IMG/VR virus record: IMGVR_UViG_3300003690_000003
Span: 62,001-126,000 of that record
Length of the DNA stretch: 64,000 nt
Reading direction: 5' to 3' (one strand)
DNA from: a virus
A program made the position numbers and the translations under genes. A model generated the notes under the pieces. It searched no databases and was not told the origin of the DNA. It saw nothing but the letters and a program-made list of their open reading frames with translations. Below, piece by piece: positions 1-64,000 of the stretch (its first letter is position 1; the number at the start of each line of letters is the position of its first letter).

Positions 1-1336
1 CGGTCATCTGTCTATAATCCTCAATAGACATTTCGGCGGGAGCACCCGTGCCTGGCGCCTGTGAAAAGGCGCGGAGTTGAAGAGGTTTGGCAAAAACATC
101 CAAGAGATGGTTACGGGAGATAAGATAGGTAAATATTCGACTGTACCTTTCTTCCAAATAGTCGTTTAACAACTTCTGAGCAGCCTCGACCTGCTGGTTG
201 GCGTCGTCGAATGGCGCGCGTTGCGCAGCAGTGGGGCGGGGGGGGGACTGACCTAAACTTTCCCTTGATTTTTCAAGTTTTGCTAGGTTCGTAATAAGAT
301 CTAGATCCTCTGGAATTCCCAAAATATCAAATCTATTTTCTAAACTCCCATACCGCGCACGATAGTCAATTACCAGATCGGCAGACCCATCCTGATTGAA
401 GTTAAATCGATGCTGTGTCAGCTGCAAATAGAGAGGAGTACGCGTGTCTCTGATAACATCCATTTCCTTAGAAGTAAAAAAACTTCCGTGGTTGGGAGGA
501 ACTTGCCATCCTACTTCGGCTTTAATTTCAAAAAAGGCGCCATCGTAATGCAGGTAACTGGGAACTGTCTCTGTATCTTGTGCGTTGCCGCTTTCCGCAT
601 CTCCCGTTGTGGCGAGGGCCTTATGCGGGGCATAAATGATTAAATCTAAAAAGCTACTCCCTCCGGGGCGGCCGGCTTTATATACCGAATGCCGCGTATT
701 ATCCGTAAACAAAGCCGATACATCGTTAAAATGAACTGTGAGTTGAGCCTCAATATTTTTATCAACATCCGCAGGATTAACTCCCTTTAAAGACCACTTA
801 AAACTTTTAATACCTGTTCCTGCCAACCTTCCTTGGTGACGTTCAAACATTCTTTCTAAGGTTTGCTCGCTCACAAAGTCATCAAAAATGATCTCTTTGT
901 CCTTCGCCAGATTAAGATTGGGACGCCGAAATCCCTCGTCGTCGGGCGGAAGGGACTCGTACTCTACCTTGTAGATTCGAAGACACGGCACAAGCATGGC
1001 CATCTTGTCTGTGGTCAGGTCAAGCATCCGAATTGCTTCCCTAGGTTGTACCAGTTTGGAAAACGTTTTCGGAGCTGTATAAGCAGTATCGCTTAAGAGG
1101 GGTGCCACATAGTTATAACCACTAGCCTGCGACGTGCTGTGGGGGTCAGTTTCAGTGTCGTTGCGGAGTCGTTCAATAAAAAGCCCAAGCTTCTCTTCCG
1201 CTTTGGGAGCAATGTCAAACATATTCTGAATTAAAAAGCACTGAGCATTAAAGGTAATAGATTCGGCGAGTGAATCGCCCACAATTGTTTGACCACTGGT
1301 CTCAAGAGTTTCGCGATAATCTTTCTGGACGGCCAT
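1..1336 (-). CDS. Virion structural protein, C-terminus beyond window (partial)
   Basis: An open frame begins at an ATG at 1336 (protein starts MAVQKDYRETLETSG) and stays open to base 1, so about 445 residues are visible and the C-terminus lies outside the window. A GGGA ribosome-binding site precedes the ATG. I do not recognise the family. The visible part looks like an ordered virion protein: a mixed N-terminal half, a segment near residues 190-205 with alternating hydrophobics (IEAQLTVHFNDVSALF), a Pro-rich SPPRPT spot near residue 364, then a helical region. It follows the gp53-like gene by 3 nt in the same tail operon, so a baseplate or tail role is inferred from position only. Confidence 0.7.
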   Translation of the reverse strand, partial: MAVQKDYRETLETSGQTIVGDSLAESITFNAQCFLIQNMFDIAPKAEEKLGLFIERLRNDTETDPHSTSQASGYNYVAPLLSDTAYTAPKTFSKLVQPREAIRMLDLTTDKMAMLVPCLRIYKVEYESLPPDDEGFRRPNLNLAKDKEIIFDDFVSEQTLERMFERHQGRLAGTGIKSFKWSLKGVNPADVDKNIEAQLTVHFNDVSALFTDNTRHSVYKAGRPGGSSFLDLIIYAPHKALATTGDAESGNAQDTETVPSYLHYDGAFFEIKAEVGWQVPPNHGSFFTSKEMDVIRDTRTPLYLQLTQHRFNFNQDGSADLVIDYRARYGSLENRFDILGIPEDLDLITNLAKLEKSRESLGQSPPRPTAAQRAPFDDANQQVEAAQKLLNDYLEERYSRIFTYLISRNHLLDVFAKPLQLRAFSQAPGTGAPAEMSIEDYRQMT

Positions 1337-1339
1337 TCT

Positions 1340-1678
1340 TTATTCCCTATAATATTCTAACATAGTTTCGAGGGGCATTGGAATATAAACCATTTCTCCT
1401 AGTTTAAAATGAGCGTCTGTGGGTTTGGAATTAAATCTTGCTATTACCCACCACAATTTTGGATCACCGTAGTGTTCAGCGGCCAATTTATAAAGGCGAT
1501 CGCCGACCGTCCAAACTTTTTGTAGTTTAGTTATACGCATACGTTCTGCCTGAGTTACCTTATTAAATACAGGAGTGACGTACTGAACAATGCTAGTAAG
1601 TCCACGCTCTTCTAATATATTAAAATAGATCTCGTCAGTATTTCTAAAGATGCGTCGGTTATCGTATCGTGATGGCAT
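1340..1678 (-). CDS. LysM-like baseplate wedge protein (T4 gp53-like)
   Basis: This 112-residue protein has a C-terminal LysM-type fold signature at about residues 55-100: VWTVGDRLYKLAAEHYGD, then PKLWWVIARFN and LGEMVYIPMP. The WWVIA.FN pattern is typical of the LysM-like part of phage baseplate wedge proteins related to T4 gp53, which attach a wedge to the hub or tail tube. T4 gp53 is longer (about 196 residues), so this is a compact version. It starts with an ATG behind a GGGAGAG ribosome-binding site and sits between the tube-cap candidate and another structural gene. The fold call is firm; the gp53 equivalence rests on motif and neighbours. Confidence 0.75.
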   Translation of the reverse strand: MPSRYDNRRIFRNTDEIYFNILEERGLTSIVQYVTPVFNKVTQAERMRITKLQKVWTVGDRLYKLAAEHYGDPKLWWVIARFNSKPTDAHFKLGEMVYIPMPLETMLEYYRE

Positions 1679-1703
1679 TCATGCTCTCCCTTATACTATT
1701 CTA

Positions 1704-2798
1704 TTAGTCTGGTCTTCCAGGTATATTTTCCACACCAGCTGCGAGCCCAGGCACCGCACCGGTACCAGTTAGAGTCGCCGCAGCATCTCCTGCGGCCTCT
1801 AGAGTGGACTGGTCGCCCTTGAGGGCCCCGGCCTCGACTGTATCGTCAGCCGGGGACACCGGTGCTGACGCGGCCGTGTCACTCAAAGTTGTGCCATACC
1901 CATACGGGTAATCAGCGGTTTGTCCAAAAGTAATGGTATTTGTTCCACTGAAGGCGTCGTCGCGATTCCACGTCCAGCCCACTTTCGCATTTTCATGCAG
2001 AATCGTTAAGCCAAAGCTTACTTCCACATGAGTGGGAACTAAAGCTAGCTGGCCATTTCTATCAATAAGGCGCGTCACGTTGAGCTCACCTCCTCGTATC
2101 CCTGCTGTATACGTAAGATATTTAAATGAATCCACAATCGCTAGTAAACCCTCCGTCGTAGCACCAGGAGATGTATTTCTCATGAGATTTAGGTTTCCCC
2201 CTGATGCATTGCTTAATCTAAAACGCAAAAGAGGGGGTGCTACCAATGTCCCTGTGCCCATCTTTTTACCATCAGCCGTCTGATAAACCGGATACATAAA
2301 CTTAGCCAAGTCTCCAACTGCCTTTAGCATCCCATCTGTTTGAGAGGGATCCCCTAAAATATCTATAGTCCATGCAAAGTCAACCGTACGAGTGGTTCCT
2401 TGATAAGTGGCAACAGGATCCATGCGGCCGTATACATTTTCTTTATGGAATCTGGGCAAGAAGTTGTCGGTAAAAGTAGCTAGCGCTCCTGGCAGTTTAA
2501 GGTTTTTCTTTAAAGCCACATATTCAATAGTTAAAATATCCGGGTTAAACTTTGTCGTTTTGAGTGTATCGGTTGGACTGTATTCGAACTGCGAAGCAAG
2601 AAGGGCCTGCGCTTGTTCGATCGAATGTACATCATCAGCATCACGAGCCGATCGTTTGAGGTCCTCTAGTTCATTCCATGACCACGTTACTTTACCGCCA
2701 CTCCAGTGCCCGGCAATGTCGAAAAGCCCTTTGGAACCATATTGCTTCTCCCAAAGGTCTTTAAGATTACCTGTTTCGCTTTTATTTCTGCCGCCCAT
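1704..2798 (-). CDS. Tail or baseplate structural protein, tube-cap candidate
   Basis: This 364-residue protein has a central beta-rich domain (about residues 95-285) with ENVYGRMDPVATYQGTTR, APPLLRFRLSN and VEVSFGLTILHENAKVGW. I recall this pattern from tail proteins of other large myoviruses that sit between tape measure and LysM wedge protein, but I cannot name the family. The C-terminal 80 residues are low-complexity (Ala, Gly, Thr, Asp) and probably disordered. T4 has its tube cap gp48 directly after the tape measure gene, and gp48 is also 364 residues, so a tube-cap or hub role is a reasonable inference. It follows the tape measure gene by 9 nt. Gene reality is secure; function is tentative. 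Confidence 0.6.
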   Translation of the reverse strand: MGGRNKSETGNLKDLWEKQYGSKGLFDIAGHWSGGKVTWSWNELEDLKRSARDADDVHSIEQAQALLASQFEYSPTDTLKTTKFNPDILTIEYVALKKNLKLPGALATFTDNFLPRFHKENVYGRMDPVATYQGTTRTVDFAWTIDILGDPSQTDGMLKAVGDLAKFMYPVYQTADGKKMGTGTLVAPPLLRFRLSNASGGNLNLMRNTSPGATTEGLLAIVDSFKYLTYTAGIRGGELNVTRLIDRNGQLALVPTHVEVSFGLTILHENAKVGWTWNRDDAFSGTNTITFGQTADYPYGYGTTLSDTAASAPVSPADDTVEAGALKGDQSTLEAAGDAAATLTGTGAVPGLAAGVENIPGRPD

Positions 2799-2807
2799 TT
2801 TAATCCT

Positions 2808-5225
2808 TTAGCTAAGTACTCCGAGCTGCTGGTCCACTTTATTAACGGCGAACTCCCCAACTACGTTGCCATCAAGTTCAATAACGATAGGCTGCTGAGA
2901 GCCCCCGCCACCTTGACCCATATTATCTAGTCGCATAGACAAATTTAGGATCGCATCTTTTAACTCTCCCATTCCGGCGGCGCCTCCTCCACCAAGCATG
3001 TCTTCGGTGCCCTTATTATTTACTACGGTTCCACTTTGTGTGGGTACCACCACCTCGCGGCCCTCTTCGCCTACGAGATATGGCTGGTCTGCCTCTACGG
3101 GACCCCCGAGTTGCCGTCGTGGGATGCTCTGTGCTTTGGTGGCGGCACTGTATATGCCGGCGGCAAAGACGCCTAAGCCGGCAGCAGCAACCATCGGGCC
3201 GGCCACCGGGCCAAGGAGGGCTGCCATGGGGCCCCACTTCATAGCCGCAATGGCTACGGCGAGGCCTGCGAATGCCGCTGTAGCCCCGTAGGCCCAGTGT
3301 TTTGTGTTCTTCAACAGGGCATTTACAGCCACAAAGCCTAGCGTTGCGGCGCCTAGCACCCCTACAAGCTGACCAAACGACGTACTTAGTACCCTAACGG
3401 GGCCGGCCGCAGCGGCGGCGCCGGTGCCGGCCGCCTGAGTTAGACCTACGTGTCGAGCCATGATGGGTTGAGACGCCAGCAACTCGATGCGACGGTGAGC
3501 CTCTGCTAAGGTTAATCGCCTAGTTGACGCGGTAGCCATATTGTTAGCACGAGACAGACCACCCAAAGCTGTAATGTTTCTACCAGTCAAAGCAAGAAGG
3601 AGTTGTTCCATCGCTTGAGAGGCTACTCTGGCGCGCCTGAAATTCCGAATCGCTAATGTAGCCGGAATAACGGCCGCAGTTAAACTCATAAACCATTTAC
3701 CACCAGGTAAGCTAGTAAGATAAGCGATTCCCGAGGCTATGTTAGACACCAAATCTACCAGAGGTTCTACCGCAATCGCAAGTCCGTATGCAGCCATCTG
3801 CAACTTCCTCATAGCAGATTGTGCCTCTATAGCGCGGTCCTCCAAAGCTTTTTGGCTTGCCGCAACTTCTGCAAACTGCCGGCTTGTGCCTCCAAAGAGC
3901 TGCGCAGCTACAGTCATGTCTCTAATGCCAGCCGCGGTCGCGATTGTTTGTCTTTCGTGACGACTAAGACTCTCCCACATCATGCCCGACAAAGATAAAG
4001 ATTCTCGCAGGGCTTGAATACGCTGAGTTTCAGTCATATACACCATTTCGATGGCATTCAGGTAGGGACCCCCCAAGATGGCATTTAAACGCCCTACGGC
4101 GCGCCCTGCGCTGTCAAACTCATCGAACTGCTTAGCTATGCTTATAAGCTGAGACATGTTAAGGCCTGTATTCTTTGCCTGGGCAGAAAGGCCCATGAAT
4201 ACTTCAGTCATTCCTGCGCCATATTTTGCCAGCTCACTAGAAGCGGCTTGCCAATCTCTAAAGATTACTTGTGGAGGCACTTTAAGTGCTTTCGCCAATC
4301 CGAAAAGTTTATTGCTCAAAGAAATCGAGTCCGCCGCCGACAAACGTAATCCTTTATCCATAAAGTTAAAAGCCTGTGCAGCGGTTTGAGAATCTACCCC
4401 TACCTGTTTAAGCAGTCCCACTTGACGCTGGAGGGCCATGGCGGTAGTGGGAAGCAAATGAGAGAAAGAAGCCATCGATGTATACAAAGTATTGGTCACT
4501 TCACCAGACTCTTTAATACCCATACCGTACTGAAGGTTTGCTCGGTGTACCGCGTAAGTTTGGCGCGCTAAATCGTTCATTCCGGACGCGGTGCCGGCGA
4601 TCCTATGTACCGCAGCGGCCATGTTATCGTATTCCAGCGCAGCCTTCATTGAAATCTCGGCTATCTTCATCCATGTAGACATGAGAGTGTCAGAAGTATT
4701 AAGTGAGCTACGGAGGCCAGCGCTGACGCCTTTGAGACTTCCTCCGAAAGCGATCGATCCTACTAAACTTTTCTTCCACGCATCACTAATGCCTAGTGTG
4801 GTTCGAACAGCTCTCTGTGTTGCTGCTACGGTGTTCTCCGTGGCTTGCCGGCCTTGTTTAGCCAGGTTGAGAGTCATCGTACGTTGTTTAACCTCATCCG
4901 CCAGCCCTTGCTGTATGCGTTCACCGAGCTCAGCCAGTCTACCGGTCTCCGCGACTGTCAAGCTCGTTGCAGTTCGAAGTCGATTGTACTCAGCCACCTG
5001 TGCCTGCATTTTTTCTAGCACTTGTTGTTCGGCCTGAATAGCGTTACGATTTAGTTCTAAATTCTTTTGTACTATTAATCTTGCTTTGTCGGCAATCCCA
5101 GATTGCCGCTCAAGAATTCTGATTTCACTAGCAAGGGCAGCGGCTCTCTGCTTATAAAGATCTAAATGTCTTTCTAGAAGTGCACTTAAACGCTCAGCAC
5201 TCGCAATGTCATCTCCGGCTGCCAT
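2808..5225 (-). CDS. Tail tape measure protein
   Basis: This 805-residue protein is largely helical. The N-terminal 140 residues are coiled coil rich in Leu, Glu and Gln (for example LIVQKNLELNRNAIQAEQQV). Hydrophobic alanine/glycine stretches follow in the last third, around WGPMAALLGPVAGPMVAAAG. The C-terminal YLVGEEGREVVVP motif followed by a GTVVNN turn is a hallmark of tape measure proteins. Such proteins set tail length inside the tube and may help DNA enter the host membrane. It lies just downstream of the gp26-like and two small genes, the expected place after tail-assembly factors. T4 gp29 has 590 residues; this larger size would predict a longer tail. Confidence 0.88.
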   Translation of the reverse strand: MAAGDDIASAERLSALLERHLDLYKQRAAALASEIRILERQSGIADKARLIVQKNLELNRNAIQAEQQVLEKMQAQVAEYNRLRTATSLTVAETGRLAELGERIQQGLADEVKQRTMTLNLAKQGRQATENTVAATQRAVRTTLGISDAWKKSLVGSIAFGGSLKGVSAGLRSSLNTSDTLMSTWMKIAEISMKAALEYDNMAAAVHRIAGTASGMNDLARQTYAVHRANLQYGMGIKESGEVTNTLYTSMASFSHLLPTTAMALQRQVGLLKQVGVDSQTAAQAFNFMDKGLRLSAADSISLSNKLFGLAKALKVPPQVIFRDWQAASSELAKYGAGMTEVFMGLSAQAKNTGLNMSQLISIAKQFDEFDSAGRAVGRLNAILGGPYLNAIEMVYMTETQRIQALRESLSLSGMMWESLSRHERQTIATAAGIRDMTVAAQLFGGTSRQFAEVAASQKALEDRAIEAQSAMRKLQMAAYGLAIAVEPLVDLVSNIASGIAYLTSLPGGKWFMSLTAAVIPATLAIRNFRRARVASQAMEQLLLALTGRNITALGGLSRANNMATASTRRLTLAEAHRRIELLASQPIMARHVGLTQAAGTGAAAAAGPVRVLSTSFGQLVGVLGAATLGFVAVNALLKNTKHWAYGATAAFAGLAVAIAAMKWGPMAALLGPVAGPMVAAAGLGVFAAGIYSAATKAQSIPRRQLGGPVEADQPYLVGEEGREVVVPTQSGTVVNNKGTEDMLGGGGAAGMGELKDAILNLSMRLDNMGQGGGGSQQPIVIELDGNVVGEFAVNKVDQQLGVLS

Positions 5226-5239
5226 GAGTCGTGGTTATC

Positions 5240-5572
5240 CTATTTGAAAGGCCACTTAATGCCAGTTTCTCTTTCAAAGTTGGCAACAGCGCCCTCAAGT
5301 TTGTGGCGACTACTAAAGCTTCGAGGATCATTAAGTCCATACTTTAGAAACGTTTCCATGTATCTCTTTTCTTGGGAAAGGGCATCTCCGAAAGATGCTA
5401 TTTGTGAAGGGGTCCCGCGTACCACTGTGCTCACTACATCTGTGTGCCCAAACATCTGAGTTAACAGTGTTTCTATGGCTCCCCCAAGCATTGTAAGAAA
5501 GCTCTCATTAAGCTCTCCTTCCTTGACAGCATTTAAATTAACAGTTGTAGGAACCAGCTCTTCATTATTCAT
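5240..5572 (-). CDS. Conserved small tail-region protein
   Basis: The protein has 110 residues from the ATG at 5572 (MNNEELVPTTVNLN). I chose this start over a GTG at 5590 because a GAGG ribosome-binding site lies 10 nt before the ATG and would overlap the GTG. Visible patterns are LNESFLTMLGGAIETLLTQM, RGTPSQIASFGDALSQEKRY and a C-terminal FERETGIKWPFK. I recall similar proteins between hub and tape measure genes in other marine T4-like phages, but no function is known to me. Its place immediately before the tape measure gene suggests a role in tape measure folding or tail-tube initiation; that is inference. Confidence 0.72.
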   Translation of the reverse strand: MNNEELVPTTVNLNAVKEGELNESFLTMLGGAIETLLTQMFGHTDVVSTVVRGTPSQIASFGDALSQEKRYMETFLKYGLNDPRSFSSRHKLEGAVANFERETGIKWPFK

Positions 5573-5619
5573 GACATGCAAACCTCGCACTTGTGCAGAA
5601 TAATTAGTCTTAAAAATAA

Positions 5620-5835
5620 TTAAAGCTTAGGTACTTTAACCCCGGGGCCCAATTGGGTTCTTCCCGCGCTTGATGGCTGGTTTACTTCTTCCATTGCCTC
5701 TTGTTCATCTTTTTTCTGCCTTAAGAGGCGCGCCAAAAACCACTCCCTTAATTTAATAGGTAAATTATATGCTTCTGTAAAGCTCCAGCCGCCATGATAT
5801 TTTAATACGAAGAACTGTTCATAAACGTTCTCCAT
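5620..5835 (-). CDS. Small protein overlapping the gp26-like gene region
   Basis: From the ATG at 5835 this is a 71-residue protein (MENVYEQFFVLKYHGGWSF...) with a WSFTEAYNLPIKLREWF core and a charged helix after it. The frame is open further upstream to 5901, overlapping the 3' end of the gp26-like gene in another frame. I prefer 5835 because it lies 4 nt after the gp26-like stop, a spacing suited to translational re-initiation. Two adjacent genes just before the tape measure, with overlap, resemble the tail-assembly chaperone pairs of other phages. No catalytic motif is visible, and a chaperone role is inferred from position only. Confidence 0.65.
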   Translation of the reverse strand: MENVYEQFFVLKYHGGWSFTEAYNLPIKLREWFLARLLRQKKDEQEAMEEVNQPSSAGRTQLGPGVKVPKL

Positions 5836-5839
5836 ATAC

Positions 5840-6715
5840 TCAGAGCTGAGGCCAAAAAAAGTCGGCTGTAAAGGGAAAGTTAATGTCGTCCTCGTGGTCA
5901 CACTGACTACAGACGAACTCCTTTCGTAGCTCCGTGTTGGGCATTACTTTTTGATAAGTTTCTCTTAAAAATCTGGTATCAGTTAACGTCATAGTCTCCG
6001 CAAACTTTTCTAGTAGCTCACGTTCCGTATAATCATTAACTGACACTATCATCAACTTAAGGTGATCAGTGATTAGGCTTTCTCCTTGTTTCTTTTTCTT
6101 GTGTCTTTCGGTCTGCCTAAGTAAAAAGTTTTCTTCTTTTCCTGTTAGCATTCTAAATTCTACAGCCACTGGATTCTTTGGAAGTTGCACCACAAAGTTG
6201 TTTCTCTCATTGATCTCAATCCCTGCCTCCTGTAACTCTTCTTCAGTAAAGCAATGCGTCATTGTAGCCTCTTCTAAATTGAAATCATGTGTTTCGACTT
6301 CGCCGCAGGAGGGACATGTAATGGTTGTAACATAATCAGCTCCGTAGCCCGACTTACGAGCAGCGATCAGAATAGCATTTCGGTCACCACTTAAAAGCGC
6401 TTCTGGCTTAATCCGCTTATCCACTATAAGATTAGTCATTAAACGCTCTAAGGCCAGCCCTTTTTCTAGAAGACTTTGAGAAGTTAAAATATCTTCTTCC
6501 TTAGCGGTCATATATTTAATCTCAATAGTCTCTTGCCCGTAGAGGGGATGAGTAGTAGGATAAAACTCCCCTCGACTCGGAAGCTCCACAAACTCGGTCG
6601 GAACTACAAAAGAAAACGGATCGCTCTGAGCGGTAGTATCTTGTGTAATCGACGCGGGAGGATCTAAATCGGGCTGTTGTGCCGAAAATCGGTCTTCATT
6701 ATTACGAACTGACAA
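5840..6715 (-). CDS. gp26: Baseplate hub protein, T4 gp26-like
   Basis: This 291-residue protein begins with a flexible 30-residue segment, then PTEFVELPSRGEFYP, the usual entry motif of gp26-like proteins of T4-type phages. Two CxxC pairs, CPSCGE (about residue 137) and CSQCDH (about residue 271), could bind one zinc ion. The C-terminus NFPFTADFFWPQL is also typical of the family as I remember it. gp26 takes part in assembly of the central baseplate hub, possibly as a factor acting with the tape measure protein. It lies between the tube-like gene and the small pre-tape-measure genes. A run of seven T in its last codons (5854-5860) marks the overlap with the next frame. Confidence 0.78.
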   Translation of the reverse strand: MSVRNNEDRFSAQQPDLDPPASITQDTTAQSDPFSFVVPTEFVELPSRGEFYPTTHPLYGQETIEIKYMTAKEEDILTSQSLLEKGLALERLMTNLIVDKRIKPEALLSGDRNAILIAARKSGYGADYVTTITCPSCGEVETHDFNLEEATMTHCFTEEELQEAGIEINERNNFVVQLPKNPVAVEFRMLTGKEENFLLRQTERHKKKKQGESLITDHLKLMIVSVNDYTERELLEKFAETMTLTDTRFLRETYQKVMPNTELRKEFVCSQCDHEDDINFPFTADFFWPQL

Positions 6716-6776
6716 AAGTCACCTCTCTTTCAAATATAATTATATCACTAAATAAGTTTTTTTTAAATTATTATTT

Positions 6777-7838
6777 CTACCCGGAGCCGCGGCGAGGGCC
6801 AGCGCCCGGAATGACCGGATCGGGCTGCGAGTTCTGGCTACGTCGTACTTCACGCAAGCCCGAGCTAATCTCTGGGGGTGTACGCCCCTGCTCGCGCCAA
6901 TTCTCCCGAAGATTCTGACGAACTCCCCGGACTTCCTGGCGCTGCTCACGGCGCTGGGCGCGCTCCCCACGACGTTGTTGCCGGCGCAGTCGGCGCCGAT
7001 CTCTGGCCGATATCGGCGCAGAAGGATCATCAGCTAGAGCCTCTGCTTCCTGGGTATCTTGTGTCACAACATCATAATCATAACTATCGTATACTATTTC
7101 GAGCGATACCGTCGAAAGTTCCCTATCCTGGGCATAACTATAAGTTCCAAAGTCTACAGAAGATATGTAGGGATTTTTCAAAATCCATCGCCGCGCGGTC
7201 ATAAATCTAGTTCCATGTTCTGGCTTCACCTGTTGGCCCCCTTCAGCAATCGCTTCGAGCGTCTTGGTGGCCGTAGGGGGAATGGCGCTTAAAAACTCAA
7301 TAATATGAAACTCGTTCGGTGTTGAAGTATTGTGAAAAGGAATTAATTTACCAGGAGTAAAGTGCTGTGCTACCCCATCTATCTGGTTAAAACTTCCCGG
7401 GAGCGTTTGATTGATATCTCCATAAGCATAAAGATAGGCAGTAAGTGTAGAAGCTAGATCGTGACTATACGTATCAATAAGATCGATTTTTATAGGACTA
7501 AACTCATAAGTGGTGGCTTGATTGGGACGTATTATAGGATGCGATGTGGCGCCACCCGGAGTAACTTTATACACTTCTGTTTGAAAACCAGGCTTTGTAC
7601 AAGAGACTGCTAAAAACTGAAAATATTTATCCGCACCGTATCGATTTGTTATATTTAAAGCCGCGGGGTCTACTGGCCCCGCCAAACCGCGCGTAAGCAC
7701 TTTAGAAATCATAGTTAAGCTATTATCACGCGTTCCGTAACTAAGTGGTTTAGGGACATATACGGGGAAGGGCACCACAAAGCGAAATCCACGCTTTGGC
7801 TCTACCCTTGGATCACTCCAACCGCCCCAAAAAGGCAT
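6777..7838 (-). CDS. Second tail-tube-like protein (gp54-like candidate), Arg-rich tail
   Basis: This 353-residue protein shares its ends with the neighbouring tube protein: both start with M.FW and EPKR..RF and both carry NP(W/Y)I.SV.FG..(D/S)Y before a final beta segment ending YD...Y. It is therefore a tube paralogue with an insertion of about 100 residues. In T4, gp54 (320 residues) is the tube homologue that starts tube growth on the baseplate, and this is the natural candidate. Residues after about 270 form an arginine- and glutamine-rich tail (RDRRRLRRQQRRGERAQRR) that is likely disordered and strongly basic. It starts 10 nt after the tube gene stop. Confidence 0.7.
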   Translation of the reverse strand: MPFWGGWSDPRVEPKRGFRFVVPFPVYVPKPLSYGTRDNSLTMISKVLTRGLAGPVDPAALNITNRYGADKYFQFLAVSCTKPGFQTEVYKVTPGGATSHPIIRPNQATTYEFSPIKIDLIDTYSHDLASTLTAYLYAYGDINQTLPGSFNQIDGVAQHFTPGKLIPFHNTSTPNEFHIIEFLSAIPPTATKTLEAIAEGGQQVKPEHGTRFMTARRWILKNPYISSVDFGTYSYAQDRELSTVSLEIVYDSYDYDVVTQDTQEAEALADDPSAPISARDRRRLRRQQRRGERAQRREQRQEVRGVRQNLRENWREQGRTPPEISSGLREVRRSQNSQPDPVIPGAGPRRGSG

Positions 7839-7848
7839 TATTTAATCC

Positions 7849-8400
7849 TTAGCCAGCAGCGACGCCGGGCTCAGTGCTGTAGCTGGCCCAATCATAACGC
7901 AGTGTAATATTAATAGTCTGAAGTTCCTCAGAGGTGTAGTCCAAATCCCCAAAAGAGACGGATTTTATCCAAGGATTATGAAGCGTATATTTCCCGATGA
8001 TCCGGCCGTCGCCATCTAGCTCTTTGATTAGGACAGAACCATCCAGCGCTGCTACAGCGGCTCCTTTACTTATGGTACCCGCATCAGTCACTGAATTCCC
8101 AGAAGTGGAAACATTATCCGGACTTACATAACCGGATGTAGCAAGCATAATGTGCATTAAAGCATCAAAATCAGGCGTCATGGAGTTAATCAAAGTACAG
8201 CTCACATCGCTCCAAGTAATCGCTGATGGATAATAATATGTCTGTCCTAAAAACTTGTGTTCGCTCTGACCGATATCAAAGGATGGCTTGCTTACATTAC
8301 GCGCATATACCTGTGTAGTAGTTCCATCCGGTAACGTAAACTCAAACAAAAACCGATGTGAACGCTTCGGTTCTATATTAGCATTACTCCAAAAAGCCAT
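7849..8400 (-). CDS. gp19: Tail tube protein (T4 gp19-like)
   Basis: This 183-residue protein matches the size and form of T4 gp19 (163 residues), the subunit of the inner tail tube through which DNA passes. Visible features are the FWSNANIEPKRSHRF start, a central YYPSAITWSDVSCTLIN segment and the C-terminal NPWIKSVSFGDLDYTSEEL region ending in a YDWASY strand. It lies directly after the sheath gene, the standard sheath-tube pair. A GGGAGAA ribosome-binding site and an ACTATTTA motif (8422-8430) lie in the 57-nt gap upstream, which suggests its own late transcript in addition to read-through from the sheath gene. Confidence 0.9.
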   Translation of the reverse strand: MAFWSNANIEPKRSHRFLFEFTLPDGTTTQVYARNVSKPSFDIGQSEHKFLGQTYYYPSAITWSDVSCTLINSMTPDFDALMHIMLATSGYVSPDNVSTSGNSVTDAGTISKGAAVAALDGSVLIKELDGDGRIIGKYTLHNPWIKSVSFGDLDYTSEELQTINITLRYDWASYSTEPGVAAG

Positions 8401-8421
8401 TTTTATATTCTCCCGTACATT

Positions 8422-8430
8422 TTAAATAGT
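8422..8430 (-). promoter_or_regulatory. Candidate late promoter motif upstream of tube gene
   Basis: On the minus strand this site reads ACTATTTAA and lies about 22 nt before the tube ATG, between two genes. The same core recurs in front of at least five other head, fibre and tail genes in this window, which is why I mark it. It differs from the T4 late promoter TATAAATA. Confidence 0.4.
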
Positions 8431-8457
8431 AAAGTACCGCAAATCCACCTTTTTTTA

Positions 8458-11451
8458 TTAGTCATCGAACGATGCTCCGGTTCTGGTAATAACAAAGTCC
8501 AGAGCTATAAACTCGATCGCACGCGTGGGCTTCAAAAAGACCTTAGCATACATGATATTTCTATCAACGAGCTCGGGGGTAGTTGTGGTATCATCAAGAA
8601 TGACACGATACTCTGCCAAACCATATCGGTTCTTCACAGCCATTAAAAGAGGCTCTACCTGGCCCAAGAAACGATCCCAAGTTACTTGAATATTGGGATC
8701 AAACAAGATTCTAGTTGAAATTCTAGAAATCGACTTCTTGAGGAAGATAAGCAGTCGACGAACATTAATCCGATCAAGTGCAGACGGTGTCGCCTGCAGA
8801 GTCTTCTGCCCGAAGACCACAATGCCTTCAGCCGGGAAACTCGCAATGGGATTAATATTACGCTCATACAGCTGGTCACGTTGCTTGCTCGTTAATCGAT
8901 CAACAACGTTAGTTACCGGCATGCCCGCCGCACCTTGACTAAGGCCCCCGCGGTTGAAGCCGGCAGGAGCAAACCACAGCTCAGAAACAGCCTCAGAACT
9001 TGCGTACGTGCCTAGAGCGGCCACAGAAGGTGGCACCCATACACGTTGACCCGTTAGGGTATCGCGCACTTGTACCCAAGGATAGTAACATGCTCCATAA
9101 CTATTGTTGAAAGCGCGCTGTTTAATATACGTAACAGTGTTACTAACATTTCCGGCTCTACTAGAGAATGCATCGGTGTTTTCTGCAGCTGGCAAAAAGC
9201 CACCTTCAAGATCGATAATCGCTAGTGTGTCGGCCCGGGCTTCCGCAACCGTAAGCATATGACTAGTAAGAGTCCGCGCAGTCATGCCGGGAACTGTCAG
9301 GAGATTAATGTCTACCTGGTCAGGATCCCCAACCGCGTCGACACCCCGCTGTGCAGTATAAAGCATAGCGTAGTTGTTTACGCTTCTTGTCTCGCCTGCG
9401 CCTCCTAGAGCGCGCGTGTTGTTGAACGGATCAGCTTCACCAATATCGAAGCCATCAAAACCGCCGGCCATGGGCACTACAAATCGATTATAATCGAGAT
9501 CTAGAACAGCCTCATACGAAGCGCTGACCGCGGTAATAGAAGTGCCTTTCCTTCGGGCGCCCTGGTGTGTACCGGGCGAGGACTCAATATATCCAAAGCC
9601 AGAGCCACTGTGAAACGCAGCATCCTGAGCACCGTTTAATACCAAGTTATCTAAAGAGAAGCCAGGTCCTCTCTCTGAAGGCCCCGTGGCAGGGGGATTG
9701 AGGCGGTTTAAAGAGGGGGGAGGCATGCGAACCAAGTCCACAATCGTTTTGTCCGGCACCAAAGATGTCCGCGTTGTCGTAGTCTGAAGTCCGAAGTAGG
9801 CGTCAGTGTCTAGAGACAAACCACCGTCAGAGGAAGACAGACGTAAAGGTAGCATTGGAAACTGTAGCGAAGCAGTTAGGGCAGCCGGGCCCATGTCGAC
9901 AACGGGGCCGCCGTCGCTTCGGATGTAGATAGGAGTGGCACCAAAAGATGAACTCATAATACTTCCACTACCCGCTGCAACACAATTAGTGTTGGTGGTG
10001 GCCACGCCGGCGGCGAGGTTGCCGGTTAGCGACAATGCCAAAAAGTTGGCCGAGCCTGAAATAATATTAAAGCCCTTATACTTTGGAACACCCTTAAAGC
10101 CGAAGGGGAGCCAGTCTTTGCCGGCTCGTCCCTGAGCGACATCAATATTCATATCCAGTCGAATATAGCGCGATTGATTGTCATATTCCCCGTAATAACG
10201 GAACTTCTTATTGGTACTATCCCAACTAGAATACTGATCACCGATTCGGCGCGCGATATAGTTAGGAGAATTAACATTAATATTAAGATTATTATATTCT
10301 TCGAGGACTATTGGATTATTATCCGTATCCTCCATGCGACGTATCTGAAGTGTGAAAGAGCCATAAGGTTCAAAAGAAGGGCTCATAGATGGCTTTATAT
10401 CTTTAAAGGCTATCTTAAGATGACTCTGGGCCCACTCAGCTTCATCGCGTGCTACCACACTAAACATTTCGCGAACACTTGTATTAATATTAAAGCTGCC
10501 ACTGGGACCTGGGTCTTGAGCAATGATCGGAGGAGTCTGCGGGATTTTATAAGTTGTTTGGAAAGCTGCCATGTTGGCTCGGGTACCTGAGAGCGAACCA
10601 CTTAGGCCTAGGATTACTCCATACTTGGCCTGGGTGGCACTAAAGCGGTCGCGAATAGTTCGATCAAAGGTTTCTCCTAGGAAATAGTACTCTAGACTGG
10701 AAGTCGTAGTAATAGCGTCGTTAACAAGCTGCGGATTTGTATTGAAAACCTTTCGAATATAACGCGAGCTAGTCTTATCAAAGTTAAACGAAGATTCTAC
10801 TTGTAGAGCACCCCCTATTGAAATTCTTATTTTTAGTTCTCCGTCAGTGGCACCACCAAGTGAGTTTAGCACTATCGCATTACCGGCAATCTCGGCGCCG
10901 TCGGCCCCCTCACTAGCGCGGGCTCCAACTAAAGCGATTCTGGCAGACGAACTAAGATAGAAAACTGCGGCCAAAGAACCCGTTAGTGCCGCGGAAGAGC
11001 CCGGTGTGGTGGGAGTGGAACCTGAACTAAATATAAATAGTCCATAAGGACCTCCTTTGGTGTCCTGTACAACTTCGGGATATATCCATCCCGGCTTTGA
11101 TACATTGCTGTCGTCGCCGGCGACCGGGCTTTGCTCACCAAGAAGTCTCACGATTGTGGCCGGCCCATTATTGGCTAAATAGGCCTGCGCGGCAAAGCCT
11201 GCGTACGTCGGAGCGGCACGATTGCCGTCTCTCCAAACATCGCCGGAACCACCACCGGCTATCGGGTTTCCAAAAATTTGAACAAACTCGTCAAACGAGT
11301 TAACCGTTGTTGGTACAAACGCGGGGCCGCGTGCTGTACGTCCGACAATGGCCGGGCCCGTCCGTACCACAGTTTGCTGAGGTACTTGGGATTGATCGAT
11401 TTCATTAATGAAAACACCGGGCGAAACGAATCTAAATCTATCTACAGACAT
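8458..11451 (-). CDS. gp18: Contractile tail sheath protein (T4 gp18-like), enlarged
   Basis: This 997-residue protein has the sheath N-terminus (FVSPGVFINEIDQSQVPQQT, then GPAIVGRTARGPAF) and the diagnostic C-terminus: INVRRLLIFLKKSI, then FEDPN-type RILFDPNIQVTWDRF, and a closing VFLKPTRAIEFIALDFV strand. Sheath subunits form helical rings round the tube and contract during infection. T4 gp18 has 659 residues; the extra length lies in the middle (about residues 110-690), which contains many Ser/Gly-rich beta segments and would be exposed on the outside of the tail. It precedes the tube gene, as in most myoviruses. Confidence 0.93.
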   Translation of the reverse strand: MSVDRFRFVSPGVFINEIDQSQVPQQTVVRTGPAIVGRTARGPAFVPTTVNSFDEFVQIFGNPIAGGGSGDVWRDGNRAAPTYAGFAAQAYLANNGPATIVRLLGEQSPVAGDDSNVSKPGWIYPEVVQDTKGGPYGLFIFSSGSTPTTPGSSAALTGSLAAVFYLSSSARIALVGARASEGADGAEIAGNAIVLNSLGGATDGELKIRISIGGALQVESSFNFDKTSSRYIRKVFNTNPQLVNDAITTTSSLEYYFLGETFDRTIRDRFSATQAKYGVILGLSGSLSGTRANMAAFQTTYKIPQTPPIIAQDPGPSGSFNINTSVREMFSVVARDEAEWAQSHLKIAFKDIKPSMSPSFEPYGSFTLQIRRMEDTDNNPIVLEEYNNLNINVNSPNYIARRIGDQYSSWDSTNKKFRYYGEYDNQSRYIRLDMNIDVAQGRAGKDWLPFGFKGVPKYKGFNIISGSANFLALSLTGNLAAGVATTNTNCVAAGSGSIMSSSFGATPIYIRSDGGPVVDMGPAALTASLQFPMLPLRLSSSDGGLSLDTDAYFGLQTTTTRTSLVPDKTIVDLVRMPPPSLNRLNPPATGPSERGPGFSLDNLVLNGAQDAAFHSGSGFGYIESSPGTHQGARRKGTSITAVSASYEAVLDLDYNRFVVPMAGGFDGFDIGEADPFNNTRALGGAGETRSVNNYAMLYTAQRGVDAVGDPDQVDINLLTVPGMTARTLTSHMLTVAEARADTLAIIDLEGGFLPAAENTDAFSSRAGNVSNTVTYIKQRAFNNSYGACYYPWVQVRDTLTGQRVWVPPSVAALGTYASSEAVSELWFAPAGFNRGGLSQGAAGMPVTNVVDRLTSKQRDQLYERNINPIASFPAEGIVVFGQKTLQATPSALDRINVRRLLIFLKKSISRISTRILFDPNIQVTWDRFLGQVEPLLMAVKNRYGLAEYRVILDDTTTTPELVDRNIMYAKVFLKPTRAIEFIALDFVITRTGASFDD

Positions 11452-11511
11452 TACTTGGCATCTCCTTCATCAAAAAAATTAAACACTTAATTTTTCGCAA
11501 GTTTTCTTAAG

Positions 11512-11519
11512 TAAATAGT
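11512..11519 (-). promoter_or_regulatory. Candidate late promoter motif upstream of sheath gene
   Basis: The minus strand reads ACTATTTA here, in the 99-nt gap between the gp15-like stop and the sheath ATG, about 60 nt before that ATG. It is one of the recurrent intergenic copies. Between it and the ATG is an AT-rich inverted repeat (ACTTAA / TTAAGT) followed by seven T. Confidence 0.4.
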
Positions 11520-11550
11520 AAAGGGAAGCGGCAAAGTCCAACTATTATTA

Positions 11551-12495
11551 CTATTCTCGATAAAATCCCTGCTTCCCTAGGTATTCGTCGATATCCCCTA
11601 ATACTACGTGCTCGCGAGGAATTCTAACCTCGACTGCGTTTTCCCTAATTACAACCTTTGGTCGATCATCGTTGGGACCATCTCCAATAAGGTACCCCAT
11701 TACCTCCATGGTAATAGATGTTTCATAAAGCCGAAGCTCCATTTCAAGCTGCCCGGTATTAGAATTATTAGTGAAACTGCCATTAATAAACGCTTCAAAC
11801 TTGTGGCCGTCACGCTCAAGTCGCCGGGGCATGCTATTAAGACCTCCCTGCCGTAAGAGAGGAGTTGTCAAATCATTCATTTGTTGCTGATATTCAGTCC
11901 GAATACTGATTTCATAAGAAACCGATATCCACACTGGCAGCGGTATTGTTATAGTTTCAAATACAGTCTTCTCATCAACAATTTTGGGAAAAGTGTTCTG
12001 ACCGAACCCTTGACCACTTATGGCACCATTAGCATATTTTCTTCTAGAAATATTATTTTGGAACTCAGCGGTTTTTTTCTGATTTATCCGACGGGCAATT
12101 GTAATAGTGCCCCCTTTTGCATCATTAACAATTGGAATATTGGCATATGGAATAATTCGTTTAGACAATTCCTTGCTAACAGATCTTCTCTCTAAAGTGA
12201 TTAAAGGCAAGATTAGAGTTTCTTCAGGGTCTCGAAGATCTCGATTTTCTTTTATTTGGAAGGCACGTTCAGTGCCCACCCAGATAATAGGTACCTTCTT
12301 AAAGCCCTTATTGGTCATCGTTGACAAATCAAGTCTGTCGTTTATATAATCGAAGACAGCAAAATCTATAGTTTCCAAAGTCGATGGCATTATTTCTATT
12401 TCTTTTAAAATAGAAGGATTTTTTACGCCTGTCCAATCATTCTTTTTTGGATTCTCAATCTGCTGTTGACTTTCGATAGAACGACTACGTGGCAT
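11551..12495 (-). CDS. gp15: Tail terminator / sheath stabiliser (T4 gp15-like)
   Basis: From the ATG at 12495 the protein has 314 residues. I chose it over an upstream start at 12531 because an AGAGGA ribosome-binding site lies 7 nt before it and it overlaps the preceding gene by only 11 nt. The pattern follows T4 gp15: an early beta segment KVPIIWVGTERAFQI, then TLILPLITLERRS, then WISVSYEISIRTEYQQQMND, where T4 has YELSIFTRYEDDM. gp15 forms a hexamer that caps the finished tail and joins it to the neck. The position after gp13- and gp14-like genes matches the T4 order 13-14-15. Confidence 0.82.
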   Translation of the reverse strand: MPRSRSIESQQQIENPKKNDWTGVKNPSILKEIEIMPSTLETIDFAVFDYINDRLDLSTMTNKGFKKVPIIWVGTERAFQIKENRDLRDPEETLILPLITLERRSVSKELSKRIIPYANIPIVNDAKGGTITIARRINQKKTAEFQNNISRRKYANGAISGQGFGQNTFPKIVDEKTVFETITIPLPVWISVSYEISIRTEYQQQMNDLTTPLLRQGGLNSMPRRLERDGHKFEAFINGSFTNNSNTGQLEMELRLYETSITMEVMGYLIGDGPNDDRPKVVIRENAVEVRIPREHVVLGDIDEYLGKQGFYRE

Positions 12496-12979
12496 CGAAC
12501 TGTCCTCTGCGGGCGCGCTTACATTCAGCACTTACTTGGAACTTATGATTCACCTGGCCAAAATAGTAGCGTGTATCATTATATGTACGAACGATTTCAT
12601 ATAGTCTGTCGCCATATTGTACAAAATCACCGACGCGGACATATAAATCTTGATCTGCAGTTAATCTTTTGCGATTAAAATGAACCGTTAACTGGCTCTG
12701 ATATTCATAACTGTATTTATCGTTAGTTTGAGTGTTCTCCACTTCAACATATGCGTATACGCGAACAGGAGATAAATAAGATTTATTTATACACTCCCCG
12801 TAAAGAGAATGAAAGTCACTTTTATTAATATCAATGGGATAATAAACTATAGTTTGGCCAATCACTCTTTCAAGTAGTTCGTCATTGACCTGTTTAACTA
12901 AATCACGTTCCTTCTCCCCGAAAAACATGGGAGGAGGAGGTGCTGCAGGTTGAGACCATTTATCGTTTGGATTGCCCAT
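12485..12979 (-). CDS. gp14: Neck protein, T4 gp14-like head closure candidate
   Basis: This 164-residue protein starts with a Pro-rich segment (QPAAPPPPMFFG) and has a beta-rich core: IGQTIVYYPIDINKSD, VRVYAYVEVENTQ and a final GDFVQYGDRLYEIVRTYND followed by FGQVNHKFQVSAE. The pattern of a YYP strand, a middle layer and a YGDRLYEI strand corresponds loosely to T4 gp14 (256 residues), one of the two neck proteins that close the head and bind the tail. The gene order gp13-gp14-gp15 supports the call. It follows the gp13-like gene by 4 nt and overlaps the gp15-like start. Sequence similarity alone is weak. Confidence 0.68.
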   Translation of the reverse strand: MGNPNDKWSQPAAPPPPMFFGEKERDLVKQVNDELLERVIGQTIVYYPIDINKSDFHSLYGECINKSYLSPVRVYAYVEVENTQTNDKYSYEYQSQLTVHFNRKRLTADQDLYVRVGDFVQYGDRLYEIVRTYNDTRYYFGQVNHKFQVSAECKRARRGQFDAT

Positions 12980-12983
12980 CTAA

Positions 12984-14249
12984 CTATCCTACGTAGATGC
13001 CCGCGGGGATATCGGACAAAACTTTTTCCGCATTATCTGAAAGGATACCGTCCTGTTCTGACAACTTGGGATATGTGAGCTCATCAAAAGTAGTTTTCAG
13101 CTCTTCTCTTAGAGCATCCTGCTCTGCTTTAGCTTGTGAGAGTAAATCGGCCGAGTTCAATGTAACAGATTCGCCAGGTATAGGAATAGTAGCAAACTTT
13201 CCACGAATTTGCCCGAGCATTTCTTTTGCCAGTGCTAATGCGAAACGACGAATCCACTGCTTTCCAATCGAATTAATACTATTATAGGCAATATTTTGAA
13301 AAGGTAACGTGTTCATGTTATTAATGCCCTGAACACCCGATCTTCCGGTAGCTTCAGATTCCTCCCATGGGTTTTCTTCAATGGTAAACTGGAACCAATA
13401 TTTGTCCGGGCTGTTCTGGTTCGGGGTAGGATGAATTCTTAGTCTGTTATTTTTAATCTCGTAAGACCAATGGGAAACGCGTGTATTTAAAGCATCTTCA
13501 TATGCCATTGATTGAAGCTTATTTTGCCATACTGGAACAATATCAAATGTTGAATCGTCTGCATATTGTCCGTAGGTACGCAGATTACCCACGACACTGA
13601 AACCACCATAATAACCATAAAATCGCCACATCGCTTGGGGAGTTTTATAAAATACTCTTCGAATAGTAATCCTTCTATTGCCAACTTTGCCATAATAACG
13701 AGCGGTGGTATCCGTCGCCGCTGATGAAGAAATGATACTTTGTAGATCGTAATCGCATACGCTACTCGTAGTAACTACAGAGCCTGAATAGATATTTTGT
13801 GTACCGCCCACGACGGTGTCAGTAGACGCCCTGTCACCAACTCGTTTTAAATAGCCATAATCAAACTTTGGATATCTTAATTCTATTTGTGAACCCGACA
13901 AAGAATCCCCACTTTTGACTTGACCATCCTGATCAAAGGACGCGGTGGTATGCCCCAAAAAGCTAGAGAGGGAATTTTTTGATTGATGAACATTAACTAT
14001 ATAAGAATATTCTAAAACAGCTTCTTCATAGGCCGAATATACATTTCCCGGCGCTAGTTCAATATCTAAAACATCTCCCCCAAGTTTTTTATATGTATAA
14101 GCTACTTGGTCTGCAGCTCCAGATAAAAAATCTGTTGAGCTAGCATAAATTCCAAAGGGAAGCGTGGCAGCTACGCCGCCGGCGGTTCCAGTAACCGGTA
14201 AGACATTCGTATTTGTAGTCGACGCTGGGTATAATTTCGGAAGAGCCAT
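12984..14249 (-). CDS. gp13: Neck protein (T4 gp13-like)
   Basis: This 421-residue protein aligns with T4 gp13 (309 residues) at both ends. Near residue 55, YKKLGGDVLDIELAPGNVYS matches the T4 [20 protein letters not shown] region. Near the C-terminus, WIRRFALALAKEMLGQIRGK and a later QAKAEQDALREELK match the T4 pattern WVKDYATALAKELNGQI and EKEALREEL, ending with GI.VG in both. The middle has an added Ser-rich portion. gp13 binds the portal after packaging and with gp14 closes the head. A hairpin and an ACTATTTA-like motif precede the gene, so it may have its own late promoter. Confidence 0.9.
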   Translation of the reverse strand: MALPKLYPASTTNTNVLPVTGTAGGVAATLPFGIYASSTDFLSGAADQVAYTYKKLGGDVLDIELAPGNVYSAYEEAVLEYSYIVNVHQSKNSLSSFLGHTTASFDQDGQVKSGDSLSGSQIELRYPKFDYGYLKRVGDRASTDTVVGGTQNIYSGSVVTTSSVCDYDLQSIISSSAATDTTARYYGKVGNRRITIRRVFYKTPQAMWRFYGYYGGFSVVGNLRTYGQYADDSTFDIVPVWQNKLQSMAYEDALNTRVSHWSYEIKNNRLRIHPTPNQNSPDKYWFQFTIEENPWEESEATGRSGVQGINNMNTLPFQNIAYNSINSIGKQWIRRFALALAKEMLGQIRGKFATIPIPGESVTLNSADLLSQAKAEQDALREELKTTFDELTYPKLSEQDGILSDNAEKVLSDIPAGIYVG

Positions 14250-14282
14250 TATTAGTCCTCGAAGTAACTAGTGGTACTATCA

Positions 14283-14290
14283 TAAATAGG
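14283..14290 (-). promoter_or_regulatory. Candidate late promoter motif upstream of neck gene
   Basis: The minus strand reads CCTATTTA, about 34 nt before the gp13-like ATG, immediately after the descending arm of a hairpin that follows the capsid gene. It fits the recurrent ACTATTTA core except for one base. Confidence 0.38.
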
Positions 14291-14319
14291 AAGCCCCGAC
14301 TCTATGAGCCGGGGCTTCC
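14289..14319 (-). terminator. Strong hairpin downstream of major capsid gene
   Basis: The arms GGAAGCCCCG and CGGGGCTTCC form a perfect 10-bp GC-rich stem; the 11-base loop contains a further CTC/GAG pairing. It sits between the capsid stop at 14352 and the neck gene start at 14249. No U-run follows in the direction of transcription (next bases are TATTTATG), so it is not a classical intrinsic terminator. It may act as a partial terminator or as a 3' stabilising or processing structure for the abundant capsid mRNA. Confidence 0.6.
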
Positions 14320-14351
14320 ACATTTATTTGTCTAATAAAAGACTAGACGTA

Positions 14352-16163
14352 TTAACCAATAGTCATATCAGCGATAACAACCAGGCCATACATGTCAGGC
14401 CGCACCATCTTCTTGGCGTAGCGGGTCATGACTCCCTTGCGGGGCACGAAGTCCTCTACTCCGAAGATAGTAGGCGTGGTCTGCAGCGGCACATAGGGAG
14501 CGTAAACATATCCGCTCTCTAGGAAGCTGCCTCCCTTGCGACCTACAAGAACTACGTTCCGTAGGAAGTAAGGATCGACATAAACGTCCCACTTCTTGGA
14601 AAGGCTACCAGCCTTCACAGATCCGACGGTACCTCGCTCACTATCGACAGTGACATTAGCGCGGAAACCAGACGTAAACTCAAGGATATTGGCAACTTCA
14701 GGTGAAACCACGATGAAGTTAGCGCCACCCCGTAGAGTCTTACGGTGGATATTCGCCGACACGTCGTTGATTGTCTCAACGAGAGTCTCATACCACTCGG
14801 AAACGTTGCCGGTGAAGTCCGGAGCAACAGTATTAGCTCCGACCTCAGCGCCCGTAACGCGATCGAGGAACTTACCAGGAGCGCGTGACCAGTAACGAGT
14901 AGCGGCCGTGCCACCCTGAACGAGGTCCTCAAGGATCTCGCGATCAATTTCAAGAGCGATCTGCTCAGATAGAATCTGAGTAAGCTCGACCTCGGCATCC
15001 AGGTTGTGATAGGCATTAAGATCCTGTCCCAACTCTGGGGTCCACTTGGCCTTGAGCTTCTTGGTCATCGCGATAACAGCGACGGAATCGATCTTGATGT
15101 CGATTTCGGGGATGTTGGTGTTATTTTCCAATCCCCACTGCGGGTCACCAACAATCGCACCTTGTGCAAGGCTATTAGGACTATTGATGAAATCATCGTC
15201 CTCGGCCCAGCTAAGGATGTTGGCTGCGCCCGTCAAAGCGTCCGCCACGGTCGCCGCAACACCTGCGGATGACACGGCACCACCATTAGACCCGGTACCA
15301 ATAAATACCAAGTTAATAACGCTGTCACTAGAACCACTAAAACGGGTGTGACGTCGAACGAGCCGAACTGCCGAAGAGCCATTGGCTCCGATGTTCAGAC
15401 CGGTAGCGACACTCTGTGTGGAACTGGAAATCTGAATGGTTACCAAATCCTTAAGATTTAGCTGTGCAAGCGCATCGCCAGTCTTTTGGATACTCGTAAC
15501 AGCAATCTGGGTACTTCCAGACGTAAAGTCCGGATCCCAGTCGACCGCTTTCATATAAGCTAGATCGCTGGTATCACCGAAGGTGAAGTTAAAAACCGCA
15601 GCAACGTTACTAGACACATCGGTGTCGTTACAAGCAACAGAACCTGTCGGAGACGAGTAAGCGTTGTTAAGCGCGTACGGGCCTTGCTCGGCAAGTTGCA
15701 TAGCATCGGCACTCCCGAGATCAACACCACCGGTCAACTGACGACCAACGACGCCGCCACCGAAGAGTGAAGTATCTACTGGATAGCCCAAACGACCTTT
15801 TGCATTGGCGCCAGGACCAATCTCTGCCGAGACCGTAAAGTCTAGGAAGAAGATGAGACCACTAGGTAGACTCATCGGCTGAACGCTAACGAGATCGTTG
15901 GCGATCAGATTGCCGAATACACGGCGAACGAGGGGGAATGCGACAGCCGCAAAACCCTCCACATCTCCACCCGACATGGATGAAGACTCACGGAGTAACT
16001 CTTTTGCCTGGTTCTCAAGCAAGCGAGCCATCCCGTTCCGAAGATGATCAGCTTCGAGACCTTCAAGAAGACCGGTCTTTTCCCACTTAGAGATAAGAGC
16101 GTCGCCTTCCTTAGATAGGTCACGGTTAATGATACCTTCAGTTAACTTTTGTACAATAGACAT
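14352..16163 (-). CDS. gp23: Major capsid protein (T4 gp23-like)
   Basis: This 603-residue protein has the T4-type capsid N-terminus: a helical propeptide of about 50-60 residues, then GFAAVAFPLVRRVFGNLIAN and VSVQPMSLPSGLIFFLDF, matching the T4 PAVMGMVRRAIPNLIAFD...GVQPMNSPTG region. LRE (residues 57-59) and LLE (48-50) are candidate cleavage sites for the gp21-type protease, which prefers (I/L)xE. The C-terminus contains the HK97-fold features of the family. T4 gp23 has 521 residues; the extra length is probably a surface insertion in the Ser/Gly-rich middle. A GGAGG ribosome-binding site directly before the ATG predicts strong translation. It follows the scaffold gene. Confidence 0.95.
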   Translation of the reverse strand: MSIVQKLTEGIINRDLSKEGDALISKWEKTGLLEGLEADHLRNGMARLLENQAKELLRESSSMSGGDVEGFAAVAFPLVRRVFGNLIANDLVSVQPMSLPSGLIFFLDFTVSAEIGPGANAKGRLGYPVDTSLFGGGVVGRQLTGGVDLGSADAMQLAEQGPYALNNAYSSPTGSVACNDTDVSSNVAAVFNFTFGDTSDLAYMKAVDWDPDFTSGSTQIAVTSIQKTGDALAQLNLKDLVTIQISSSTQSVATGLNIGANGSSAVRLVRRHTRFSGSSDSVINLVFIGTGSNGGAVSSAGVAATVADALTGAANILSWAEDDDFINSPNSLAQGAIVGDPQWGLENNTNIPEIDIKIDSVAVIAMTKKLKAKWTPELGQDLNAYHNLDAEVELTQILSEQIALEIDREILEDLVQGGTAATRYWSRAPGKFLDRVTGAEVGANTVAPDFTGNVSEWYETLVETINDVSANIHRKTLRGGANFIVVSPEVANILEFTSGFRANVTVDSERGTVGSVKAGSLSKKWDVYVDPYFLRNVVLVGRKGGSFLESGYVYAPYVPLQTTPTIFGVEDFVPRKGVMTRYAKKMVRPDMYGLVVIADMTIG

Positions 16164-16184
16164 TTTTATATAACCTCCTATATG

Positions 16185-17216
16185 TTATTGTTTTAAACCT
16201 GCCAAACGTAACATTCGATCCATATTCGGATCAACAGTAGTAGAAGCATTGCTACTCCTATTTGAACCTAGAAGCATCGTAGTTGTAGGCTTGCTAACAA
16301 CTTCGCGGAGTGATTCTTTGTGGCCTCTGTGAGGAGCGCCCACTACGCTTTGAAGTGTTTCAAACAACATCTTCGTCTCTTCTACTGAACTGGCGTTACG
16401 AACAGCTTCGACAATCTTTTCTTTTTGTCGCTCATTCAAGGAGGCGCTATTCAAAGCCTTGTTTTGATACAGAAGTTTGGCGTTTTCTAATATCAAAATA
16501 CTTAATTGTTCCTTTGCTTCCATAAGCAAAGATTTTAAACTACCGATCTCAACATGGAGATCAGTAACTCGTGATTCATAAAGTTCTAGATTTTTTTCTT
16601 GAGCAGCAGTAACTTCTTCAGACTGAGCTGCTGCAGCTTCCTCTTCGACACCCATCTCTTGTGCGTGTGACTGGGTTTCGGCGCTAGCAAGCGGCGACCA
16701 TCCCCCTAGTCGGGCCGCAACATCAACTGTCAGTTCCTCAGCGATGGCATCAATAAGTTCGTCTGATACCTCAACCTTTTCAGCCATAACGGGCGAGTCA
16801 GGAGCCGCGGCTTCTTGGTCTGGAAACGCTGCGGGTTGTGCGGGCTCTTCAACGCCAAAAATTTCTTCAGCAGTTTCTTCAGAGCTGAGCATTTCAGAGG
16901 GATCTGGTTCTAGGCCAGCTTCTTCCTCTGCATGAAGACGAGCCTTCAAATCATCGAAATCAATCTCGATTACTTCCTCATCTCCCGGGCCGTCTAGATC
17001 AGAGTCTTCGTGAGCTAGCGGTATATCTTCAATAAAAGAAGCATCTACGGGTGCAGCAGCGTCCAATGGCATACCTATATCCTGTTCTAAAAGAGAACCC
17101 AAAGCGTTTTTAACTTCTGCTGAGTATTTTTCTAATACATCATTTTCAGCAGTTTTAAGAGCCGCCTCTTTTAAAGCCGTGGCATCCACAATAGCTTGTT
17201 CTAACAATGAAGACAT
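16185..17216 (-). CDS. gp22: Prohead core scaffold protein (T4 gp22-like)
   Basis: From the ATG at 17216 the protein has 343 residues; a TAGGAGT ribosome-binding site decides this start over 17246. The sequence is highly acidic in residues 70-160, then forms a coiled coil around residues 200-270 (ESRVTDLHVEIGSLKSLLME), and ends with NMDRMLRLAGLKQ. Acidic, helical, short-lived core proteins encoded just before the capsid gene are typical gp22 homologues; they shape the prohead and are digested by the gp21 protease. The call rests on composition, length and place, since scaffolds diverge quickly. An ACTATTTA motif lies upstream. Confidence 0.85.
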   Translation of the reverse strand: MSSLLEQAIVDATALKEAALKTAENDVLEKYSAEVKNALGSLLEQDIGMPLDAAAPVDASFIEDIPLAHEDSDLDGPGDEEVIEIDFDDLKARLHAEEEAGLEPDPSEMLSSEETAEEIFGVEEPAQPAAFPDQEAAAPDSPVMAEKVEVSDELIDAIAEELTVDVAARLGGWSPLASAETQSHAQEMGVEEEAAAAQSEEVTAAQEKNLELYESRVTDLHVEIGSLKSLLMEAKEQLSILILENAKLLYQNKALNSASLNERQKEKIVEAVRNASSVEETKMLFETLQSVVGAPHRGHKESLREVVSKPTTTMLLGSNRSSNASTTVDPNMDRMLRLAGLKQ

Positions 17217-17248
17217 AAAATTACTCCTAATCTGATATGTAATCAAAA

Positions 17249-17256
17249 TAAATAGT
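17249..17256 (-). promoter_or_regulatory. Candidate late promoter motif upstream of scaffold gene
   Basis: The minus strand reads ACTATTTA about 33 nt before the scaffold ATG, in the 102-nt gap after the preceding fibre gene. Its position would give a head transcript covering scaffold and major capsid protein. Confidence 0.42.
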
Positions 17257-17318
17257 TCATAAGATAGGGAAATGACTAATAGTTATTGATTAGGGTACAT
17301 ATAAAGATATATCATTCG

Positions 17319-18092
17319 TTATACACCAGTTAAATCGCCACATAATTTAACATCTTCAAAACACACAGAGCCCGCGCCGGCTGGACTGCCGTAGATCGAA
17401 CCAGATGGTCGACCCGCAATCGAGAAGGCACCCACCAAATTTGAATTGCCTGAAATATCAACGGCCGTGTCTGACGTATAAAATATTGTCTCTGTTGAAA
17501 AATCATCATCGCTATATCTATAGTCAACAGTGCCAGTCACCATATTGACGCGCCACTTTCGGTCCACAGGGTAATCGAGCACGACATTTTTCTTAAGAAC
17601 TCCAGATTCGTATATGGCACTATTGACTTCAAAATAGGCAAATGCATAATCAATCCATGCGTAAGTCGAAGTACCGCTCGTAACCGCATCGTCCTTGTAG
17701 CCTAATCCAATCATAAAAGTCCAGTGATATCCGGACTCCAGACTTTCAGTAGAGTTCATCTCGATATAGCCCTCGTTGTCGCTTTGGAGTTCAGCCACTG
17801 TAATAGCACCACTTGTCCACCCAGTTCCAGTTCCGGCATCCTTAACAATCCCACTACGAAATCCTCCTCCATCAGCAGTGGCGCGGGGGACGCCGCCATC
17901 GGTGGCGTTGGTACCATAATGAAGCTGATTCACTTCTGTTAGTTTGCCTATGGAATCAATGCTTTCACATTGGAGTCCCGCTGCCGCAAAGCCACTCACC
18001 CCATACATGGTCTTGATATTTGCTTTAAGGGTTTCGTTAACCAGTTTAAAACTGCCTTCTCCAACGGAATTAACTGACTTGATGGTGCCCAT
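17319..18092 (-). CDS. Fibre-module protein with lectin-like beta fold
   Basis: This 257-residue protein is almost all beta-prone. The middle carries NEGYIEMNSTESLESGYHWT, MIGLGYKDD, an aromatic WIDYAFAYFEV strand and IYESGVLKKNV, then KWRVNMVTGTVDYRYSDD. This strand pattern is that of small concanavalin-like or carbohydrate-binding domains often seen in phage appendages, but I cannot assign a family. It is the last of five fibre-type genes set between protease and scaffold, so it may belong to a head-attached fibre or decoration. It follows the 208-residue protein gene by 19 nt. Confidence 0.6.
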   Translation of the reverse strand: MGTIKSVNSVGEGSFKLVNETLKANIKTMYGVSGFAAAGLQCESIDSIGKLTEVNQLHYGTNATDGGVPRATADGGGFRSGIVKDAGTGTGWTSGAITVAELQSDNEGYIEMNSTESLESGYHWTFMIGLGYKDDAVTSGTSTYAWIDYAFAYFEVNSAIYESGVLKKNVVLDYPVDRKWRVNMVTGTVDYRYSDDDFSTETIFYTSDTAVDISGNSNLVGAFSIAGRPSGSIYGSPAGAGSVCFEDVKLCGDLTGV

Positions 18093-18111
18093 GACTTACT
18101 AGCTCCTTATG

Positions 18112-18738
18112 TTATTCAACCTCAATCTCAACATAAGTAGAATCGGGATTGAAATAAATTACATTGGCTGTATCCGTGCCATAGCCAACTATACGGACAT
18201 AAGCATCGTTATCGGTTGGGGCGGCGCCACTCATCAGGCCGTTGCTTCCCGATTGAATATAAACGGGACCACCTTTTATAAAGGCTCCGGCGTACTGGTC
18301 ACCATGGACATTATAATACCCACGAAGAAGGACCCCGTTTACAGCAGGGTCTGTGCCCAAAGGAATACCCAGCAATTGATTGTGGCCGCTTCCAGTTGTA
18401 TCTGCATATGCATCTGCCCAGCCGCCATCACTATTAAGATACACTACCGAGCCCGACTGCAAATTAGAGCCGGTTCCATAAAATACCACATCACCACCGC
18501 CACTGTTGGTAGAGAGGTTTGTAGGATCTGCAGAACCCGTATAATATATATCTAAAGCAACCTGGGGATTCCCTGTACCAATACCGGCCGTAGAACTCGA
18601 TACAACCAAAAAGCTAACACCTCCTGCAACAACGCCGAATGCATCTTCATTCCAGTTAATATAAGTATTGCGCTGCGTGTCATCTTCGTTATAAATGTCG
18701 CCACGATAAACTTTGCCTTTTGTGTATTTGTATGCCAT
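18112..18738 (-). CDS. Fibre-like structural protein
   Basis: This 208-residue protein starts MAYKYTKGKVYRGDIYNEDD and contains SFLVVSSSTAGIGTGNPQVA, a form of the GIG..NP turn found in collagen-like and tail-fibre proteins that describe repeated beta elements. It shares the MAYK start with the next upstream fibre. The rest is Gly/Ser/Thr-rich beta with GGPVYIQSGSNGLMSG. No ribosome-binding site is seen before its ATG; instead the motif CTATTTA lies only 8 nt away. It could be a fibre tip, adaptor or head decoration protein; I cannot decide. Confidence 0.6.
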   Translation of the reverse strand: MAYKYTKGKVYRGDIYNEDDTQRNTYINWNEDAFGVVAGGVSFLVVSSSTAGIGTGNPQVALDIYYTGSADPTNLSTNSGGGDVVFYGTGSNLQSGSVVYLNSDGGWADAYADTTGSGHNQLLGIPLGTDPAVNGVLLRGYYNVHGDQYAGAFIKGGPVYIQSGSNGLMSGAAPTDNDAYVRIVGYGTDTANVIYFNPDSTYVEIEVE

Positions 18739-18745
18739 ATTATTA

Positions 18746-18752
18746 TAAATAG
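18746..18752 (-). promoter_or_regulatory. CTATTTA motif close to fibre gene start
   Basis: The minus strand reads CTATTTA, ending 8 nt before the ATG at 18738. This copy is much closer to the start than the others; if it is a promoter, the transcript would be leaderless or begin inside the gene. Confidence 0.3.
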
Positions 18753-18766
18753 AATCTCGAATGTAA

Positions 18767-18793
18767 AAAGGATGGGCACCTCGAAAGATACCC
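18767..18793 (-). terminator. Possible intrinsic terminator after 443-residue fibre gene
   Basis: On the minus strand GGGTATC and GGTGCCC can pair as a 7-bp stem (two G-U pairs) with a 6-base loop, followed by ATCC and five T. It lies 40 nt after the stop of the 443-residue fibre gene and before the CTATTTA motif of the next gene, a logical place for a terminator. The stem is modest. Confidence 0.4.
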
Positions 18794-18833
18794 GCCCCTA
18801 AACTTATTATTTTAAAAAAACGTTATGCTTATC

Positions 18834-20165
18834 TTAGAAGACATTCCAGACGCTACCGGTGCCTACCAAAAGAAGCGAAGCGTTCGCGGACTCTAAAGTG
18901 ATAGAGCTATCCCCATCGATTGTGTCAGCAGCCGAACATGTAAGAGTTATATCATGTTGCATTCCCAACGTTCCATTTCCTCGGGCTCTCTTAATCCACA
19001 CGGTAGGACCATATTCGCCGGCGTCGCCCCAATCAGTAATGGTAGGCAACCTAACCTCAATAGCTGCTGATCCACTACAAAGAACCACGCCGCTTCCAAC
19101 TGAAGCAGTTCCCGTCGTAGCCGTTATATAATCCACATTATTGATTAGACCCGCTTGAAGTTGAAGCATTCCGGCAGCTTTAAGATCGCCGCTGTTGTGT
19201 CCTAAATTCACAGTGTCGCTAGCATTGGTTCCAATATTGATGGTATCGCTGCCATTGCCAAGATCGACGTTACCGTTGACGTCAAGACTCGTTAGACTCC
19301 CAACACTCGTTAGCGAAGAAGCAATAACCGCACTCCCAAGAGTGGTTGCATTAAGAACAGAAGTGCCATTAACATGATACGCATTACCGGTAATGACGTT
19401 CATGCCGTCAGCATCAACCTCACCTTGTACAGTACCGTTAACGGCAAGGGCGACTCCTGCACTCGTAGGAGCATCAAGAACCAAATCGGTGCCATCGAAG
19501 TATACGGCAGCGTCGGCCCCGGTGCCTAAAGTGAGAGCACCTGCAGCATTAATCGCCGTACCATCAACATCAACGAGTATCTTGCCACCGGTAGTGATAT
19601 TACTCACACCGTTGTCGATCGCACCGAAGCCGGAAGCAATAGAGCCGCCGCCGAGAGCACCAACACTCGTCAGTGAAGAAGCCAGAACGAGCGTGCCTAG
19701 AGTGGTTGCATTGAGAACTGTAGCACCGCCAATATCAATCCCCTCGCCGGCGCCTAGTGCAAGCTCGCCAGAGCCAGAGATATCGCCGGCAACTTTGAGT
19801 TCCGTGTTGGCTAGCGTCAAGAGATTGGTGTCGCCTGCGGTACCAATAATACCGCTCGTATCAATCCGCAAGCCGAATCCATAAACAATACCTGAACCCG
19901 AAATCGTTCCGGCCCCAGCTAGATTGTTGCTGGTGTCCGCAATTGTAATCCCAGAGTTTTGTCCGGTTTTGCCGGCGGTTCCGCTAAACCTAACGATCGC
20001 ATTGTCCGTAGAAGAACCAGGGCCGCTAAAATCGCCGCCTCCGGCGGAACCAGTAACACCTTGTAAGGCAGCTCCATCACCATGAAAGCTAACCGCCGTA
20101 ATAGTTGTCGAACCTGTTATTGGGCCATCGCTTTCAAACGGGCCTGCTTGAAATTTATAAGCCAT
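18834..20165 (-). CDS. Fibre protein with internal beta repeats
   Basis: This 443-residue protein is Gly/Ser/Ala/Thr-rich with no transmembrane segment. It starts MAYKFQAGPFESDGPITGST and has FHGDGAALQGVTGS, a turn found in many tail-fibre proteins. The phrase VLNATTLG..V.ASSLTSVG occurs twice (about residues 155 and 275), showing internal duplication. The last 80 residues (IDGDSSITLESANASLLLVG, ending WNVF) resemble the C-terminal cap of the neighbouring 913-residue protein, so they may share an attachment or trimerisation module. It has a GGAGGG ribosome-binding site. It is probably a trimeric fibre, but the particle site is unknown. Confidence 0.7.
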   Translation of the reverse strand: MAYKFQAGPFESDGPITGSTTITAVSFHGDGAALQGVTGSAGGGDFSGPGSSTDNAIVRFSGTAGKTGQNSGITIADTSNNLAGAGTISGSGIVYGFGLRIDTSGIIGTAGDTNLLTLANTELKVAGDISGSGELALGAGEGIDIGGATVLNATTLGTLVLASSLTSVGALGGGSIASGFGAIDNGVSNITTGGKILVDVDGTAINAAGALTLGTGADAAVYFDGTDLVLDAPTSAGVALAVNGTVQGEVDADGMNVITGNAYHVNGTSVLNATTLGSAVIASSLTSVGSLTSLDVNGNVDLGNGSDTINIGTNASDTVNLGHNSGDLKAAGMLQLQAGLINNVDYITATTGTASVGSGVVLCSGSAAIEVRLPTITDWGDAGEYGPTVWIKRARGNGTLGMQHDITLTCSAADTIDGDSSITLESANASLLLVGTGSVWNVF

Positions 20166-20192
20166 TATTTATACCCTCCACGAAATATATAA

Positions 20193-20232
20193 ATGCATAT
20201 GCATAGACTAGTTATACGAGTTTTCTCATAAC
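20193..20232. repeat. Palindrome and inverted repeat in intergenic gap
   Basis: The 130-nt gap between two fibre genes (20166-20295) contains a perfect 12-base palindrome ATGCATATGCAT (20193-20204) and an inverted repeat GTTAT..GAG / CTCATAAC with TTTT loop (20211-20232). They may be an operator, an RNA hairpin or chance features of an AT-rich gap. Confidence 0.35.
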
Positions 20233-20272
20233 ATATAGATTCTCAGTCTGTAAAAAAGCAGTTTTATTTTAT

Positions 20273-20297
20273 TAAAAAACCAATATTGATTAATATT
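20273..20297 (-). terminator. Weak AT-rich terminator at end of 913-residue fibre gene
   Basis: On the minus strand AATATT-AATC-AATATT forms a 6-bp AT stem overlapping the stop codon, followed by GG and six T. Stability is low, so efficiency is doubtful. Confidence 0.28.
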
Positions 20298-23037
20298 AAT
20301 AGACAAACCAATTGTTGCTATCTGTATAAAGATTGATGGCACCAAAAGAGGACTCAATAGTTACCGAACGATAGTTCACATCAATTTTCTGGGCCGAAGA
20401 GGCAGTAAGCGTTATATTGTTTGCATTTGCATTTCCGTTTTCATCTTTTATAACCAATGTTTGACCATCCGCAAATAGAGTGGCATCTAATGATATCGAT
20501 ATCGCCTCAGATGCCGTGTCAACTCCCAAAAAATAATCGCTCGCAGATGCGCTATACGCTCCGGTGACGTAATAGCGCCTGAATCTAACCCCACCACTTA
20601 AATGAGTAGTACCATGTACAGTAGTCGAGCCGGAAAGTGCCACTCCATAGCCAGCTACACTACTGCCGATAACAGCCCTGCGGGCTTCCGTAATCGTAAG
20701 ATCTGAACCGATGGCAAATGAATCTTTACCGGAAACGATCGAGCCACTAGAACCTAAGATAACTGAACGCTGGCCACTCGCCGTGTTGTTGAGACCTCCC
20801 AAAACAGAAGCGTAGTGAGCAGTAGACTTGTTTTGATAGCCCCCTACGACTGTCGTCCAAAAAGCAGACGCTGTGCACTCTTGTCCGGCGCCGATGAAGG
20901 AATAAGAGGCGGCGCCGATTACGTTATCGATCCCGCCCACTATGGCGCTATACTGGCCACGATTGGTGTTGCGCTCGCCGGCCCCAATAAAGGCCTTTGA
21001 ATTCTGCAGCTTATTGGTACTACCGCCGACAAGGACTCCGTCTGCGCCCGCAGCGCTGATATCATTACTCGAACCGCCGCCGATAAAAGATCCTTGGGCC
21101 GCGGTGTCATTACCGTTGCCGCCGACCACCGAAGCGTAGGATGCCGCGGCATTATTTTGTAGGCCGGAGCCTACGAATGTATAAGTTGCTGTCGCTGTAC
21201 TGTCATAGCCTCCCGCGACTACAGCATAATTATTGGTAGCCTCGTTCTGGGCGCCGCCGGCAACCGTAGAAAAAAGACCGCTAGCGACACAGGAAGTACC
21301 AATTTGGAGCTTTTCACCTACATGAACCAAAGCCGAAGAACTCAATGAAGACGAAAGAAGAGTGTCCGAAATCACTAAAACATCAGAGATTGAATCTGTC
21401 TTAAGGGTTAGAAGGGTGCTGCTGTCAGATCCTGTTATAACGAGAGAGCCGGTAATAGCTGCTTCACCAGTGAAGGGGAAGGCGTCAATTCCAGTTAAAG
21501 TAGAGCCATCGCCATAGAAAGCAGATGCAGAAATGTTCAGGGATGCAGACATGTTCAGGGATGCCGTTACGTTCGCGGCGTAGATAATTTTAGCTACATG
21601 CAAATCTCCAGAAGCAGTAACGTTCTGATTTTCATCGAGAGTAAGAGCTGTGACGGCGAGACCGGAGACCAGGTTCGTCGTGCCCCCGGTTATTATAGTC
21701 CCGGCAGTGAACGAGGTATTACTATGATAATACTGCATTCCGGCAGCGTTTGGAGTACCTGGAACGCCCATATAGATGGTATTATAATTCCCCCCTCCTC
21801 CGGGGGTTAATAATGTTATTCCCGCATCGTCATTGCTTTCTATCACCAAATCGTCCGCATATGAATGTGCTGCTCCGCCAGAAGAACCTGAAGCTATATG
21901 AAGCGAGCCTGAAGGATTTACCGTGCCAATACCAACGCGGTGGGTGGGGACGCCGCTGGCAGCGCCAGAGACGATAAGATAACCAGCAGAAGCACTAACA
22001 TTTTGATTCTCATCGATTATCACGGCGTTGAGCGCCGCGGCGGTCGCCAAGGCTAACTTGCCCGCCGCGACATTGGTCCCGACAGTGAGTAGGGTGTTGT
22101 CGTGATAATACTGCACTAAACCAGCATTTGTCCTACCTGGAACTCCCATATAGAGGGAATTAAAGTCCCCCGAGGTGCCCGGGCTTAATAATGATATTCC
22201 TGTATCCCCATCACTTTCTATTACCAAATCATCCGCGAGGCCGGCGGCGGCGACGCCGGCTTCTCCGGTCTGAATGTGAAGCGCACCCGAGGGATTTACC
22301 GTGCCAATACCAACGCGGCCGGTGGGGACGCCGCTGGCAGCACCAGAGACGATTAGGTAGCCGCCAGCCGATATGGCTCCATCAGTTAAGAAGGCAGAGC
22401 CTGTAAGGCCTGATGAGGCGGAGATTGTGCCGGCAACTGTTAACGTGTAGGTCGGATTATTCGTTCCAATGCCGACGTTGCCATCGCTAGCAATCCGCAT
22501 TCTTTCTGCTGTATCGTCATGGAATATAATAACACCGTCAGTGGCTGCATTTTGTATGATTAATTCTGCATTATCCTTTTGCACTATGCTGGTATAAGAA
22601 GTGTCTGACTGTATACGAAGCTCAACTTCTCCAGATGATCCATAAAGGTGAAGAAGCTTCGAAGGACTTAACGTGCCGATTCCAACATACGGGCCCATAA
22701 ACGAAGAAGGATTATCATACGAACTTGTGATTAGGAGTGATCCTGTACGTACATGTACATCATCAAAAGTATCTCCGAAATACGTAGAACCCGTAGAATC
22801 AATCCGCGTAACATCTTTTATATGATAATGACTAGCTGAGATTGTGCCGGTTACAACTAACGTTCCGGTTAAGACTAAAGTACTTGCGGCTAGCTCTCCG
22901 AGAGAGGCCGTATGATACATGAAGTTATAACTGCCAGTAAGGCTCGTTCCAACTCCATGAAATTGAACTGACCCTGTCGGACCGCTGCCCGTAGCAAAGT
23001 CGGAACTCCCGACGTATGCCCAGTTAGTTTGAGCCAT
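20296..23037 (-). CDS. Long fibre protein with YadA-like head repeats
   Basis: This 913-residue protein has four parts. Residues 1-225 hold beta modules with VGIGT..P turns (GNVGIGTNNPTYTL). Residues 225-350 and 351-476 are a tandem duplication of about 126 residues. Residues 590-790 are roughly 15-residue repeats of the form YA.V.GG..N.A, as in the left-handed beta-roll of YadA/Hia trimeric adhesins. The C-terminus (LVIKDENGNANANNITL, ending NWFVY) is a cap shared in style with the next gene. Trimeric fibres of this kind bind host surface receptors. It is encoded in the head gene block, so it may be a head fibre instead of a tail fibre; that is inference. Confidence 0.75.
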   Translation of the reverse strand: MAQTNWAYVGSSDFATGSGPTGSVQFHGVGTSLTGSYNFMYHTASLGELAASTLVLTGTLVVTGTISASHYHIKDVTRIDSTGSTYFGDTFDDVHVRTGSLLITSSYDNPSSFMGPYVGIGTLSPSKLLHLYGSSGEVELRIQSDTSYTSIVQKDNAELIIQNAATDGVIIFHDDTAERMRIASDGNVGIGTNNPTYTLTVAGTISASSGLTGSAFLTDGAISAGGYLIVSGAASGVPTGRVGIGTVNPSGALHIQTGEAGVAAAGLADDLVIESDGDTGISLLSPGTSGDFNSLYMGVPGRTNAGLVQYYHDNTLLTVGTNVAAGKLALATAAALNAVIIDENQNVSASAGYLIVSGAASGVPTHRVGIGTVNPSGSLHIASGSSGGAAHSYADDLVIESNDDAGITLLTPGGGGNYNTIYMGVPGTPNAAGMQYYHSNTSFTAGTIITGGTTNLVSGLAVTALTLDENQNVTASGDLHVAKIIYAANVTASLNMSASLNISASAFYGDGSTLTGIDAFPFTGEAAITGSLVITGSDSSTLLTLKTDSISDVLVISDTLLSSSLSSSALVHVGEKLQIGTSCVASGLFSTVAGGAQNEATNNYAVVAGGYDSTATATYTFVGSGLQNNAAASYASVVGGNGNDTAAQGSFIGGGSSNDISAAGADGVLVGGSTNKLQNSKAFIGAGERNTNRGQYSAIVGGIDNVIGAASYSFIGAGQECTASAFWTTVVGGYQNKSTAHYASVLGGLNNTASGQRSVILGSSGSIVSGKDSFAIGSDLTITEARRAVIGSSVAGYGVALSGSTTVHGTTHLSGGVRFRRYYVTGAYSASASDYFLGVDTASEAISISLDATLFADGQTLVIKDENGNANANNITLTASSAQKIDVNYRSVTIESSFGAINLYTDSNNWFVY
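21610..22365 (-). repeat. Tandem duplication of a 378-nt fibre segment
   Basis: Two adjacent in-frame units (21988-22365 and 21610-21987) each encode about 126 residues beginning GYLIVSGAASGVPT.RVGIGT and ending with (I/L)DENQNV(S/T)AS. The units have diverged in the middle but keep the same landmarks (ADDLVIES, YMGVPG, QYYH), so the duplication is not recent. Confidence 0.75.
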
Positions 23038-23043
23038 GGTAGT

Positions 23044-23445
23044 TTAACCGACTCCTGCTGAACCAGTCCAGTTAGATCCGCCCGGTGACATGGCACCATT
23101 ATTGATGGCTGCGGTCTCTATAAAAGTGAGTCCTGCAATAACATCGACGTCGCTAGAACCCGTAAGAAAGACTGCGGTAAGCTTTAGTTCCAGGCGCGGA
23201 CTAACTGATCCGCTATGCACTGTAAAATAGTTACTCCCGGAGGCTACGCCGGCAGCCGAAAAACCAACTTTAAGCAGCTCGTCGGTATTATTTTTTATAA
23301 TAACCCACCGCGTCACTTTAGGAAACGCTACTTCAAACGTGTCGATCGTCGCGGTGGCATCGATTCCCCCGCTCACGAAAGGCTTGCCGGAAACCTGGTA
23401 GGACCCGACGTTCATCAGACCGGCTTTATATTGAAAATTGGGCAT
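23044..23445 (-). CDS. Small virion-type protein of unknown function
   Basis: This 133-residue protein is beta-prone without signal peptide or membrane segment: MPNFQYKAGLMNVGSYQVSG, then VTRWVIIKNNTDELLKVGF and SNYFTVHSGSVSPRLELKL. The pattern IIKN.T...LKVGFS...N.F.V.SG......LK resembles small structural proteins that I recall near fibre genes in marine phages. It lies between bS21 and the long fibre gene with an ACTATTTA motif upstream. It could be an adaptor or decoration protein for the fibre; no direct evidence. Confidence 0.6.
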   Translation of the reverse strand: MPNFQYKAGLMNVGSYQVSGKPFVSGGIDATATIDTFEVAFPKVTRWVIIKNNTDELLKVGFSAAGVASGSNYFTVHSGSVSPRLELKLTAVFLTGSSDVDVIAGLTFIETAAINNGAMSPGGSNWTGSAGVG

Positions 23446-23468
23446 ACTTATCTATCTCCAGACTACAT

Positions 23469-23476
23469 TAAATAGT
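23469..23476 (-). promoter_or_regulatory. Candidate late promoter motif upstream of fibre block
   Basis: The minus strand reads ACTATTTA 23 nt before the ATG at 23445, in the 43-nt gap after the bS21 stop. It would start a transcript for the five-gene fibre block. Confidence 0.42.
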
Positions 23477-23488
23477 ATTAGATTACAA

Positions 23489-23704
23489 CTATTTCCTTTT
23501 ATTGCGCTTTCTTTCTAAACGCTCCGTTTCTCTCCGTGCTTTTTTAGATTTAATTTTTCTTTTGACCGCTGGTTTAACATGATGGGAACACCTCTCGCGA
23601 TACTTTTCAAGAACACCCGTCCTTTTGACTTTTTTTGTAAATCTTCGGATTAAGCGTTCCGTACTTTCGTTGTGCCGTCGCACAACTATAACATTTATAG
23701 CCAC
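23489..23704 (-). CDS. rpsU: Phage-encoded ribosomal protein bS21
   Basis: This very basic 71-residue protein is the same length as E. coli bS21 and shares its layout: a short beta start (INVIVVRRHNES), LIRRFTKKVKRTGVLEKYRE matching the bacterial [20 protein letters not shown], then a KPAVKRKIKSKKAR helix matching the KPTTERKRAKASA region and a basic tail. bS21 sits on the 30S platform near the anti-Shine-Dalgarno end of 16S rRNA and helps start translation. bS21 genes are known in several marine phages, where they may bias host ribosomes. The start is a GTG with an AGGA site 7 nt upstream. It lies between prohead core and fibre genes, so late expression is likely. Confidence 0.9.
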   Translation of the reverse strand: MAINVIVVRRHNESTERLIRRFTKKVKRTGVLEKYRERCSHHVKPAVKRKIKSKKARRETERLERKRNKRK

Positions 23705-23713
23705 CGAATGTTC

Positions 23714-24169
23714 CTACTTTCCAGAATCCATGTGTGCCTTCCAGTTGTTCCCTACAGAACCAAAGAGGTTTGTTATATCAACCCCAGAGTCAGTCGGAGC
23801 TACCCCGGCAAGAGGGCTCTGGGGAGGCGCGCCTGTTCCTGGAGCCGAAGGTGCAGACGCCAGAGGAGCCGTTCCTTCAAATAAATTAACTCCGTTATAG
23901 GCTTCAGTACCAATAGCCTCAAGTAACTTTTCCTTGTGCTGCTTTACCTTCTGTTTTTGTTCGGTTAATGATTGTTGACGAATAGCAGTAAACCTTTGCT
24001 CGTCTACACGAGGCTTCGGTATTTTTCGGGTTTCCACCAGAGGAGTACCTCCCATTCCCTGAGCCACTTCAGAAACAATTCCAGAAAGAACACCATCTTC
24101 AAATATCACCTCCTTGATACATTCTTTTATTAGTGGCTTGAGTAACTTTTTAAGGTCTGCTTTATTCAT
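23714..24169 (-). CDS. Small head-region protein next to prohead protease
   Basis: This 151-residue protein has a helical amphipathic N-terminus (MNKADLKKLLKPLIKECIKE), a charged coiled region near residues 65-90 (QQSLTEQKQKVKQHKEKLLE) and a Pro/Ala-rich linker before a conserved-looking VDITNLFGSVGNNWKAHM end. Its start overlaps the protease stop (TAATG), so the two are translationally coupled. T4 places small core proteins gp67 and gp68 beside gp21; a prohead core role is therefore plausible. No enzymatic motif is present. Confidence 0.62.
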   Translation of the reverse strand: MNKADLKKLLKPLIKECIKEVIFEDGVLSGIVSEVAQGMGGTPLVETRKIPKPRVDEQRFTAIRQQSLTEQKQKVKQHKEKLLEAIGTEAYNGVNLFEGTAPLASAPSAPGTGAPPQSPLAGVAPTDSGVDITNLFGSVGNNWKAHMDSGK

Positions 24170-24771
24170 TAATCTATTAACACTTCATTCAAGGCGCGAT
24201 TAATACGATCTGCTTTAGTAAACACTTCATTGATTTTGCTTTTGTTTTCTCGTATCATAAACGCACCAGGGGTGGAAGGTTCCGAAACCATATCAAAACA
24301 GATTAGTTGAAAATCATCTTCAACAATAGTTTTGCCTGCATTCTCTTTAACAGATCCGAGACCTCGGGAAGAAATCCCAATAGAAACACCCGAATCCACT
24401 AAAGAACGTAAAATATCACCCGAAGGTGTCTCTAATACTTTCATCTTACCCATCACTTTATTCCCATCCATCCAAATTTCTGTGACCATGTGAGAAACAT
24501 TTTTAAGATTAATAACCGACTCTTCTGGGTGGTCAAGTTCGCCAAGGGCGCGCCTTTCTTCTACAAGCTTTTTGTAGTTTTGGACTTCTCGCTCTAGAAT
24601 CTTCTGGGGATAGACGCGACCATTGCCATTTTGGGTTTCGGCCATTTGCATCATCCCGGAAAGCATCATACCTCCATTAGCAATAAACTTCTTTTCAGCC
24701 TCATTAAGAAGGTCCTGGCATACCCCTCCCTCACATAGCTCATAATATTCTCGTAGAAGTACTTTACTCAT
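24169..24771 (-). CDS. gp21: Prohead core protease (T4 gp21-like)
   Basis: This 200-residue protein carries the S80/herpes-assemblin-type protease features: GRVYPQ near residue 52, the catalytic histidine in LGELDHPEE near residue 80, and the serine in VSIGISSRGLGSVKE near residue 133, followed by LICFDMVSEPSTPGAFM. T4 gp21 (212 residues) matures the prohead by cutting scaffold and capsid proteins after (I/L)xE. The gene is in the right place, between portal and scaffold. An AGAGGAC ribosome-binding site precedes the ATG. Confidence 0.93.
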   Translation of the reverse strand: MSKVLLREYYELCEGGVCQDLLNEAEKKFIANGGMMLSGMMQMAETQNGNGRVYPQKILEREVQNYKKLVEERRALGELDHPEESVINLKNVSHMVTEIWMDGNKVMGKMKVLETPSGDILRSLVDSGVSIGISSRGLGSVKENAGKTIVEDDFQLICFDMVSEPSTPGAFMIRENKSKINEVFTKADRINRALNEVLID

Positions 24772-24785
24772 TTTACCGTCCTCTT

Positions 24786-24793
24786 AAAATAGT
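24786..24793 (-). promoter_or_regulatory. Candidate late promoter motif upstream of protease
   Basis: The minus strand reads ACTATTTT, about 14 nt before the protease ATG, in a 64-nt gap. It differs from the recurrent core in one base. The motif overlaps the leader region that holds the ribosome-binding site, so as a promoter it would yield a very short leader. Confidence 0.3.
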
Positions 24794-24835
24794 CAGCTGC
24801 CTTTACAGCAGTGTCGGACGGGTTGTAACATCCAC

Positions 24836-25168
24836 TTAATCATGTCGTTCTCCTCTTCCTATTTGTATACCATCATCGCAGATAATCATATTTAAAGCGT
24901 ATGAAGTACCTGAACTTATACATCCCAGTAAAAATCCAGTCACAACATTACTCCCATCAAAAATAAATAGTTCCGTATGACCATTAACGCCCCACAGAAA
25001 TATGCCTACCCAAAATCCTATACACATAGGGCACGAAAAGAAATAGTGTTTAGGCCTAATCCGATCTAAAATCTTAGAAAAACAAAGAAGTTGTGTGAGG
25101 CCATATGCACATAAAATAAAAAGAAGGAGGTTCTCTAAAGGTAACCACACTATAGCGTGGGGGTCCAT
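24836..25168 (-). CDS. Membrane protein, DUF1360-like
   Basis: This 110-residue protein has two or three hydrophobic segments (LENLLLFILCAYGLTQLL near residue 12; FWVGIFLW; NVVTGFLLGCISSGTSYAL) and the sequence FSCPMCIGFWVG. A CP.C.GFW motif inside a small membrane protein is the hallmark of DUF1360, a family of unknown function found in bacteria and some phages. It overlaps the preceding gene by one base (TAATG). An inner-membrane location is predicted; why it lies in the head operon is unclear. Confidence 0.62.
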   Translation of the reverse strand: MDPHAIVWLPLENLLLFILCAYGLTQLLCFSKILDRIRPKHYFFSCPMCIGFWVGIFLWGVNGHTELFIFDGSNVVTGFLLGCISSGTSYALNMIICDDGIQIGRGERHD

Positions 25169-25674
25169 TACATCTTATAGCGAAGCGGGATGTAGTAATA
25201 TCCAGGCACCATCGCGCCTTTCTGAGCGTGCTGTGGTACTTCTCCCAACTCGGTCGAATCTCGATCGGTTGGCTCTACAAAATACTTTTCAAGATTTCTC
25301 TCATAAGCATCGGCAGCTTTTGTCGCTTCCGCCTCATCGGCTATAAACTCTGAAATGACATAAACCGCTGCTTGTAATGAGTTAGTTTGTTGGCTTTCTG
25401 GAATGATAGCCTCTATAGAGCTAAAAATATTACCGCCCTGTATGGTATCTCGCGCGACTATTCCTTTATCGACTAGAAAATCAAAAAAACGAGCTTGTGT
25501 ACCGTAGGGATCTTCGACTGCTGCGCTTTTAGGAAAAGTTACTACCTTGCTAGTCTCGGGAAGTAGCACAATATCGATAAGCTCGTGATCCATAATTAAG
25601 AGATTTCCCTCCAGCGTCTTTCGAGCTTGAAGACCAACTGTGGCCTGGGGGCCTCCTATCTTGATGTTAATCAT
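25168..25674 (-). CDS. Conserved head-region protein of unknown function
   Basis: From the ATG at 25674 the protein has 168 residues (MINIKIGGPQATVGLQARKT). I chose this start because it overlaps the previous stop by 8 nt, the usual overlap here, while 25707 would overlap by 41. The N-terminal half is beta-prone with GNLLIMDHELIDIVLLPETS and TFPKS; the C-terminal half is helical and ends in GAMVPGYYYIPLRYKM. I do not recognise a domain. Its place between portal and protease is consistent with head assembly. Confidence 0.6.
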   Translation of the reverse strand: MINIKIGGPQATVGLQARKTLEGNLLIMDHELIDIVLLPETSKVVTFPKSAAVEDPYGTQARFFDFLVDKGIVARDTIQGGNIFSSIEAIIPESQQTNSLQAAVYVISEFIADEAEATKAADAYERNLEKYFVEPTDRDSTELGEVPQHAQKGAMVPGYYYIPLRYKM

Positions 25675-26491
25675 TAGATTGAACTTCCCGGACGAGTTCT
25701 TGTACACTTAATATCTTAGCAACAACGCCTTGGGTGGGGGCTGCATCTTTAAACCCCTCAAGGATAGCGAGAACTTTTTTAGTTTTATCAACCATTTTTT
25801 CATCTGCAAAAATCTCTTCCATTTTTAGAGAAGCTTTTATTTCTTTTTTAAGGCGTCCTACCTCTTCGCTTAAATAAAGCTTTAGTTCTAGACCATTATC
25901 GGCAAAAGAAGCAATATACTTACCAAGCAGCTCTTTCTGCTCTTTTAAAAGAGGTGTATAGCGCTCATTGAACTTCTTGACAAAAGAACGATAAACAATA
26001 TTATCTATGGGCTCAAGTTTGTTGTCTTCCACCTTCTCTGTGGAGTGCATCGACTTAATCACTGTATCCTCGTGCAAAACTCGTTGCTTCACCGGGGTTG
26101 TCGTATTGAATATTGCAGCTACTGTTGCGAGGGACTTAAAGTTGGGAACAAAAGTATTCCAAGCTTCTTTAGAGAGGGCCTTATTAATCTTGTTGATTAT
26201 TTTAGTTTGACTATCAAAAATGTTTCTACCGTCTAAGCGAGTACGAGCGCTCTTGGTCTCATACAAAAGTTTTTCAGCTACATGCAAGTCGAGGCCCGTT
26301 GTTTCTAGAAGTGTTTTATAATGTTCTAACTCTTTTCCAAGAATAGTTCGAGGACCAAAGTTATCTTTTATAAGATTGGCAACAAATCTTTTTCGGTGAG
26401 CGTTTTTGTCAACAATAGCTTTGGTTAGCTCTTTAACGAGCACTTCATACAAGAATGCTGTATTTCTTTTTTTATTGTGCTTTACTCTCAC
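25667..26491 (-). CDS. Helical protein downstream of portal, core candidate
   Basis: This 274-residue protein is rich in Lys, Glu and Leu and predicted mainly helical, with coiled segments near residues 195-235 (LYLSEEVGRLKKEIKASLKM). It begins MRVKHNKKRNTAFLYEVLVK, a pattern I recall from proteins just after portal in marine T4-like phages. It overlaps the portal stop by 20 nt. In T4 this slot holds the prohead core proteins gp67 and gp68; this protein is far larger, so direct equivalence is not claimed. Confidence 0.6.
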   Translation of the reverse strand: MRVKHNKKRNTAFLYEVLVKELTKAIVDKNAHRKRFVANLIKDNFGPRTILGKELEHYKTLLETTGLDLHVAEKLLYETKSARTRLDGRNIFDSQTKIINKINKALSKEAWNTFVPNFKSLATVAAIFNTTTPVKQRVLHEDTVIKSMHSTEKVEDNKLEPIDNIVYRSFVKKFNERYTPLLKEQKELLGKYIASFADNGLELKLYLSEEVGRLKKEIKASLKMEEIFADEKMVDKTKKVLAILEGFKDAAPTQGVVAKILSVQELVREVQSND

Positions 26492-28451
26492 TTGTCGCGG
26501 CCTCCGCTTCTTTTTCTTCTAGTTCTGTAATTAGTTTACGAATCTCTCTAGTACTCTCAAATAATTTTACTTCGTCTTCATCTTCTTTATAACTAGGAAG
26601 TTGTTCCTCATAAAGCTTGTTGATATTTATTAGTTCGCTCTCAACGCGACCCGGGAAAACGCTTCTGGGCGTCGTTTTTCCACCGCCTCTGGCAACGCTA
26701 CGTAACTTTCTAGTGGTGGGGCCTGACTTGTTAGTGCGGCGTGTGTCTAGTTTTGTAGGGTGATACACCTTTCCTTTGGCTCCCGGCGTCAAGTGACCAT
26801 CTTCTTTGCGGGCCGGGGACGCCAGAAGAGAAGATTCATCTCCTTCAACAGGTGCAGCCTCCTCGGGAGGAGCGCCTTCTTCGGGGGGAACGTCTTCTTC
26901 GGGGGGCATCATTTCATCTCCCGGGTCGCCGCCAAGTTCGGGGCCTAGGCCACCTCCGGCAGCCATCGCGGCGCCCGCTTCAGAAATAGCATCCAGAGAA
27001 ACTTGGTACTTGCGATCATAGTAGGCTTCGCGCTGATTACGCAAGAACTCTTCATCGGTCATACGCAAAATATTCTCAGCAATCCAATGCTTACTAAACA
27101 TGCCCTCTACTACATTGTTAGCCAAATCAAACTTGGTACGAATATATTCTATCTCCTGTAACTCAGCTAGCTTAGAGGGATTATTAAGAGAAAGTTTAAA
27201 GGAAATCAAATCCTGGCCGCGGAAACCCAACGTGAATAAATGTACGACCGCAATCTTTTCAAGCTCCGACATAAAGGCGCGCTGGAGTCGCTGAATCGTG
27301 CGCGCAAAGCGAATATCTTTTTGAGCTAAAGTGGTTTTATCTTCATCTCCACCTTCTGTCATCGTCAAATAAGAATGAGGAATCTTGATAGCTGAGAAAA
27401 GCTTATCTCGAATATACTTTACATCATCAATATCATTAAGCTGAGACGCGCCGGCCAGAGTGGTGATGTCCGAGCCGACCCCCCCGCGAATTGGAATAAA
27501 ATAATCTTCTTCCACAGACAAAGGATTGTAACGTAAATCGACTCGGCCTGTCGTCGCGTCTATCAAAGAATTCCTCTTTAATGAGGTTTTAACTTTTTCC
27601 ATATACTGTTCAACGTCTTGCGGAGCAATATTTCCCACATCAATCTTAAACATGCGACGTTCGGGGGCGCGGACTACGCGATATGCTAGCATAGCATCTT
27701 CAATCAGAACTAACTGGCGCCAGATACGTCGAGCTGGGTCGAGAACTGAAGTCCCATATGGTGAATGTTTATCATTACCTAGGATTCTAAAGTGAGCACA
27801 CTGCCAGTTCTCAAAAGTCATGTTGGCTGAGTTCCACTGGAACTGAACATAGTTAGGGTTGGTAGGATCTTGGCCTTCGAGCCTCTCTACCTCTCCAGAT
27901 GGCAAACCAATAACGCTTTTAACTCCCAAAACTTCATCAATATCTAAATATAAAAAGAAATCTCCGAACTTGCACATGGTACGAGCCCAGCCAAATGCGT
28001 TAAACTCAATATTAAGTGCGTCATAAAAAAGTGCCTCTAAAATATTTTTAATCTCATCATTACGACAATCTATTTTAACCAACTTATTAAAAGCGTTGGA
28101 GGTTGTCATCTCATCAGCATAAATATCCATTGCCGAGGCAATCTCTGGCATGAATTCCATTTGATCAAAATCAATATAGCGCTCGTTTCGATTCTGATTC
28201 CGCATTGCCGCGGAAGTAAGCATATTATAGTTACGAGATAAGTTATCAGACGAACGCTTAAACTGATGGCCACTTAAACTCTTGAAGCGATACTGATATT
28301 TATCAAGTGCAGATCGACGTTCTTCGCGTGTAAACTGAGCACGGTAGTTAATAAGAGGACCCGAAAAAAGCCTCGTTAATCTCTTAAAAAGAGGAGATAC
28401 TGGATTTCTCGGGTTATTTCTATGGTCTGGTTTTTTCTTTTGGTCTGCCAT
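26472..28451 (-). CDS. gp20: Portal protein (T4 gp20-like)
   Basis: This 659-residue protein contains the gp20 signature NRNERYIDFDQMEFMPEIAS near residue 87 followed by AMDIYADEMTT, then a stem/wing region with YRVVRAPERRMFKIDVGN and a crown helix region with IKIPHSYL and DIRFARTIQRLQRAF. Portal dodecamers form the unique vertex for DNA packaging and neck attachment. The C-terminal 130 residues add a Pro/Glu-rich disordered part (EMMPPEEDVPPEEGAPPEEA), making it longer than T4 gp20 (524). It follows the terminase gene by 4 nt. Confidence 0.94.
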   Translation of the reverse strand: MADQKKKPDHRNNPRNPVSPLFKRLTRLFSGPLINYRAQFTREERRSALDKYQYRFKSLSGHQFKRSSDNLSRNYNMLTSAAMRNQNRNERYIDFDQMEFMPEIASAMDIYADEMTTSNAFNKLVKIDCRNDEIKNILEALFYDALNIEFNAFGWARTMCKFGDFFLYLDIDEVLGVKSVIGLPSGEVERLEGQDPTNPNYVQFQWNSANMTFENWQCAHFRILGNDKHSPYGTSVLDPARRIWRQLVLIEDAMLAYRVVRAPERRMFKIDVGNIAPQDVEQYMEKVKTSLKRNSLIDATTGRVDLRYNPLSVEEDYFIPIRGGVGSDITTLAGASQLNDIDDVKYIRDKLFSAIKIPHSYLTMTEGGDEDKTTLAQKDIRFARTIQRLQRAFMSELEKIAVVHLFTLGFRGQDLISFKLSLNNPSKLAELQEIEYIRTKFDLANNVVEGMFSKHWIAENILRMTDEEFLRNQREAYYDRKYQVSLDAISEAGAAMAAGGGLGPELGGDPGDEMMPPEEDVPPEEGAPPEEAAPVEGDESSLLASPARKEDGHLTPGAKGKVYHPTKLDTRRTNKSGPTTRKLRSVARGGGKTTPRSVFPGRVESELININKLYEEQLPSYKEDEDEVKLFESTREIRKLITELEEKEAEAATSESKAQ

Positions 28452-28455
28452 TTAC

Positions 28456-30042
28456 TTATCCTTTAATAATCGCAGCATATTGTTCATTGAACTTCCGAGC
28501 CTCTTCGACCTGAGATTCTCGACTGCTCCTTTTGTGACCTAACATTCCAGGAATGGTAGTACTCATTTTGCGTGAAGAAGTCGACATTGATAGAAGAGCA
28601 CTCTTGTTATACTCTGATAATCTTTGGTTCTCGATCAAAACCGTATCTCTTACCCAACATCCGATTGCAAAAGACATTATTAAATCATCATTATATGATC
28701 TCATCGCTTGTGGGCGTCCATTGTGCCAAATAAAAGTTTTCATCTCTGATAATAAACGATTAGAGTTAATCTTAATTAGTCTATTTCTCATAAACTCTTC
28801 CATCTTTGCAATCACCAAAGGTCTCGTTTTAGATGAGGTTGTAAATCCTGGTACTATGTGTGTCATCCACTGAGCTTGTATGGGATCGACATAATCATGA
28901 GAAGATTTCATAGAATGATAAATATTATTATAACCTTTATCTTTCAGCTTATTAAGTACAGCAAATCCTATATTATTATTTTCAGCAACTATCATACAAG
29001 TTCCATATTCTTTTCCGGCGTCATATAGCATGTCTGCATACTCGTCAGGGTTTGGTTTTCCAATATATTCTGCGACTATTTCCATAGTCTTCAGCCGGAA
29101 AATATGGAATGCTGAGTTGTCTTGTCCATCGCCTCTCGCAATGTCTGCCGAAAGAAGATAAGTATCTTCCTCTTGGTATTCTTCCCAGATCCAATAGTTA
29201 CGATCAAAGCCGGTACGGTATTTAGGTTCTTTGGTCTTCTCTAGATAATGTGTTATATCGTCTGAATGTATAACTGTCTCACCCGAAACATTGAAGTTGC
29301 ATTCTAACTCTTGTGCAATCTGTCGCGTAGACATGTTTTGTGTTTCTTTTTCGTACCACAGCTGATCTCTATCTGGATGGACATCCCACAGCAACGTGGT
29401 CATATGAAATGCATTTATTCCAGCTTCCGCTTCAACACAAACCTTATGGAACCAGTTGCCCACCCCATTGGGGGTAGAAAGGGCGATGCATCGGCCACCA
29501 GTAGACAGGGTGGGATAAAGTGCAGTCCACAACTCACTTAGTGTTTCAACGTGAGCAGCCTCATCAATTACCAATAATGATAGCGCTTCGGAACGGCCAG
29601 CATCAAAAGAAGTTGAGGAGGCTTTAATCTGAGAACCATTAGTAAGTTCAAATGAAGTTCTATTATCAATATGAATCTCAGAAATCTTTATCCATTGCGG
29701 CAGCTGTTTCATAATCTTCTTAACTTTGCGAACAAGGTTGGTCGCAGTTTGAAGCTTCGTAGCTACAACTAAAATATTTTTATCGCGATGGAATAACATT
29801 AACCACACAATATACGCCGCCGTAATAGTGGAAATGCCAAGCTGTCGCGCTTTTAAAACTACATTAAAACGATAATCATTAAAATCTTTTAAGAGATCAT
29901 CCTGAAAATCATAAGTTTTGAATGGGATCTGGCCTCGCTGCGGGTGAGAGATTTTGCAGTAACTGGTAATAAAATGTACCGGGTCTTTGCCGGATTTTAT
30001 TACCTCTTGAAGAATCTCTTGCTTAGTAAGCTGATATCCCAT
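28456..30042 (-). CDS. gp17: Terminase large subunit (T4 gp17-like)
   Basis: This 528-residue protein has both terminase domains. The ATPase carries a variant Walker A ARQLGIST (near residue 64), Walker B LLVIDEAAH and the coupling motif ALSTPNG. The nuclease domain begins LSADIARGDGQDNSAF (near residue 298), whose aspartates bind metal, and continues with IVAENNNIG. The enzyme pumps DNA through the portal and cuts the concatemer. T4 gp17 has 610 residues. No gp16-type small subunit was recognised in the window. Confidence 0.95.
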   Translation of the reverse strand: MGYQLTKQEILQEVIKSGKDPVHFITSYCKISHPQRGQIPFKTYDFQDDLLKDFNDYRFNVVLKARQLGISTITAAYIVWLMLFHRDKNILVVATKLQTATNLVRKVKKIMKQLPQWIKISEIHIDNRTSFELTNGSQIKASSTSFDAGRSEALSLLVIDEAAHVETLSELWTALYPTLSTGGRCIALSTPNGVGNWFHKVCVEAEAGINAFHMTTLLWDVHPDRDQLWYEKETQNMSTRQIAQELECNFNVSGETVIHSDDITHYLEKTKEPKYRTGFDRNYWIWEEYQEEDTYLLSADIARGDGQDNSAFHIFRLKTMEIVAEYIGKPNPDEYADMLYDAGKEYGTCMIVAENNNIGFAVLNKLKDKGYNNIYHSMKSSHDYVDPIQAQWMTHIVPGFTTSSKTRPLVIAKMEEFMRNRLIKINSNRLLSEMKTFIWHNGRPQAMRSYNDDLIMSFAIGCWVRDTVLIENQRLSEYNKSALLSMSTSSRKMSTTIPGMLGHKRSSRESQVEEARKFNEQYAAIIKG

Positions 30043-30051
30043 GACACCTGT

Positions 30052-30597
30052 TTACTTACCTTTGCGCGTGTCGTTCTTGGGGCGCTTGTTTTTGGGACCC
30101 AGCGCAAGCCAATCGCGAACTGCTTGGTCTAAACGCTCTTTTGAGGAACCCTCAACTTCTTCAACTCCCGGGAGACCACCAATCTTATAATCAGACATGG
30201 CGCGAACATCAGTGCGATAGTTTGAAAGCTTCTGAACAAGTATATCCGGCTCACCTACCTTTGTTAATGTAAGGGTATCGCCAGTAACAACTTTATATTC
30301 TTTTTTAAGAAAGGACGCTATCTGCGCTATCATAGAAACCATCTCGTTCTCGAAGCCTTTCTTGGCAACATCTTGGAGTCGGATTTCAGAGCTATAGATA
30401 ATCTTCAATAGCGGTCCATTAAATTGTACCTTAAATCCATCGCTGACACGTCGATCATTAATGAGGTGACCTTCCTCACGACGTAGCCCAACCTTACGCG
30501 CGCGCTCGTCTGCATTTAAAGACTCTTCGTGAGAGCCATCATAAGCATTAGCCGCGGCTTGAGCGATTCCGCGAATGATTTCAAGTGTCGTAGCCAT
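30052..30597 (-). CDS. Unknown protein upstream of terminase
   Basis: This 181-residue protein begins with a helix (TTLEIIRGIAQAAANAYDGS), has a beta-alpha middle DGFKVQFNGPLLKIIYSSEI with FLKKEYKVVTGDTLTLTKVG, and ends in a basic KNKRPKNDTRKGK tail. I recall similar proteins in marine T4-like phages without a known role. The position before terminase would suit a small terminase subunit, but no helix-turn-helix or coiled-coil ring pattern is evident, and T4 gp16 is not similar. The basic tail could bind DNA. Confidence 0.6.
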   Translation of the reverse strand: MATTLEIIRGIAQAAANAYDGSHEESLNADERARKVGLRREEGHLINDRRVSDGFKVQFNGPLLKIIYSSEIRLQDVAKKGFENEMVSMIAQIASFLKKEYKVVTGDTLTLTKVGEPDILVQKLSNYRTDVRAMSDYKIGGLPGVEEVEGSSKERLDQAVRDWLALGPKNKRPKNDTRKGK

Positions 30598-30600
30598 TAA

Positions 30601-30996
30601 TTAAATCTCCTTCTCTGGTCGCCATCCGGCTAGCCAACGTTCTTCCCTGTTTTCTACCCATTTAATGTAACAAAGTCGACAACATTCAAACTTATTCATG
30701 TACAAGTTATCGCGCACATCAAACGAATATTCATTACAAACAAGACAAAACCTATTTGTATCCTTACTAAGTAGTTTTTTGTTTATTAAAAATCCGTCTG
30801 TTTCTACTTTCTCAGTATGCCCCTCACTTTTCTTAAGTTTTTCAGCTAACGCCTTAGATTCCTGAATATATCGTTCTTCTTTAGCCTCGTCCCAAAACTT
30901 ACGAGGATTGTCGATTGCTTCGGAGCCATACTTTTGAGCTATGGCTTTCTCTAGCTTGGGGATGTAGTTAGGATCTTTTTCGGTCATATTATCCAC
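30601..30996 (-). CDS. Small zinc-ribbon protein
   Basis: This 131-residue protein is a helical, charged N-terminal part (residues 1-75) followed by a cysteine cluster: CLVCNEY and CCRLCYIKW near residues 84-110. Two CxxC pairs about 20 residues apart suggest a zinc ribbon. The end is Trp- and Arg-rich (WVENREERWLAGWRP). It overlaps the preceding fibre gene by 8 nt. It could bind nucleic acid or a protein partner; no family recognised. Confidence 0.62.
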   Translation of the reverse strand: MDNMTEKDPNYIPKLEKAIAQKYGSEAIDNPRKFWDEAKEERYIQESKALAEKLKKSEGHTEKVETDGFLINKKLLSKDTNRFCLVCNEYSFDVRDNLYMNKFECCRLCYIKWVENREERWLAGWRPEKEI

Positions 30997-32050
30997 AGTG
31001 GTATGTACAAGCCGCTAAATAAACTTTATAGGAACTACCTCCGTGCTCAACGGTTTCTGTAACAGAACTCCAATCAATGTTTTCTGTACATTTGGCGATG
31101 GTGCTGCTTCTTAACAAGTCATCATCCTGCTTCATGCCATATCCAGAGATCTCGGATGAAACTATATAATCTCCATTTTGTACATTCCCGTTATAGTTGG
31201 TAACCAAAATTAATCCCTCTCCTATGGAATTAACCGCGATGTGCATCTCATCTGGAGCCAAGCCGCCATTGGCAACGTAGCCGTCATAAGAGCCAGAAAG
31301 ATCAGCAACCACCCCATATACAGTTTTAGATTTTTCAGTCGAAGAAAGTTGAACTTTAGGTAATGCAGTGGTTATCGTCTCTGCATTTCTTATCCATATT
31401 TCCCCTGTTGACTCAGCTATCATACCTACTTGATAGCTTCCCGAAACTATTACGGTGGCGTGCTGGCCCGTAAAAGACGTATTAAACGCAACTCCGCCGG
31501 ACCCGTTCCCCGTAACGCTGCCTATCTTCGTCTCCGTATCTAGCGGATTCTCGCGAATAAACTTAATTAAGTAAGCGCTCGTCGACAGGTCGCCGCCTGT
31601 AGAATATTGAGTCAGTTCTAGATTGTCACTGTTAGTGGAATTATATCTATTCAGTATTCTGAAAGCCGGCGTGGTGTTCGAGGCTGGGGTGAGTATGCAA
31701 TCCACTTGATATGCGGCGTCGTGGTCGGAGCCTATCGCGAGATTGCCAGGAATCGTAATCTCATTGTCCCCATCATCGCGACCTATCTGTATTGGCCGAG
31801 ATCCGTATCCGGTTCCGGACACTTGAAAACGAAACTTGTCGGATTCTTGGGTTATACTCAGAACGGGGGTGCCGTCGCCTATACTTAAACCCACCGCGTC
31901 GGTACCTGCACTATTAATAGTAATATTATCAACGACGCTGAGCGTCCCATCAGTAGCCAAAGACACCCTTGTAGTAGTGCCATCATCATCAACTATCTCA
32001 AACGCCTGTCCGCTAAGAGCCCCAATCTTATTAACTCTAATTAGACTCAT
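30989..32050 (-). CDS. Fibre protein with G2-like C-terminal domain
   Basis: This 353-residue protein starts MSLIRVNKIGALSGQAFEIV and is Ser/Thr/Gly-rich beta for the first 230 residues. The last 130 residues contain KTVYGVVADLSGS, MHIAVNSIGEGLILVTNYNG, NGDYIVSSEISGYGMKQDDD and STIAKCTENIDW before AACTYHCG. This matches the general form of the intramolecular chaperone or peptidase G2-like domains that close many phage fibres: a GD(Y/L)..S turn followed by QDDD..R..T.AK. Such domains guide trimer formation and may cleave themselves. It precedes two unknown genes and terminase. Confidence 0.68.
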   Translation of the reverse strand: MSLIRVNKIGALSGQAFEIVDDDGTTTRVSLATDGTLSVVDNITINSAGTDAVGLSIGDGTPVLSITQESDKFRFQVSGTGYGSRPIQIGRDDGDNEITIPGNLAIGSDHDAAYQVDCILTPASNTTPAFRILNRYNSTNSDNLELTQYSTGGDLSTSAYLIKFIRENPLDTETKIGSVTGNGSGGVAFNTSFTGQHATVIVSGSYQVGMIAESTGEIWIRNAETITTALPKVQLSSTEKSKTVYGVVADLSGSYDGYVANGGLAPDEMHIAVNSIGEGLILVTNYNGNVQNGDYIVSSEISGYGMKQDDDLLRSSTIAKCTENIDWSSVTETVEHGGSSYKVYLAACTYHCG

Positions 32051-32059
32051 TATTTTCTC

Positions 32060-32326
32060 CTAAAAGTCATTCATATTTTTAACTGCTAAAGTTACTCCAG
32101 ATTCAATAGTAAATGTTAGACCATCAGCCACAGTGATATCTGAAAAACATATCGACGATAACGCTAGCGTCTGGCTGCCCAGGAGGGTGGTCGGAGAACT
32201 CGTAAATGAAGTTACTAAATTAATAACCGCTATTTTTTTAGGCTCGTGGCCCGCGGCAGTGCCGAGCAAATACTTTCTAAGAAATGCTATTAGCCTATTT
32301 TTTGAGTCTGCCTCCGGAATCGTCAC
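32060..32326 (-). CDS. Small unknown protein with fibre-like end
   Basis: This 88-residue protein has a basic N-terminal helix (DSKNRLIAFLRKYLLG) and a beta-prone end, ITVADGLTFTIESGVTLAVK, a pattern common in fibre and beta-helix proteins. It overlaps the previous gene by 4 nt (ATGA) and precedes the G2-type fibre by 9 nt. A small fibre partner is possible; nothing more can be said. Confidence 0.5.
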   Translation of the reverse strand: MTIPEADSKNRLIAFLRKYLLGTAAGHEPKKIAVINLVTSFTSSPTTLLGSQTLALSSICFSDITVADGLTFTIESGVTLAVKNMNDF

Positions 32327-32787
32327 TTAACTATCTCCGTGGACAATGCAAAAATACCTAATGAAGTAAGCGTTCCAATACCAAAGCCCAGAGCAACCAT
32401 CCACGGGGCCATAGCGGGCTTTTGTTTCGTTACCAGTTGATAAAGTCGATCATTCTCTGTTGTTTTAAGAATCATCATCTGCTCATAACGCGATTCCCGC
32501 GACTTTATTTCTATATCCTTGTAATCTAACTGTAATTGATAACGCTGTTCTTGAAGATGAAGCTCGTACCCAATACGCAAATCGCACTCAGCGTTCTCAA
32601 ACTTCTTATCTACCGCTATCTTTGCCGCAGCGTCCAGCGATAATAGGACTCCATCAAATGGTGCCGGATCACCCGCGTCCAACGAAATAATATCATATTC
32701 CGCTGTGGTCTCTTCTTCCTCTCCAAACGCATAAGAAGGGAATATGAGATTGAAAATGATTACTAATGATAATAGTTGTTTACCCAT
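32323..32787 (-). CDS. Exported membrane-anchored protein, spanin-like candidate
   Basis: This 154-residue protein has a signal peptide (KQLLSLVIIFNLIFPSYAFG; cleavage likely after AFG or AYAFG-like site near residue 22), a coiled region in the middle (QEQRYQLQLDYKDIEIKSRE) and a C-terminal hydrophobic segment MVALGFGIGTLTSLGIFAL. The shape, exported with a coiled coil, suits a spanin or another envelope protein. It overlaps its upstream neighbour by 8 nt and belongs to a three-gene membrane cassette. No lipobox cysteine is seen near the signal. Confidence 0.58.
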   Translation of the reverse strand: MGKQLLSLVIIFNLIFPSYAFGEEEETTAEYDIISLDAGDPAPFDGVLLSLDAAAKIAVDKKFENAECDLRIGYELHLQEQRYQLQLDYKDIEIKSRESRYEQMMILKTTENDRLYQLVTKQKPAMAPWMVALGFGIGTLTSLGIFALSTEIVK

Positions 32788-33196
32788 GTTCTAATCCATA
32801 TAATCGAGCTAGCTCTCTCGCCAGTATGTCAGGTTCATTATAACTTTCTTCAATAAGTTTTTTAAGTTCCTTCTTTTTTTCAGAACTTAATGTTTCATTA
32901 CGCGTTGCATATTCTTCTTCTAATGCTTTTAGGTTCTTGTTATATTCTTTTAGAATTTTGCTCTTTTCTTCTGCTTCTTCTTTGTGACTCTCGTTAAGAA
33001 AATCAATCTCGTTTTTATAGCTCTCTCTAGAACCATCGAAGGCCTCCATTACTGTAGTCAAAAAAACCGCGTTTCGTGTGAGAAGATAAAATAAGAAGCC
33101 AACGAACAGTAGTAAAAGCATAATCGGAAGCCAGAAGTGTGCCTTCGTCCAAGCCCACACTTTTTTTAAAACCGTTTTAATCGCTAACCATTTCAT
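32780..33196 (-). CDS. Inner-membrane coiled-coil protein (lysis candidate)
   Basis: This 138-residue protein has one N-terminal membrane segment (residues 22-41, FWLPIMLLLLFVGFLFYLLT) followed by a long charged coiled coil (residues 60-115, rich in Glu/Lys). Such an N-in, C-out anchor with a periplasmic coiled coil resembles an i-spanin of the Rz type. It overlaps the 61-residue membrane gene upstream by one base (TAATG). No endolysin is encoded in this window, so a lysis role is inferred from the topology only. Confidence 0.55.
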   Translation of the reverse strand: MKWLAIKTVLKKVWAWTKAHFWLPIMLLLLFVGFLFYLLTRNAVFLTTVMEAFDGSRESYKNEIDFLNESHKEEAEEKSKILKEYNKNLKALEEEYATRNETLSSEKKKELKKLIEESYNEPDILARELARLYGLEHG

Positions 33197-33381
33197 TATT
33201 TAACCCCTTTTAGCCTCGCCACTGTGTCAACCACTCCTTGCGTCCCAATATATGCTACAGTGATCATCGTCCAATCTGCAGACGCAAGATCCGCAAATGC
33301 TAACAAGCCGGTTGCTGTCGCCCAGACCAAAAGCTTGCGCGACACGATCTTATTTAATCCTTTGTCTATTAAATGTTTCAT
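33196..33381 (-). CDS. Small membrane protein, holin-like candidate
   Basis: This 61-residue protein starts MKHLIDKGLNKIVSRKLLVW and carries two hydrophobic stretches, LLVWATATGLLAFADLAS and WTMITVAYIGTQGVVDTVA. The SRK...W...AYIG.Q.VVD pattern occurs in small phage membrane proteins that are often called holins. An AGGAAGGAGTG ribosome-binding site precedes the ATG. It is the first of three membrane genes transcribed together, downstream of a 113-nt gap holding TATACT and TATAT boxes. Holin activity is not proved. Confidence 0.55.
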   Translation of the reverse strand: MKHLIDKGLNKIVSRKLLVWATATGLLAFADLASADWTMITVAYIGTQGVVDTVARLKGVK

Positions 33382-33423
33382 CAGACACTCCTTCCTATAT
33401 AATTAGTATAGTGGAGTAAAGAG

Positions 33424-33732
33424 GTGCGCAAACTTAAATTCAAATACCATAGAACAATCAAAAAAGCCGAATTTATGCACGCTGATCTCGCCTATCATGA
33501 AGAGGTTGTCAAAGCCGCCAAAAACGGTTTTCGTCGCCACGCGTGCAGTCGCCTGTTCCGCTGCAGCACGCGTTCAAAAAGCATTAATGCAACGTCTTCA
33601 ACCTCTGAGAAATATGTCCCTGGCGAGACGCGTCTTTCTATAACATATTTCTTCTTAGACTTCGACATGGGCAAATTTGCCTTTTTTCTCAATTATAATT
33701 TGAGTGTCTACACAATCTTTAAGGCTATCTAA
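33424..33732 (+). CDS. Candidate plus-strand small protein (conflicts with minus ORF)
   Basis: A GTG at 33424 is preceded by GGAG at 33413 with 7-nt spacing and by TATAAT at 33398. The first 38 residues look like a real protein (MRKLKFKYHRTIKKAEFMHA, then DLAYHEEVVKAAKNGF), reminiscent of small phage proteins. After that the frame becomes Cys/Arg/Ser-rich and runs antisense into the SbcCD 3' end, so it may be a degraded or frameshifted gene. It would be the only plus-strand gene in the window. Confidence 0.33.
   Translation: MRKLKFKYHRTIKKAEFMHADLAYHEEVVKAAKNGFRRHACSRLFRCSTRSKSINATSSTSEKYVPGETRLSITYFFLDFDMGKFAFFLNYNLSVYTIFKAI
33495..33668 (-). CDS. Candidate 57-residue basic protein after SbcCD gene
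   Basis: An ATG at 33668, overlapping the SbcCD stop by 14 nt, opens a 57-residue frame (MSKSKKKYVIERRVSPGTYF) ending in a basic tail. The overlap and direction suit the minus-strand operon, but the ribosome-binding site is weak and no similarity is recognised. It competes with the plus-strand frame covering the same bases. Confidence 0.27.
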   Translation of the reverse strand: MSKSKKKYVIERRVSPGTYFSEVEDVALMLFERVLQRNRRLHAWRRKPFLAALTTSS

Positions 33733-36700
33733 GTGAGATATTAAAATAACTGTTTTAAAGAAAGACTTAATCAAATCAAGAATGCGAATAAATCCCTCCA
33801 TGTTATCAGCGTCTAGTGCTGTTCCCGGTTCATCGAGAATAAAGATATCTCCCTTTGGAAGATTAGAAACACTCAACAATGCCAAGCGAATAGCCATTGC
33901 AGCAATCGTTTTCTCAGCACCAGAGCCCATTTCTAATGGTCGCGGCTCATGCTTGGGATGTTTAATAAAGATATTAAGCCGCCTTCCGTCATCTTCGAAG
34001 AAAGCTTCAAAAGAAACAATGTTGGCTAAAACCTTAGCAATCTCATCGTTAATCACGGGTAGCTGTTTTTTAATAATATCATAAGCAATGCCGTTGGAAT
34101 GCATACAGCGCATATAAAGATCATAAGCAGCATACTCTTGCTGAATGTCTTTTAACTCTTTTTGCTGTTCCATTAGATTTGTTAACTTCTGTTCTAAAGA
34201 GCCTTTAAGCTTATAATATTCTAAAACCATATTCTGACATGCCTTATGCTCTCCTATAAGACTTTCCATCACATCTAGCACACCCTGTCGCTGATTTGCA
34301 AGATGTTCAAAGTTCTCTATATTTTCTCGATTATCTTTGTATTCTTCGATCTTTATTGCTAGCGTAGCTAGTTCGCTCTCATACGAAACAATCTTATTCT
34401 TCTCTCTCGCATAGGACAACTGTAAATCCTTAAGATTACTTTCATTTATTGAATGACTGGTCGTTAGCTCATCATATTTTTTGCGCTTCAAGGCTGTCTT
34501 TGCAGGGTTTAAATCTTCTAAAAACTTCTTAAGCTCTTTTGCTTCTTTAATACTATCGAGTATTTTGGTTTTAAGATCTGGAGCCTCTTTCTTGGCCTTG
34601 TGAGCATCATGAATAAACTTACATTGTGGATACTCATTTCCACAAGGAACTTCGTCGAGTAACTTGAGTTTTGTACTCTTGGTATGGTAATCCCTTTGTA
34701 GCAATCGGGCTTCGCTAACTATAGATTCCATCTCATCTTGTTTTATATCGATTAAATCTTGCTTCTGATCAAGCTCATCAATATCAAATCTATTAAGAAA
34801 CTCGTCTAGATTACCAATATCGGCTTTAAGTTCTTGTATCTTTTCACCACGTTCTTTATTGGCCTCTTGAGCCCTAGATAGATTCGACTTTAGTTCAGCT
34901 TTTCTTTGTTCAGCATCAATAATATCAACCACTTCGTAAGGAATTGAATCGATTAGATCGTTCACTTCATCTAGCTGGAAATCTTTCGTCGAGATCTCTT
35001 CTTGTACTCTCTCACAGCTTTCTTCTTGTTCCAGAAGCTGGCTGTTTGTCTTTTTGATTTCCTCTTTGGCGGCGCTTATATCCTCTTCGAAGTTACGATC
35101 ACCAATCCTACGCAGAACACCCTTCAGATCGGCGCTATCTTCCTTTGCAAGCTTGTATTTCTTCTCAAATACCTCCAGGTCTAAGAACTTGGCTAGAATC
35201 TCTTTACGGCGCGTAGAGCCCTCTTTAATGAAGGATAGCGAATCCAGTTGAGACGACATCGATGTTAAAAGAAAATCTTCTATCGTACCGAAATGCTTAC
35301 GAATAGCAGCATCGGTTTTCATCCTGGTAGTCTCGTTGAGACTGTGGTTCTCACTCATAACGGGATCGAAATAATCAAAATCTAAATCTGTTTTGGCCTC
35401 GTCGGTTACTTCACCTTTTAGCTTCTTAATATATTTTTCTGAGCGACGATTAATCGTATACACCTTATCGCCTATTTGAAGCTCTACTTTCCCAAAGCAG
35501 GCTGATTTATGCTGGTTGATTATGTTTAGATTTTTGCGCTCATTTTTTGATGTCGTATTGAATATAGTATATAAGAGGCCATCAACAATACTAGACTTGC
35601 CAGAAAAGTTCTTCCCAAAGATTCCGACAATACCGTTTAGCTTTTCGAAATCAACTCTATTATTATCGCCATAGTTAAATAAATTGTCCCACTCAAAGTT
35701 GTTCAGCTTCCAGTTAATGTTTCTTGCTACGTCTTCTGTGGCCTCGGCCATCTTGTTATATTTTTGATTCAGATTATTAACGCGCTCCATCATTTCATCT
35801 GATGCTTCATAGTCTTTAAGATATTCCTTCATTAATCTTTCCTGTACAGAGATATCTCGAAGATTTTCTTTGAAAAAACCATTGCCGTTTACATTAATGC
35901 TTCCTCTTTGGCCCGCAGCCCTATTCAAGAAAGTAATACTCTCCGGACTGAATCTATGCTTAGCAACCTCGACAGCCCTTTTCATTACATTTAAAGGAAG
36001 GTTGTTGTTGCTCACAAGCCGTACACGGGCCCCAGAGGGCATTGTCGTACCCCGGGGCATCCTACCCTTCGGAGTGAGTTCAATGGTCACAAAGGGCTTA
36101 GGATTGAGCAGCTTGACGTGTTTTACACGAAACTCGTCCTTGCTTTCTATCTCCCAAATCAGGAAGCCCTTGTCGTTTGTTTCGCCATGATTTTGCTGTA
36201 CAATCGATCCGCAGTAGCGGACACGACCTTCGGTGTCAAGAATCTGATTGGTCTTATGAATATCCCCAAGCATCGCATAATCATGGTTGGCAAAAATAGA
36301 TACATCATGATCACCATGCTCCATTACCCACCCAATATCTGTCTTTACTCCGGCAATCGATCCGTGGTAAACAGCAATATTAATCTTGGTAGGATCAGAT
36401 GGTTCAACCCAATTCTCCTCATCAAATATAGAAAGTACGTTCATCGTTAAATCTAAATCCATTTCAACTTCGCCTGAGTTTTTTAACAGATGAAGATGTG
36501 GATGCTGAAGTGCTTCGACGATTGGGGTAATCGCATCCTGTCGTGAGGAGTTACGTAGGTTACCATCGTGGTTTCCTAGGATTGCGTAAGTTGGTGCAAT
36601 GTCTGCGAGAGTTGATAAAAACTTCGAGCACATATCAACAAACTCTGGTGATATTTGTGTTTTAGTGTGGGCAATATCTCCACCAATATAAATGAAATCT

Positions 36701-36810
36701 ACTTTTTCTTTTCGTAACGTCTCATACATTTGTTCGAATATCTTCCGATATTCGAAATGATATTTTAAATTTTTGATGTGGATATCTGCGCAATGCGCAA
36801 TCTTATGCAT
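33655..36810 (-). CDS. Fused Mre11/SbcD nuclease and Rad50/SbcC ATPase (T4 gp47-gp46)
   Basis: One continuous 1051-residue protein combines both partners. Residues 1-330 are the nuclease: ADIH (8-11), GGDIAH (43-48), LGNHDGN (78-84), AVYHGS (146-151) and LGDIH (181-185) are the metal-binding motifs of the Mre11 calcineurin-like fold. Residues 345-1051 are the ATPase: Walker A GKNFSGKS (399-406), a long coiled coil, a cysteine pair CGNEYPQC (721-728) in the hook position, the signature GSGAEKTIAAMA and Walker B FILDEPGTALD. In T4 and E. coli these are two genes. The complex resects DNA ends for recombination-dependent replication. The zinc-hook pair is CX6C rather than the usual CXXC. Confidence 0.93.
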   Translation of the reverse strand: MHKIAHCADIHIKNLKYHFEYRKIFEQMYETLRKEKVDFIYIGGDIAHTKTQISPEFVDMCSKFLSTLADIAPTYAILGNHDGNLRNSSRQDAITPIVEALQHPHLHLLKNSGEVEMDLDLTMNVLSIFDEENWVEPSDPTKINIAVYHGSIAGVKTDIGWVMEHGDHDVSIFANHDYAMLGDIHKTNQILDTEGRVRYCGSIVQQNHGETNDKGFLIWEIESKDEFRVKHVKLLNPKPFVTIELTPKGRMPRGTTMPSGARVRLVSNNNLPLNVMKRAVEVAKHRFSPESITFLNRAAGQRGSINVNGNGFFKENLRDISVQERLMKEYLKDYEASDEMMERVNNLNQKYNKMAEATEDVARNINWKLNNFEWDNLFNYGDNNRVDFEKLNGIVGIFGKNFSGKSSIVDGLLYTIFNTTSKNERKNLNIINQHKSACFGKVELQIGDKVYTINRRSEKYIKKLKGEVTDEAKTDLDFDYFDPVMSENHSLNETTRMKTDAAIRKHFGTIEDFLLTSMSSQLDSLSFIKEGSTRRKEILAKFLDLEVFEKKYKLAKEDSADLKGVLRRIGDRNFEEDISAAKEEIKKTNSQLLEQEESCERVQEEISTKDFQLDEVNDLIDSIPYEVVDIIDAEQRKAELKSNLSRAQEANKERGEKIQELKADIGNLDEFLNRFDIDELDQKQDLIDIKQDEMESIVSEARLLQRDYHTKSTKLKLLDEVPCGNEYPQCKFIHDAHKAKKEAPDLKTKILDSIKEAKELKKFLEDLNPAKTALKRKKYDELTTSHSINESNLKDLQLSYAREKNKIVSYESELATLAIKIEEYKDNRENIENFEHLANQRQGVLDVMESLIGEHKACQNMVLEYYKLKGSLEQKLTNLMEQQKELKDIQQEYAAYDLYMRCMHSNGIAYDIIKKQLPVINDEIAKVLANIVSFEAFFEDDGRRLNIFIKHPKHEPRPLEMGSGAEKTIAAMAIRLALLSVSNLPKGDIFILDEPGTALDADNMEGFIRILDLIKSFFKTVILISHLDSLKDCVDTQIIIEKKGKFAHVEV

Positions 36811-36821
36811 GCATGGGTTCC

Positions 36822-37763
36822 TTAAACCAGTATCGATCGTTGGAGTAGTTCATCGAAGTTCATTCGAGTTGCACTATTTTTTCTAGTCTCGAACTCTTTC
36901 TTCGGCATCTCTCCAAGATCCTTATACGGATCTATATCTATCTTATACAATTCTACATCATATGTCAAGAAGTTTTTGATGATTTCGAGTGCTTTTCTTT
37001 CTGCGTCCGGGTCGAGCGCAATATATACCGACGCGTCTTTCTGTACAATTTTTCTGAAGAGATGCGAATCCATACGCAAAGTAGACCCCAACAAAGGAAT
37101 ACTATTGCGGCTAGCCACAATGGCATCAAACACGCCCTCCACCAAAACTATGTCTGAGGTCCAGTCGATAGAAAGATCATTAAACACAACATCTCTATCG
37201 ACAGGTGGGTTTTTATATTTTGGATAGCCCCCATCGTATGTACGAGCAATAAAGTAATCAGCATTTCCATTCTCATTAAACGAAGGAATGATGATTCGAT
37301 TTTCGTATTCTCCCGATGAGCAGTACCCTATCTTCCACCAAATAATGTCTTTCTTCGCTATACCTCTCTCTTTTAAATACTTCCTCGCCATAAAACCTGT
37401 CGGCGGCATGTCTTTATTTGCCAGAGAAATATACTCTGCGGGGAGCGGAATAACCTGTTCGGGCTTTTTCTTCTTTTCGAAGTGGTCCAGTAGGTCCCAA
37501 CGATCCAAATCGCGATAATCTATTTCTGTCTCTAATCGTAACCAGTTCTGGCGATGTTTATATTCTCCGAACTTCCTAATAACATGATAGATGTTGCGGC
37601 CGCGCGTATCGCACACCCAACACTTATAGACGTTTTTTGCTAGATTAACTGAAAACTTAGGCTTGTGGTGGCTGCAATATGGACAGTTAAAAAGATATTC
37701 CCTGTTAGTTCGCCGGCTCTGGCCAAGTATTTCTCTTAAGATGAAAAGTTTTTGTTCTTCCAT
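36822..37763 (-). CDS. DNA primase (DnaG-type, T4 gp61 role)
   Basis: This 313-residue protein has an N-terminal zinc ribbon, CPYC near residue 28 and CWVC near residue 48, and a TOPRIM domain with VLVEGVFDAI (near residue 208) and ALDPDAE (near residue 252), the glutamate and aspartates that bind magnesium. It makes RNA primers for the lagging strand with a helicase not encoded here. The length is near that of T4 gp61 (342), and no helicase domain is attached. Its start lies within the resolvase gene (28-nt overlap), indicating coupled translation. Confidence 0.9.
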   Translation of the reverse strand: MEEQKLFILREILGQSRRTNREYLFNCPYCSHHKPKFSVNLAKNVYKCWVCDTRGRNIYHVIRKFGEYKHRQNWLRLETEIDYRDLDRWDLLDHFEKKKKPEQVIPLPAEYISLANKDMPPTGFMARKYLKERGIAKKDIIWWKIGYCSSGEYENRIIIPSFNENGNADYFIARTYDGGYPKYKNPPVDRDVVFNDLSIDWTSDIVLVEGVFDAIVASRNSIPLLGSTLRMDSHLFRKIVQKDASVYIALDPDAERKALEIIKNFLTYDVELYKIDIDPYKDLGEMPKKEFETRKNSATRMNFDELLQRSILV

Positions 37764-38269
37764 AAAGTATACCCAGCACGTGCAATAATCACACTATCGG
37801 CTCTATCATAATAGCCGGGCTTCGGATTGCCATGCTTAGTATATTCTACCTTAAACTCGGGTGCTATGTCAAGCAGAAACTTTAAAACTTCTTCTTTAGC
37901 CTTTGTTCCTCTGGGAATTTTAATACCGTTAAGTTTTCTCGCTTGGCTGGCACCTATGTATTGAGGGTCCATGTGAAAAACATCTCTAATCGCTAATGAC
38001 GCCATTCCATTAAATCGCTGCAGGAGAGCCATTGTTTTGCCACTTGAACCGCCGCTATTAAAAAATACAAAGGGTTCCTCAATCCATATCTCTTGCGCTG
38101 CTACTTGTAGAAATCTTACATCGGCCAAAAACTCTCTTAAAGTCTCTATCTTTTCAAAAAGTCCTTTGTTTTTTCGAAGATCACAGTGTTCACAAAAAAT
38201 TATTTCTCCGTGTTTACTAATACACGACACACCTATAATGCTTGTACTAATATCAAAACCTAAAAACAT
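37736..38269 (-). CDS. RuvC-like Holliday junction resolvase
   Basis: This 177-residue protein has the RNase H-like layout of RuvC: FLGFDISTSIIGVS at the N-terminus (first Asp, residue 5), an acidic strand IWIEEPFVFF (Glu near residue 69) and a C-terminal YYDRADSVIIARAGY with the DxAD pair. RuvC-type enzymes cut four-way DNA junctions, a need before packaging; T4 itself uses the unrelated gp49. It overlaps the preceding structural gene by one base (TAATG) and the primase start by 28 nt, so it is the first gene of the DNA-metabolism island. Confidence 0.83.
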   Translation of the reverse strand: MFLGFDISTSIIGVSCISKHGEIIFCEHCDLRKNKGLFEKIETLREFLADVRFLQVAAQEIWIEEPFVFFNSGGSSGKTMALLQRFNGMASLAIRDVFHMDPQYIGASQARKLNGIKIPRGTKAKEEVLKFLLDIAPEFKVEYTKHGNPKPGYYDRADSVIIARAGYTLWKNKNFSS

Positions 38270-39651
38270 TACATATCTAGCTTAAGCTTGAATGTCATAT
38301 CCCGGGCTTCGGTTTTCTTAACGGGGGTAGCGAGCTTAACAACTCCGATTATGTTCTGCTGTACATCATATAGGACTATTTGACTAATGTACGTTGTTTT
38401 CACAAAACTTCCTGTAGGATCATTATAATCTGAATACGTAGTATTTTTAATCCCTAATGCCTCATTTTCATAAAATCCGATTGGGCCGGCCTCAAAAACA
38501 CCTGCGCCACTTTCAGAAACAAAAGTTGGATTATTTGAATGATTAAGCTCATTTTTTCTAGCATGTGCAAACATGGTTATAGTGGGGGTAACTGTCGTTC
38601 CTTTATAACTCAAATTCCAGCTTGTCTCATCGTGATCTTGAGTTTGAGTGGCCGGGTCGATCGCGCCGTCGATGCCGGCAGCAAAATACTTCCACTGGGG
38701 GGAGTTAATGTCTCCGTCATACGTCTCCTGAAATACCGGGTCTACATCCCAGGAACCGGTTAATACTATAAATCCTTCATTATATAATATAACGCCGGCT
38801 ACAGAACCAGAACCTTCACCTTGAGCATAAGCTGTGCCGGAAACTTGAATAAGATTTCCATTTCTATTCTTATCTTGTAGTTCTGCTACCAAAGTACCAC
38901 TAATATAGGTTTTTAGACTCACAGAGCCTTTTTTAATCGAGGTACCATAAAAAATCGAAGGAATAGAAATAAGTGCAACATCCGTCGCTCCGAGTTCCGC
39001 CCCACTCGCTAACAAGTTTCTTAGAGAAGAAGATACAGCATATTGTGGACTTAGCTTTTTATAATAGTTTAACGTATTCTTTAACGCATATAAATGCGAA
39101 ACCGATCCAGAGCTTGATACTTCCAAAGGGCCGCTGCCATCGGGTCCAGATGCTGTTATAACCGAGGACTCAAGGCGCGACGCGGAGGCTAGCCAATACT
39201 CTCTAGAAATCGAAGCCGTCAGGGGATAAGTATGAGTCATCACATCCCCCAGATTATTATCAGTGTTGAAGCTAGTTGTGCTTACAGTTTTAAATGAAGT
39301 ACGCGTGCCATCTTTAACCACAAACGGCTGAATGATAGGATTGAGACCTTTATAAGTATCTCTCGGGTCTGTTCCGTTTGCGACTGCCGCTTCCAAGGCT
39401 GGGAGCTTTACTCCCAAAGCATTTGCCAAGGCGGGAGGTTGCATAGCGCTTCCAGAACGGTCCACGTTCTCTTCAAAAAGAGAAATATAGCCAGGGGCGC
39501 AACTAAGAACACTGCCCGTGAACGAACCACTCATAGGAATGTTTTTATTATAGTATGCTATTCCCTGATATATATCAAACTCTATCAGAGGGTAAGATCT
39601 GATTGAATTAATAAAAAGATCATTACTTTGAAACTTAAAGATGTATGACAT
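38269..39651 (-). CDS. Virion structural protein, paralogue of next gene
   Basis: This 460-residue protein is beta-rich. It shares with the 366-residue neighbour a core of GGLAYGLLYSGS/GVILYNEG-type segments, the GFIVLTGSWD / GICVLTASLF strand, a (N/S)(E/N)(F/L)N(Y/H)S.NPT(Y/F) element and the closing KL..P(V/L)KKT...(F/L)(K/R)(L/V)(K/R)LD. The two therefore arose by duplication. Extra length lies in the first 150 residues. It is probably a tail or baseplate accessory protein in the large structural block; T4 counterpart not recognised. Confidence 0.65.
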   Translation of the reverse strand: MSYIFKFQSNDLFINSIRSYPLIEFDIYQGIAYYNKNIPMSGSFTGSVLSCAPGYISLFEENVDRSGSAMQPPALANALGVKLPALEAAVANGTDPRDTYKGLNPIIQPFVVKDGTRTSFKTVSTTSFNTDNNLGDVMTHTYPLTASISREYWLASASRLESSVITASGPDGSGPLEVSSSGSVSHLYALKNTLNYYKKLSPQYAVSSSLRNLLASGAELGATDVALISIPSIFYGTSIKKGSVSLKTYISGTLVAELQDKNRNGNLIQVSGTAYAQGEGSGSVAGVILYNEGFIVLTGSWDVDPVFQETYDGDINSPQWKYFAAGIDGAIDPATQTQDHDETSWNLSYKGTTVTPTITMFAHARKNELNHSNNPTFVSESGAGVFEAGPIGFYENEALGIKNTTYSDYNDPTGSFVKTTYISQIVLYDVQQNIIGVVKLATPVKKTEARDMTFKLKLDM

Positions 39652-39681
39652 TGTTCTCTACCTTTTTAATTAGGTAGAATA

Positions 39682-40782
39682 TTAATAATCCAATCGAACC
39701 CTGAGTGTGAACTCATCATCGGGAGTCTTTTTAAGCGGCTCGGATAACTTTGCAGTTGCTAGAAGTTCGTTATCTGCGGAATAAAGACCTATTGTGGTAA
39801 TATATGAAACAGGACTATCATTGCTATTATTTTTAACTACAAGTTTGCTTGCGTTAAGATAGGTTGGATTAGAGGAATAGTTAAACTCATTGTTGTTTGC
39901 ACGACAGAAATAAATCGTCGAGTTTAGTTCGGTTGTATTGTTGAAAGAAACGTTCACGAACCTATTTCGAAAAGTATCACAAGAGGCGCTAATGTATGAG
40001 CCGGTAAATTGCTGTTCCACCGTGGAGCCGGAAAGATTGCCCGCGGCATGCTCCAGGGCCCGGGTGGTAAAGACGCAATGAGCGGCCGCGGGTTGCTGGA
40101 CGTTGGCGTCGAATAGGGATGCCGTTAAAACGCATATACCAGCTTGATAAAAAACAAGGCCGGCCGGTATTCCGGTGGCGCTGGGCGAAGCTTCGTAGTA
40201 GGAGCCACTATAAAGAAGCCCATATTCGCCGGCCGGAGAATTAATCTTATAAGCATTAAGCCCTCCCACATCTTGAATAAGGCAGCTGCCCGAAGGGTTG
40301 ATCGCGAGACCCCCTGTTAATACCGTAAGTGAAAAACTGCCCTTTTTAATCTCGTCTTTACTAAGAAGTCGAGCAAAGTTAATAAAGATGCATTCCTTTA
40401 CTTTAGTACCCCCCGACAAATCACCGTCTTGGTCGAACTGGCGAATATTGCCGGTTACATCATAGCCAGCTAGCACTTGAGCCATTTCATTATAAATATT
40501 AATCTTCTTAGCCTGCTGAGGGTTGAGAGTTGAGGTAGGGCTTGAGGCCGAATATCCAGAGTTGGGCGAAAAACCAATCGTTAAATCAAAGACATGATTT
40601 GCCGAGGAACTTAAATAGGGATAATCATATACTGATTCAAACATCCCATGAGTGTAGTTTTTAATGTTATTATCGCCATAGGTTCCAGAAACAATCGTTC
40701 CTGTTAATGGAATCGCCTCGTGAAGCATCGTTCTTGTCGAAACTACATCATTGTTTAAAAGTGTTTTAAAAGTACTAGCCAT
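39682..40782 (-). CDS. Virion structural protein, paralogue of preceding neighbour
   Basis: This 366-residue protein has the paralogue core described for the adjacent gene: GVLLYSGSYYE-type strand (GEYGLLYSGSYYEAS), AGICVLTASLFD, NNEFNYSSNPTYLNAS and a final LKKTPDDEFTLRVRLDY. No membrane or enzymatic motif is seen. Such pairs of related beta proteins in the tail block may occupy equivalent sites in the baseplate or fibre network. It lies 9 nt after the frameshifted extension of the preceding gene, showing that the extension region is not a true intergenic gap. Confidence 0.65.
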   Translation of the reverse strand: MASTFKTLLNNDVVSTRTMLHEAIPLTGTIVSGTYGDNNIKNYTHGMFESVYDYPYLSSSANHVFDLTIGFSPNSGYSASSPTSTLNPQQAKKINIYNEMAQVLAGYDVTGNIRQFDQDGDLSGGTKVKECIFINFARLLSKDEIKKGSFSLTVLTGGLAINPSGSCLIQDVGGLNAYKINSPAGEYGLLYSGSYYEASPSATGIPAGLVFYQAGICVLTASLFDANVQQPAAAHCVFTTRALEHAAGNLSGSTVEQQFTGSYISASCDTFRNRFVNVSFNNTTELNSTIYFCRANNNEFNYSSNPTYLNASKLVVKNNSNDSPVSYITTIGLYSADNELLATAKLSEPLKKTPDDEFTLRVRLDY

Positions 40783-40791
40783 TATATTATC

Positions 40792-41755
40792 CTATATCTG
40801 CTTTACATATCTAATAGGAACTTCGACCCTATAACCCGTTGTAATCCCAGTTACGGCAATAAACGTATCGATAAACTTATAGGTTTCGCCGGCGGTTGTG
40901 CCGTCCATCGAGCCAATGACGTCGGCGCCAGAGGACCCTAGTACACTAAAAAGATAATCATTTGTTTTTTGTTTTTACTGAAGTAGAAGAGCCGATTCGA
41001 AAGCCAATCCGAGTGCCGCGGGGGCCGTCGAGGGGCGTCGTACTGCCGGCATTCAACGAGCTCACAAAACTAGAATCGCCCTGTGTTAAATAATATGTTG
41101 CTATATTATCATCATCAATAAAACTAACATCTGCCACTGTGGTGTTAACCGCTGACACCAAATAACCAAGTCTATTGTCCATTTCTACCAAATATTGAGT
41201 CTCTATTAAGTCGGGGTCAAGATTTAACTCCTGAGATATATCAGTAGTATTGAGGCCCTGATCTAGCTTAATCGAGTTCGGGCCAACGTCGCTGGCCGCA
41301 CGTGAGCCATTTAAAACTCCATCTAAATCCGCCGGAATATTTACAAAGTTCCCTGCGAGGCCATTAATCGTTGAAACGGTGTTATCATCTACCACAATAA
41401 TATACGTGTCTTCGCCAGCACCTGCGAGAGGAAACCGCGCCGAACCCTGAAAATAGTTAGGTATTATCACTGGTAAATATAACAGATCATCTCTGGAGAT
41501 ACTCAAAAGTTTTGATTTTACCGAGGAGGTGTTGTTAGTAAATGCTTCTAAAACTGGAGTTTGCAAAATCTGTAAGTCGTAATAGGCCGACCCACTGGGA
41601 TTATTTTTATCGTAAAGATTGTAGTTTATTTCATCATCAGCTAAAGCAAATTTGGTGATTTTAAAGGTGCCATCCCCTTTGGCCAATCGCATGCGGCCGG
41701 TATCAGTTAAAACGGCATCTAAAATAATATCGCCAGAGTTGTCTAAAAATGCCAT
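40792..41755 (-). CDS. Virion structural protein with apparent frameshift
   Basis: The first frame (ATG at 41755) encodes 265 residues and stops at TGA 40958-40960. It begins MAFLDNSGDIILDAVLTDTG, a common start of structural proteins in large marine phages. Just before the stop is AAAAACAAAAAACAAATGA. The +1 frame then runs for 56 residues to TAG at 40792-40794 (NDYLFSVLGSSGADVIGSMD at the start, YRVEVPIRYVKQI at the end), which fits the expected C-terminus. The gene is therefore about 320 residues if read through. Programmed +1 shift, indel mutation and homopolymer error are all possible. Confidence 0.7.
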
Positions 41756-41805
41756 AGTGTGAATCCTTCTTGTTAATTAGTCTTTAATATTAAATAAATC
41801 CCATA

Positions 41806-44800
41806 TTAGGATTGTTCCTCGGGATTAATGATTGGAACCTCTTCTAGCCGCACATTTAAATCGAGCTTTTTACCAGTATTCTTGGATATTATTCTAACCT
41901 TAAATACCTTTTTATTGGTTGAAGCGTGATATTCTCCTAGGCCGTCGAGCCGCGGCGACCAAACACCATCTTCACTGCCTATATGGGTAGAACTTCCCAA
42001 TAAACCCTGTAATCCTGTCAAAGCTGCCGGATTCAACGCTGCAGTTTCAAATGGAGAGCCAGCATCCGCTGAGATAAGCTTTTGCGCAAAGGCTGCCCCG
42101 ATGTGAAGATACTTACGAAAAGGCTTTTTAACACCCTTAATAACTACACTATCATCAATATGATTAGAAATATAAAATACATTTACTATTGGGAACATTC
42201 TTCCGTTATCATCTACTATTTCCAAATGATAAATAGGAGAAGGTATTGATAAGCCTCCGTGATAATCTATGCACCTAAAAGTATAATAATATTTGGTATT
42301 GGGCTCTATAACATCATCGAAACTCATACTTGTCGCCCGGCGGCCACTTGGCAAAACGCCCGGCATTGTCGCATGTAGATGTGGTGCAAAATCTGCATAA
42401 GACATTGGTTTCTCTGTCATTCTATAAATCTCAAATGTTATATCTGTGTCATCAGAACCAAATATAATAGGAGGACCCGTAACCTTGCCGGTGTCAACGT
42501 TGACTACGGCTGGTCGCTGCTGGTACTCTCTTTGCACATCATAGCGAGGCCTGTCCTCCATTTCGTTTATCATAAACTTTTCAGGAGTAAATACATACTT
42601 TACGTTTTGAGTTTGCATTAAAAATCGTACTCTATTATTAACACCCTTAAATGGGACAGTCTCTATTTCGGGAAATACCGGAGGCAAATCTCTCACTTGG
42701 ACTGTATCAAACTCGTAATAAGGAGTTTCTATTATTTTGGCTGATATAAACTGATGTGCATAAAACGACTTTGCATAAATATTTCCAAAGTGAGAAACCT
42801 CCGTATAGTTGTAGCCAGAGGGCCACACCGCGGGGGATCCCGGCAGCTCTATGTTTTCATAACAATATTGATTCCCAATCACAAAGTTATATGCATATAT
42901 GATATATTTATACCTCACGCCATAATGAACTTGTGTATCAAAATATTTAATCTTATCCAACGCCATTACGTTTGGAAAATAGAAAGTTTGAAGAGGGTTA
43001 TTAATATCGTAAAGTGCCTTTCCGGTATTAGGATCCACTCCTGTAACTTTATGTTTGCAAACTTTAAAAGCCAAAGTTTCACTATAAGCTAGTTTTCCAT
43101 TTATCATTTCTAAATAAGATCGAGACTTTTTGCGTATAATGTTCTCAAAAGCCTGTAATATCGACTGAAAAGCTGCCGGGGTGGCCACCGTCTTATAATC
43201 AGCGCCGTCGTATACTATCTTAGGGCTCGACCTGTCCGAATCATAGCTTCCTACTTCGCTAGCGGTACCCGTACTCTGGCGCATGCCTTTTGGGCCCACC
43301 AAAATTCCACGGCCGCGCGCGATGCCCCTATATTTTATTTGACCAACCAGTGCACATGGTGTGGTGGCAGCCGTTGTCGGCGCCTCATTATTTGGTAATA
43401 AACTATCCTCGGTGCTGAGCGCCGGGAATCGGGGCACTTTGCGAGATAAGTTAGCATAATCAAGCATTCTTCCAACATCTAGACATCTAAGATTATACAG
43501 ACCTCTATCCCTATGGGGTCGCAGGCCCGATTCGCTCTCGGGAACTCCTCCCCACGTCATAAAGGGCGCTAGCGCGCCACCGCCATCTACCCAATCAAAC
43601 CCATAATAGGTATGTGTAGGAACGGTTCCCAACTGCATTCCTGGTGTGTCTGGGTCCTGATCCTCTGGAATAAACTCTGTAATTTGATTACTAAAATCTA
43701 TTGATTCATTGTAAGTATTGAAACCTTCTCCTCCGGTAGCCCCGGCATCCCAGTTATTCAGATTCATCAATACAAGATTGTTGGTAATAAAATCTGTTGC
43801 GCCCGGAATGCCTTCCAGACTCTCAATCAATTCTGTATTGACATCAAGGCCTGTCATAATCGTATCAAACTCTATTGCTACCCCGTATGGAAAGTCTTCA
43901 CGATCTTGATATCTAACAAAATCAGATTCCATCATATCTTTTGAAAACCCTATATGAGTATTGAGATATCTTAGCCACTTGGTTCCCGACGGGGCGCCGT
44001 GGGCTTTCAGCTCAGCAGAATACTTTTGAAGATAGCTTCTTTTAGGACTATCGTATCCTAGCTGAGCGATTTGATCGCGGCTGCTGGGCATCCCAAACTT
44101 ATTATATAGAGTACTCTGACGTTTTAAAACCCTTCGTACACCATCTCCGATGCGGTCGCCACCCCCAAAACGCTTTGCGGCGGCGGCGGATTTATAATCT
44201 ATGTAGTTATAAATCATATATGAGTTAGGCAAGAGCCTTTCATCTATATTTGAAGCTGATGTGGCAATCTCATAGTGTTTAGAAAAATAATTATATTTTG
44301 GCTCAATCTTAGCTACCTTAACTGTAGTGGGGGCTCCTGTGGTATGTATAGGGTGATTAGCGCCATAAGGAGTATAAAACTTATAAGCATGATCTTTAAA
44401 AAAACCATTATAATTGCCAACATATTGATGTAAAAAGCCCGGATATTCCGTCAGATCGTCATTGTCGATCCACGGGCTGGGGCTGAGTGTTGGGGGGGCC
44501 GGTCGTCGATGTAAACCCCAGAAGAGGTCCCATTTGGCGCCTTGGAGCGGCGCTCTCGTAAGGGACCATGGTTCTGTAATGCTATTAGTATCATCATCAG
44601 CAAAATTAGGCGGCACCTCCTCTGAAGCCAACACCCAGACCTCGTTGAGAGAATTGACAACAAGATACTTTTTTCGTGTAAGATTATTCATTTCCCGCGT
44701 ACCATTTGGGGGTAGTCCGCCGGCGCCAGTACCACCACCTGTGCCAGTCGTGTGATGGTAGGCGAGAGGAATCGACATGGACGCGTCGCCGAGGGAGGTG

Positions 44801-45381
44801 GGATATCCAATGTATATCCACAACGGCAGGAGGTTAGCCCATGGTTTCACTAGCAAATCAGTTATTCCACCCACAATGTCATTTTCTAAGACAGCAGCTA
44901 GAGCGCCTGCCATGTCGCCAATTCCAACCTCTCCTACTTCTTCTATGGGCCATTCTAAATCAGGTATCGTGGAGTCCGGTGTCAAAGGGTGAATGGTCGT
45001 CGCCAGCGCCGGTGTACGTCCTATTGAAAAAGCTATTTTATTTGTATTAATGTTATTAGGGGTATTTAAAATTTCAAGATCATCTGGTTCAAGACTGCCG
45101 TGATATTGGGTCTGATTCAAATAACCAAAGTCTGCATAGGTATTTGGACCGTCGCCGTCTTTAAAAGACCAATATCGCCCCATCGCGCCACGAAAAAAAT
45201 CTTGTTCTGTATAGTCCGGGCCTCGCGCGCGATCATTAGCACTCATATATGTCGTTCTTAGGCATGCATGATTTAAAGCAAACTTAGGGGATGTAATATC
45301 ATCCCACCTAATTGTACTTGTCCTTTCAAGTTTTGACACCCCGACCAAGCTTCTATCAACTAAAAGGTTTCGTTTACCCAT
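41806..45381 (-). CDS. Large virion structural protein with Fn3-like segment
   Basis: This 1191-residue protein begins MGKRNLLVDRSLVGVSKLER and has no membrane segment. Residues about 975-1070 carry DDTDITFEIYRMTEKPMSYA and NTKYYYTFRCIDYHGGLSIP followed by SPIYHLEIVDDNG, a fibronectin type III-like pattern. Much of the rest is Tyr/Asn/Pro-rich and beta-prone. It is translated after the 1319-residue protein and before the frameshifted gene. A baseplate or tail fibre-network role is inferred from size and neighbours. Confidence 0.65.
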   Translation of the reverse strand: MGKRNLLVDRSLVGVSKLERTSTIRWDDITSPKFALNHACLRTTYMSANDRARGPDYTEQDFFRGAMGRYWSFKDGDGPNTYADFGYLNQTQYHGSLEPDDLEILNTPNNINTNKIAFSIGRTPALATTIHPLTPDSTIPDLEWPIEEVGEVGIGDMAGALAAVLENDIVGGITDLLVKPWANLLPLWIYIGYPTSLGDASMSIPLAYHHTTGTGGGTGAGGLPPNGTREMNNLTRKKYLVVNSLNEVWVLASEEVPPNFADDDTNSITEPWSLTRAPLQGAKWDLFWGLHRRPAPPTLSPSPWIDNDDLTEYPGFLHQYVGNYNGFFKDHAYKFYTPYGANHPIHTTGAPTTVKVAKIEPKYNYFSKHYEIATSASNIDERLLPNSYMIYNYIDYKSAAAAKRFGGGDRIGDGVRRVLKRQSTLYNKFGMPSSRDQIAQLGYDSPKRSYLQKYSAELKAHGAPSGTKWLRYLNTHIGFSKDMMESDFVRYQDREDFPYGVAIEFDTIMTGLDVNTELIESLEGIPGATDFITNNLVLMNLNNWDAGATGGEGFNTYNESIDFSNQITEFIPEDQDPDTPGMQLGTVPTHTYYGFDWVDGGGALAPFMTWGGVPESESGLRPHRDRGLYNLRCLDVGRMLDYANLSRKVPRFPALSTEDSLLPNNEAPTTAATTPCALVGQIKYRGIARGRGILVGPKGMRQSTGTASEVGSYDSDRSSPKIVYDGADYKTVATPAAFQSILQAFENIIRKKSRSYLEMINGKLAYSETLAFKVCKHKVTGVDPNTGKALYDINNPLQTFYFPNVMALDKIKYFDTQVHYGVRYKYIIYAYNFVIGNQYCYENIELPGSPAVWPSGYNYTEVSHFGNIYAKSFYAHQFISAKIIETPYYEFDTVQVRDLPPVFPEIETVPFKGVNNRVRFLMQTQNVKYVFTPEKFMINEMEDRPRYDVQREYQQRPAVVNVDTGKVTGPPIIFGSDDTDITFEIYRMTEKPMSYADFAPHLHATMPGVLPSGRRATSMSFDDVIEPNTKYYYTFRCIDYHGGLSIPSPIYHLEIVDDNGRMFPIVNVFYISNHIDDSVVIKGVKKPFRKYLHIGAAFAQKLISADAGSPFETAALNPAALTGLQGLLGSSTHIGSEDGVWSPRLDGLGEYHASTNKKVFKVRIISKNTGKKLDLNVRLEEVPIINPEEQS

Positions 45382-45432
45382 TTGATTTTCCTATAGTATA
45401 TAGATTTTTCTTGATATTTTTAAACATATTGA

Positions 45433-48400
45433 TTAGTAATCTTGTCCATTATCGTTCTGCTCAAAAACGCGTGTAGGAATCGTAATCCCTGTTTGGTTTT
45501 CATATATAGTAATAACATTTCGTCTTCGAGGCATCGTGTGCCAACCAAACCATAGTTGCTTAAGAGTTCTAACCCCGCGGTCTCGATCACTATTAGCACT
45601 TCGTGGCGGGGGCCACGCTATAGGTCGATGTGAACCAGCTTGCCAACGTCGTTTGCCGTTGGGCAAGAGTTCCTTATACCACCTATAAAAAGCTATATAA
45701 ACCTGCACTCGTTCAGGCCCAGTAAGTGATGGCGGTGGGCCCGGTGTGGTCGGTGCTTGTTGTTGCGCGGCCGCATAACCAGTAGTAGTAGTGGTCATGG
45801 TAGCCGCGGCAGTTGTAGTGGCAGCCGCGGCAGCTGCTACACGGGTGGCTTCGGCTGCGGCAGCAGCGGCTGCTGCGGCGGCTGCTTGTTGGGCCTGGGC
45901 TGCGGCTGCCGCGGTGGCGCGAGCTGCTGCAGCCTGCTGTGCAGCATATGCAACAGCAGCCGTGGGGTTGGTTCCAACTCTTGTGTCTGTGTCGTATGAG
46001 TTAGCAAACTCGATAGAATCAGAAAATGAATCAATATTTGCAGCAATATTGGATGGGACCCCATATGTTATTGCTACGGCCTGAGTGGGACTTGGATTGG
46101 GTAACTCCAGAACTGCGCCTTCGCCTCCAATCACAAATAGCTCATTATAAATAGGCATCTTTAAGCCATCAAAATTAGCCAAATGTGTTTTGTGTCTTTT
46201 AAGGCGACACATTAAAGATCTATTACCGGTATCTGCGGCTTGTACAACTGATAGAGTAAGCGGATACCAAACCGGTGCCGTAACAATCGATCCCACCCCA
46301 CCGAGCATATAAGCATGCATATATTCTACTATATATACAAATCCATATCGAGCTGCTATCAATGCGGTATTACCCGGATCAATATTTCCGTCAGATACTT
46401 CATTAATAAATGCCATTTCAGAAGGCGCCGGAGGCGGTAAAGGAGTTGTGGCTGGATTAGCAAACGCGGGAGAACTGAGGGCTGGTGAACTAGCCAAACT
46501 AGCCGCCATATTTCCTTGCTCAACCTGGGCCTGAACTTGAGGGAGGCCAGCGCCTCCTACAAAAAAGTTCCCTGCGCTCAGCGTTGTTAGGGCGGGGACT
46601 ATTGGATTGGGCTTTCCATTAAAAAAGTCCCCTTGAGTCAAATAGTTAGAAATCTGAGAAACATTAGCGACGAGTTGAGTTGCCAAATTTGAGGTGCTAC
46701 CACCAGCACCAGGCTGTAAAAGATTTATTGCTGCACTACCACTCAAAGCTTCGGCAGCAGCTTCGCGTTCAGGTTCGGTAATAAACTCTGAGTTTAATGA
46801 AAAAAGGTTGCTGACATCAAGGCCTTTCTCAGCATTAGCGCTCAGGTCCTCCGTGGTTGCAGGGGTGTTAAAAACGTTTTTTATAGGATTTTGTGGAGTA
46901 TTTTGAAATACCGTTGCGACACAGTTATTAAAATGCATTATTCCATTTTGATTTTGAATTAGCCTTGTATTCGTATGTTGCAACGCCGGATTAGTTGCTT
47001 TAAGTCCCGGCGTACTAGCAAAAGTAATAGGAGAGTTTTTATTTATATTGGCCGAAAGAATCTCGTAAAACGCTTCCTCTATGGCATTTTTAGTTGTATT
47101 ATTATCTGAGAAAATGTCCAAAGGCTTCCGACCCGGTATTCTTAAAAAGTTAGGAGTTAAAAATATTGCGCCCTGTTGGGTGACCCCATCATTTTTTCCT
47201 GTCTCGTTGGCGACTAACCGGCCCCATTGATCAAAAGTAAGTCGCTTAATGGTCCCGCCGACCGCGGCGTCGGTAGTCGAACCTACACTTAAAAGTCTCT
47301 TTGTGTTCAAAAAATCCAATCCATAAGGACGCAAAGCATCAGTGTCTATCGATTCCAAAAAGAACTGTCTAATGGTAAATATTTTTTTGCCCCCGGTCGT
47401 GGGTGCGGCGGGCGCCTGGGTCATGCTAGTTGTAGATCCTTTAGTTACTCCTATAGCACTCCTCAACGAAGAAGAAAAATCCCTGAGAAGCCTTATTAAA
47501 AATTCTATACCAGATGGTCCCGTAATCAAGGGGTTCACCGCAATAAATAAATTCATCTGTTCTTGAAGCGTTTGAGGACCAAAAAAGAAACCCATGGCAG
47601 TCAAATATTTGTTAACCGCTATAGACCACGGAGCTCCCACTACGATGGTAATAACTCCGCCTCCGAACTGTCGAGCTCGAATGTTTGCATCACGCGCAAG
47701 AGTTTGGCTGACTAACTCTTGACCCTCAGTTCCTGTAATGACGCCCATGCCGCCAATGGCTGGCTGGCCTCCAAAATCTATAATATTCTGAAGGGCGGCG
47801 CTGTACTGTTGAATAGCACCCTGGGCTACGGCTGCTGTTGTAGTTAAACTTTGTTCAATGGGCCCCATGTCAGAAACTGCACCATAGTCTACATCTCGCG
47901 GGGCACCGGTGGCGGGGTCAATATATTCAAGTGCCTCGCCGCTTTTAATTTTTTCTATAAACAAGGGTGTATAGCGATTAGTCGTAATATTATAGTTACC
48001 AGAAAGTAAAGAGGTGCTCAGAAATCTTTCTAGCTGAACGATTAATAAATCGATGCCCGGGTCAGCAGGATCTGGCTTGGTTAAAATCTGTAAAATTTTA
48101 TCTCTTGACTTATCTTCTATGGTTATCTCAACCCCATATTCATATAATCCAGTTGTAATATCTTTAATACTATTATCGCGGATCTGATATTGCATGACTC
48201 CAGTTGAGGTGTTATAATCCATTCGTTGTGGTTCGCCCACTACTTCTACTCTTTTATCAAACAAACGCAAGGGCGAATCCCCACCGGTTAATTTATTAAA
48301 TACATTAGGCTTATTAACTCTGCGCCTTATAACCCTTATTGATTCCATATTACAACTTGTTAACTTATCATTAACATTATTATATAAAGCTTCATATTTG

Positions 48401-49392
48401 GCGCCATTTACTACAGCTTCTAAATAATCAAAACCGAAATAAAGAGACAAATCATTATTTTCATTTTTCGAAAAATATAAAGGCGAAAGATAAGATGGTT
48501 TTTGTTTTCTAACTTTTTCTAAAGTTTTTAATCTATCGCGAACGGCCTTATTGGCGGTTGTCAAACCACTCAACTTATTAAAATCAAATGAATGTCTTTC
48601 TACTCTCGCAAGATTTCGCTGATCAACTATCTTAGAGTTAATAGTTTTCTGGACTCGGAGAAGATTTCCGGACTCTGAGCCGCCAGAGCCATCTCCAGTG
48701 CGCCAGCGCGCTCCCTGATCTTGGTGAACGTCGCCCACCCATAGGCTCAGGCTTGGATCATCAGAGGAAACACTTGCTGGATAAAACAGATTAGTTTCTA
48801 AGTTGACTATTGAGTTTTTAATGACCAGTTCAGAAACAGTTTTGCCAAATAAAACATCCGCTGGATCAATAACGCTGGTATCATTATCTTCATTTGTATC
48901 AACTATGGGTACCGCAAAAATACTTAAGTACGGAGGAGCGGCGCCGGGTACCTCAAATGATTTTCTAAAAAGCAAATCCGTACCGTACAGATCTCCATAC
49001 TGCTGCGCCTGTGTTGTAGAAAGGCCCGCACTTAGAGCAACGTCCCCTAAAACCGCTTCCTGAAGAGGATAAACTCCCCGCGAAACTTTACCGTTGTCCT
49101 GATTTGAGTTTAGAAAATCTTTAAGTTTCGTACGGTCAGCATATATCGATATTGCCAAAGCATCGTCACTAGTGACAACAACTAAAACATTTAACTTATT
49201 AAAAAATGACTCGCGAGTTCCTATTATAGAAGAATTGCTAGCAGCCGTAGTAAAATACTGCTTTAACACAAACTCCACATCTATCTTGAGCTTGTCGCCT
49301 CGATTATACAATGTAATATTTTTGATATAAACCGGAAATGTGTCTGGATCTTGACCGATAATGCTAAGACTATGTTCTGGGATATGTGCCAT
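45433..49392 (-). CDS. Large virion structural protein with Ala-rich linker
   Basis: This 1319-residue protein begins MAHIPEHSLSIIGQDPDTFP and overlaps the previous stop by one base. Most of it is ordered beta/alpha sequence (DKSRDKILQILTKPDPADPG, then QWGRLVANETGKNDG), with no catalytic motif seen. Residues about 1143-1215 are almost wholly Ala with Gln and Thr, encoded by GCN/GCA repeats (45757-45965), then a TPGPPPSLTGP segment and a 100-residue basic end. The Ala-rich portion could be a long helix or flexible linker. Likely baseplate or tail-associated. Confidence 0.65.
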   Translation of the reverse strand: MAHIPEHSLSIIGQDPDTFPVYIKNITLYNRGDKLKIDVEFVLKQYFTTAASNSSIIGTRESFFNKLNVLVVVTSDDALAISIYADRTKLKDFLNSNQDNGKVSRGVYPLQEAVLGDVALSAGLSTTQAQQYGDLYGTDLLFRKSFEVPGAAPPYLSIFAVPIVDTNEDNDTSVIDPADVLFGKTVSELVIKNSIVNLETNLFYPASVSSDDPSLSLWVGDVHQDQGARWRTGDGSGGSESGNLLRVQKTINSKIVDQRNLARVERHSFDFNKLSGLTTANKAVRDRLKTLEKVRKQKPSYLSPLYFSKNENNDLSLYFGFDYLEAVVNGAKYEALYNNVNDKLTSCNMESIRVIRRRVNKPNVFNKLTGGDSPLRLFDKRVEVVGEPQRMDYNTSTGVMQYQIRDNSIKDITTGLYEYGVEITIEDKSRDKILQILTKPDPADPGIDLLIVQLERFLSTSLLSGNYNITTNRYTPLFIEKIKSGEALEYIDPATGAPRDVDYGAVSDMGPIEQSLTTTAAVAQGAIQQYSAALQNIIDFGGQPAIGGMGVITGTEGQELVSQTLARDANIRARQFGGGVITIVVGAPWSIAVNKYLTAMGFFFGPQTLQEQMNLFIAVNPLITGPSGIEFLIRLLRDFSSSLRSAIGVTKGSTTSMTQAPAAPTTGGKKIFTIRQFFLESIDTDALRPYGLDFLNTKRLLSVGSTTDAAVGGTIKRLTFDQWGRLVANETGKNDGVTQQGAIFLTPNFLRIPGRKPLDIFSDNNTTKNAIEEAFYEILSANINKNSPITFASTPGLKATNPALQHTNTRLIQNQNGIMHFNNCVATVFQNTPQNPIKNVFNTPATTEDLSANAEKGLDVSNLFSLNSEFITEPEREAAAEALSGSAAINLLQPGAGGSTSNLATQLVANVSQISNYLTQGDFFNGKPNPIVPALTTLSAGNFFVGGAGLPQVQAQVEQGNMAASLASSPALSSPAFANPATTPLPPPAPSEMAFINEVSDGNIDPGNTALIAARYGFVYIVEYMHAYMLGGVGSIVTAPVWYPLTLSVVQAADTGNRSLMCRLKRHKTHLANFDGLKMPIYNELFVIGGEGAVLELPNPSPTQAVAITYGVPSNIAANIDSFSDSIEFANSYDTDTRVGTNPTAAVAYAAQQAAAARATAAAAAQAQQAAAAAAAAAAAEATRVAAAAAATTTAAATMTTTTTGYAAAQQQAPTTPGPPPSLTGPERVQVYIAFYRWYKELLPNGKRRWQAGSHRPIAWPPPRSANSDRDRGVRTLKQLWFGWHTMPRRRNVITIYENQTGITIPTRVFEQNDNGQDY
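45757..45965 (-). repeat. Low-complexity alanine-codon tract
   Basis: About 200 bases of GCN-rich simple sequence encode runs of up to eleven alanines broken by Gln, Thr, Arg and Glu. The same bases produce a long open frame of similar composition on the plus strand, which is only a by-product. Confidence 0.7.
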
Positions 49393-50429
49393 TATTCACA
49401 GATATCCTCTTCTGGTGCATAAAGATCGCGAATGAAATACTCTCTGGTACTTATAACACTAGATCCGGGAGCTGTTCCAAGCGCCGAGAAGTCTTCTATA
49501 TTTGCCTGTCGCAACAAGTCATTACTTATTTCATTATCGACTTCTAGCGTTAAATAATATGGCACTTCTGTATTTGTATGAATAGCCGCCGAATCATCAT
49601 TAAATTTCAAGGGCAATAAGTTGCCAAACAAGGTGCTACTAGATAAATAAACTTCAATATCAAAGTTCTCTTTATTAAAATCTACGTTCTTTTCAGTTAT
49701 TTGAATAATCAAATCTTCTGGGCTAATAACTACATAGGTTCCATCTGGTTTAATAGTTGTCGTTATCGCTTGAATATTGTGTACATTGTGTTGTTGGGTC
49801 AGCGCTTCGTCTGTATATTCAGGACTATCCGCGAGGGCTGGGGACCAATCTTCTATCGCTGCAGCATACGTTCTATATTTGATAGCAATATCAATTTGAG
49901 GAATCTTTTCTATTCCGGCGGAGCTCGTATAAAAAGAAAGTGATGACGAGATCTCGCCGTGGCGCGCCGTTACTGCCCATGCTGGCTGTTTGTTAGAGTT
50001 GAGCCTCGATCTTCCTAATGGTTTTGTAAAAAAATCAATCCTATCTTGAACATATTGTAGTTCTTGGCGATTATAGATTGCACCTGGATCCATGAATAAA
50101 GGATCGTCAAGAAGGGTGCGGTCTTCTTTAAATATGGCACGAATAATCGCTGCGCTAGCACTTTGAGCCGTCTGGATACCAGTAAATACATTTAAGGTTT
50201 TAGTGGAGGGAGTATCATCTTGAATCCTTGGCTCTATACTATTTTGGCCTTCAGTTACAGTAACTTGTGTACTAGTATTATCCCCCCCCGTAAACGCAGA
50301 GTTGTATATTATACCTTCATCAAAAAAAGCATAATAAGCCGGCTTAAAAACGCCCTTGGAAAGCTTATATCTTCCATATGGGGTTAGCTTTACTTCTAAA
50401 ACTTCTTGCTTTTTATTAAAAAACTCCAT
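49392..50429 (-). CDS. Conserved structural protein, KLTPYGRYKLSKG family
   Basis: This 345-residue protein starts MEFFNKKQEVLEVKLTPYGR and continues KLSKGVFKPAYYAFFDEGI, a conserved entry in virion proteins of large marine myoviruses as I recall them. The N-terminal 60 residues resemble the start of the frameshifted protein (LDAVLTDTGRMRLAKG.....K.ALADDE), so both may share a domain. The rest is beta-rich with IKPDGTYVVISPEDLIIQI. It follows the 4098-residue gene by 9 nt. It likely forms part of the tail-tip complex; T4 homologue unknown. Confidence 0.68.
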   Translation of the reverse strand: MEFFNKKQEVLEVKLTPYGRYKLSKGVFKPAYYAFFDEGIIYNSAFTGGDNTSTQVTVTEGQNSIEPRIQDDTPSTKTLNVFTGIQTAQSASAAIIRAIFKEDRTLLDDPLFMDPGAIYNRQELQYVQDRIDFFTKPLGRSRLNSNKQPAWAVTARHGEISSSLSFYTSSAGIEKIPQIDIAIKYRTYAAAIEDWSPALADSPEYTDEALTQQHNVHNIQAITTTIKPDGTYVVISPEDLIIQITEKNVDFNKENFDIEVYLSSSTLFGNLLPLKFNDDSAAIHTNTEVPYYLTLEVDNEISNDLLRQANIEDFSALGTAPGSSVISTREYFIRDLYAPEEDICE

Positions 50430-50438
50430 TAATCTTTC

Positions 50439-53400
50439 TTACCCTAGAAGGTTCAAGGCTCCTTGTGCTGCGTCGGCGGCAGCCTGATCAGCCAGGTCCT
50501 GCGCCGCTTCGACATCCTCAACCGATTCGCTGGAGGCATACTGTATTCCCATATCCATCTTAACTAGCTCCACAAGAGAGAAATAATCGTATGGCCAGTT
50601 GTAAGTATAAGGAGAATCAATGCTATTTGGAACTGTTGATAAATCATCAGTAAGCCCCGTTGCTTTATATTTGTTATAGTTACTCTTCGCTCTTCGTTTT
50701 ACCTTAAATACCATCCAACGCATGTGCTCGCTAATCTGTCTCTGGTCACTATCGAAAAAGTCTTCTGCCAATAAGGAATGTTGGATTGTTGCCTCTCTAG
50801 CTTGTAGTGATTCTCCGCTAGTCTCAGGAGGTAAGTTTTGCCATATATCGGCTAAATCTTGTTGGGAAAACTTCTTTGTAAACTCAAAAACAAACATCAC
50901 AAACGGATCGATTGTTTCTCGGCCCGTTTCGGTTGTTACAAAATCAAATTTTGGAGGGAACACATAGTCTTTCAAAGCTTTACAAATCTTTAGGACGTCA
51001 GGTTTCACTTGGACTTGAGTTTGCTGACCGGCAAGAATACGAATGGCGCCGTTTCTTTGGTGCTTGCTGAATCTATAGAACTTTCTGCGGCCGTCGAGGG
51101 CAATAGTAAATGGTACCGCTACGACCGCTTCGGATACCACTTTTGCATCGGTTATGGAGCCAATCCGCTTTACGACCGGAGAAAAACCAACTACATCTAG
51201 CAAAGATTGAACATTGTAATTTGCGTCGCCATTTGGTGAACTCTCGATGTGGCCTGGATCGGTTAAAGAGATAAAAATCCCCTCTCTCCCTTGACAGATG
51301 GCCCCCTTCTGATGCCACATCCCCTTGGTCGCTAAAAGGTCGCCGCTGTGAGCGGCCGCAGTCGGAGTGAGCGGCGTCGATGCTGACACGGCAGCAAAAT
51401 TCAACACTGGCGTCTCAAACTTAGTTTGTATAAGCCATCGTTTTGTCGCGGTGGTCGTGTTGGCTATAATAGCGGTTACCTCTCTTGTCAAATCCACACT
51501 TGCACTAATCTGCATCGCCGCAAAGCGTTGTTTGGCGTCAGGGTCGTTCAGAAAAATCGTATTTGTGCTCGCGTCAGGGCTTAAATATTCCCCAGACCTC
51601 TGGTAAGTTATCTCGCTATTAGAAAAAATATCAGCCAGCATAGGCTTCCCATCATATTGCGGTTTAAAAAGAATCGTTGCAACAGCCTCACCATCATAAT
51701 AGGGAGGCGTTACGTGAACCCACGAAGGAATGTTGGCCGTTCCTTCGAAGCTGGCAGACATCGGCCGTCCAAACCCGCTAGCACGATTATACATAGTAAA
51801 AATAGTCGTATCCGCAACTTGTTTAGAAAGTTGAGTTTGCGCTGGGCTGGCGGCGCCAATGATAGATTGTTGAGTGCGGTTCAAGCTCACTTTCATGCCA
51901 TAAACAGAACCAGATTTAACCTCTCTAAATTGATCTTCGCGGGAAGATTTAAATGATTTTAAACCAGTCTGGAAAAAGTCTACCGTCTCACAGACAAAAT
52001 TATCTATAGCCAGTTCATAATTTTTAAGGCCATCTCCTGGCCATCTAACAGCATTCATACAGTTTGCCAACGTCGGATTGGTGGGATTACTAGCTAGGTG
52101 ACCATAACTAGAAGAAATACTTCCCGAGCCCACTCCCCGATCAAATATATATCCTGCATTAAAGTTATCGTAGTTAGCAGCAGGGTTCGGGTCGTCGGCG
52201 GCGGGGACCTGAATGGGGGCGAGGATCCTAGTGCTCATATGCTGCACTGGATGTAGAAGCGCTTCAAAAGGAAGCTTGTGCATATAATAATAATATCCAG
52301 TTTCATCGACCAGGGTCGAGTAAGACGCCGAGGGGTTTAATGGAAGAAGACCTTTCCATCCATAGTATTCCCCAAAATCATCTGAACCGGCGCGAGGACA
52401 GTTCGCCCCGCCGATCTGTTTCGTCTGAGACCGAGCTGAGTATTGAACATCGCGGCCGACGGTATGGCCGAGATAATCTCTGATATAGCCATCCCAAATG
52501 CTCCGAAGGATATAGTTGGAAACGCCAATTCCTGATTTAATCGTATTATACAAGATTCCCGGGCCGGCTAAGGGCTCAACAAAGGCACGAAATGCTGCTT
52601 TCGTCTCCATAAAATCAGACGTTATCCGGCCTCCACCCCTCTTGGGGAGACGACTACCCCCGGCCCAATCTGGACTAGTAGCCTCGTCGTCATTACCGCA
52701 GGCAGCCGCAGTACACTTCATAAACGGTCCATATGAAGATGAAAGTCCCTTGTAAGGCAAGAACTTAACTAACCCGGAGCATCGCAAAGCTAGCTTGTCT
52801 TTCTTCATAATATCGCCATTGACAAGAGATTTGTTATCGTAAGTCTCATCGACTACACTAAAAAATCTCATAAAATCAGAGTTGGAATAAACCTTGAAAA
52901 AATTATTCTCGGAGCTATCAGCTATAGAGGAACCAGTTAAGTCTAAAAAGCTATTATTGGGGGCCCAAAAGTCTTCAGCCGCCGTATTCAGATAATAATC
53001 CATCTGTTCACTAATTCTAAACTCGGGAACTATAGAATAATCTTTACCAATAAGTCTCAAATTCTCACAATATTGATCATAAGTTAAATAAGGCTTTTTG
53101 CCGGCTTGTTCGGCAACCTGGTATTCGGCATCGCCTGGAAAGTTTGCTCTGGGGTTATTGGTATTAAAAGATGTGGGGGCTCCACCGTCACCGGCTGCGC
53201 CGGAGATACCAATCATACATCTTTGAGTGTACATACAACTGGCGGTAATATTTCCTTCACCCCACTGATCAAATCCAGAAAAACAATTTTGAAGAAGCCC
53301 AGAGCCACTAAGGGGATTCGAAGATAAGGTATCTTGAAAGTTTGTATCAGCTGTAGTGCCCGGGCTAGGATAGCCATGACCATCGAGAGGCCAAATACTG

Positions 53401-56400
53401 GCATTTAAGGCAGCGCCCGTAGGCGACATAGGAAGATCCACTTGACTACCGGCATATCCGCGTAGAGTGCGATTATTATTCCATATATTACTAATAGAAT
53501 AGTTTACTCTCCGACGATTTCTATTAAGACCGGCATTCTTAGCTGCGGGATAAACTGTTTGTTTGTAGTTTACAAGTACTTTGTCTATATTTTCGAAAGG
53601 AGAGTTCTCAGTATTTCCAGCGGTATCTTTAAGAAGAAGCTCATTTAGACGATTGAAATACAAATCTCCTCTCTTAGTGTCGAGTTTGAGATTATATCTA
53701 TTTGTGAGTTCAATGTTTGCAAAGTAATCTACTTTATTAGCAAATGAATGATTATAAATCAATGACTGATCGATAAACGTTACATTTCTATCATTATCGA
53801 CCACTCTATTGGTGGAAACAAGAGTGTGAGTCATTACTTTGTGCTGGCTCCCTATAGGAGGTTCTATATAACTAACAATCTCGTTGCCTTTAAGACCGCG
53901 GACGCCAGTGGCCCGGTTTACTATAGTCGGGAGTGTTCTTACAGTTAGGCGGTTGTTCTTTCTTTGTTCTCGCACTAATGGGTGTGAGTGTGGGCCCGCT
54001 TGGATTTGTCGGAATGTAGGCCAGCCATAAGGGCCGTTGCGGTGAAGCATGAGAGCGTTGAACATCTGCGCAGTGCCGGCGCCTTGGCCATAGGTGCCAG
54101 CAGCGGCTTCTCCAGTACCATCGTAAATAAACCCCTCAATATATCCAAAATCTTCAGCATTCCTATTGGCATATTGCGTCTCGATCGCATCGGACTGGGA
54201 CGGGTAAAATAGTTTTACGCGCTGCTGTCCATTAAGTGTAGATAAAATATCCGTGTTTAAAGGAAATCCTAAAGTATTTTGGGACGCAGTAAGCGGATCC
54301 TTAAGAACAGTATTCAGACCCGCAAAATTTGGTCCATAAAACGGATATCCGCCGGCAGCTACGGTCTTTCGTGTAGCGCCCCATCGGTACAGGGGGAACC
54401 ACAGCGGATATGCCCCACCGGCCGGGCCCCTGACCGTGCAGCCAAAATCACTTGCCGAAACAAACTGATCTTCTAGTTTGTAATGGAAAGGTCCATCATA
54501 TCTTGAACCGTCGATAGAAAGATCTGAAGCCACTGCTCCATTAACAGTACCATTGTGACCACCAATCTGATCGATTATCATCGTAGCCGAATCACCCCTT
54601 CCATCGCCCATGCGATACCAAGAGAGCAGACTGGCGGCCGCGCTGTGTTGTTTAAAATTCTTTGCTGTACCATTGTTATATGCCTCTTCGGCCTGGTTTG
54701 CTGATAGTTCAGTGTTCCAAATAGCCACTTCATCGATGTTGCCATCAAAGTAGCCGCCAGGGGCATCAAGTTCGACTCCTATGGTGCCGTTCTCGGTGGC
54801 GATGGCCGCGGGGTTATCCAGCTGGAAGCCGGCACTTGTAGTACGATCGACGCCGTCGAGATACAGTTTCATACCGCCGAGAGAGACCCCTGCAGGATCG
54901 CCCCCCTCAAAGGTTGCCACGACATGGTGCCACTGATTATCATTTAAGTACGCAGTACCCGTCTTAATACGCCCGTTGCTGTCGCTACCATCAATTTGGA
55001 ATCTAATCCCGTCGCTAGAGTTGGTATAAAGAGCACGACCATAAATACCAAAATGTATTAACTGCTGATAGCTGCTCCAGTCCGCGGAATTAAACCACAA
55101 AGAAATCGAAAATGGCTTAGCGCTGGTGCCGCTTCCGCCAATAAGACTGTTCCAGGTAACGGCTGTTCCAATATCAATATAATCATTTGTATCATCAAAA
55201 AACATCGATGAACTGTTCTGAAGATATGCATAGCTTGTTAGACCATCATATCCATAAACCTTCGCGGTAGGAAGGAGTGAACCTGTAATCCATGCATATT
55301 GTCTATCGCTCTGCGGGATTTGATGAGTTACGTAAGCATTGTCATAGGTGTTGGTTTGATAGGTCGGCCATGAAACTCCTCCGGCGGCGAGGGCTTCGAA
55401 GCGCTTAGGAGCATGGGCGTGCTGAAGCACCAAGTCAGTTGCTAGCGAAGCGCTTGCGGCACTACTGCCAATAAGGCCCATTTGATTATCAACGGAAGCG
55501 TTTGTATCGCCGGCGTAGGAGTTGAAACGATACCACGCTTGCAGACTCGTTGGAAGCGTCTCCTTGATATTAACAACAACTCCATTATTATATAAACTCT
55601 TCACTTCGGCTGCAGCCAGGACCTTTGACCAAACCGCAAAATTGCTAATATAAGCGTTGGTATTCGCGGTTCCGCTATCTCTACTCCCAATAGTTAGGCC
55701 TTTTATAATCTGGCCAGAAGTACTCGAATTAGCTACGGTATCATTATCATTGACCCCATTAAGATAAATTGTGGCAGTTTCATCGCCGCCGTTGTCGCTC
55801 CCCCCGTTATAGGTTATAACCACATGATACCACCGATTGGTGGTAAGTGCTGTAGCGTTCAGGACGGTGACGCCTGAACTGTTGTTGCCAAAAAACTTTA
55901 AGAGACCGGTCGAATAAATATTCATATATCTCTGTACACCAAATGCCCAAACCTTGCTGCTGCTCCCGGGGAGAGTCGGAAGCCGCAGCCACAGAGAAAC
56001 ACTAAATGGCAATGCAGCGTTGCCCAAGCCACCTACAAGAGATGTCCAATCACTGGCGATGCCGGCCTCTACATAGCTTGTAGAACCATTGAAATAGCCA
56101 GCCCCCACAGGCGCCTCTTTGATCACACGCTTCGGATTTCGGTTCATCTTATTCCATGAGGGGAGGTTGGAATAAGCAACCTGAGTCAAACCATACTTGC
56201 GGATCCCCGAAGCCGAGCTGCTGGCCGCAACGCCGACTTCCACGCCAAAGCGACCAGAATGTAAAGTAGACCGCTGGTTGAGTCCGCGCGCATAATCAAT
56301 CTGATCTACAACATGGATTGTACCGGATATGCTAGGATCGCCCGGAACCGAGCCGGTGCGTCCATAGTCTATAACTCCACGGTTGCGCCAAGGAAGTGCG

Positions 56401-59400
56401 TTATATACTGACTTCTCTTCGTGAGCGGGATCCATATAGCCGCGAGATGAGACATCCCAGCCACCAGGAGCATTAAACCTGTTAACTATAATAGACTGGT
56501 TAGAGTTTGCGCCGGTACGCGTAGGAAGGGTATATTCTAAGTTGCCCCCCACATTTTGTGTAAGATTTCCAAAGGAAGGAGAGGTCTTTTGTATAGCACT
56601 AGCTGGGAGGCTCTCAGGGGTTCCATTATGAGCGCCCACCTCATCGATCAGCGAGTTTACACCAAGACTGTAGCTCGTTGAACCATCGGTGGCGTCATTG
56701 GCATTATCTCCGAGTTTCCACCAAGATATAAGATTTCCACTGGCGGCGGCAACAGTCTGTTTCAAATTAAGGCGCGCACCGTTATTATATATTTCGGTAA
56801 CATGATCTTGAGAAAGTTCTTTTCTCCAAACGGCAGCATCACATATATGACCGAGCCATTCATCCTGAACACCGGTGCCGCGGGCGCCTATAAAACATTC
56901 CATGCCGCTGATTTCAAGCGGAGCGCTAACAGTGTCTACCAGGTTGGTATCCAGTGTGCCATTAACATATAATTTTTGTGCACCGGTGGTGTCGCCCTCA
57001 AATGTGGCCACAATATGCATCCACACTCCCGTTGTAATCGTACTTGTATTTACTTTACCCGTATCGACGCTGCCAGCAATAGTAAACTCAAAGCGGCCCG
57101 AGTCGCCAGTATCCCAATAAAGACGTCTATCTGAATTTGAAAAATCAAAAATGCGGTCATTGTCACTAATACTAGGATCTACTTTTACCCACGCTGAAAG
57201 GCTGAATGCTTTCGCGCTGCCCCCGGCGCCGCCAATCTCCGCTGCCCAAACCGTGTCCGCCCCAATCAAAACCCTATCGTCGGTGGTCTCACCCCCAAAA
57301 TATACCGAATGAACTTCAGGAGTCTGCAGCGGGAATCGACCTCTCGTGGCCAAAGTCTCAGGATACAACGCAAAGTCAAACGACTGATCTTGGAAGAACG
57401 GATCATTAATGCTTCTTCCAGCGGTTTGTATAATCTGGTAGTTCTTCTGATAGTTTCCTATCCTGCTATGCATTATTGTCCCGGACATTCTCTGGTTCAG
57501 AGAACCGGTTGTCATCAAGATATTCTTGATATTAACTGGACGTTTGGTGCCAACATTCCTCTTAAGATTGGCTTTTGGTCGATTAAATAAGTATGGAGGG
57601 CTTACTGCCGGCGAATCTTCTTGTGGGTATTGAGGGCCTACAATACCGAGGGCGCCCACCTCGGCGTCGGTGGCGGGAGGAAAGATCCGGCCACCGGTCC
57701 AAAGTCCTAATAGAAGCTTAAATCCTTCTGCGCGGTCGTCGGCGTTATCTAAACCACCACCGAGGGGATCGCCCTCCCGATGTGGCCTTGAACTAGAAAC
57801 ATTAAGCTCAATATGACGGTGTTCGCGGCCTCCTACAAACTTCTCAGTAAAAGGTCCCTGCATTGGAACTTCATAGTCGGGCCCATAAACATCGGTATGT
57901 AGATTGGTTAACTGTACGCTTCCTGTAAATCGATTAACTATTTGGAGATTGTAACCGGTGTTAACTGATGAACTATATAAACTAAACGGCGCTATTAATT
58001 GACCGTCATTGGTTGTAAAATATGGAGAATTGGCGGGCTCTTTGTTGATAAATCCCATACCAAAGCCGAGTCTTCTCTTAACTCCCGGGTTTAAATTATC
58101 GGAAATATTTTGCCATTTCTCAACATCGTCTCCAAAAGCTAGCATTATATTAGCAGGAATATTGGTACCAGGAACTCTTGGGCCGGCTGGATATGTTGCT
58201 GCATAAACCACGTCACGCTGTTTTTTGCGAGTATAGTTTACGCCACTACGAATAGTCCGCAGCTTCTTAAAACTATTCTCTATAGTAAATCTATAAGGGG
58301 TCGATTTTTTTCTATTACGAACAGACTCTGTTGTCTTAAGAACCATAGTCCGGCTATGATTGACGCTTGCAACTGAAGAACTAACAGGATTTAATGTCGT
58401 TCCCTCCATACCGGCATATTTTGGATACCTCTCTGCCATCTGCAGCCAATAAGTTGCATTAACACTTTGTGAGAGTACTGTGGGGGGAGGCCCTGTGATA
58501 GGGGTGAGTATCGGATGGTGAGCGTACTTCCAGCCCGGGCTTAATGGAAGCACCGTTAAGAGAGGCCCGATGGGATCCGAGGGCTTCATTTCTAAAGTGG
58601 GGAACTTGTGTTGATATTTATCGCGCGCTAGTATGTGATTTTCCACCATTATTCGAATGCCATCTGCAAAATCTGCAGATGCCGGTACCAACTGTTCAAT
58701 CATCTTACCCAAAGAAGTATCAAACCATTTATAAAACTCAATATATTTATCTAAATCGGGTGTATTCTCAACGCGTTCAAAAAATAGCTCTCTCAGCTTT
58801 CCTAACCGTTTATATTGAGGACGATATTTATTAACTGGCTCTCCAATAAGATTGTTAAAATCGACAATGGAACCAAATATATTAAGCATTTCCTCTGAAA
58901 TGGTTTGATACATGCTCTTTTCGAATGCAAAAAAGAAAGTAATTGGACGTGATTCCCGTGTAAACTCAAGATCGTCTTGCGTGGTCAATACTTTAATCAT
59001 GTCTTGAGCATAAAGATTCTCGGGCAAATTCTGTTTTGCCGAAACTAAGTAATCTACGTCTACCACTTTAACAGAACTAACCGGGAATCCGTAACCTCGG
59101 CCGGTATGTTGAGCATTTAATATATTCCCTAATGCCCCGTAACGAGTAGTTTGAAGTGCTGTTGAACCAGAAGAAAAGTCTGCCACCACAAACTCTCCAG
59201 AAGCATCTGAGCCGGTTACCTGTTCAAAATCCCAGTTTAGTGCCAAAGTTTCTATTTGTGGAACTTCGAAATTGTTTTTACCATCCTGGAACACATAGGC
59301 ACTTCTGTAGGGATGCAGCGCGCCATAGTTTTTAACATCTCTTGCGTGGGCTTTAATCGCATCATTCTCTAAATAATCCAGCCAATATCTGCATGCTGCC

Positions 59401-62400
59401 ATCTTAACATCCGACTTGGCTAAAACAGATCCAGTAAAGTTCTCAACATGAGCGCCCACATATACGCGCTTTGACCCCGTCATAAAACCATCCGGAACTT
59501 CAGATTGAAGTAAAGAACCGCTTACACTAAACTCATTTAATATTACATCAGCATCATACTGCACTCCATATAGCTCAACAATCCAGCTATGCGAAGTAGC
59601 ATCGCTTCCGGTTACAAAATCCATCTCTGGATAGGTACTGGGACGTACGCGGACTGCTAACGACCATTTGCTATTATCATAAACCTGTTCAAATAACGGA
59701 CTTGTCAGGACAGAACCGGTTATACAGCCGCCAGAACTGGCGCTTAAAACGAACCTTGCATTATTATCGCCAGCCGCTCCACGTGCGACAAAGACTTGGA
59801 AGTTAGTCCTGTCAAGAGAGTTCCAAGTTGTTTCATCCGAGAAGAGTATTTCGCTATCGACTGCGGTATGAACTCCAAATATAGAGGCTGATACTTCAGT
59901 AAAGTTCTGAGTTGAATATAAATCGCTCGCTTGAGCGAACTTCTTAGGGAATAATACTTCGGCTTCTAATGTAAAAGCATAACCATTTGCGAGGAAGGCC
60001 CCCCCGGTAATATAATTTACTGAGTTGCTATTGGCGTTAGAAGCGTTTTGAAATACCAAAGAAGAAAAACGATCTGTGTGATTAAAGTCTATCAGACGAT
60101 CACGTGATTCCGCCATCGTTGTATTATCACGAAGTTCATATTCTATATTGTCTCCATATAAGCTCAGCTTAACTACTTCTTCATCTATTCCAAAACAACG
60201 AACCAGATTTCTAAAACTTTTTTCAGTTCCCTTGGACTTATAAATGTGAATCAGATTATTATAAATGTTCTGATATATCATACTCTTAATGTCAGTAAGA
60301 GATTTTACAAAAAGCCTATCTTCGCTTCTATCGGCTAGCTTTTCTAAAACGTCTGCGTCTAGAAATAACTCTGGAGAGAGTAAGCCGCGCGCGTCTAAAA
60401 GTCTATTACTAAAAATATTTGGTTTGTCGGATCCGCTAACATACCCAAAATCTTTAATGGTATTAACGTTTTCTATCTGCAGTTGTAGAGAGTCAAAATA
60501 CATCGCACAAATTTGTGTTAAGTTTTTTAATTCATCGCCACCCTTAGAATCTTCTTCCTGAATCCAAGTGGGAAACATACCAAATAAAGACGAATTATTA
60601 GTATGATCGTAAACAGATCCGGAGGTTTCCAAAGAAGTTAATACGGCTTGGACCTCTGGATGTGAGGGGTACAAAATAGGATCTCGGAACTCAGTGGCTG
60701 CAGCTGAAGCCGATACAATGGCAGAGCCCGTATTTCTAATAGCGGAATAGTATGTCGCATCGCGTGTCCAGGCACCGTTGGTCACGCGGCCTGAAAAGTC
60801 TAGAATAGTTAGGTCTTTACTTTCAACCCCCGTAATACCTTCATTGAACTTATAGTATACTCCCAAATCGGTATTTGCCAGGTCAGTGTTAGTACCCCCT
60901 CCCACTTGAGTAAACCAATAACGACCAATATCCTTCGAACTTCTTTGGGTCTTCCAATAGCGAAACTCGTCTAAAGAACCAGAAAGTTTACCGGCGCCGG
61001 CGGTGACGGTCGACGGTGTCGTTGTACCCGATGGAGCAGTTCTAAGGGCGCCTATATACGCCGCCATAGAGCCGCTAACCTTGTTGAGCCCAGTGGTACC
61101 TAGCAAAAGCTGCTGTTCAAAATCGCCATCAACATAAAATCTAGAGGTGATGCCGGCAGATGCTGACTTAAAAGTAAATGCATAGTGATGCCAGTTTCCA
61201 TCAGCCACTGATGCGGCGATAAAAGTATTCGTAGGTATCAACCCAGAACTATAAGTTAAACCAGCCGGATCAAGTTGAATAGTTGGAAGAGTCGTTGTGG
61301 CCGCAGGAGTCATATGATCCGTTCCAATCTGATCATAAATTGCCGAATTTGTGTCTCTTGAGCCATCGCCCATTCGCCACCAAGAAATAATATTTGACAC
61401 GTCAGAGCGCTGGCCTAAGTTTGTTGGCTCCCCGCTGTTGTAAAGTGCAGTAACTTCGGCTGAACTTAGTACCACCTTCCAAACACTTACCTCGTCTATA
61501 TAACCGGTAAAAGCCTGATCCTTCTCTTCGTCGTTTCCTAAGAAAGCACCATAAGTAGAGATAGTACCCCAATCATTCCTGGCCGTATTATAGCTACTAT
61601 TAAGAGTCTTAACCACACCATCGACATAAACGATTGCTGTTTCTGCCGGACTCGTAGCGGCGTTTCCATCATATGTTACAACTATGTGATGCCATGTATT
61701 ATCACTAATTGCATTATTGTTAGTTCGATTATTTAAATTGGTGCCGGCGGTGTCGGCATAAACTTGAATTCTATTGGCATGACTGATGGCGACCCTAAAA
61801 TCATCATTCCCTAGGGTAAAAATCCTATCTGGTGTACTGCCGCCGCCGTCCGCGGTTTTGTATACCCAAGCCGAAAAAGTGATTCTCCTGTTCGTGAGTG
61901 CCGTATTCCATGTTCCGGCTGAGCGCGTGCCGCCCAATCTAGCCGTAATATCACTATCGCCGCTAAATAGCACCCCCTTGGGCGCTGCTGTCACAGCTGA
62001 CGCGTCCACAAAGCCCATCGTCCCGGACATCATTGTTAGAAGGAAGGGACTCGTTCCATCATCGGAACCGGTTAAATCAATTCTAAAACGACCATAATCT
62101 GCGCTTGATGAGTTGGCATAGTTCCAAAGATCAAAAATAACCTCTTTTCCGGTATTGTTAGTCGTATCAAACGCATCCTTTTTCAGCCAAAACTCTACAG
62201 ATGTCCCATTGGTTAAATCAAGTTCTAGATTTGATTCTCTATTATCCGCCGGCGACCATATATTAGCCGGAGCGGTACGAGGGACCGTGCTTTTAAGATG
62301 AGGGCCTCCGTAAAGGCTAATATATTCAAGATCTTCTGGAAGACCATAGCCATCAACTATACTTCCGTCACGATCGCCCCATCCACCATAAGAAAAGTTA

Positions 62401-62735
62401 ATATATCCTGTAGTTCGTGGATATCTCTCTTCAAAAACGTATAAATCTACATATGAAGAACTATTTTCCCAGCTAAGTCTCTCATATAAAGACCCATCAT
62501 AAGGATAGGCCTTATAAATATTTCTTACTGCGTCCCCATAATATTGTTTAGCAGACCCATATCGCGCAAAGTTTTCAGGTTTTGAATAATCAATAGGAGG
62601 TAGATAGCGGCTTTCTTTAACAATGTCTGCGTCGTGATAGTTAACTGATTCTACATCAGCGCCTACACTTTCTTCTGTTCTGTTTGTTAAAGATTTAGCA
62701 ATCGAAATCTTACTAAATAGATCTTTAAGACTCAC
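50439..62735 (-). CDS. Giant baseplate/adhesion protein with LamG cassettes
   Basis: This 4098-residue protein is the largest product here. Residues 165-640 are a LamG (concanavalin-like) domain split by a second complete LamG (about 251-489). Residues 700-860 resemble the P2 gpI/T4 gp7 wedge segment, with YNNLIHIYKSKGTEKSFRNL. Three further LamG cassettes lie at about 1806-2052, 2207-2435 and 2507-2742, each with W(H/M/Y)H(I/V)V.T(F/Y).G, a YVDG/YVNG/YLNG-type strand and a (W/Y)RMGDG-like end. The last 1300 residues are Asn/Tyr-rich structural sequence. LamG domains bind sugars or act as rigid spacers. A wedge protein with host- or glycan-binding additions is the best reading. Confidence 0.75.
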   Translation of the reverse strand: MSLKDLFSKISIAKSLTNRTEESVGADVESVNYHDADIVKESRYLPPIDYSKPENFARYGSAKQYYGDAVRNIYKAYPYDGSLYERLSWENSSSYVDLYVFEERYPRTTGYINFSYGGWGDRDGSIVDGYGLPEDLEYISLYGGPHLKSTVPRTAPANIWSPADNRESNLELDLTNGTSVEFWLKKDAFDTTNNTGKEVIFDLWNYANSSSADYGRFRIDLTGSDDGTSPFLLTMMSGTMGFVDASAVTAAPKGVLFSGDSDITARLGGTRSAGTWNTALTNRRITFSAWVYKTADGGGSTPDRIFTLGNDDFRVAISHANRIQVYADTAGTNLNNRTNNNAISDNTWHHIVVTYDGNAATSPAETAIVYVDGVVKTLNSSYNTARNDWGTISTYGAFLGNDEEKDQAFTGYIDEVSVWKVVLSSAEVTALYNSGEPTNLGQRSDVSNIISWWRMGDGSRDTNSAIYDQIGTDHMTPAATTTLPTIQLDPAGLTYSSGLIPTNTFIAASVADGNWHHYAFTFKSASAGITSRFYVDGDFEQQLLLGTTGLNKVSGSMAAYIGALRTAPSGTTTPSTVTAGAGKLSGSLDEFRYWKTQRSSKDIGRYWFTQVGGGTNTDLANTDLGVYYKFNEGITGVESKDLTILDFSGRVTNGAWTRDATYYSAIRNTGSAIVSASAAATEFRDPILYPSHPEVQAVLTSLETSGSVYDHTNNSSLFGMFPTWIQEEDSKGGDELKNLTQICAMYFDSLQLQIENVNTIKDFGYVSGSDKPNIFSNRLLDARGLLSPELFLDADVLEKLADRSEDRLFVKSLTDIKSMIYQNIYNNLIHIYKSKGTEKSFRNLVRCFGIDEEVVKLSLYGDNIEYELRDNTTMAESRDRLIDFNHTDRFSSLVFQNASNANSNSVNYITGGAFLANGYAFTLEAEVLFPKKFAQASDLYSTQNFTEVSASIFGVHTAVDSEILFSDETTWNSLDRTNFQVFVARGAAGDNNARFVLSASSGGCITGSVLTSPLFEQVYDNSKWSLAVRVRPSTYPEMDFVTGSDATSHSWIVELYGVQYDADVILNEFSVSGSLLQSEVPDGFMTGSKRVYVGAHVENFTGSVLAKSDVKMAACRYWLDYLENDAIKAHARDVKNYGALHPYRSAYVFQDGKNNFEVPQIETLALNWDFEQVTGSDASGEFVVADFSSGSTALQTTRYGALGNILNAQHTGRGYGFPVSSVKVVDVDYLVSAKQNLPENLYAQDMIKVLTTQDDLEFTRESRPITFFFAFEKSMYQTISEEMLNIFGSIVDFNNLIGEPVNKYRPQYKRLGKLRELFFERVENTPDLDKYIEFYKWFDTSLGKMIEQLVPASADFADGIRIMVENHILARDKYQHKFPTLEMKPSDPIGPLLTVLPLSPGWKYAHHPILTPITGPPPTVLSQSVNATYWLQMAERYPKYAGMEGTTLNPVSSSVASVNHSRTMVLKTTESVRNRKKSTPYRFTIENSFKKLRTIRSGVNYTRKKQRDVVYAATYPAGPRVPGTNIPANIMLAFGDDVEKWQNISDNLNPGVKRRLGFGMGFINKEPANSPYFTTNDGQLIAPFSLYSSSVNTGYNLQIVNRFTGSVQLTNLHTDVYGPDYEVPMQGPFTEKFVGGREHRHIELNVSSSRPHREGDPLGGGLDNADDRAEGFKLLLGLWTGGRIFPPATDAEVGALGIVGPQYPQEDSPAVSPPYLFNRPKANLKRNVGTKRPVNIKNILMTTGSLNQRMSGTIMHSRIGNYQKNYQIIQTAGRSINDPFFQDQSFDFALYPETLATRGRFPLQTPEVHSVYFGGETTDDRVLIGADTVWAAEIGGAGGSAKAFSLSAWVKVDPSISDNDRIFDFSNSDRRLYWDTGDSGRFEFTIAGSVDTGKVNTSTITTGVWMHIVATFEGDTTGAQKLYVNGTLDTNLVDTVSAPLEISGMECFIGARGTGVQDEWLGHICDAAVWRKELSQDHVTEIYNNGARLNLKQTVAAASGNLISWWKLGDNANDATDGSTSYSLGVNSLIDEVGAHNGTPESLPASAIQKTSPSFGNLTQNVGGNLEYTLPTRTGANSNQSIIVNRFNAPGGWDVSSRGYMDPAHEEKSVYNALPWRNRGVIDYGRTGSVPGDPSISGTIHVVDQIDYARGLNQRSTLHSGRFGVEVGVAASSSASGIRKYGLTQVAYSNLPSWNKMNRNPKRVIKEAPVGAGYFNGSTSYVEAGIASDWTSLVGGLGNAALPFSVSLWLRLPTLPGSSSKVWAFGVQRYMNIYSTGLLKFFGNNSSGVTVLNATALTTNRWYHVVITYNGGSDNGGDETATIYLNGVNDNDTVANSSTSGQIIKGLTIGSRDSGTANTNAYISNFAVWSKVLAAAEVKSLYNNGVVVNIKETLPTSLQAWYRFNSYAGDTNASVDNQMGLIGSSAASASLATDLVLQHAHAPKRFEALAAGGVSWPTYQTNTYDNAYVTHQIPQSDRQYAWITGSLLPTAKVYGYDGLTSYAYLQNSSSMFFDDTNDYIDIGTAVTWNSLIGGSGTSAKPFSISLWFNSADWSSYQQLIHFGIYGRALYTNSSDGIRFQIDGSDSNGRIKTGTAYLNDNQWHHVVATFEGGDPAGVSLGGMKLYLDGVDRTTSAGFQLDNPAAIATENGTIGVELDAPGGYFDGNIDEVAIWNTELSANQAEEAYNNGTAKNFKQHSAAASLLSWYRMGDGRGDSATMIIDQIGGHNGTVNGAVASDLSIDGSRYDGPFHYKLEDQFVSASDFGCTVRGPAGGAYPLWFPLYRWGATRKTVAAGGYPFYGPNFAGLNTVLKDPLTASQNTLGFPLNTDILSTLNGQQRVKLFYPSQSDAIETQYANRNAEDFGYIEGFIYDGTGEAAAGTYGQGAGTAQMFNALMLHRNGPYGWPTFRQIQAGPHSHPLVREQRKNNRLTVRTLPTIVNRATGVRGLKGNEIVSYIEPPIGSQHKVMTHTLVSTNRVVDNDRNVTFIDQSLIYNHSFANKVDYFANIELTNRYNLKLDTKRGDLYFNRLNELLLKDTAGNTENSPFENIDKVLVNYKQTVYPAAKNAGLNRNRRRVNYSISNIWNNNRTLRGYAGSQVDLPMSPTGAALNASIWPLDGHGYPSPGTTADTNFQDTLSSNPLSGSGLLQNCFSGFDQWGEGNITASCMYTQRCMIGISGAAGDGGAPTSFNTNNPRANFPGDAEYQVAEQAGKKPYLTYDQYCENLRLIGKDYSIVPEFRISEQMDYYLNTAAEDFWAPNNSFLDLTGSSIADSSENNFFKVYSNSDFMRFFSVVDETYDNKSLVNGDIMKKDKLALRCSGLVKFLPYKGLSSSYGPFMKCTAAACGNDDEATSPDWAGGSRLPKRGGGRITSDFMETKAAFRAFVEPLAGPGILYNTIKSGIGVSNYILRSIWDGYIRDYLGHTVGRDVQYSARSQTKQIGGANCPRAGSDDFGEYYGWKGLLPLNPSASYSTLVDETGYYYYMHKLPFEALLHPVQHMSTRILAPIQVPAADDPNPAANYDNFNAGYIFDRGVGSGSISSSYGHLASNPTNPTLANCMNAVRWPGDGLKNYELAIDNFVCETVDFFQTGLKSFKSSREDQFREVKSGSVYGMKVSLNRTQQSIIGAASPAQTQLSKQVADTTIFTMYNRASGFGRPMSASFEGTANIPSWVHVTPPYYDGEAVATILFKPQYDGKPMLADIFSNSEITYQRSGEYLSPDASTNTIFLNDPDAKQRFAAMQISASVDLTREVTAIIANTTTATKRWLIQTKFETPVLNFAAVSASTPLTPTAAAHSGDLLATKGMWHQKGAICQGREGIFISLTDPGHIESSPNGDANYNVQSLLDVVGFSPVVKRIGSITDAKVVSEAVVAVPFTIALDGRRKFYRFSKHQRNGAIRILAGQQTQVQVKPDVLKICKALKDYVFPPKFDFVTTETGRETIDPFVMFVFEFTKKFSQQDLADIWQNLPPETSGESLQAREATIQHSLLAEDFFDSDQRQISEHMRWMVFKVKRRAKSNYNKYKATGLTDDLSTVPNSIDSPYTYNWPYDYFSLVELVKMDMGIQYASSESVEDVEAAQDLADQAAADAAQGALNLLG
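54510..55215 (-). repeat. LamG cassette 4 in giant protein
   Basis: This stretch encodes a complete LamG-like unit: MFFDDTNDYIDIGTAVTW at the start, PFSISLWFNSADW, WHHVVATFEGGDP, LYLDGVDRTT, IDEVAIWNTELS and LLSWYRMGDGRGD at the end. It shares order and spacing with the other cassettes. Confidence 0.7.
55430..56115 (-). repeat. LamG cassette 3 in giant protein
   Basis: A complete LamG-like unit begins GYFNGSTSYVEAGIASDW and contains PFSVSLWLRLP, WYHVVITYNGGSD, IYLNGVNDND, ISNFAVWSKVLA and LQAWYRFNSYAGD. The same landmarks occur in the other cassettes. Confidence 0.7.
56580..57320 (-). repeat. LamG cassette 2 in giant protein
   Basis: A complete LamG-like unit with VYFGGETTDD, AFSLSAWVKVDPS, WMHIVATFEGDT, LYVNGTLDTN, ICDAAVWRKELS and LISWWKLGDNAND. 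It interrupts the core sequence between RGRFPLQT and GNLEYTLPTR. Confidence 0.7.
61270..61985 (-). repeat. LamG cassette 1, inserted inside another LamG domain
   Basis: A complete unit (VLFSGDSDITA, ITFSAWVYKTAD, WHHIVVTYDGNA, VYVDGVVKT, IDEVSVWKVVLS, IISWWRMGDGSRD) splits an outer LamG whose first half has VEFWLKKDAF and whose second half resumes with GNWHHYAFTFKS, RFYVDGDFEQ and LDEFRYWKTQRS. Confidence 0.7.
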
Positions 62736-62740
62736 TTTTG

Positions 62741-64000
62741 TTACCCTTCCTCAACCCTAAACTTAAATTCTTCTGACTGTTGGACCCAGTCCTTTGATGA
62801 ATCATTATAGTAAACGAACTTTAGACCATAAGAATAGCCGCCTTCTAATAATGACATGTTTAAATCAAAATAGTTTCCTGATACATCATAAGAAAGATAA
62901 GAATATTTGGTACTGCCAGTTCCATATGGAATCACATTAAGATCGTCTACTACCCGGAAAACACGATAAGATGCGCTTACAATCGTTTCATTAGGAATAA
63001 TCGCTGTCGCTACACTATAAATGGAATCATTTATTGCCTTTGGACGTACATAAAGTCTAAACCTGGCTGTCTCACTTCGGATATAACCATCCTTAAGGTT
63101 GGATATTGCAGTTACATATTGGGTCGATGGCGCATTATCATAAGCCACAAGGGTTTTTGGAGCAACGGAGCCAGTAAAAAGTTCAGTAGTCCCATCATGC
63201 CATACATCGTAAAGCTGTGTTAAAGTACCTGTGGCGGCAAACGATGCTGAGTATATGCCGGTTTTGTACCATCCTCCAGTCACATTGATATCCAAATTGG
63301 CCGCGACATCCCCTCCAACTGGAAGTGCTAACTTAGAGCCCGCAGGGGCTGTTGAACCCGAATATAAGCTAAGCAGTATTGTTCCGGTTCCTACCGATGG
63401 AATGTCAACGAGGCGCCCTCGAACATAGTTATATAAGTATAAAGTATTAAGATTGTCTGTTGCGGTGGCTAGAGAGCTGCTATAATAAAAGCTACCGCGG
63501 TTATCTTTAACACGTGAGTCCCAGCGCGCCTCTAACACCGGGCGCTTGAAGAAAAACTCTGAAGATCTTGCAAAAAACTTTTTAGTATAGTAGGATTCAG
63601 TAGCTCCCACAGTATTTTGAATAAGGCCACCGGTTGTATTAATCCCCGTAGAACTTGAAAAATATGCTTCCTGACTAGCTGTAAGTCGCACACTGAGGCC
63701 ATAATTATCATATTCACCGCCGGACTCGCCGACTATCCAGTTTTCTACGATTTCAGAAATATCTATTTCTAGATCTTCATAGCCATTCGGGAAAGAAGCA
63801 TTATAGGTTGGAGCGCTCAAATAATCGCCACCTACCGTGGTCCACGCGCCAACCTTGCCTCTGCGCATCCAGTTCGAACCACTATTATCATAAGTGCGAT
63901 CAGTATACTCTTCCATATCTAAACCAACGCCTTCTTCCCAAGAAGATGAGATGGGTTCTATTACCAGATTAAATTGGCGAGGCAACGTATAAGCATGCCG
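62741..64000 (-). CDS. Virion protein, N-terminus beyond window (partial)
   Basis: The frame is open to base 64000, so the true start is outside; a TTG at 63985 is only an internal codon. About 420 residues are visible. The first part (FNLVIEPISSSWEEGVGLDM, then EEYTDRT and NWMRRG) has the form of a DNRLRE/disaggregatase-type beta domain, with a W.EG.G.DMEEY.D turn and a paired DLEIDISEIVENWI strand. The remainder (about 150 residues on) is beta-rich and ends WVQQSEEFKFRVEEG. It precedes the giant LamG protein by 5 nt, so it is in the same tail operon. Role unknown. Confidence 0.65.
   Translation of the reverse strand, partial: RHAYTLPRQFNLVIEPISSSWEEGVGLDMEEYTDRTYDNSGSNWMRRGKVGAWTTVGGDYLSAPTYNASFPNGYEDLEIDISEIVENWIVGESGGEYDNYGLSVRLTASQEAYFSSSTGINTTGGLIQNTVGATESYYTKKFFARSSEFFFKRPVLEARWDSRVKDNRGSFYYSSSLATATDNLNTLYLYNYVRGRLVDIPSVGTGTILLSLYSGSTAPAGSKLALPVGGDVAANLDINVTGGWYKTGIYSASFAATGTLTQLYDVWHDGTTELFTGSVAPKTLVAYDNAPSTQYVTAISNLKDGYIRSETARFRLYVRPKAINDSIYSVATAIIPNETIVSASYRVFRVVDDLNVIPYGTGSTKYSYLSYDVSGNYFDLNMSLLEGGYSYGLKFVYYNDSSKDWVQQSEEFKFRVEEG

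Follow-up and report, generated by a model that had tools for sequence, protein, structure and literature searches.

The 64,000-nt stretch of viral DNA analyzed here (the window) is part of a virus record of 170,861 bases. It encodes a T4-type portal, a terminase, the major capsid protein gp23, and a contractile sheath and thus belongs to a large T4-like myovirus. On the minus strand, a 265-aa open reading frame (ORF) stops at a TGA that follows an A-rich run, and an out-of-frame coding segment continues from there to the next gene (Table 1). Judged by homology, the frame-0 ORF appears to be the N-terminal five-sixths of a conserved protein from the T4-like myovirus tail/baseplate module. The +1 frame is open down to the TAG at 40792-40794 (minus strand) and is closed on its other side by the TAA at 40975-40977, which leaves only the A-rich run as the site of the frame change. 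The 366-aa gene that follows is preceded by a Shine-Dalgarno-like AGGA motif, located where the extension ends, and its ATG is separated from the TAG by 9 nt; excluding the extension would leave a gap of 175 nt. An earlier note on this DNA had described this layout, with a 265-residue frame that ends at the TGA after the A-rich run, a stop-free +1 frame of 56 residues reaching to 40792, and gaps of 9 or 175 nt before the next gene, and all of its coordinates hold.

Table 1. Features at the site of the frame change, in window positions
Feature	Position	Strand	Basis
Preceding gene, 1191 aa; its relatives precede the homologue in other phages	41806..45381	-	tblastn
Frame-0 ORF, 265 aa, TGA stop included	40958..41755	-	ORF list; profile match
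+1-frame TAA just upstream of the A-rich run	40975..40977	-	sequence read directly
A-rich 16-nt run AAAAACAAAAAACAAA, period 7, site of the frame change	40961..40976	-	Tandem Repeats Finder
Frame-0 stop TGA, abutting the repeat run	40958..40960	-	sequence read directly
Out-of-frame C-terminal part, 56 residues (from N) plus TAG	40792..40962	-	profile, tblastn, coding score
Next gene, 366 aa, ATG at 40780-40782	39682..40782	-	ORF list

Elsewhere in the window, the tail sheath protein is 997 aa long (8458-11451, minus strand); its C-terminal ~280 residues alone match Pfam sheath domains, and it is conserved over its full length in a relative (L058; 1001 aa, 44% identity). A single gene of 4098 aa occupies positions 50439-62735 (minus strand), and the best-matching ORF in a relative (L076) has 3143 aa. 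An alanine-rich low-complexity stretch, AAAAAAAAAAAEATRVAAAAAA, lies at 45430-46100 (minus strand), near the C terminus of a 1319-aa gene. No long ORF is obvious on the minus strand at positions 1-1340 and 33197-33654, although the genome is very compact otherwise, and ARAGORN found no tRNA in the window.

Several lines of comparison indicate that the extension is genuinely part of the protein. A scan of IMG/VR yielded 53 loci, 26 of which (L001-L026) are long-form relatives; L001-L025 matched most of the query, and L026 matched residues 1-203 only. In each of these 26 relatives, the frame that starts MAFLDNSGD... runs uninterrupted to an extension-like C terminus, for a total of 312 to 357 aa. 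This C terminus resembles ...YIDSxIRVTGxTTGYxxDIPVRFVK and is read in the same frame as the N terminus. A profile of the 26 homologues scores 342 bits against frame 0 of the window (profile positions 1-271) and 46.7 bits against the extension (271-320), i.e., the two pieces, in two frames, cover contiguous profile positions. Likewise, proteins of three relatives each match both frames at this gene, contiguously, in tblastn searches. With codon statistics trained on the other genes of the window, the extension frame scores +29.7 bits and the other two frames score -10 and -15. The openness of the +1 frame taken alone would have been weak evidence; 57 open codons are expected by chance in about 3% of cases in the +1 frame of the window's coding genes. 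The extension also retains the conserved residues ID, TG-TTGYR, and P-R-VK in addition to its coding bias. The earlier proposal that the extension belongs to the protein, with the break in the A-rich tract, is thus supported by homologue frames, profile, and coding score, and the alignment with related phages that had been suggested as a check points the same way, as every long form carries the extension in frame and none ends at the TGA. A separate downstream mini-gene was rejected; the segment shows homology to the C terminus, and no separate start lies close to the junction.

The nature of the break is suggested by its length. Measured from the G of a GPRG-type motif to the LF codons past the junction, the flanking motifs of the window are 73 nt apart, against 66 nt (22 codons) in 24 of 25 homologues; the sole exception, L014, has 26 codons (78 nt) and is still in frame. 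The window exceeds the homologues by 7 nt, a number not divisible by 3, and the junction carries the repeat AAAAACA-AAAAACA followed by AA, with a period of 7, 2.3 copies, 100% match, and 0 indels in Tandem Repeats Finder. Perfect period-7 tandems are about as frequent in the 64-kb window as expected (3 found, 3.4 by chance), and from these counts we estimate at about 0.001 the chance that one would fall within ~10 nt of the junction, short period-7 matches being slightly easier by chance in A-rich DNA. A second perfect period-7 tandem (TGCGCAA x2.1; 36787-36801, minus strand) lies at the 5' end of a 1051-aa SbcC/gp46-like gene, which is intact. If the duplication had not caused the break, one would have to accept two independent coincidences, a repeat at the single frame break and a repeat unit equal to the length excess. 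We give a probability of roughly 85% to a 7-nt tandem duplication, be it real or artefactual, as opposed to recoding or a one-base change. The relatives behind this reading show about 43 to 59% identity, and the window lineage could have departed from the 22-codon spacing, L014 being one such case. Viral, genome, and phage collections, which may omit such records, yielded no near-identical genome carrying a single copy of the unit. A variable-gap DNA pattern across the site retrieved no copy of the same locus among viral contigs, and a scan of genome contigs found no relative.

A gain or loss of one A in the homopolymer, which the earlier note had offered as one cause, was rejected, since it would give a protein with two more residues than the relatives have at this place and would not account for the repeat; the excess is 7 nt and coincides with a perfect 7-nt tandem repeat. 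The other cause that it had named, a real indel giving the same picture, was a sound alternative.

The duplication might nonetheless exist in the contig alone, as an artefact of sequencing, amplification, or assembly, with the phage gene intact. This possibility is a sub-case of the 7-nt duplication, so that the confidences given to the two overlap, and we regard it as less likely than not. It would fit a C terminus without decay in a gene that is intact in every relative, and the record is a metagenomic virus contig whose DNA could also have undergone slippage in amplification. A 7-nt repeat is, however, atypical for homopolymer error, and 78 homopolymers of at least 6 nt lie within intact ORFs, giving no sign of a systematic indel problem. 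Collapse or expansion of the repeat in assembly is not expected, as its 16 nt are shorter than commonly used k-mers or reads. Nor were further frame breaks found in the window or the rest of the record. The proteins of three relatives covered 47.4 kb of the window and about 52 kb of the remainder in tblastn searches, and the three split matches in adjacent frames all fell at this gene. We favor a real allele over an artefact, by about 2:1, given that this is the only frameshift detected and that the homopolymers elsewhere are intact.

The truncated protein probably belongs to the tail/baseplate module. PHROGs yielded no family for the window protein or its neighbors, and sequence searches of PHROGs, Pfam, and PDB returned nothing for the homologue family. 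immuto35A_163 of Flavobacterium phage vB_FspM_immuto_3-5A and WWT39512.1 of Microcystis phage Mel-JY01 share with the window protein a homologous N-terminal region of ~100 residues and a location with a very long gene upstream and two further genes after it, within a baseplate/tail fibre module; in the former phage, a baseplate wedge gene precedes the homologue and tail fibre/spike genes follow it. They differ from it in being intact hypothetical proteins of the short form (about 211 to 219 aa). Short-form genes (L027-L053, L055, and L056) encode about 211 to 222 aa in those read, and only the N-terminal ~100 residues align between the long and short families in profile-profile comparison. By eye only, the terminal GRDSGARLTIPVT motif of the short form resembles TGATTGYRVDIPVRF of the long form. 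The 366-aa gene (39682-40782) and a 460-aa gene (38269-39651), both on the minus strand, also look paralogue-like by eye, with similar starts and ends, and together with the frameshifted gene they make up a three-gene cassette conserved in relatives.

A structure model of an intact homologue (L006) has a mean pLDDT of 70.9, with residues beyond about 90 mostly above 80, and is confident only for residues of about 91 to 312. Fold searches with this model yielded low-TM, beta-sandwich-like matches only in PDB and, in BFVD, one unnamed sequence relative plus one weak match. Beta strands at 270-274, 282-295, and 301-311 form the end of the model. Truncation as in the window, at about residue 262 in L006 numbering, would remove all three predicted strands.

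On another reading, this phage normally makes the 265-aa form, and the C-terminal strand region is dispensable in its lineage. The record is otherwise intact and the C terminus is a modeled structure without assigned function, as this idea would have it, but the conserved residues and coding bias of the extension indicate constraint until recently, and even the short distant relatives (about 211 to 222 aa) end, by eye, in a similar motif. We consider dispensability improbable.

Phase variation by slipped-strand mispairing, in which the heptamer would alternate between one and two copies and switch the full-length protein reversibly off and on, has a mechanistic appeal, in that each gain or loss of the perfect repeat unit changes the frame. 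The repeat comprises only 2.3 copies, far below the copy numbers of the usual contingency loci, and no relative has repeats at the site; we hold such variation to be very improbable. The chances are similarly slight that a genuine switch, operated by slipped-strand gain or loss of heptamer copies or by a low rate of +1 slippage along the A-rich run, yields two forms of a tail/baseplate protein, with and without the C-terminal strands. Literature searches turned up no phage tail gene that would serve as a direct precedent for such a heptamer switch.

Finally, programmed or tolerated +1 ribosomal frameshifting, or transcriptional slippage on the A tract, would produce both the 265-aa protein and one of approximately 322 aa. 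The direction of the shift, its place just ahead of a UGA, and an A-rich run that offers AAA_A re-pairing agree with this proposal, as does the position of the gene in a tail/baseplate module, since phage structural genes with +1 frameshifting exist (PMC5009743). Homologues nevertheless speak against it. A programmed site should be conserved, and none of the 26 long homologues has a frame break or an A tract at the site, all of them reading through in frame; hence, the site does not represent a conserved recoding signal. What lies out of frame is the main protein's own conserved end rather than an optional added domain, and a single-base shift predicts two extra residues relative to the homologues, whose length the 7-nt unit fits exactly. 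The 30 nt 5' of the UGA contain no Shine-Dalgarno-like or purine-rich stimulator, and the 91 nt of RNA downstream are no more stable than shuffled sequences (z = 0.29 for pseudoknot-free folds). We therefore judge this explanation to be most improbable, although some accidental +1 slippage on the A-rich run is conceivable.

The resemblance to the RF2 (prfB) shift at a slow UGA, to which the earlier note had appealed, goes no further than the +1 direction and an in-frame UGA at the break. The RF2 site reads CUU_UGA_C and has an upstream Shine-Dalgarno-like stimulator (PMC5009743). The window has neither the CUU_U slip codon nor the stimulator, nor is the site conserved in homologues. In its context, AAA_UGA_U, the base after the UGA is U and not C, and the P-site AAA would need to re-pair to AAU, i.e., RF2-type re-pairing is absent. 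In Listeria phage PSA, the capsid and tail genes undergo a +1 shift on a proline codon beside a stop codon or a pseudoknot (PMC5009743). The two cases share a gene of the phage structural module and a C-terminal extension in the +1 frame, but in the window slippage would occur at A-rich codons, where no stable RNA element is present, and all relatives encode the extension in frame as their ordinary C terminus. The closest parallel is the spontaneous short tandem-duplication frameshift, with which the window shares a perfect direct repeat at the break, an excess of one unit, a unit that is not a multiple of three, and an A-rich, low-complexity context. It differs in that the origin is deduced here from relatives and not from a single-copy allele of the same phage.

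The tandem duplication thus favored would have arisen in a continuous gene of about 320 codons with a single AAAAACA in an A-rich stretch. Duplication of these 7 bp to AAAAACA-AAAAACA would most simply have occurred through strand slippage in DNA replication, the origin that we infer. Since 7 equals 1 modulo 3, the downstream 57 codons would be thrown into the +1 frame, with the TGA immediately after the repeat, and translation would yield a 265-aa protein minus the conserved C-terminal strands. The C-terminal reading frame is still stop-free and coding-like, which suggests that the allele is recent. The modeled loss of strands makes loss or impairment of function of the truncated protein likely.

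On the best reading, a single phage genome carries a frameshift by short tandem duplication, or the artefactual equivalent of one; biologically, the event is ordinary. The gene should be annotated as frame disrupted, with an intact family behind it, and not as a recoding site. Testing motif spacing for an excess of exactly one tandem unit offers a simple means of telling short duplications apart from homopolymer errors and from recoding in metagenomic phage genomes.
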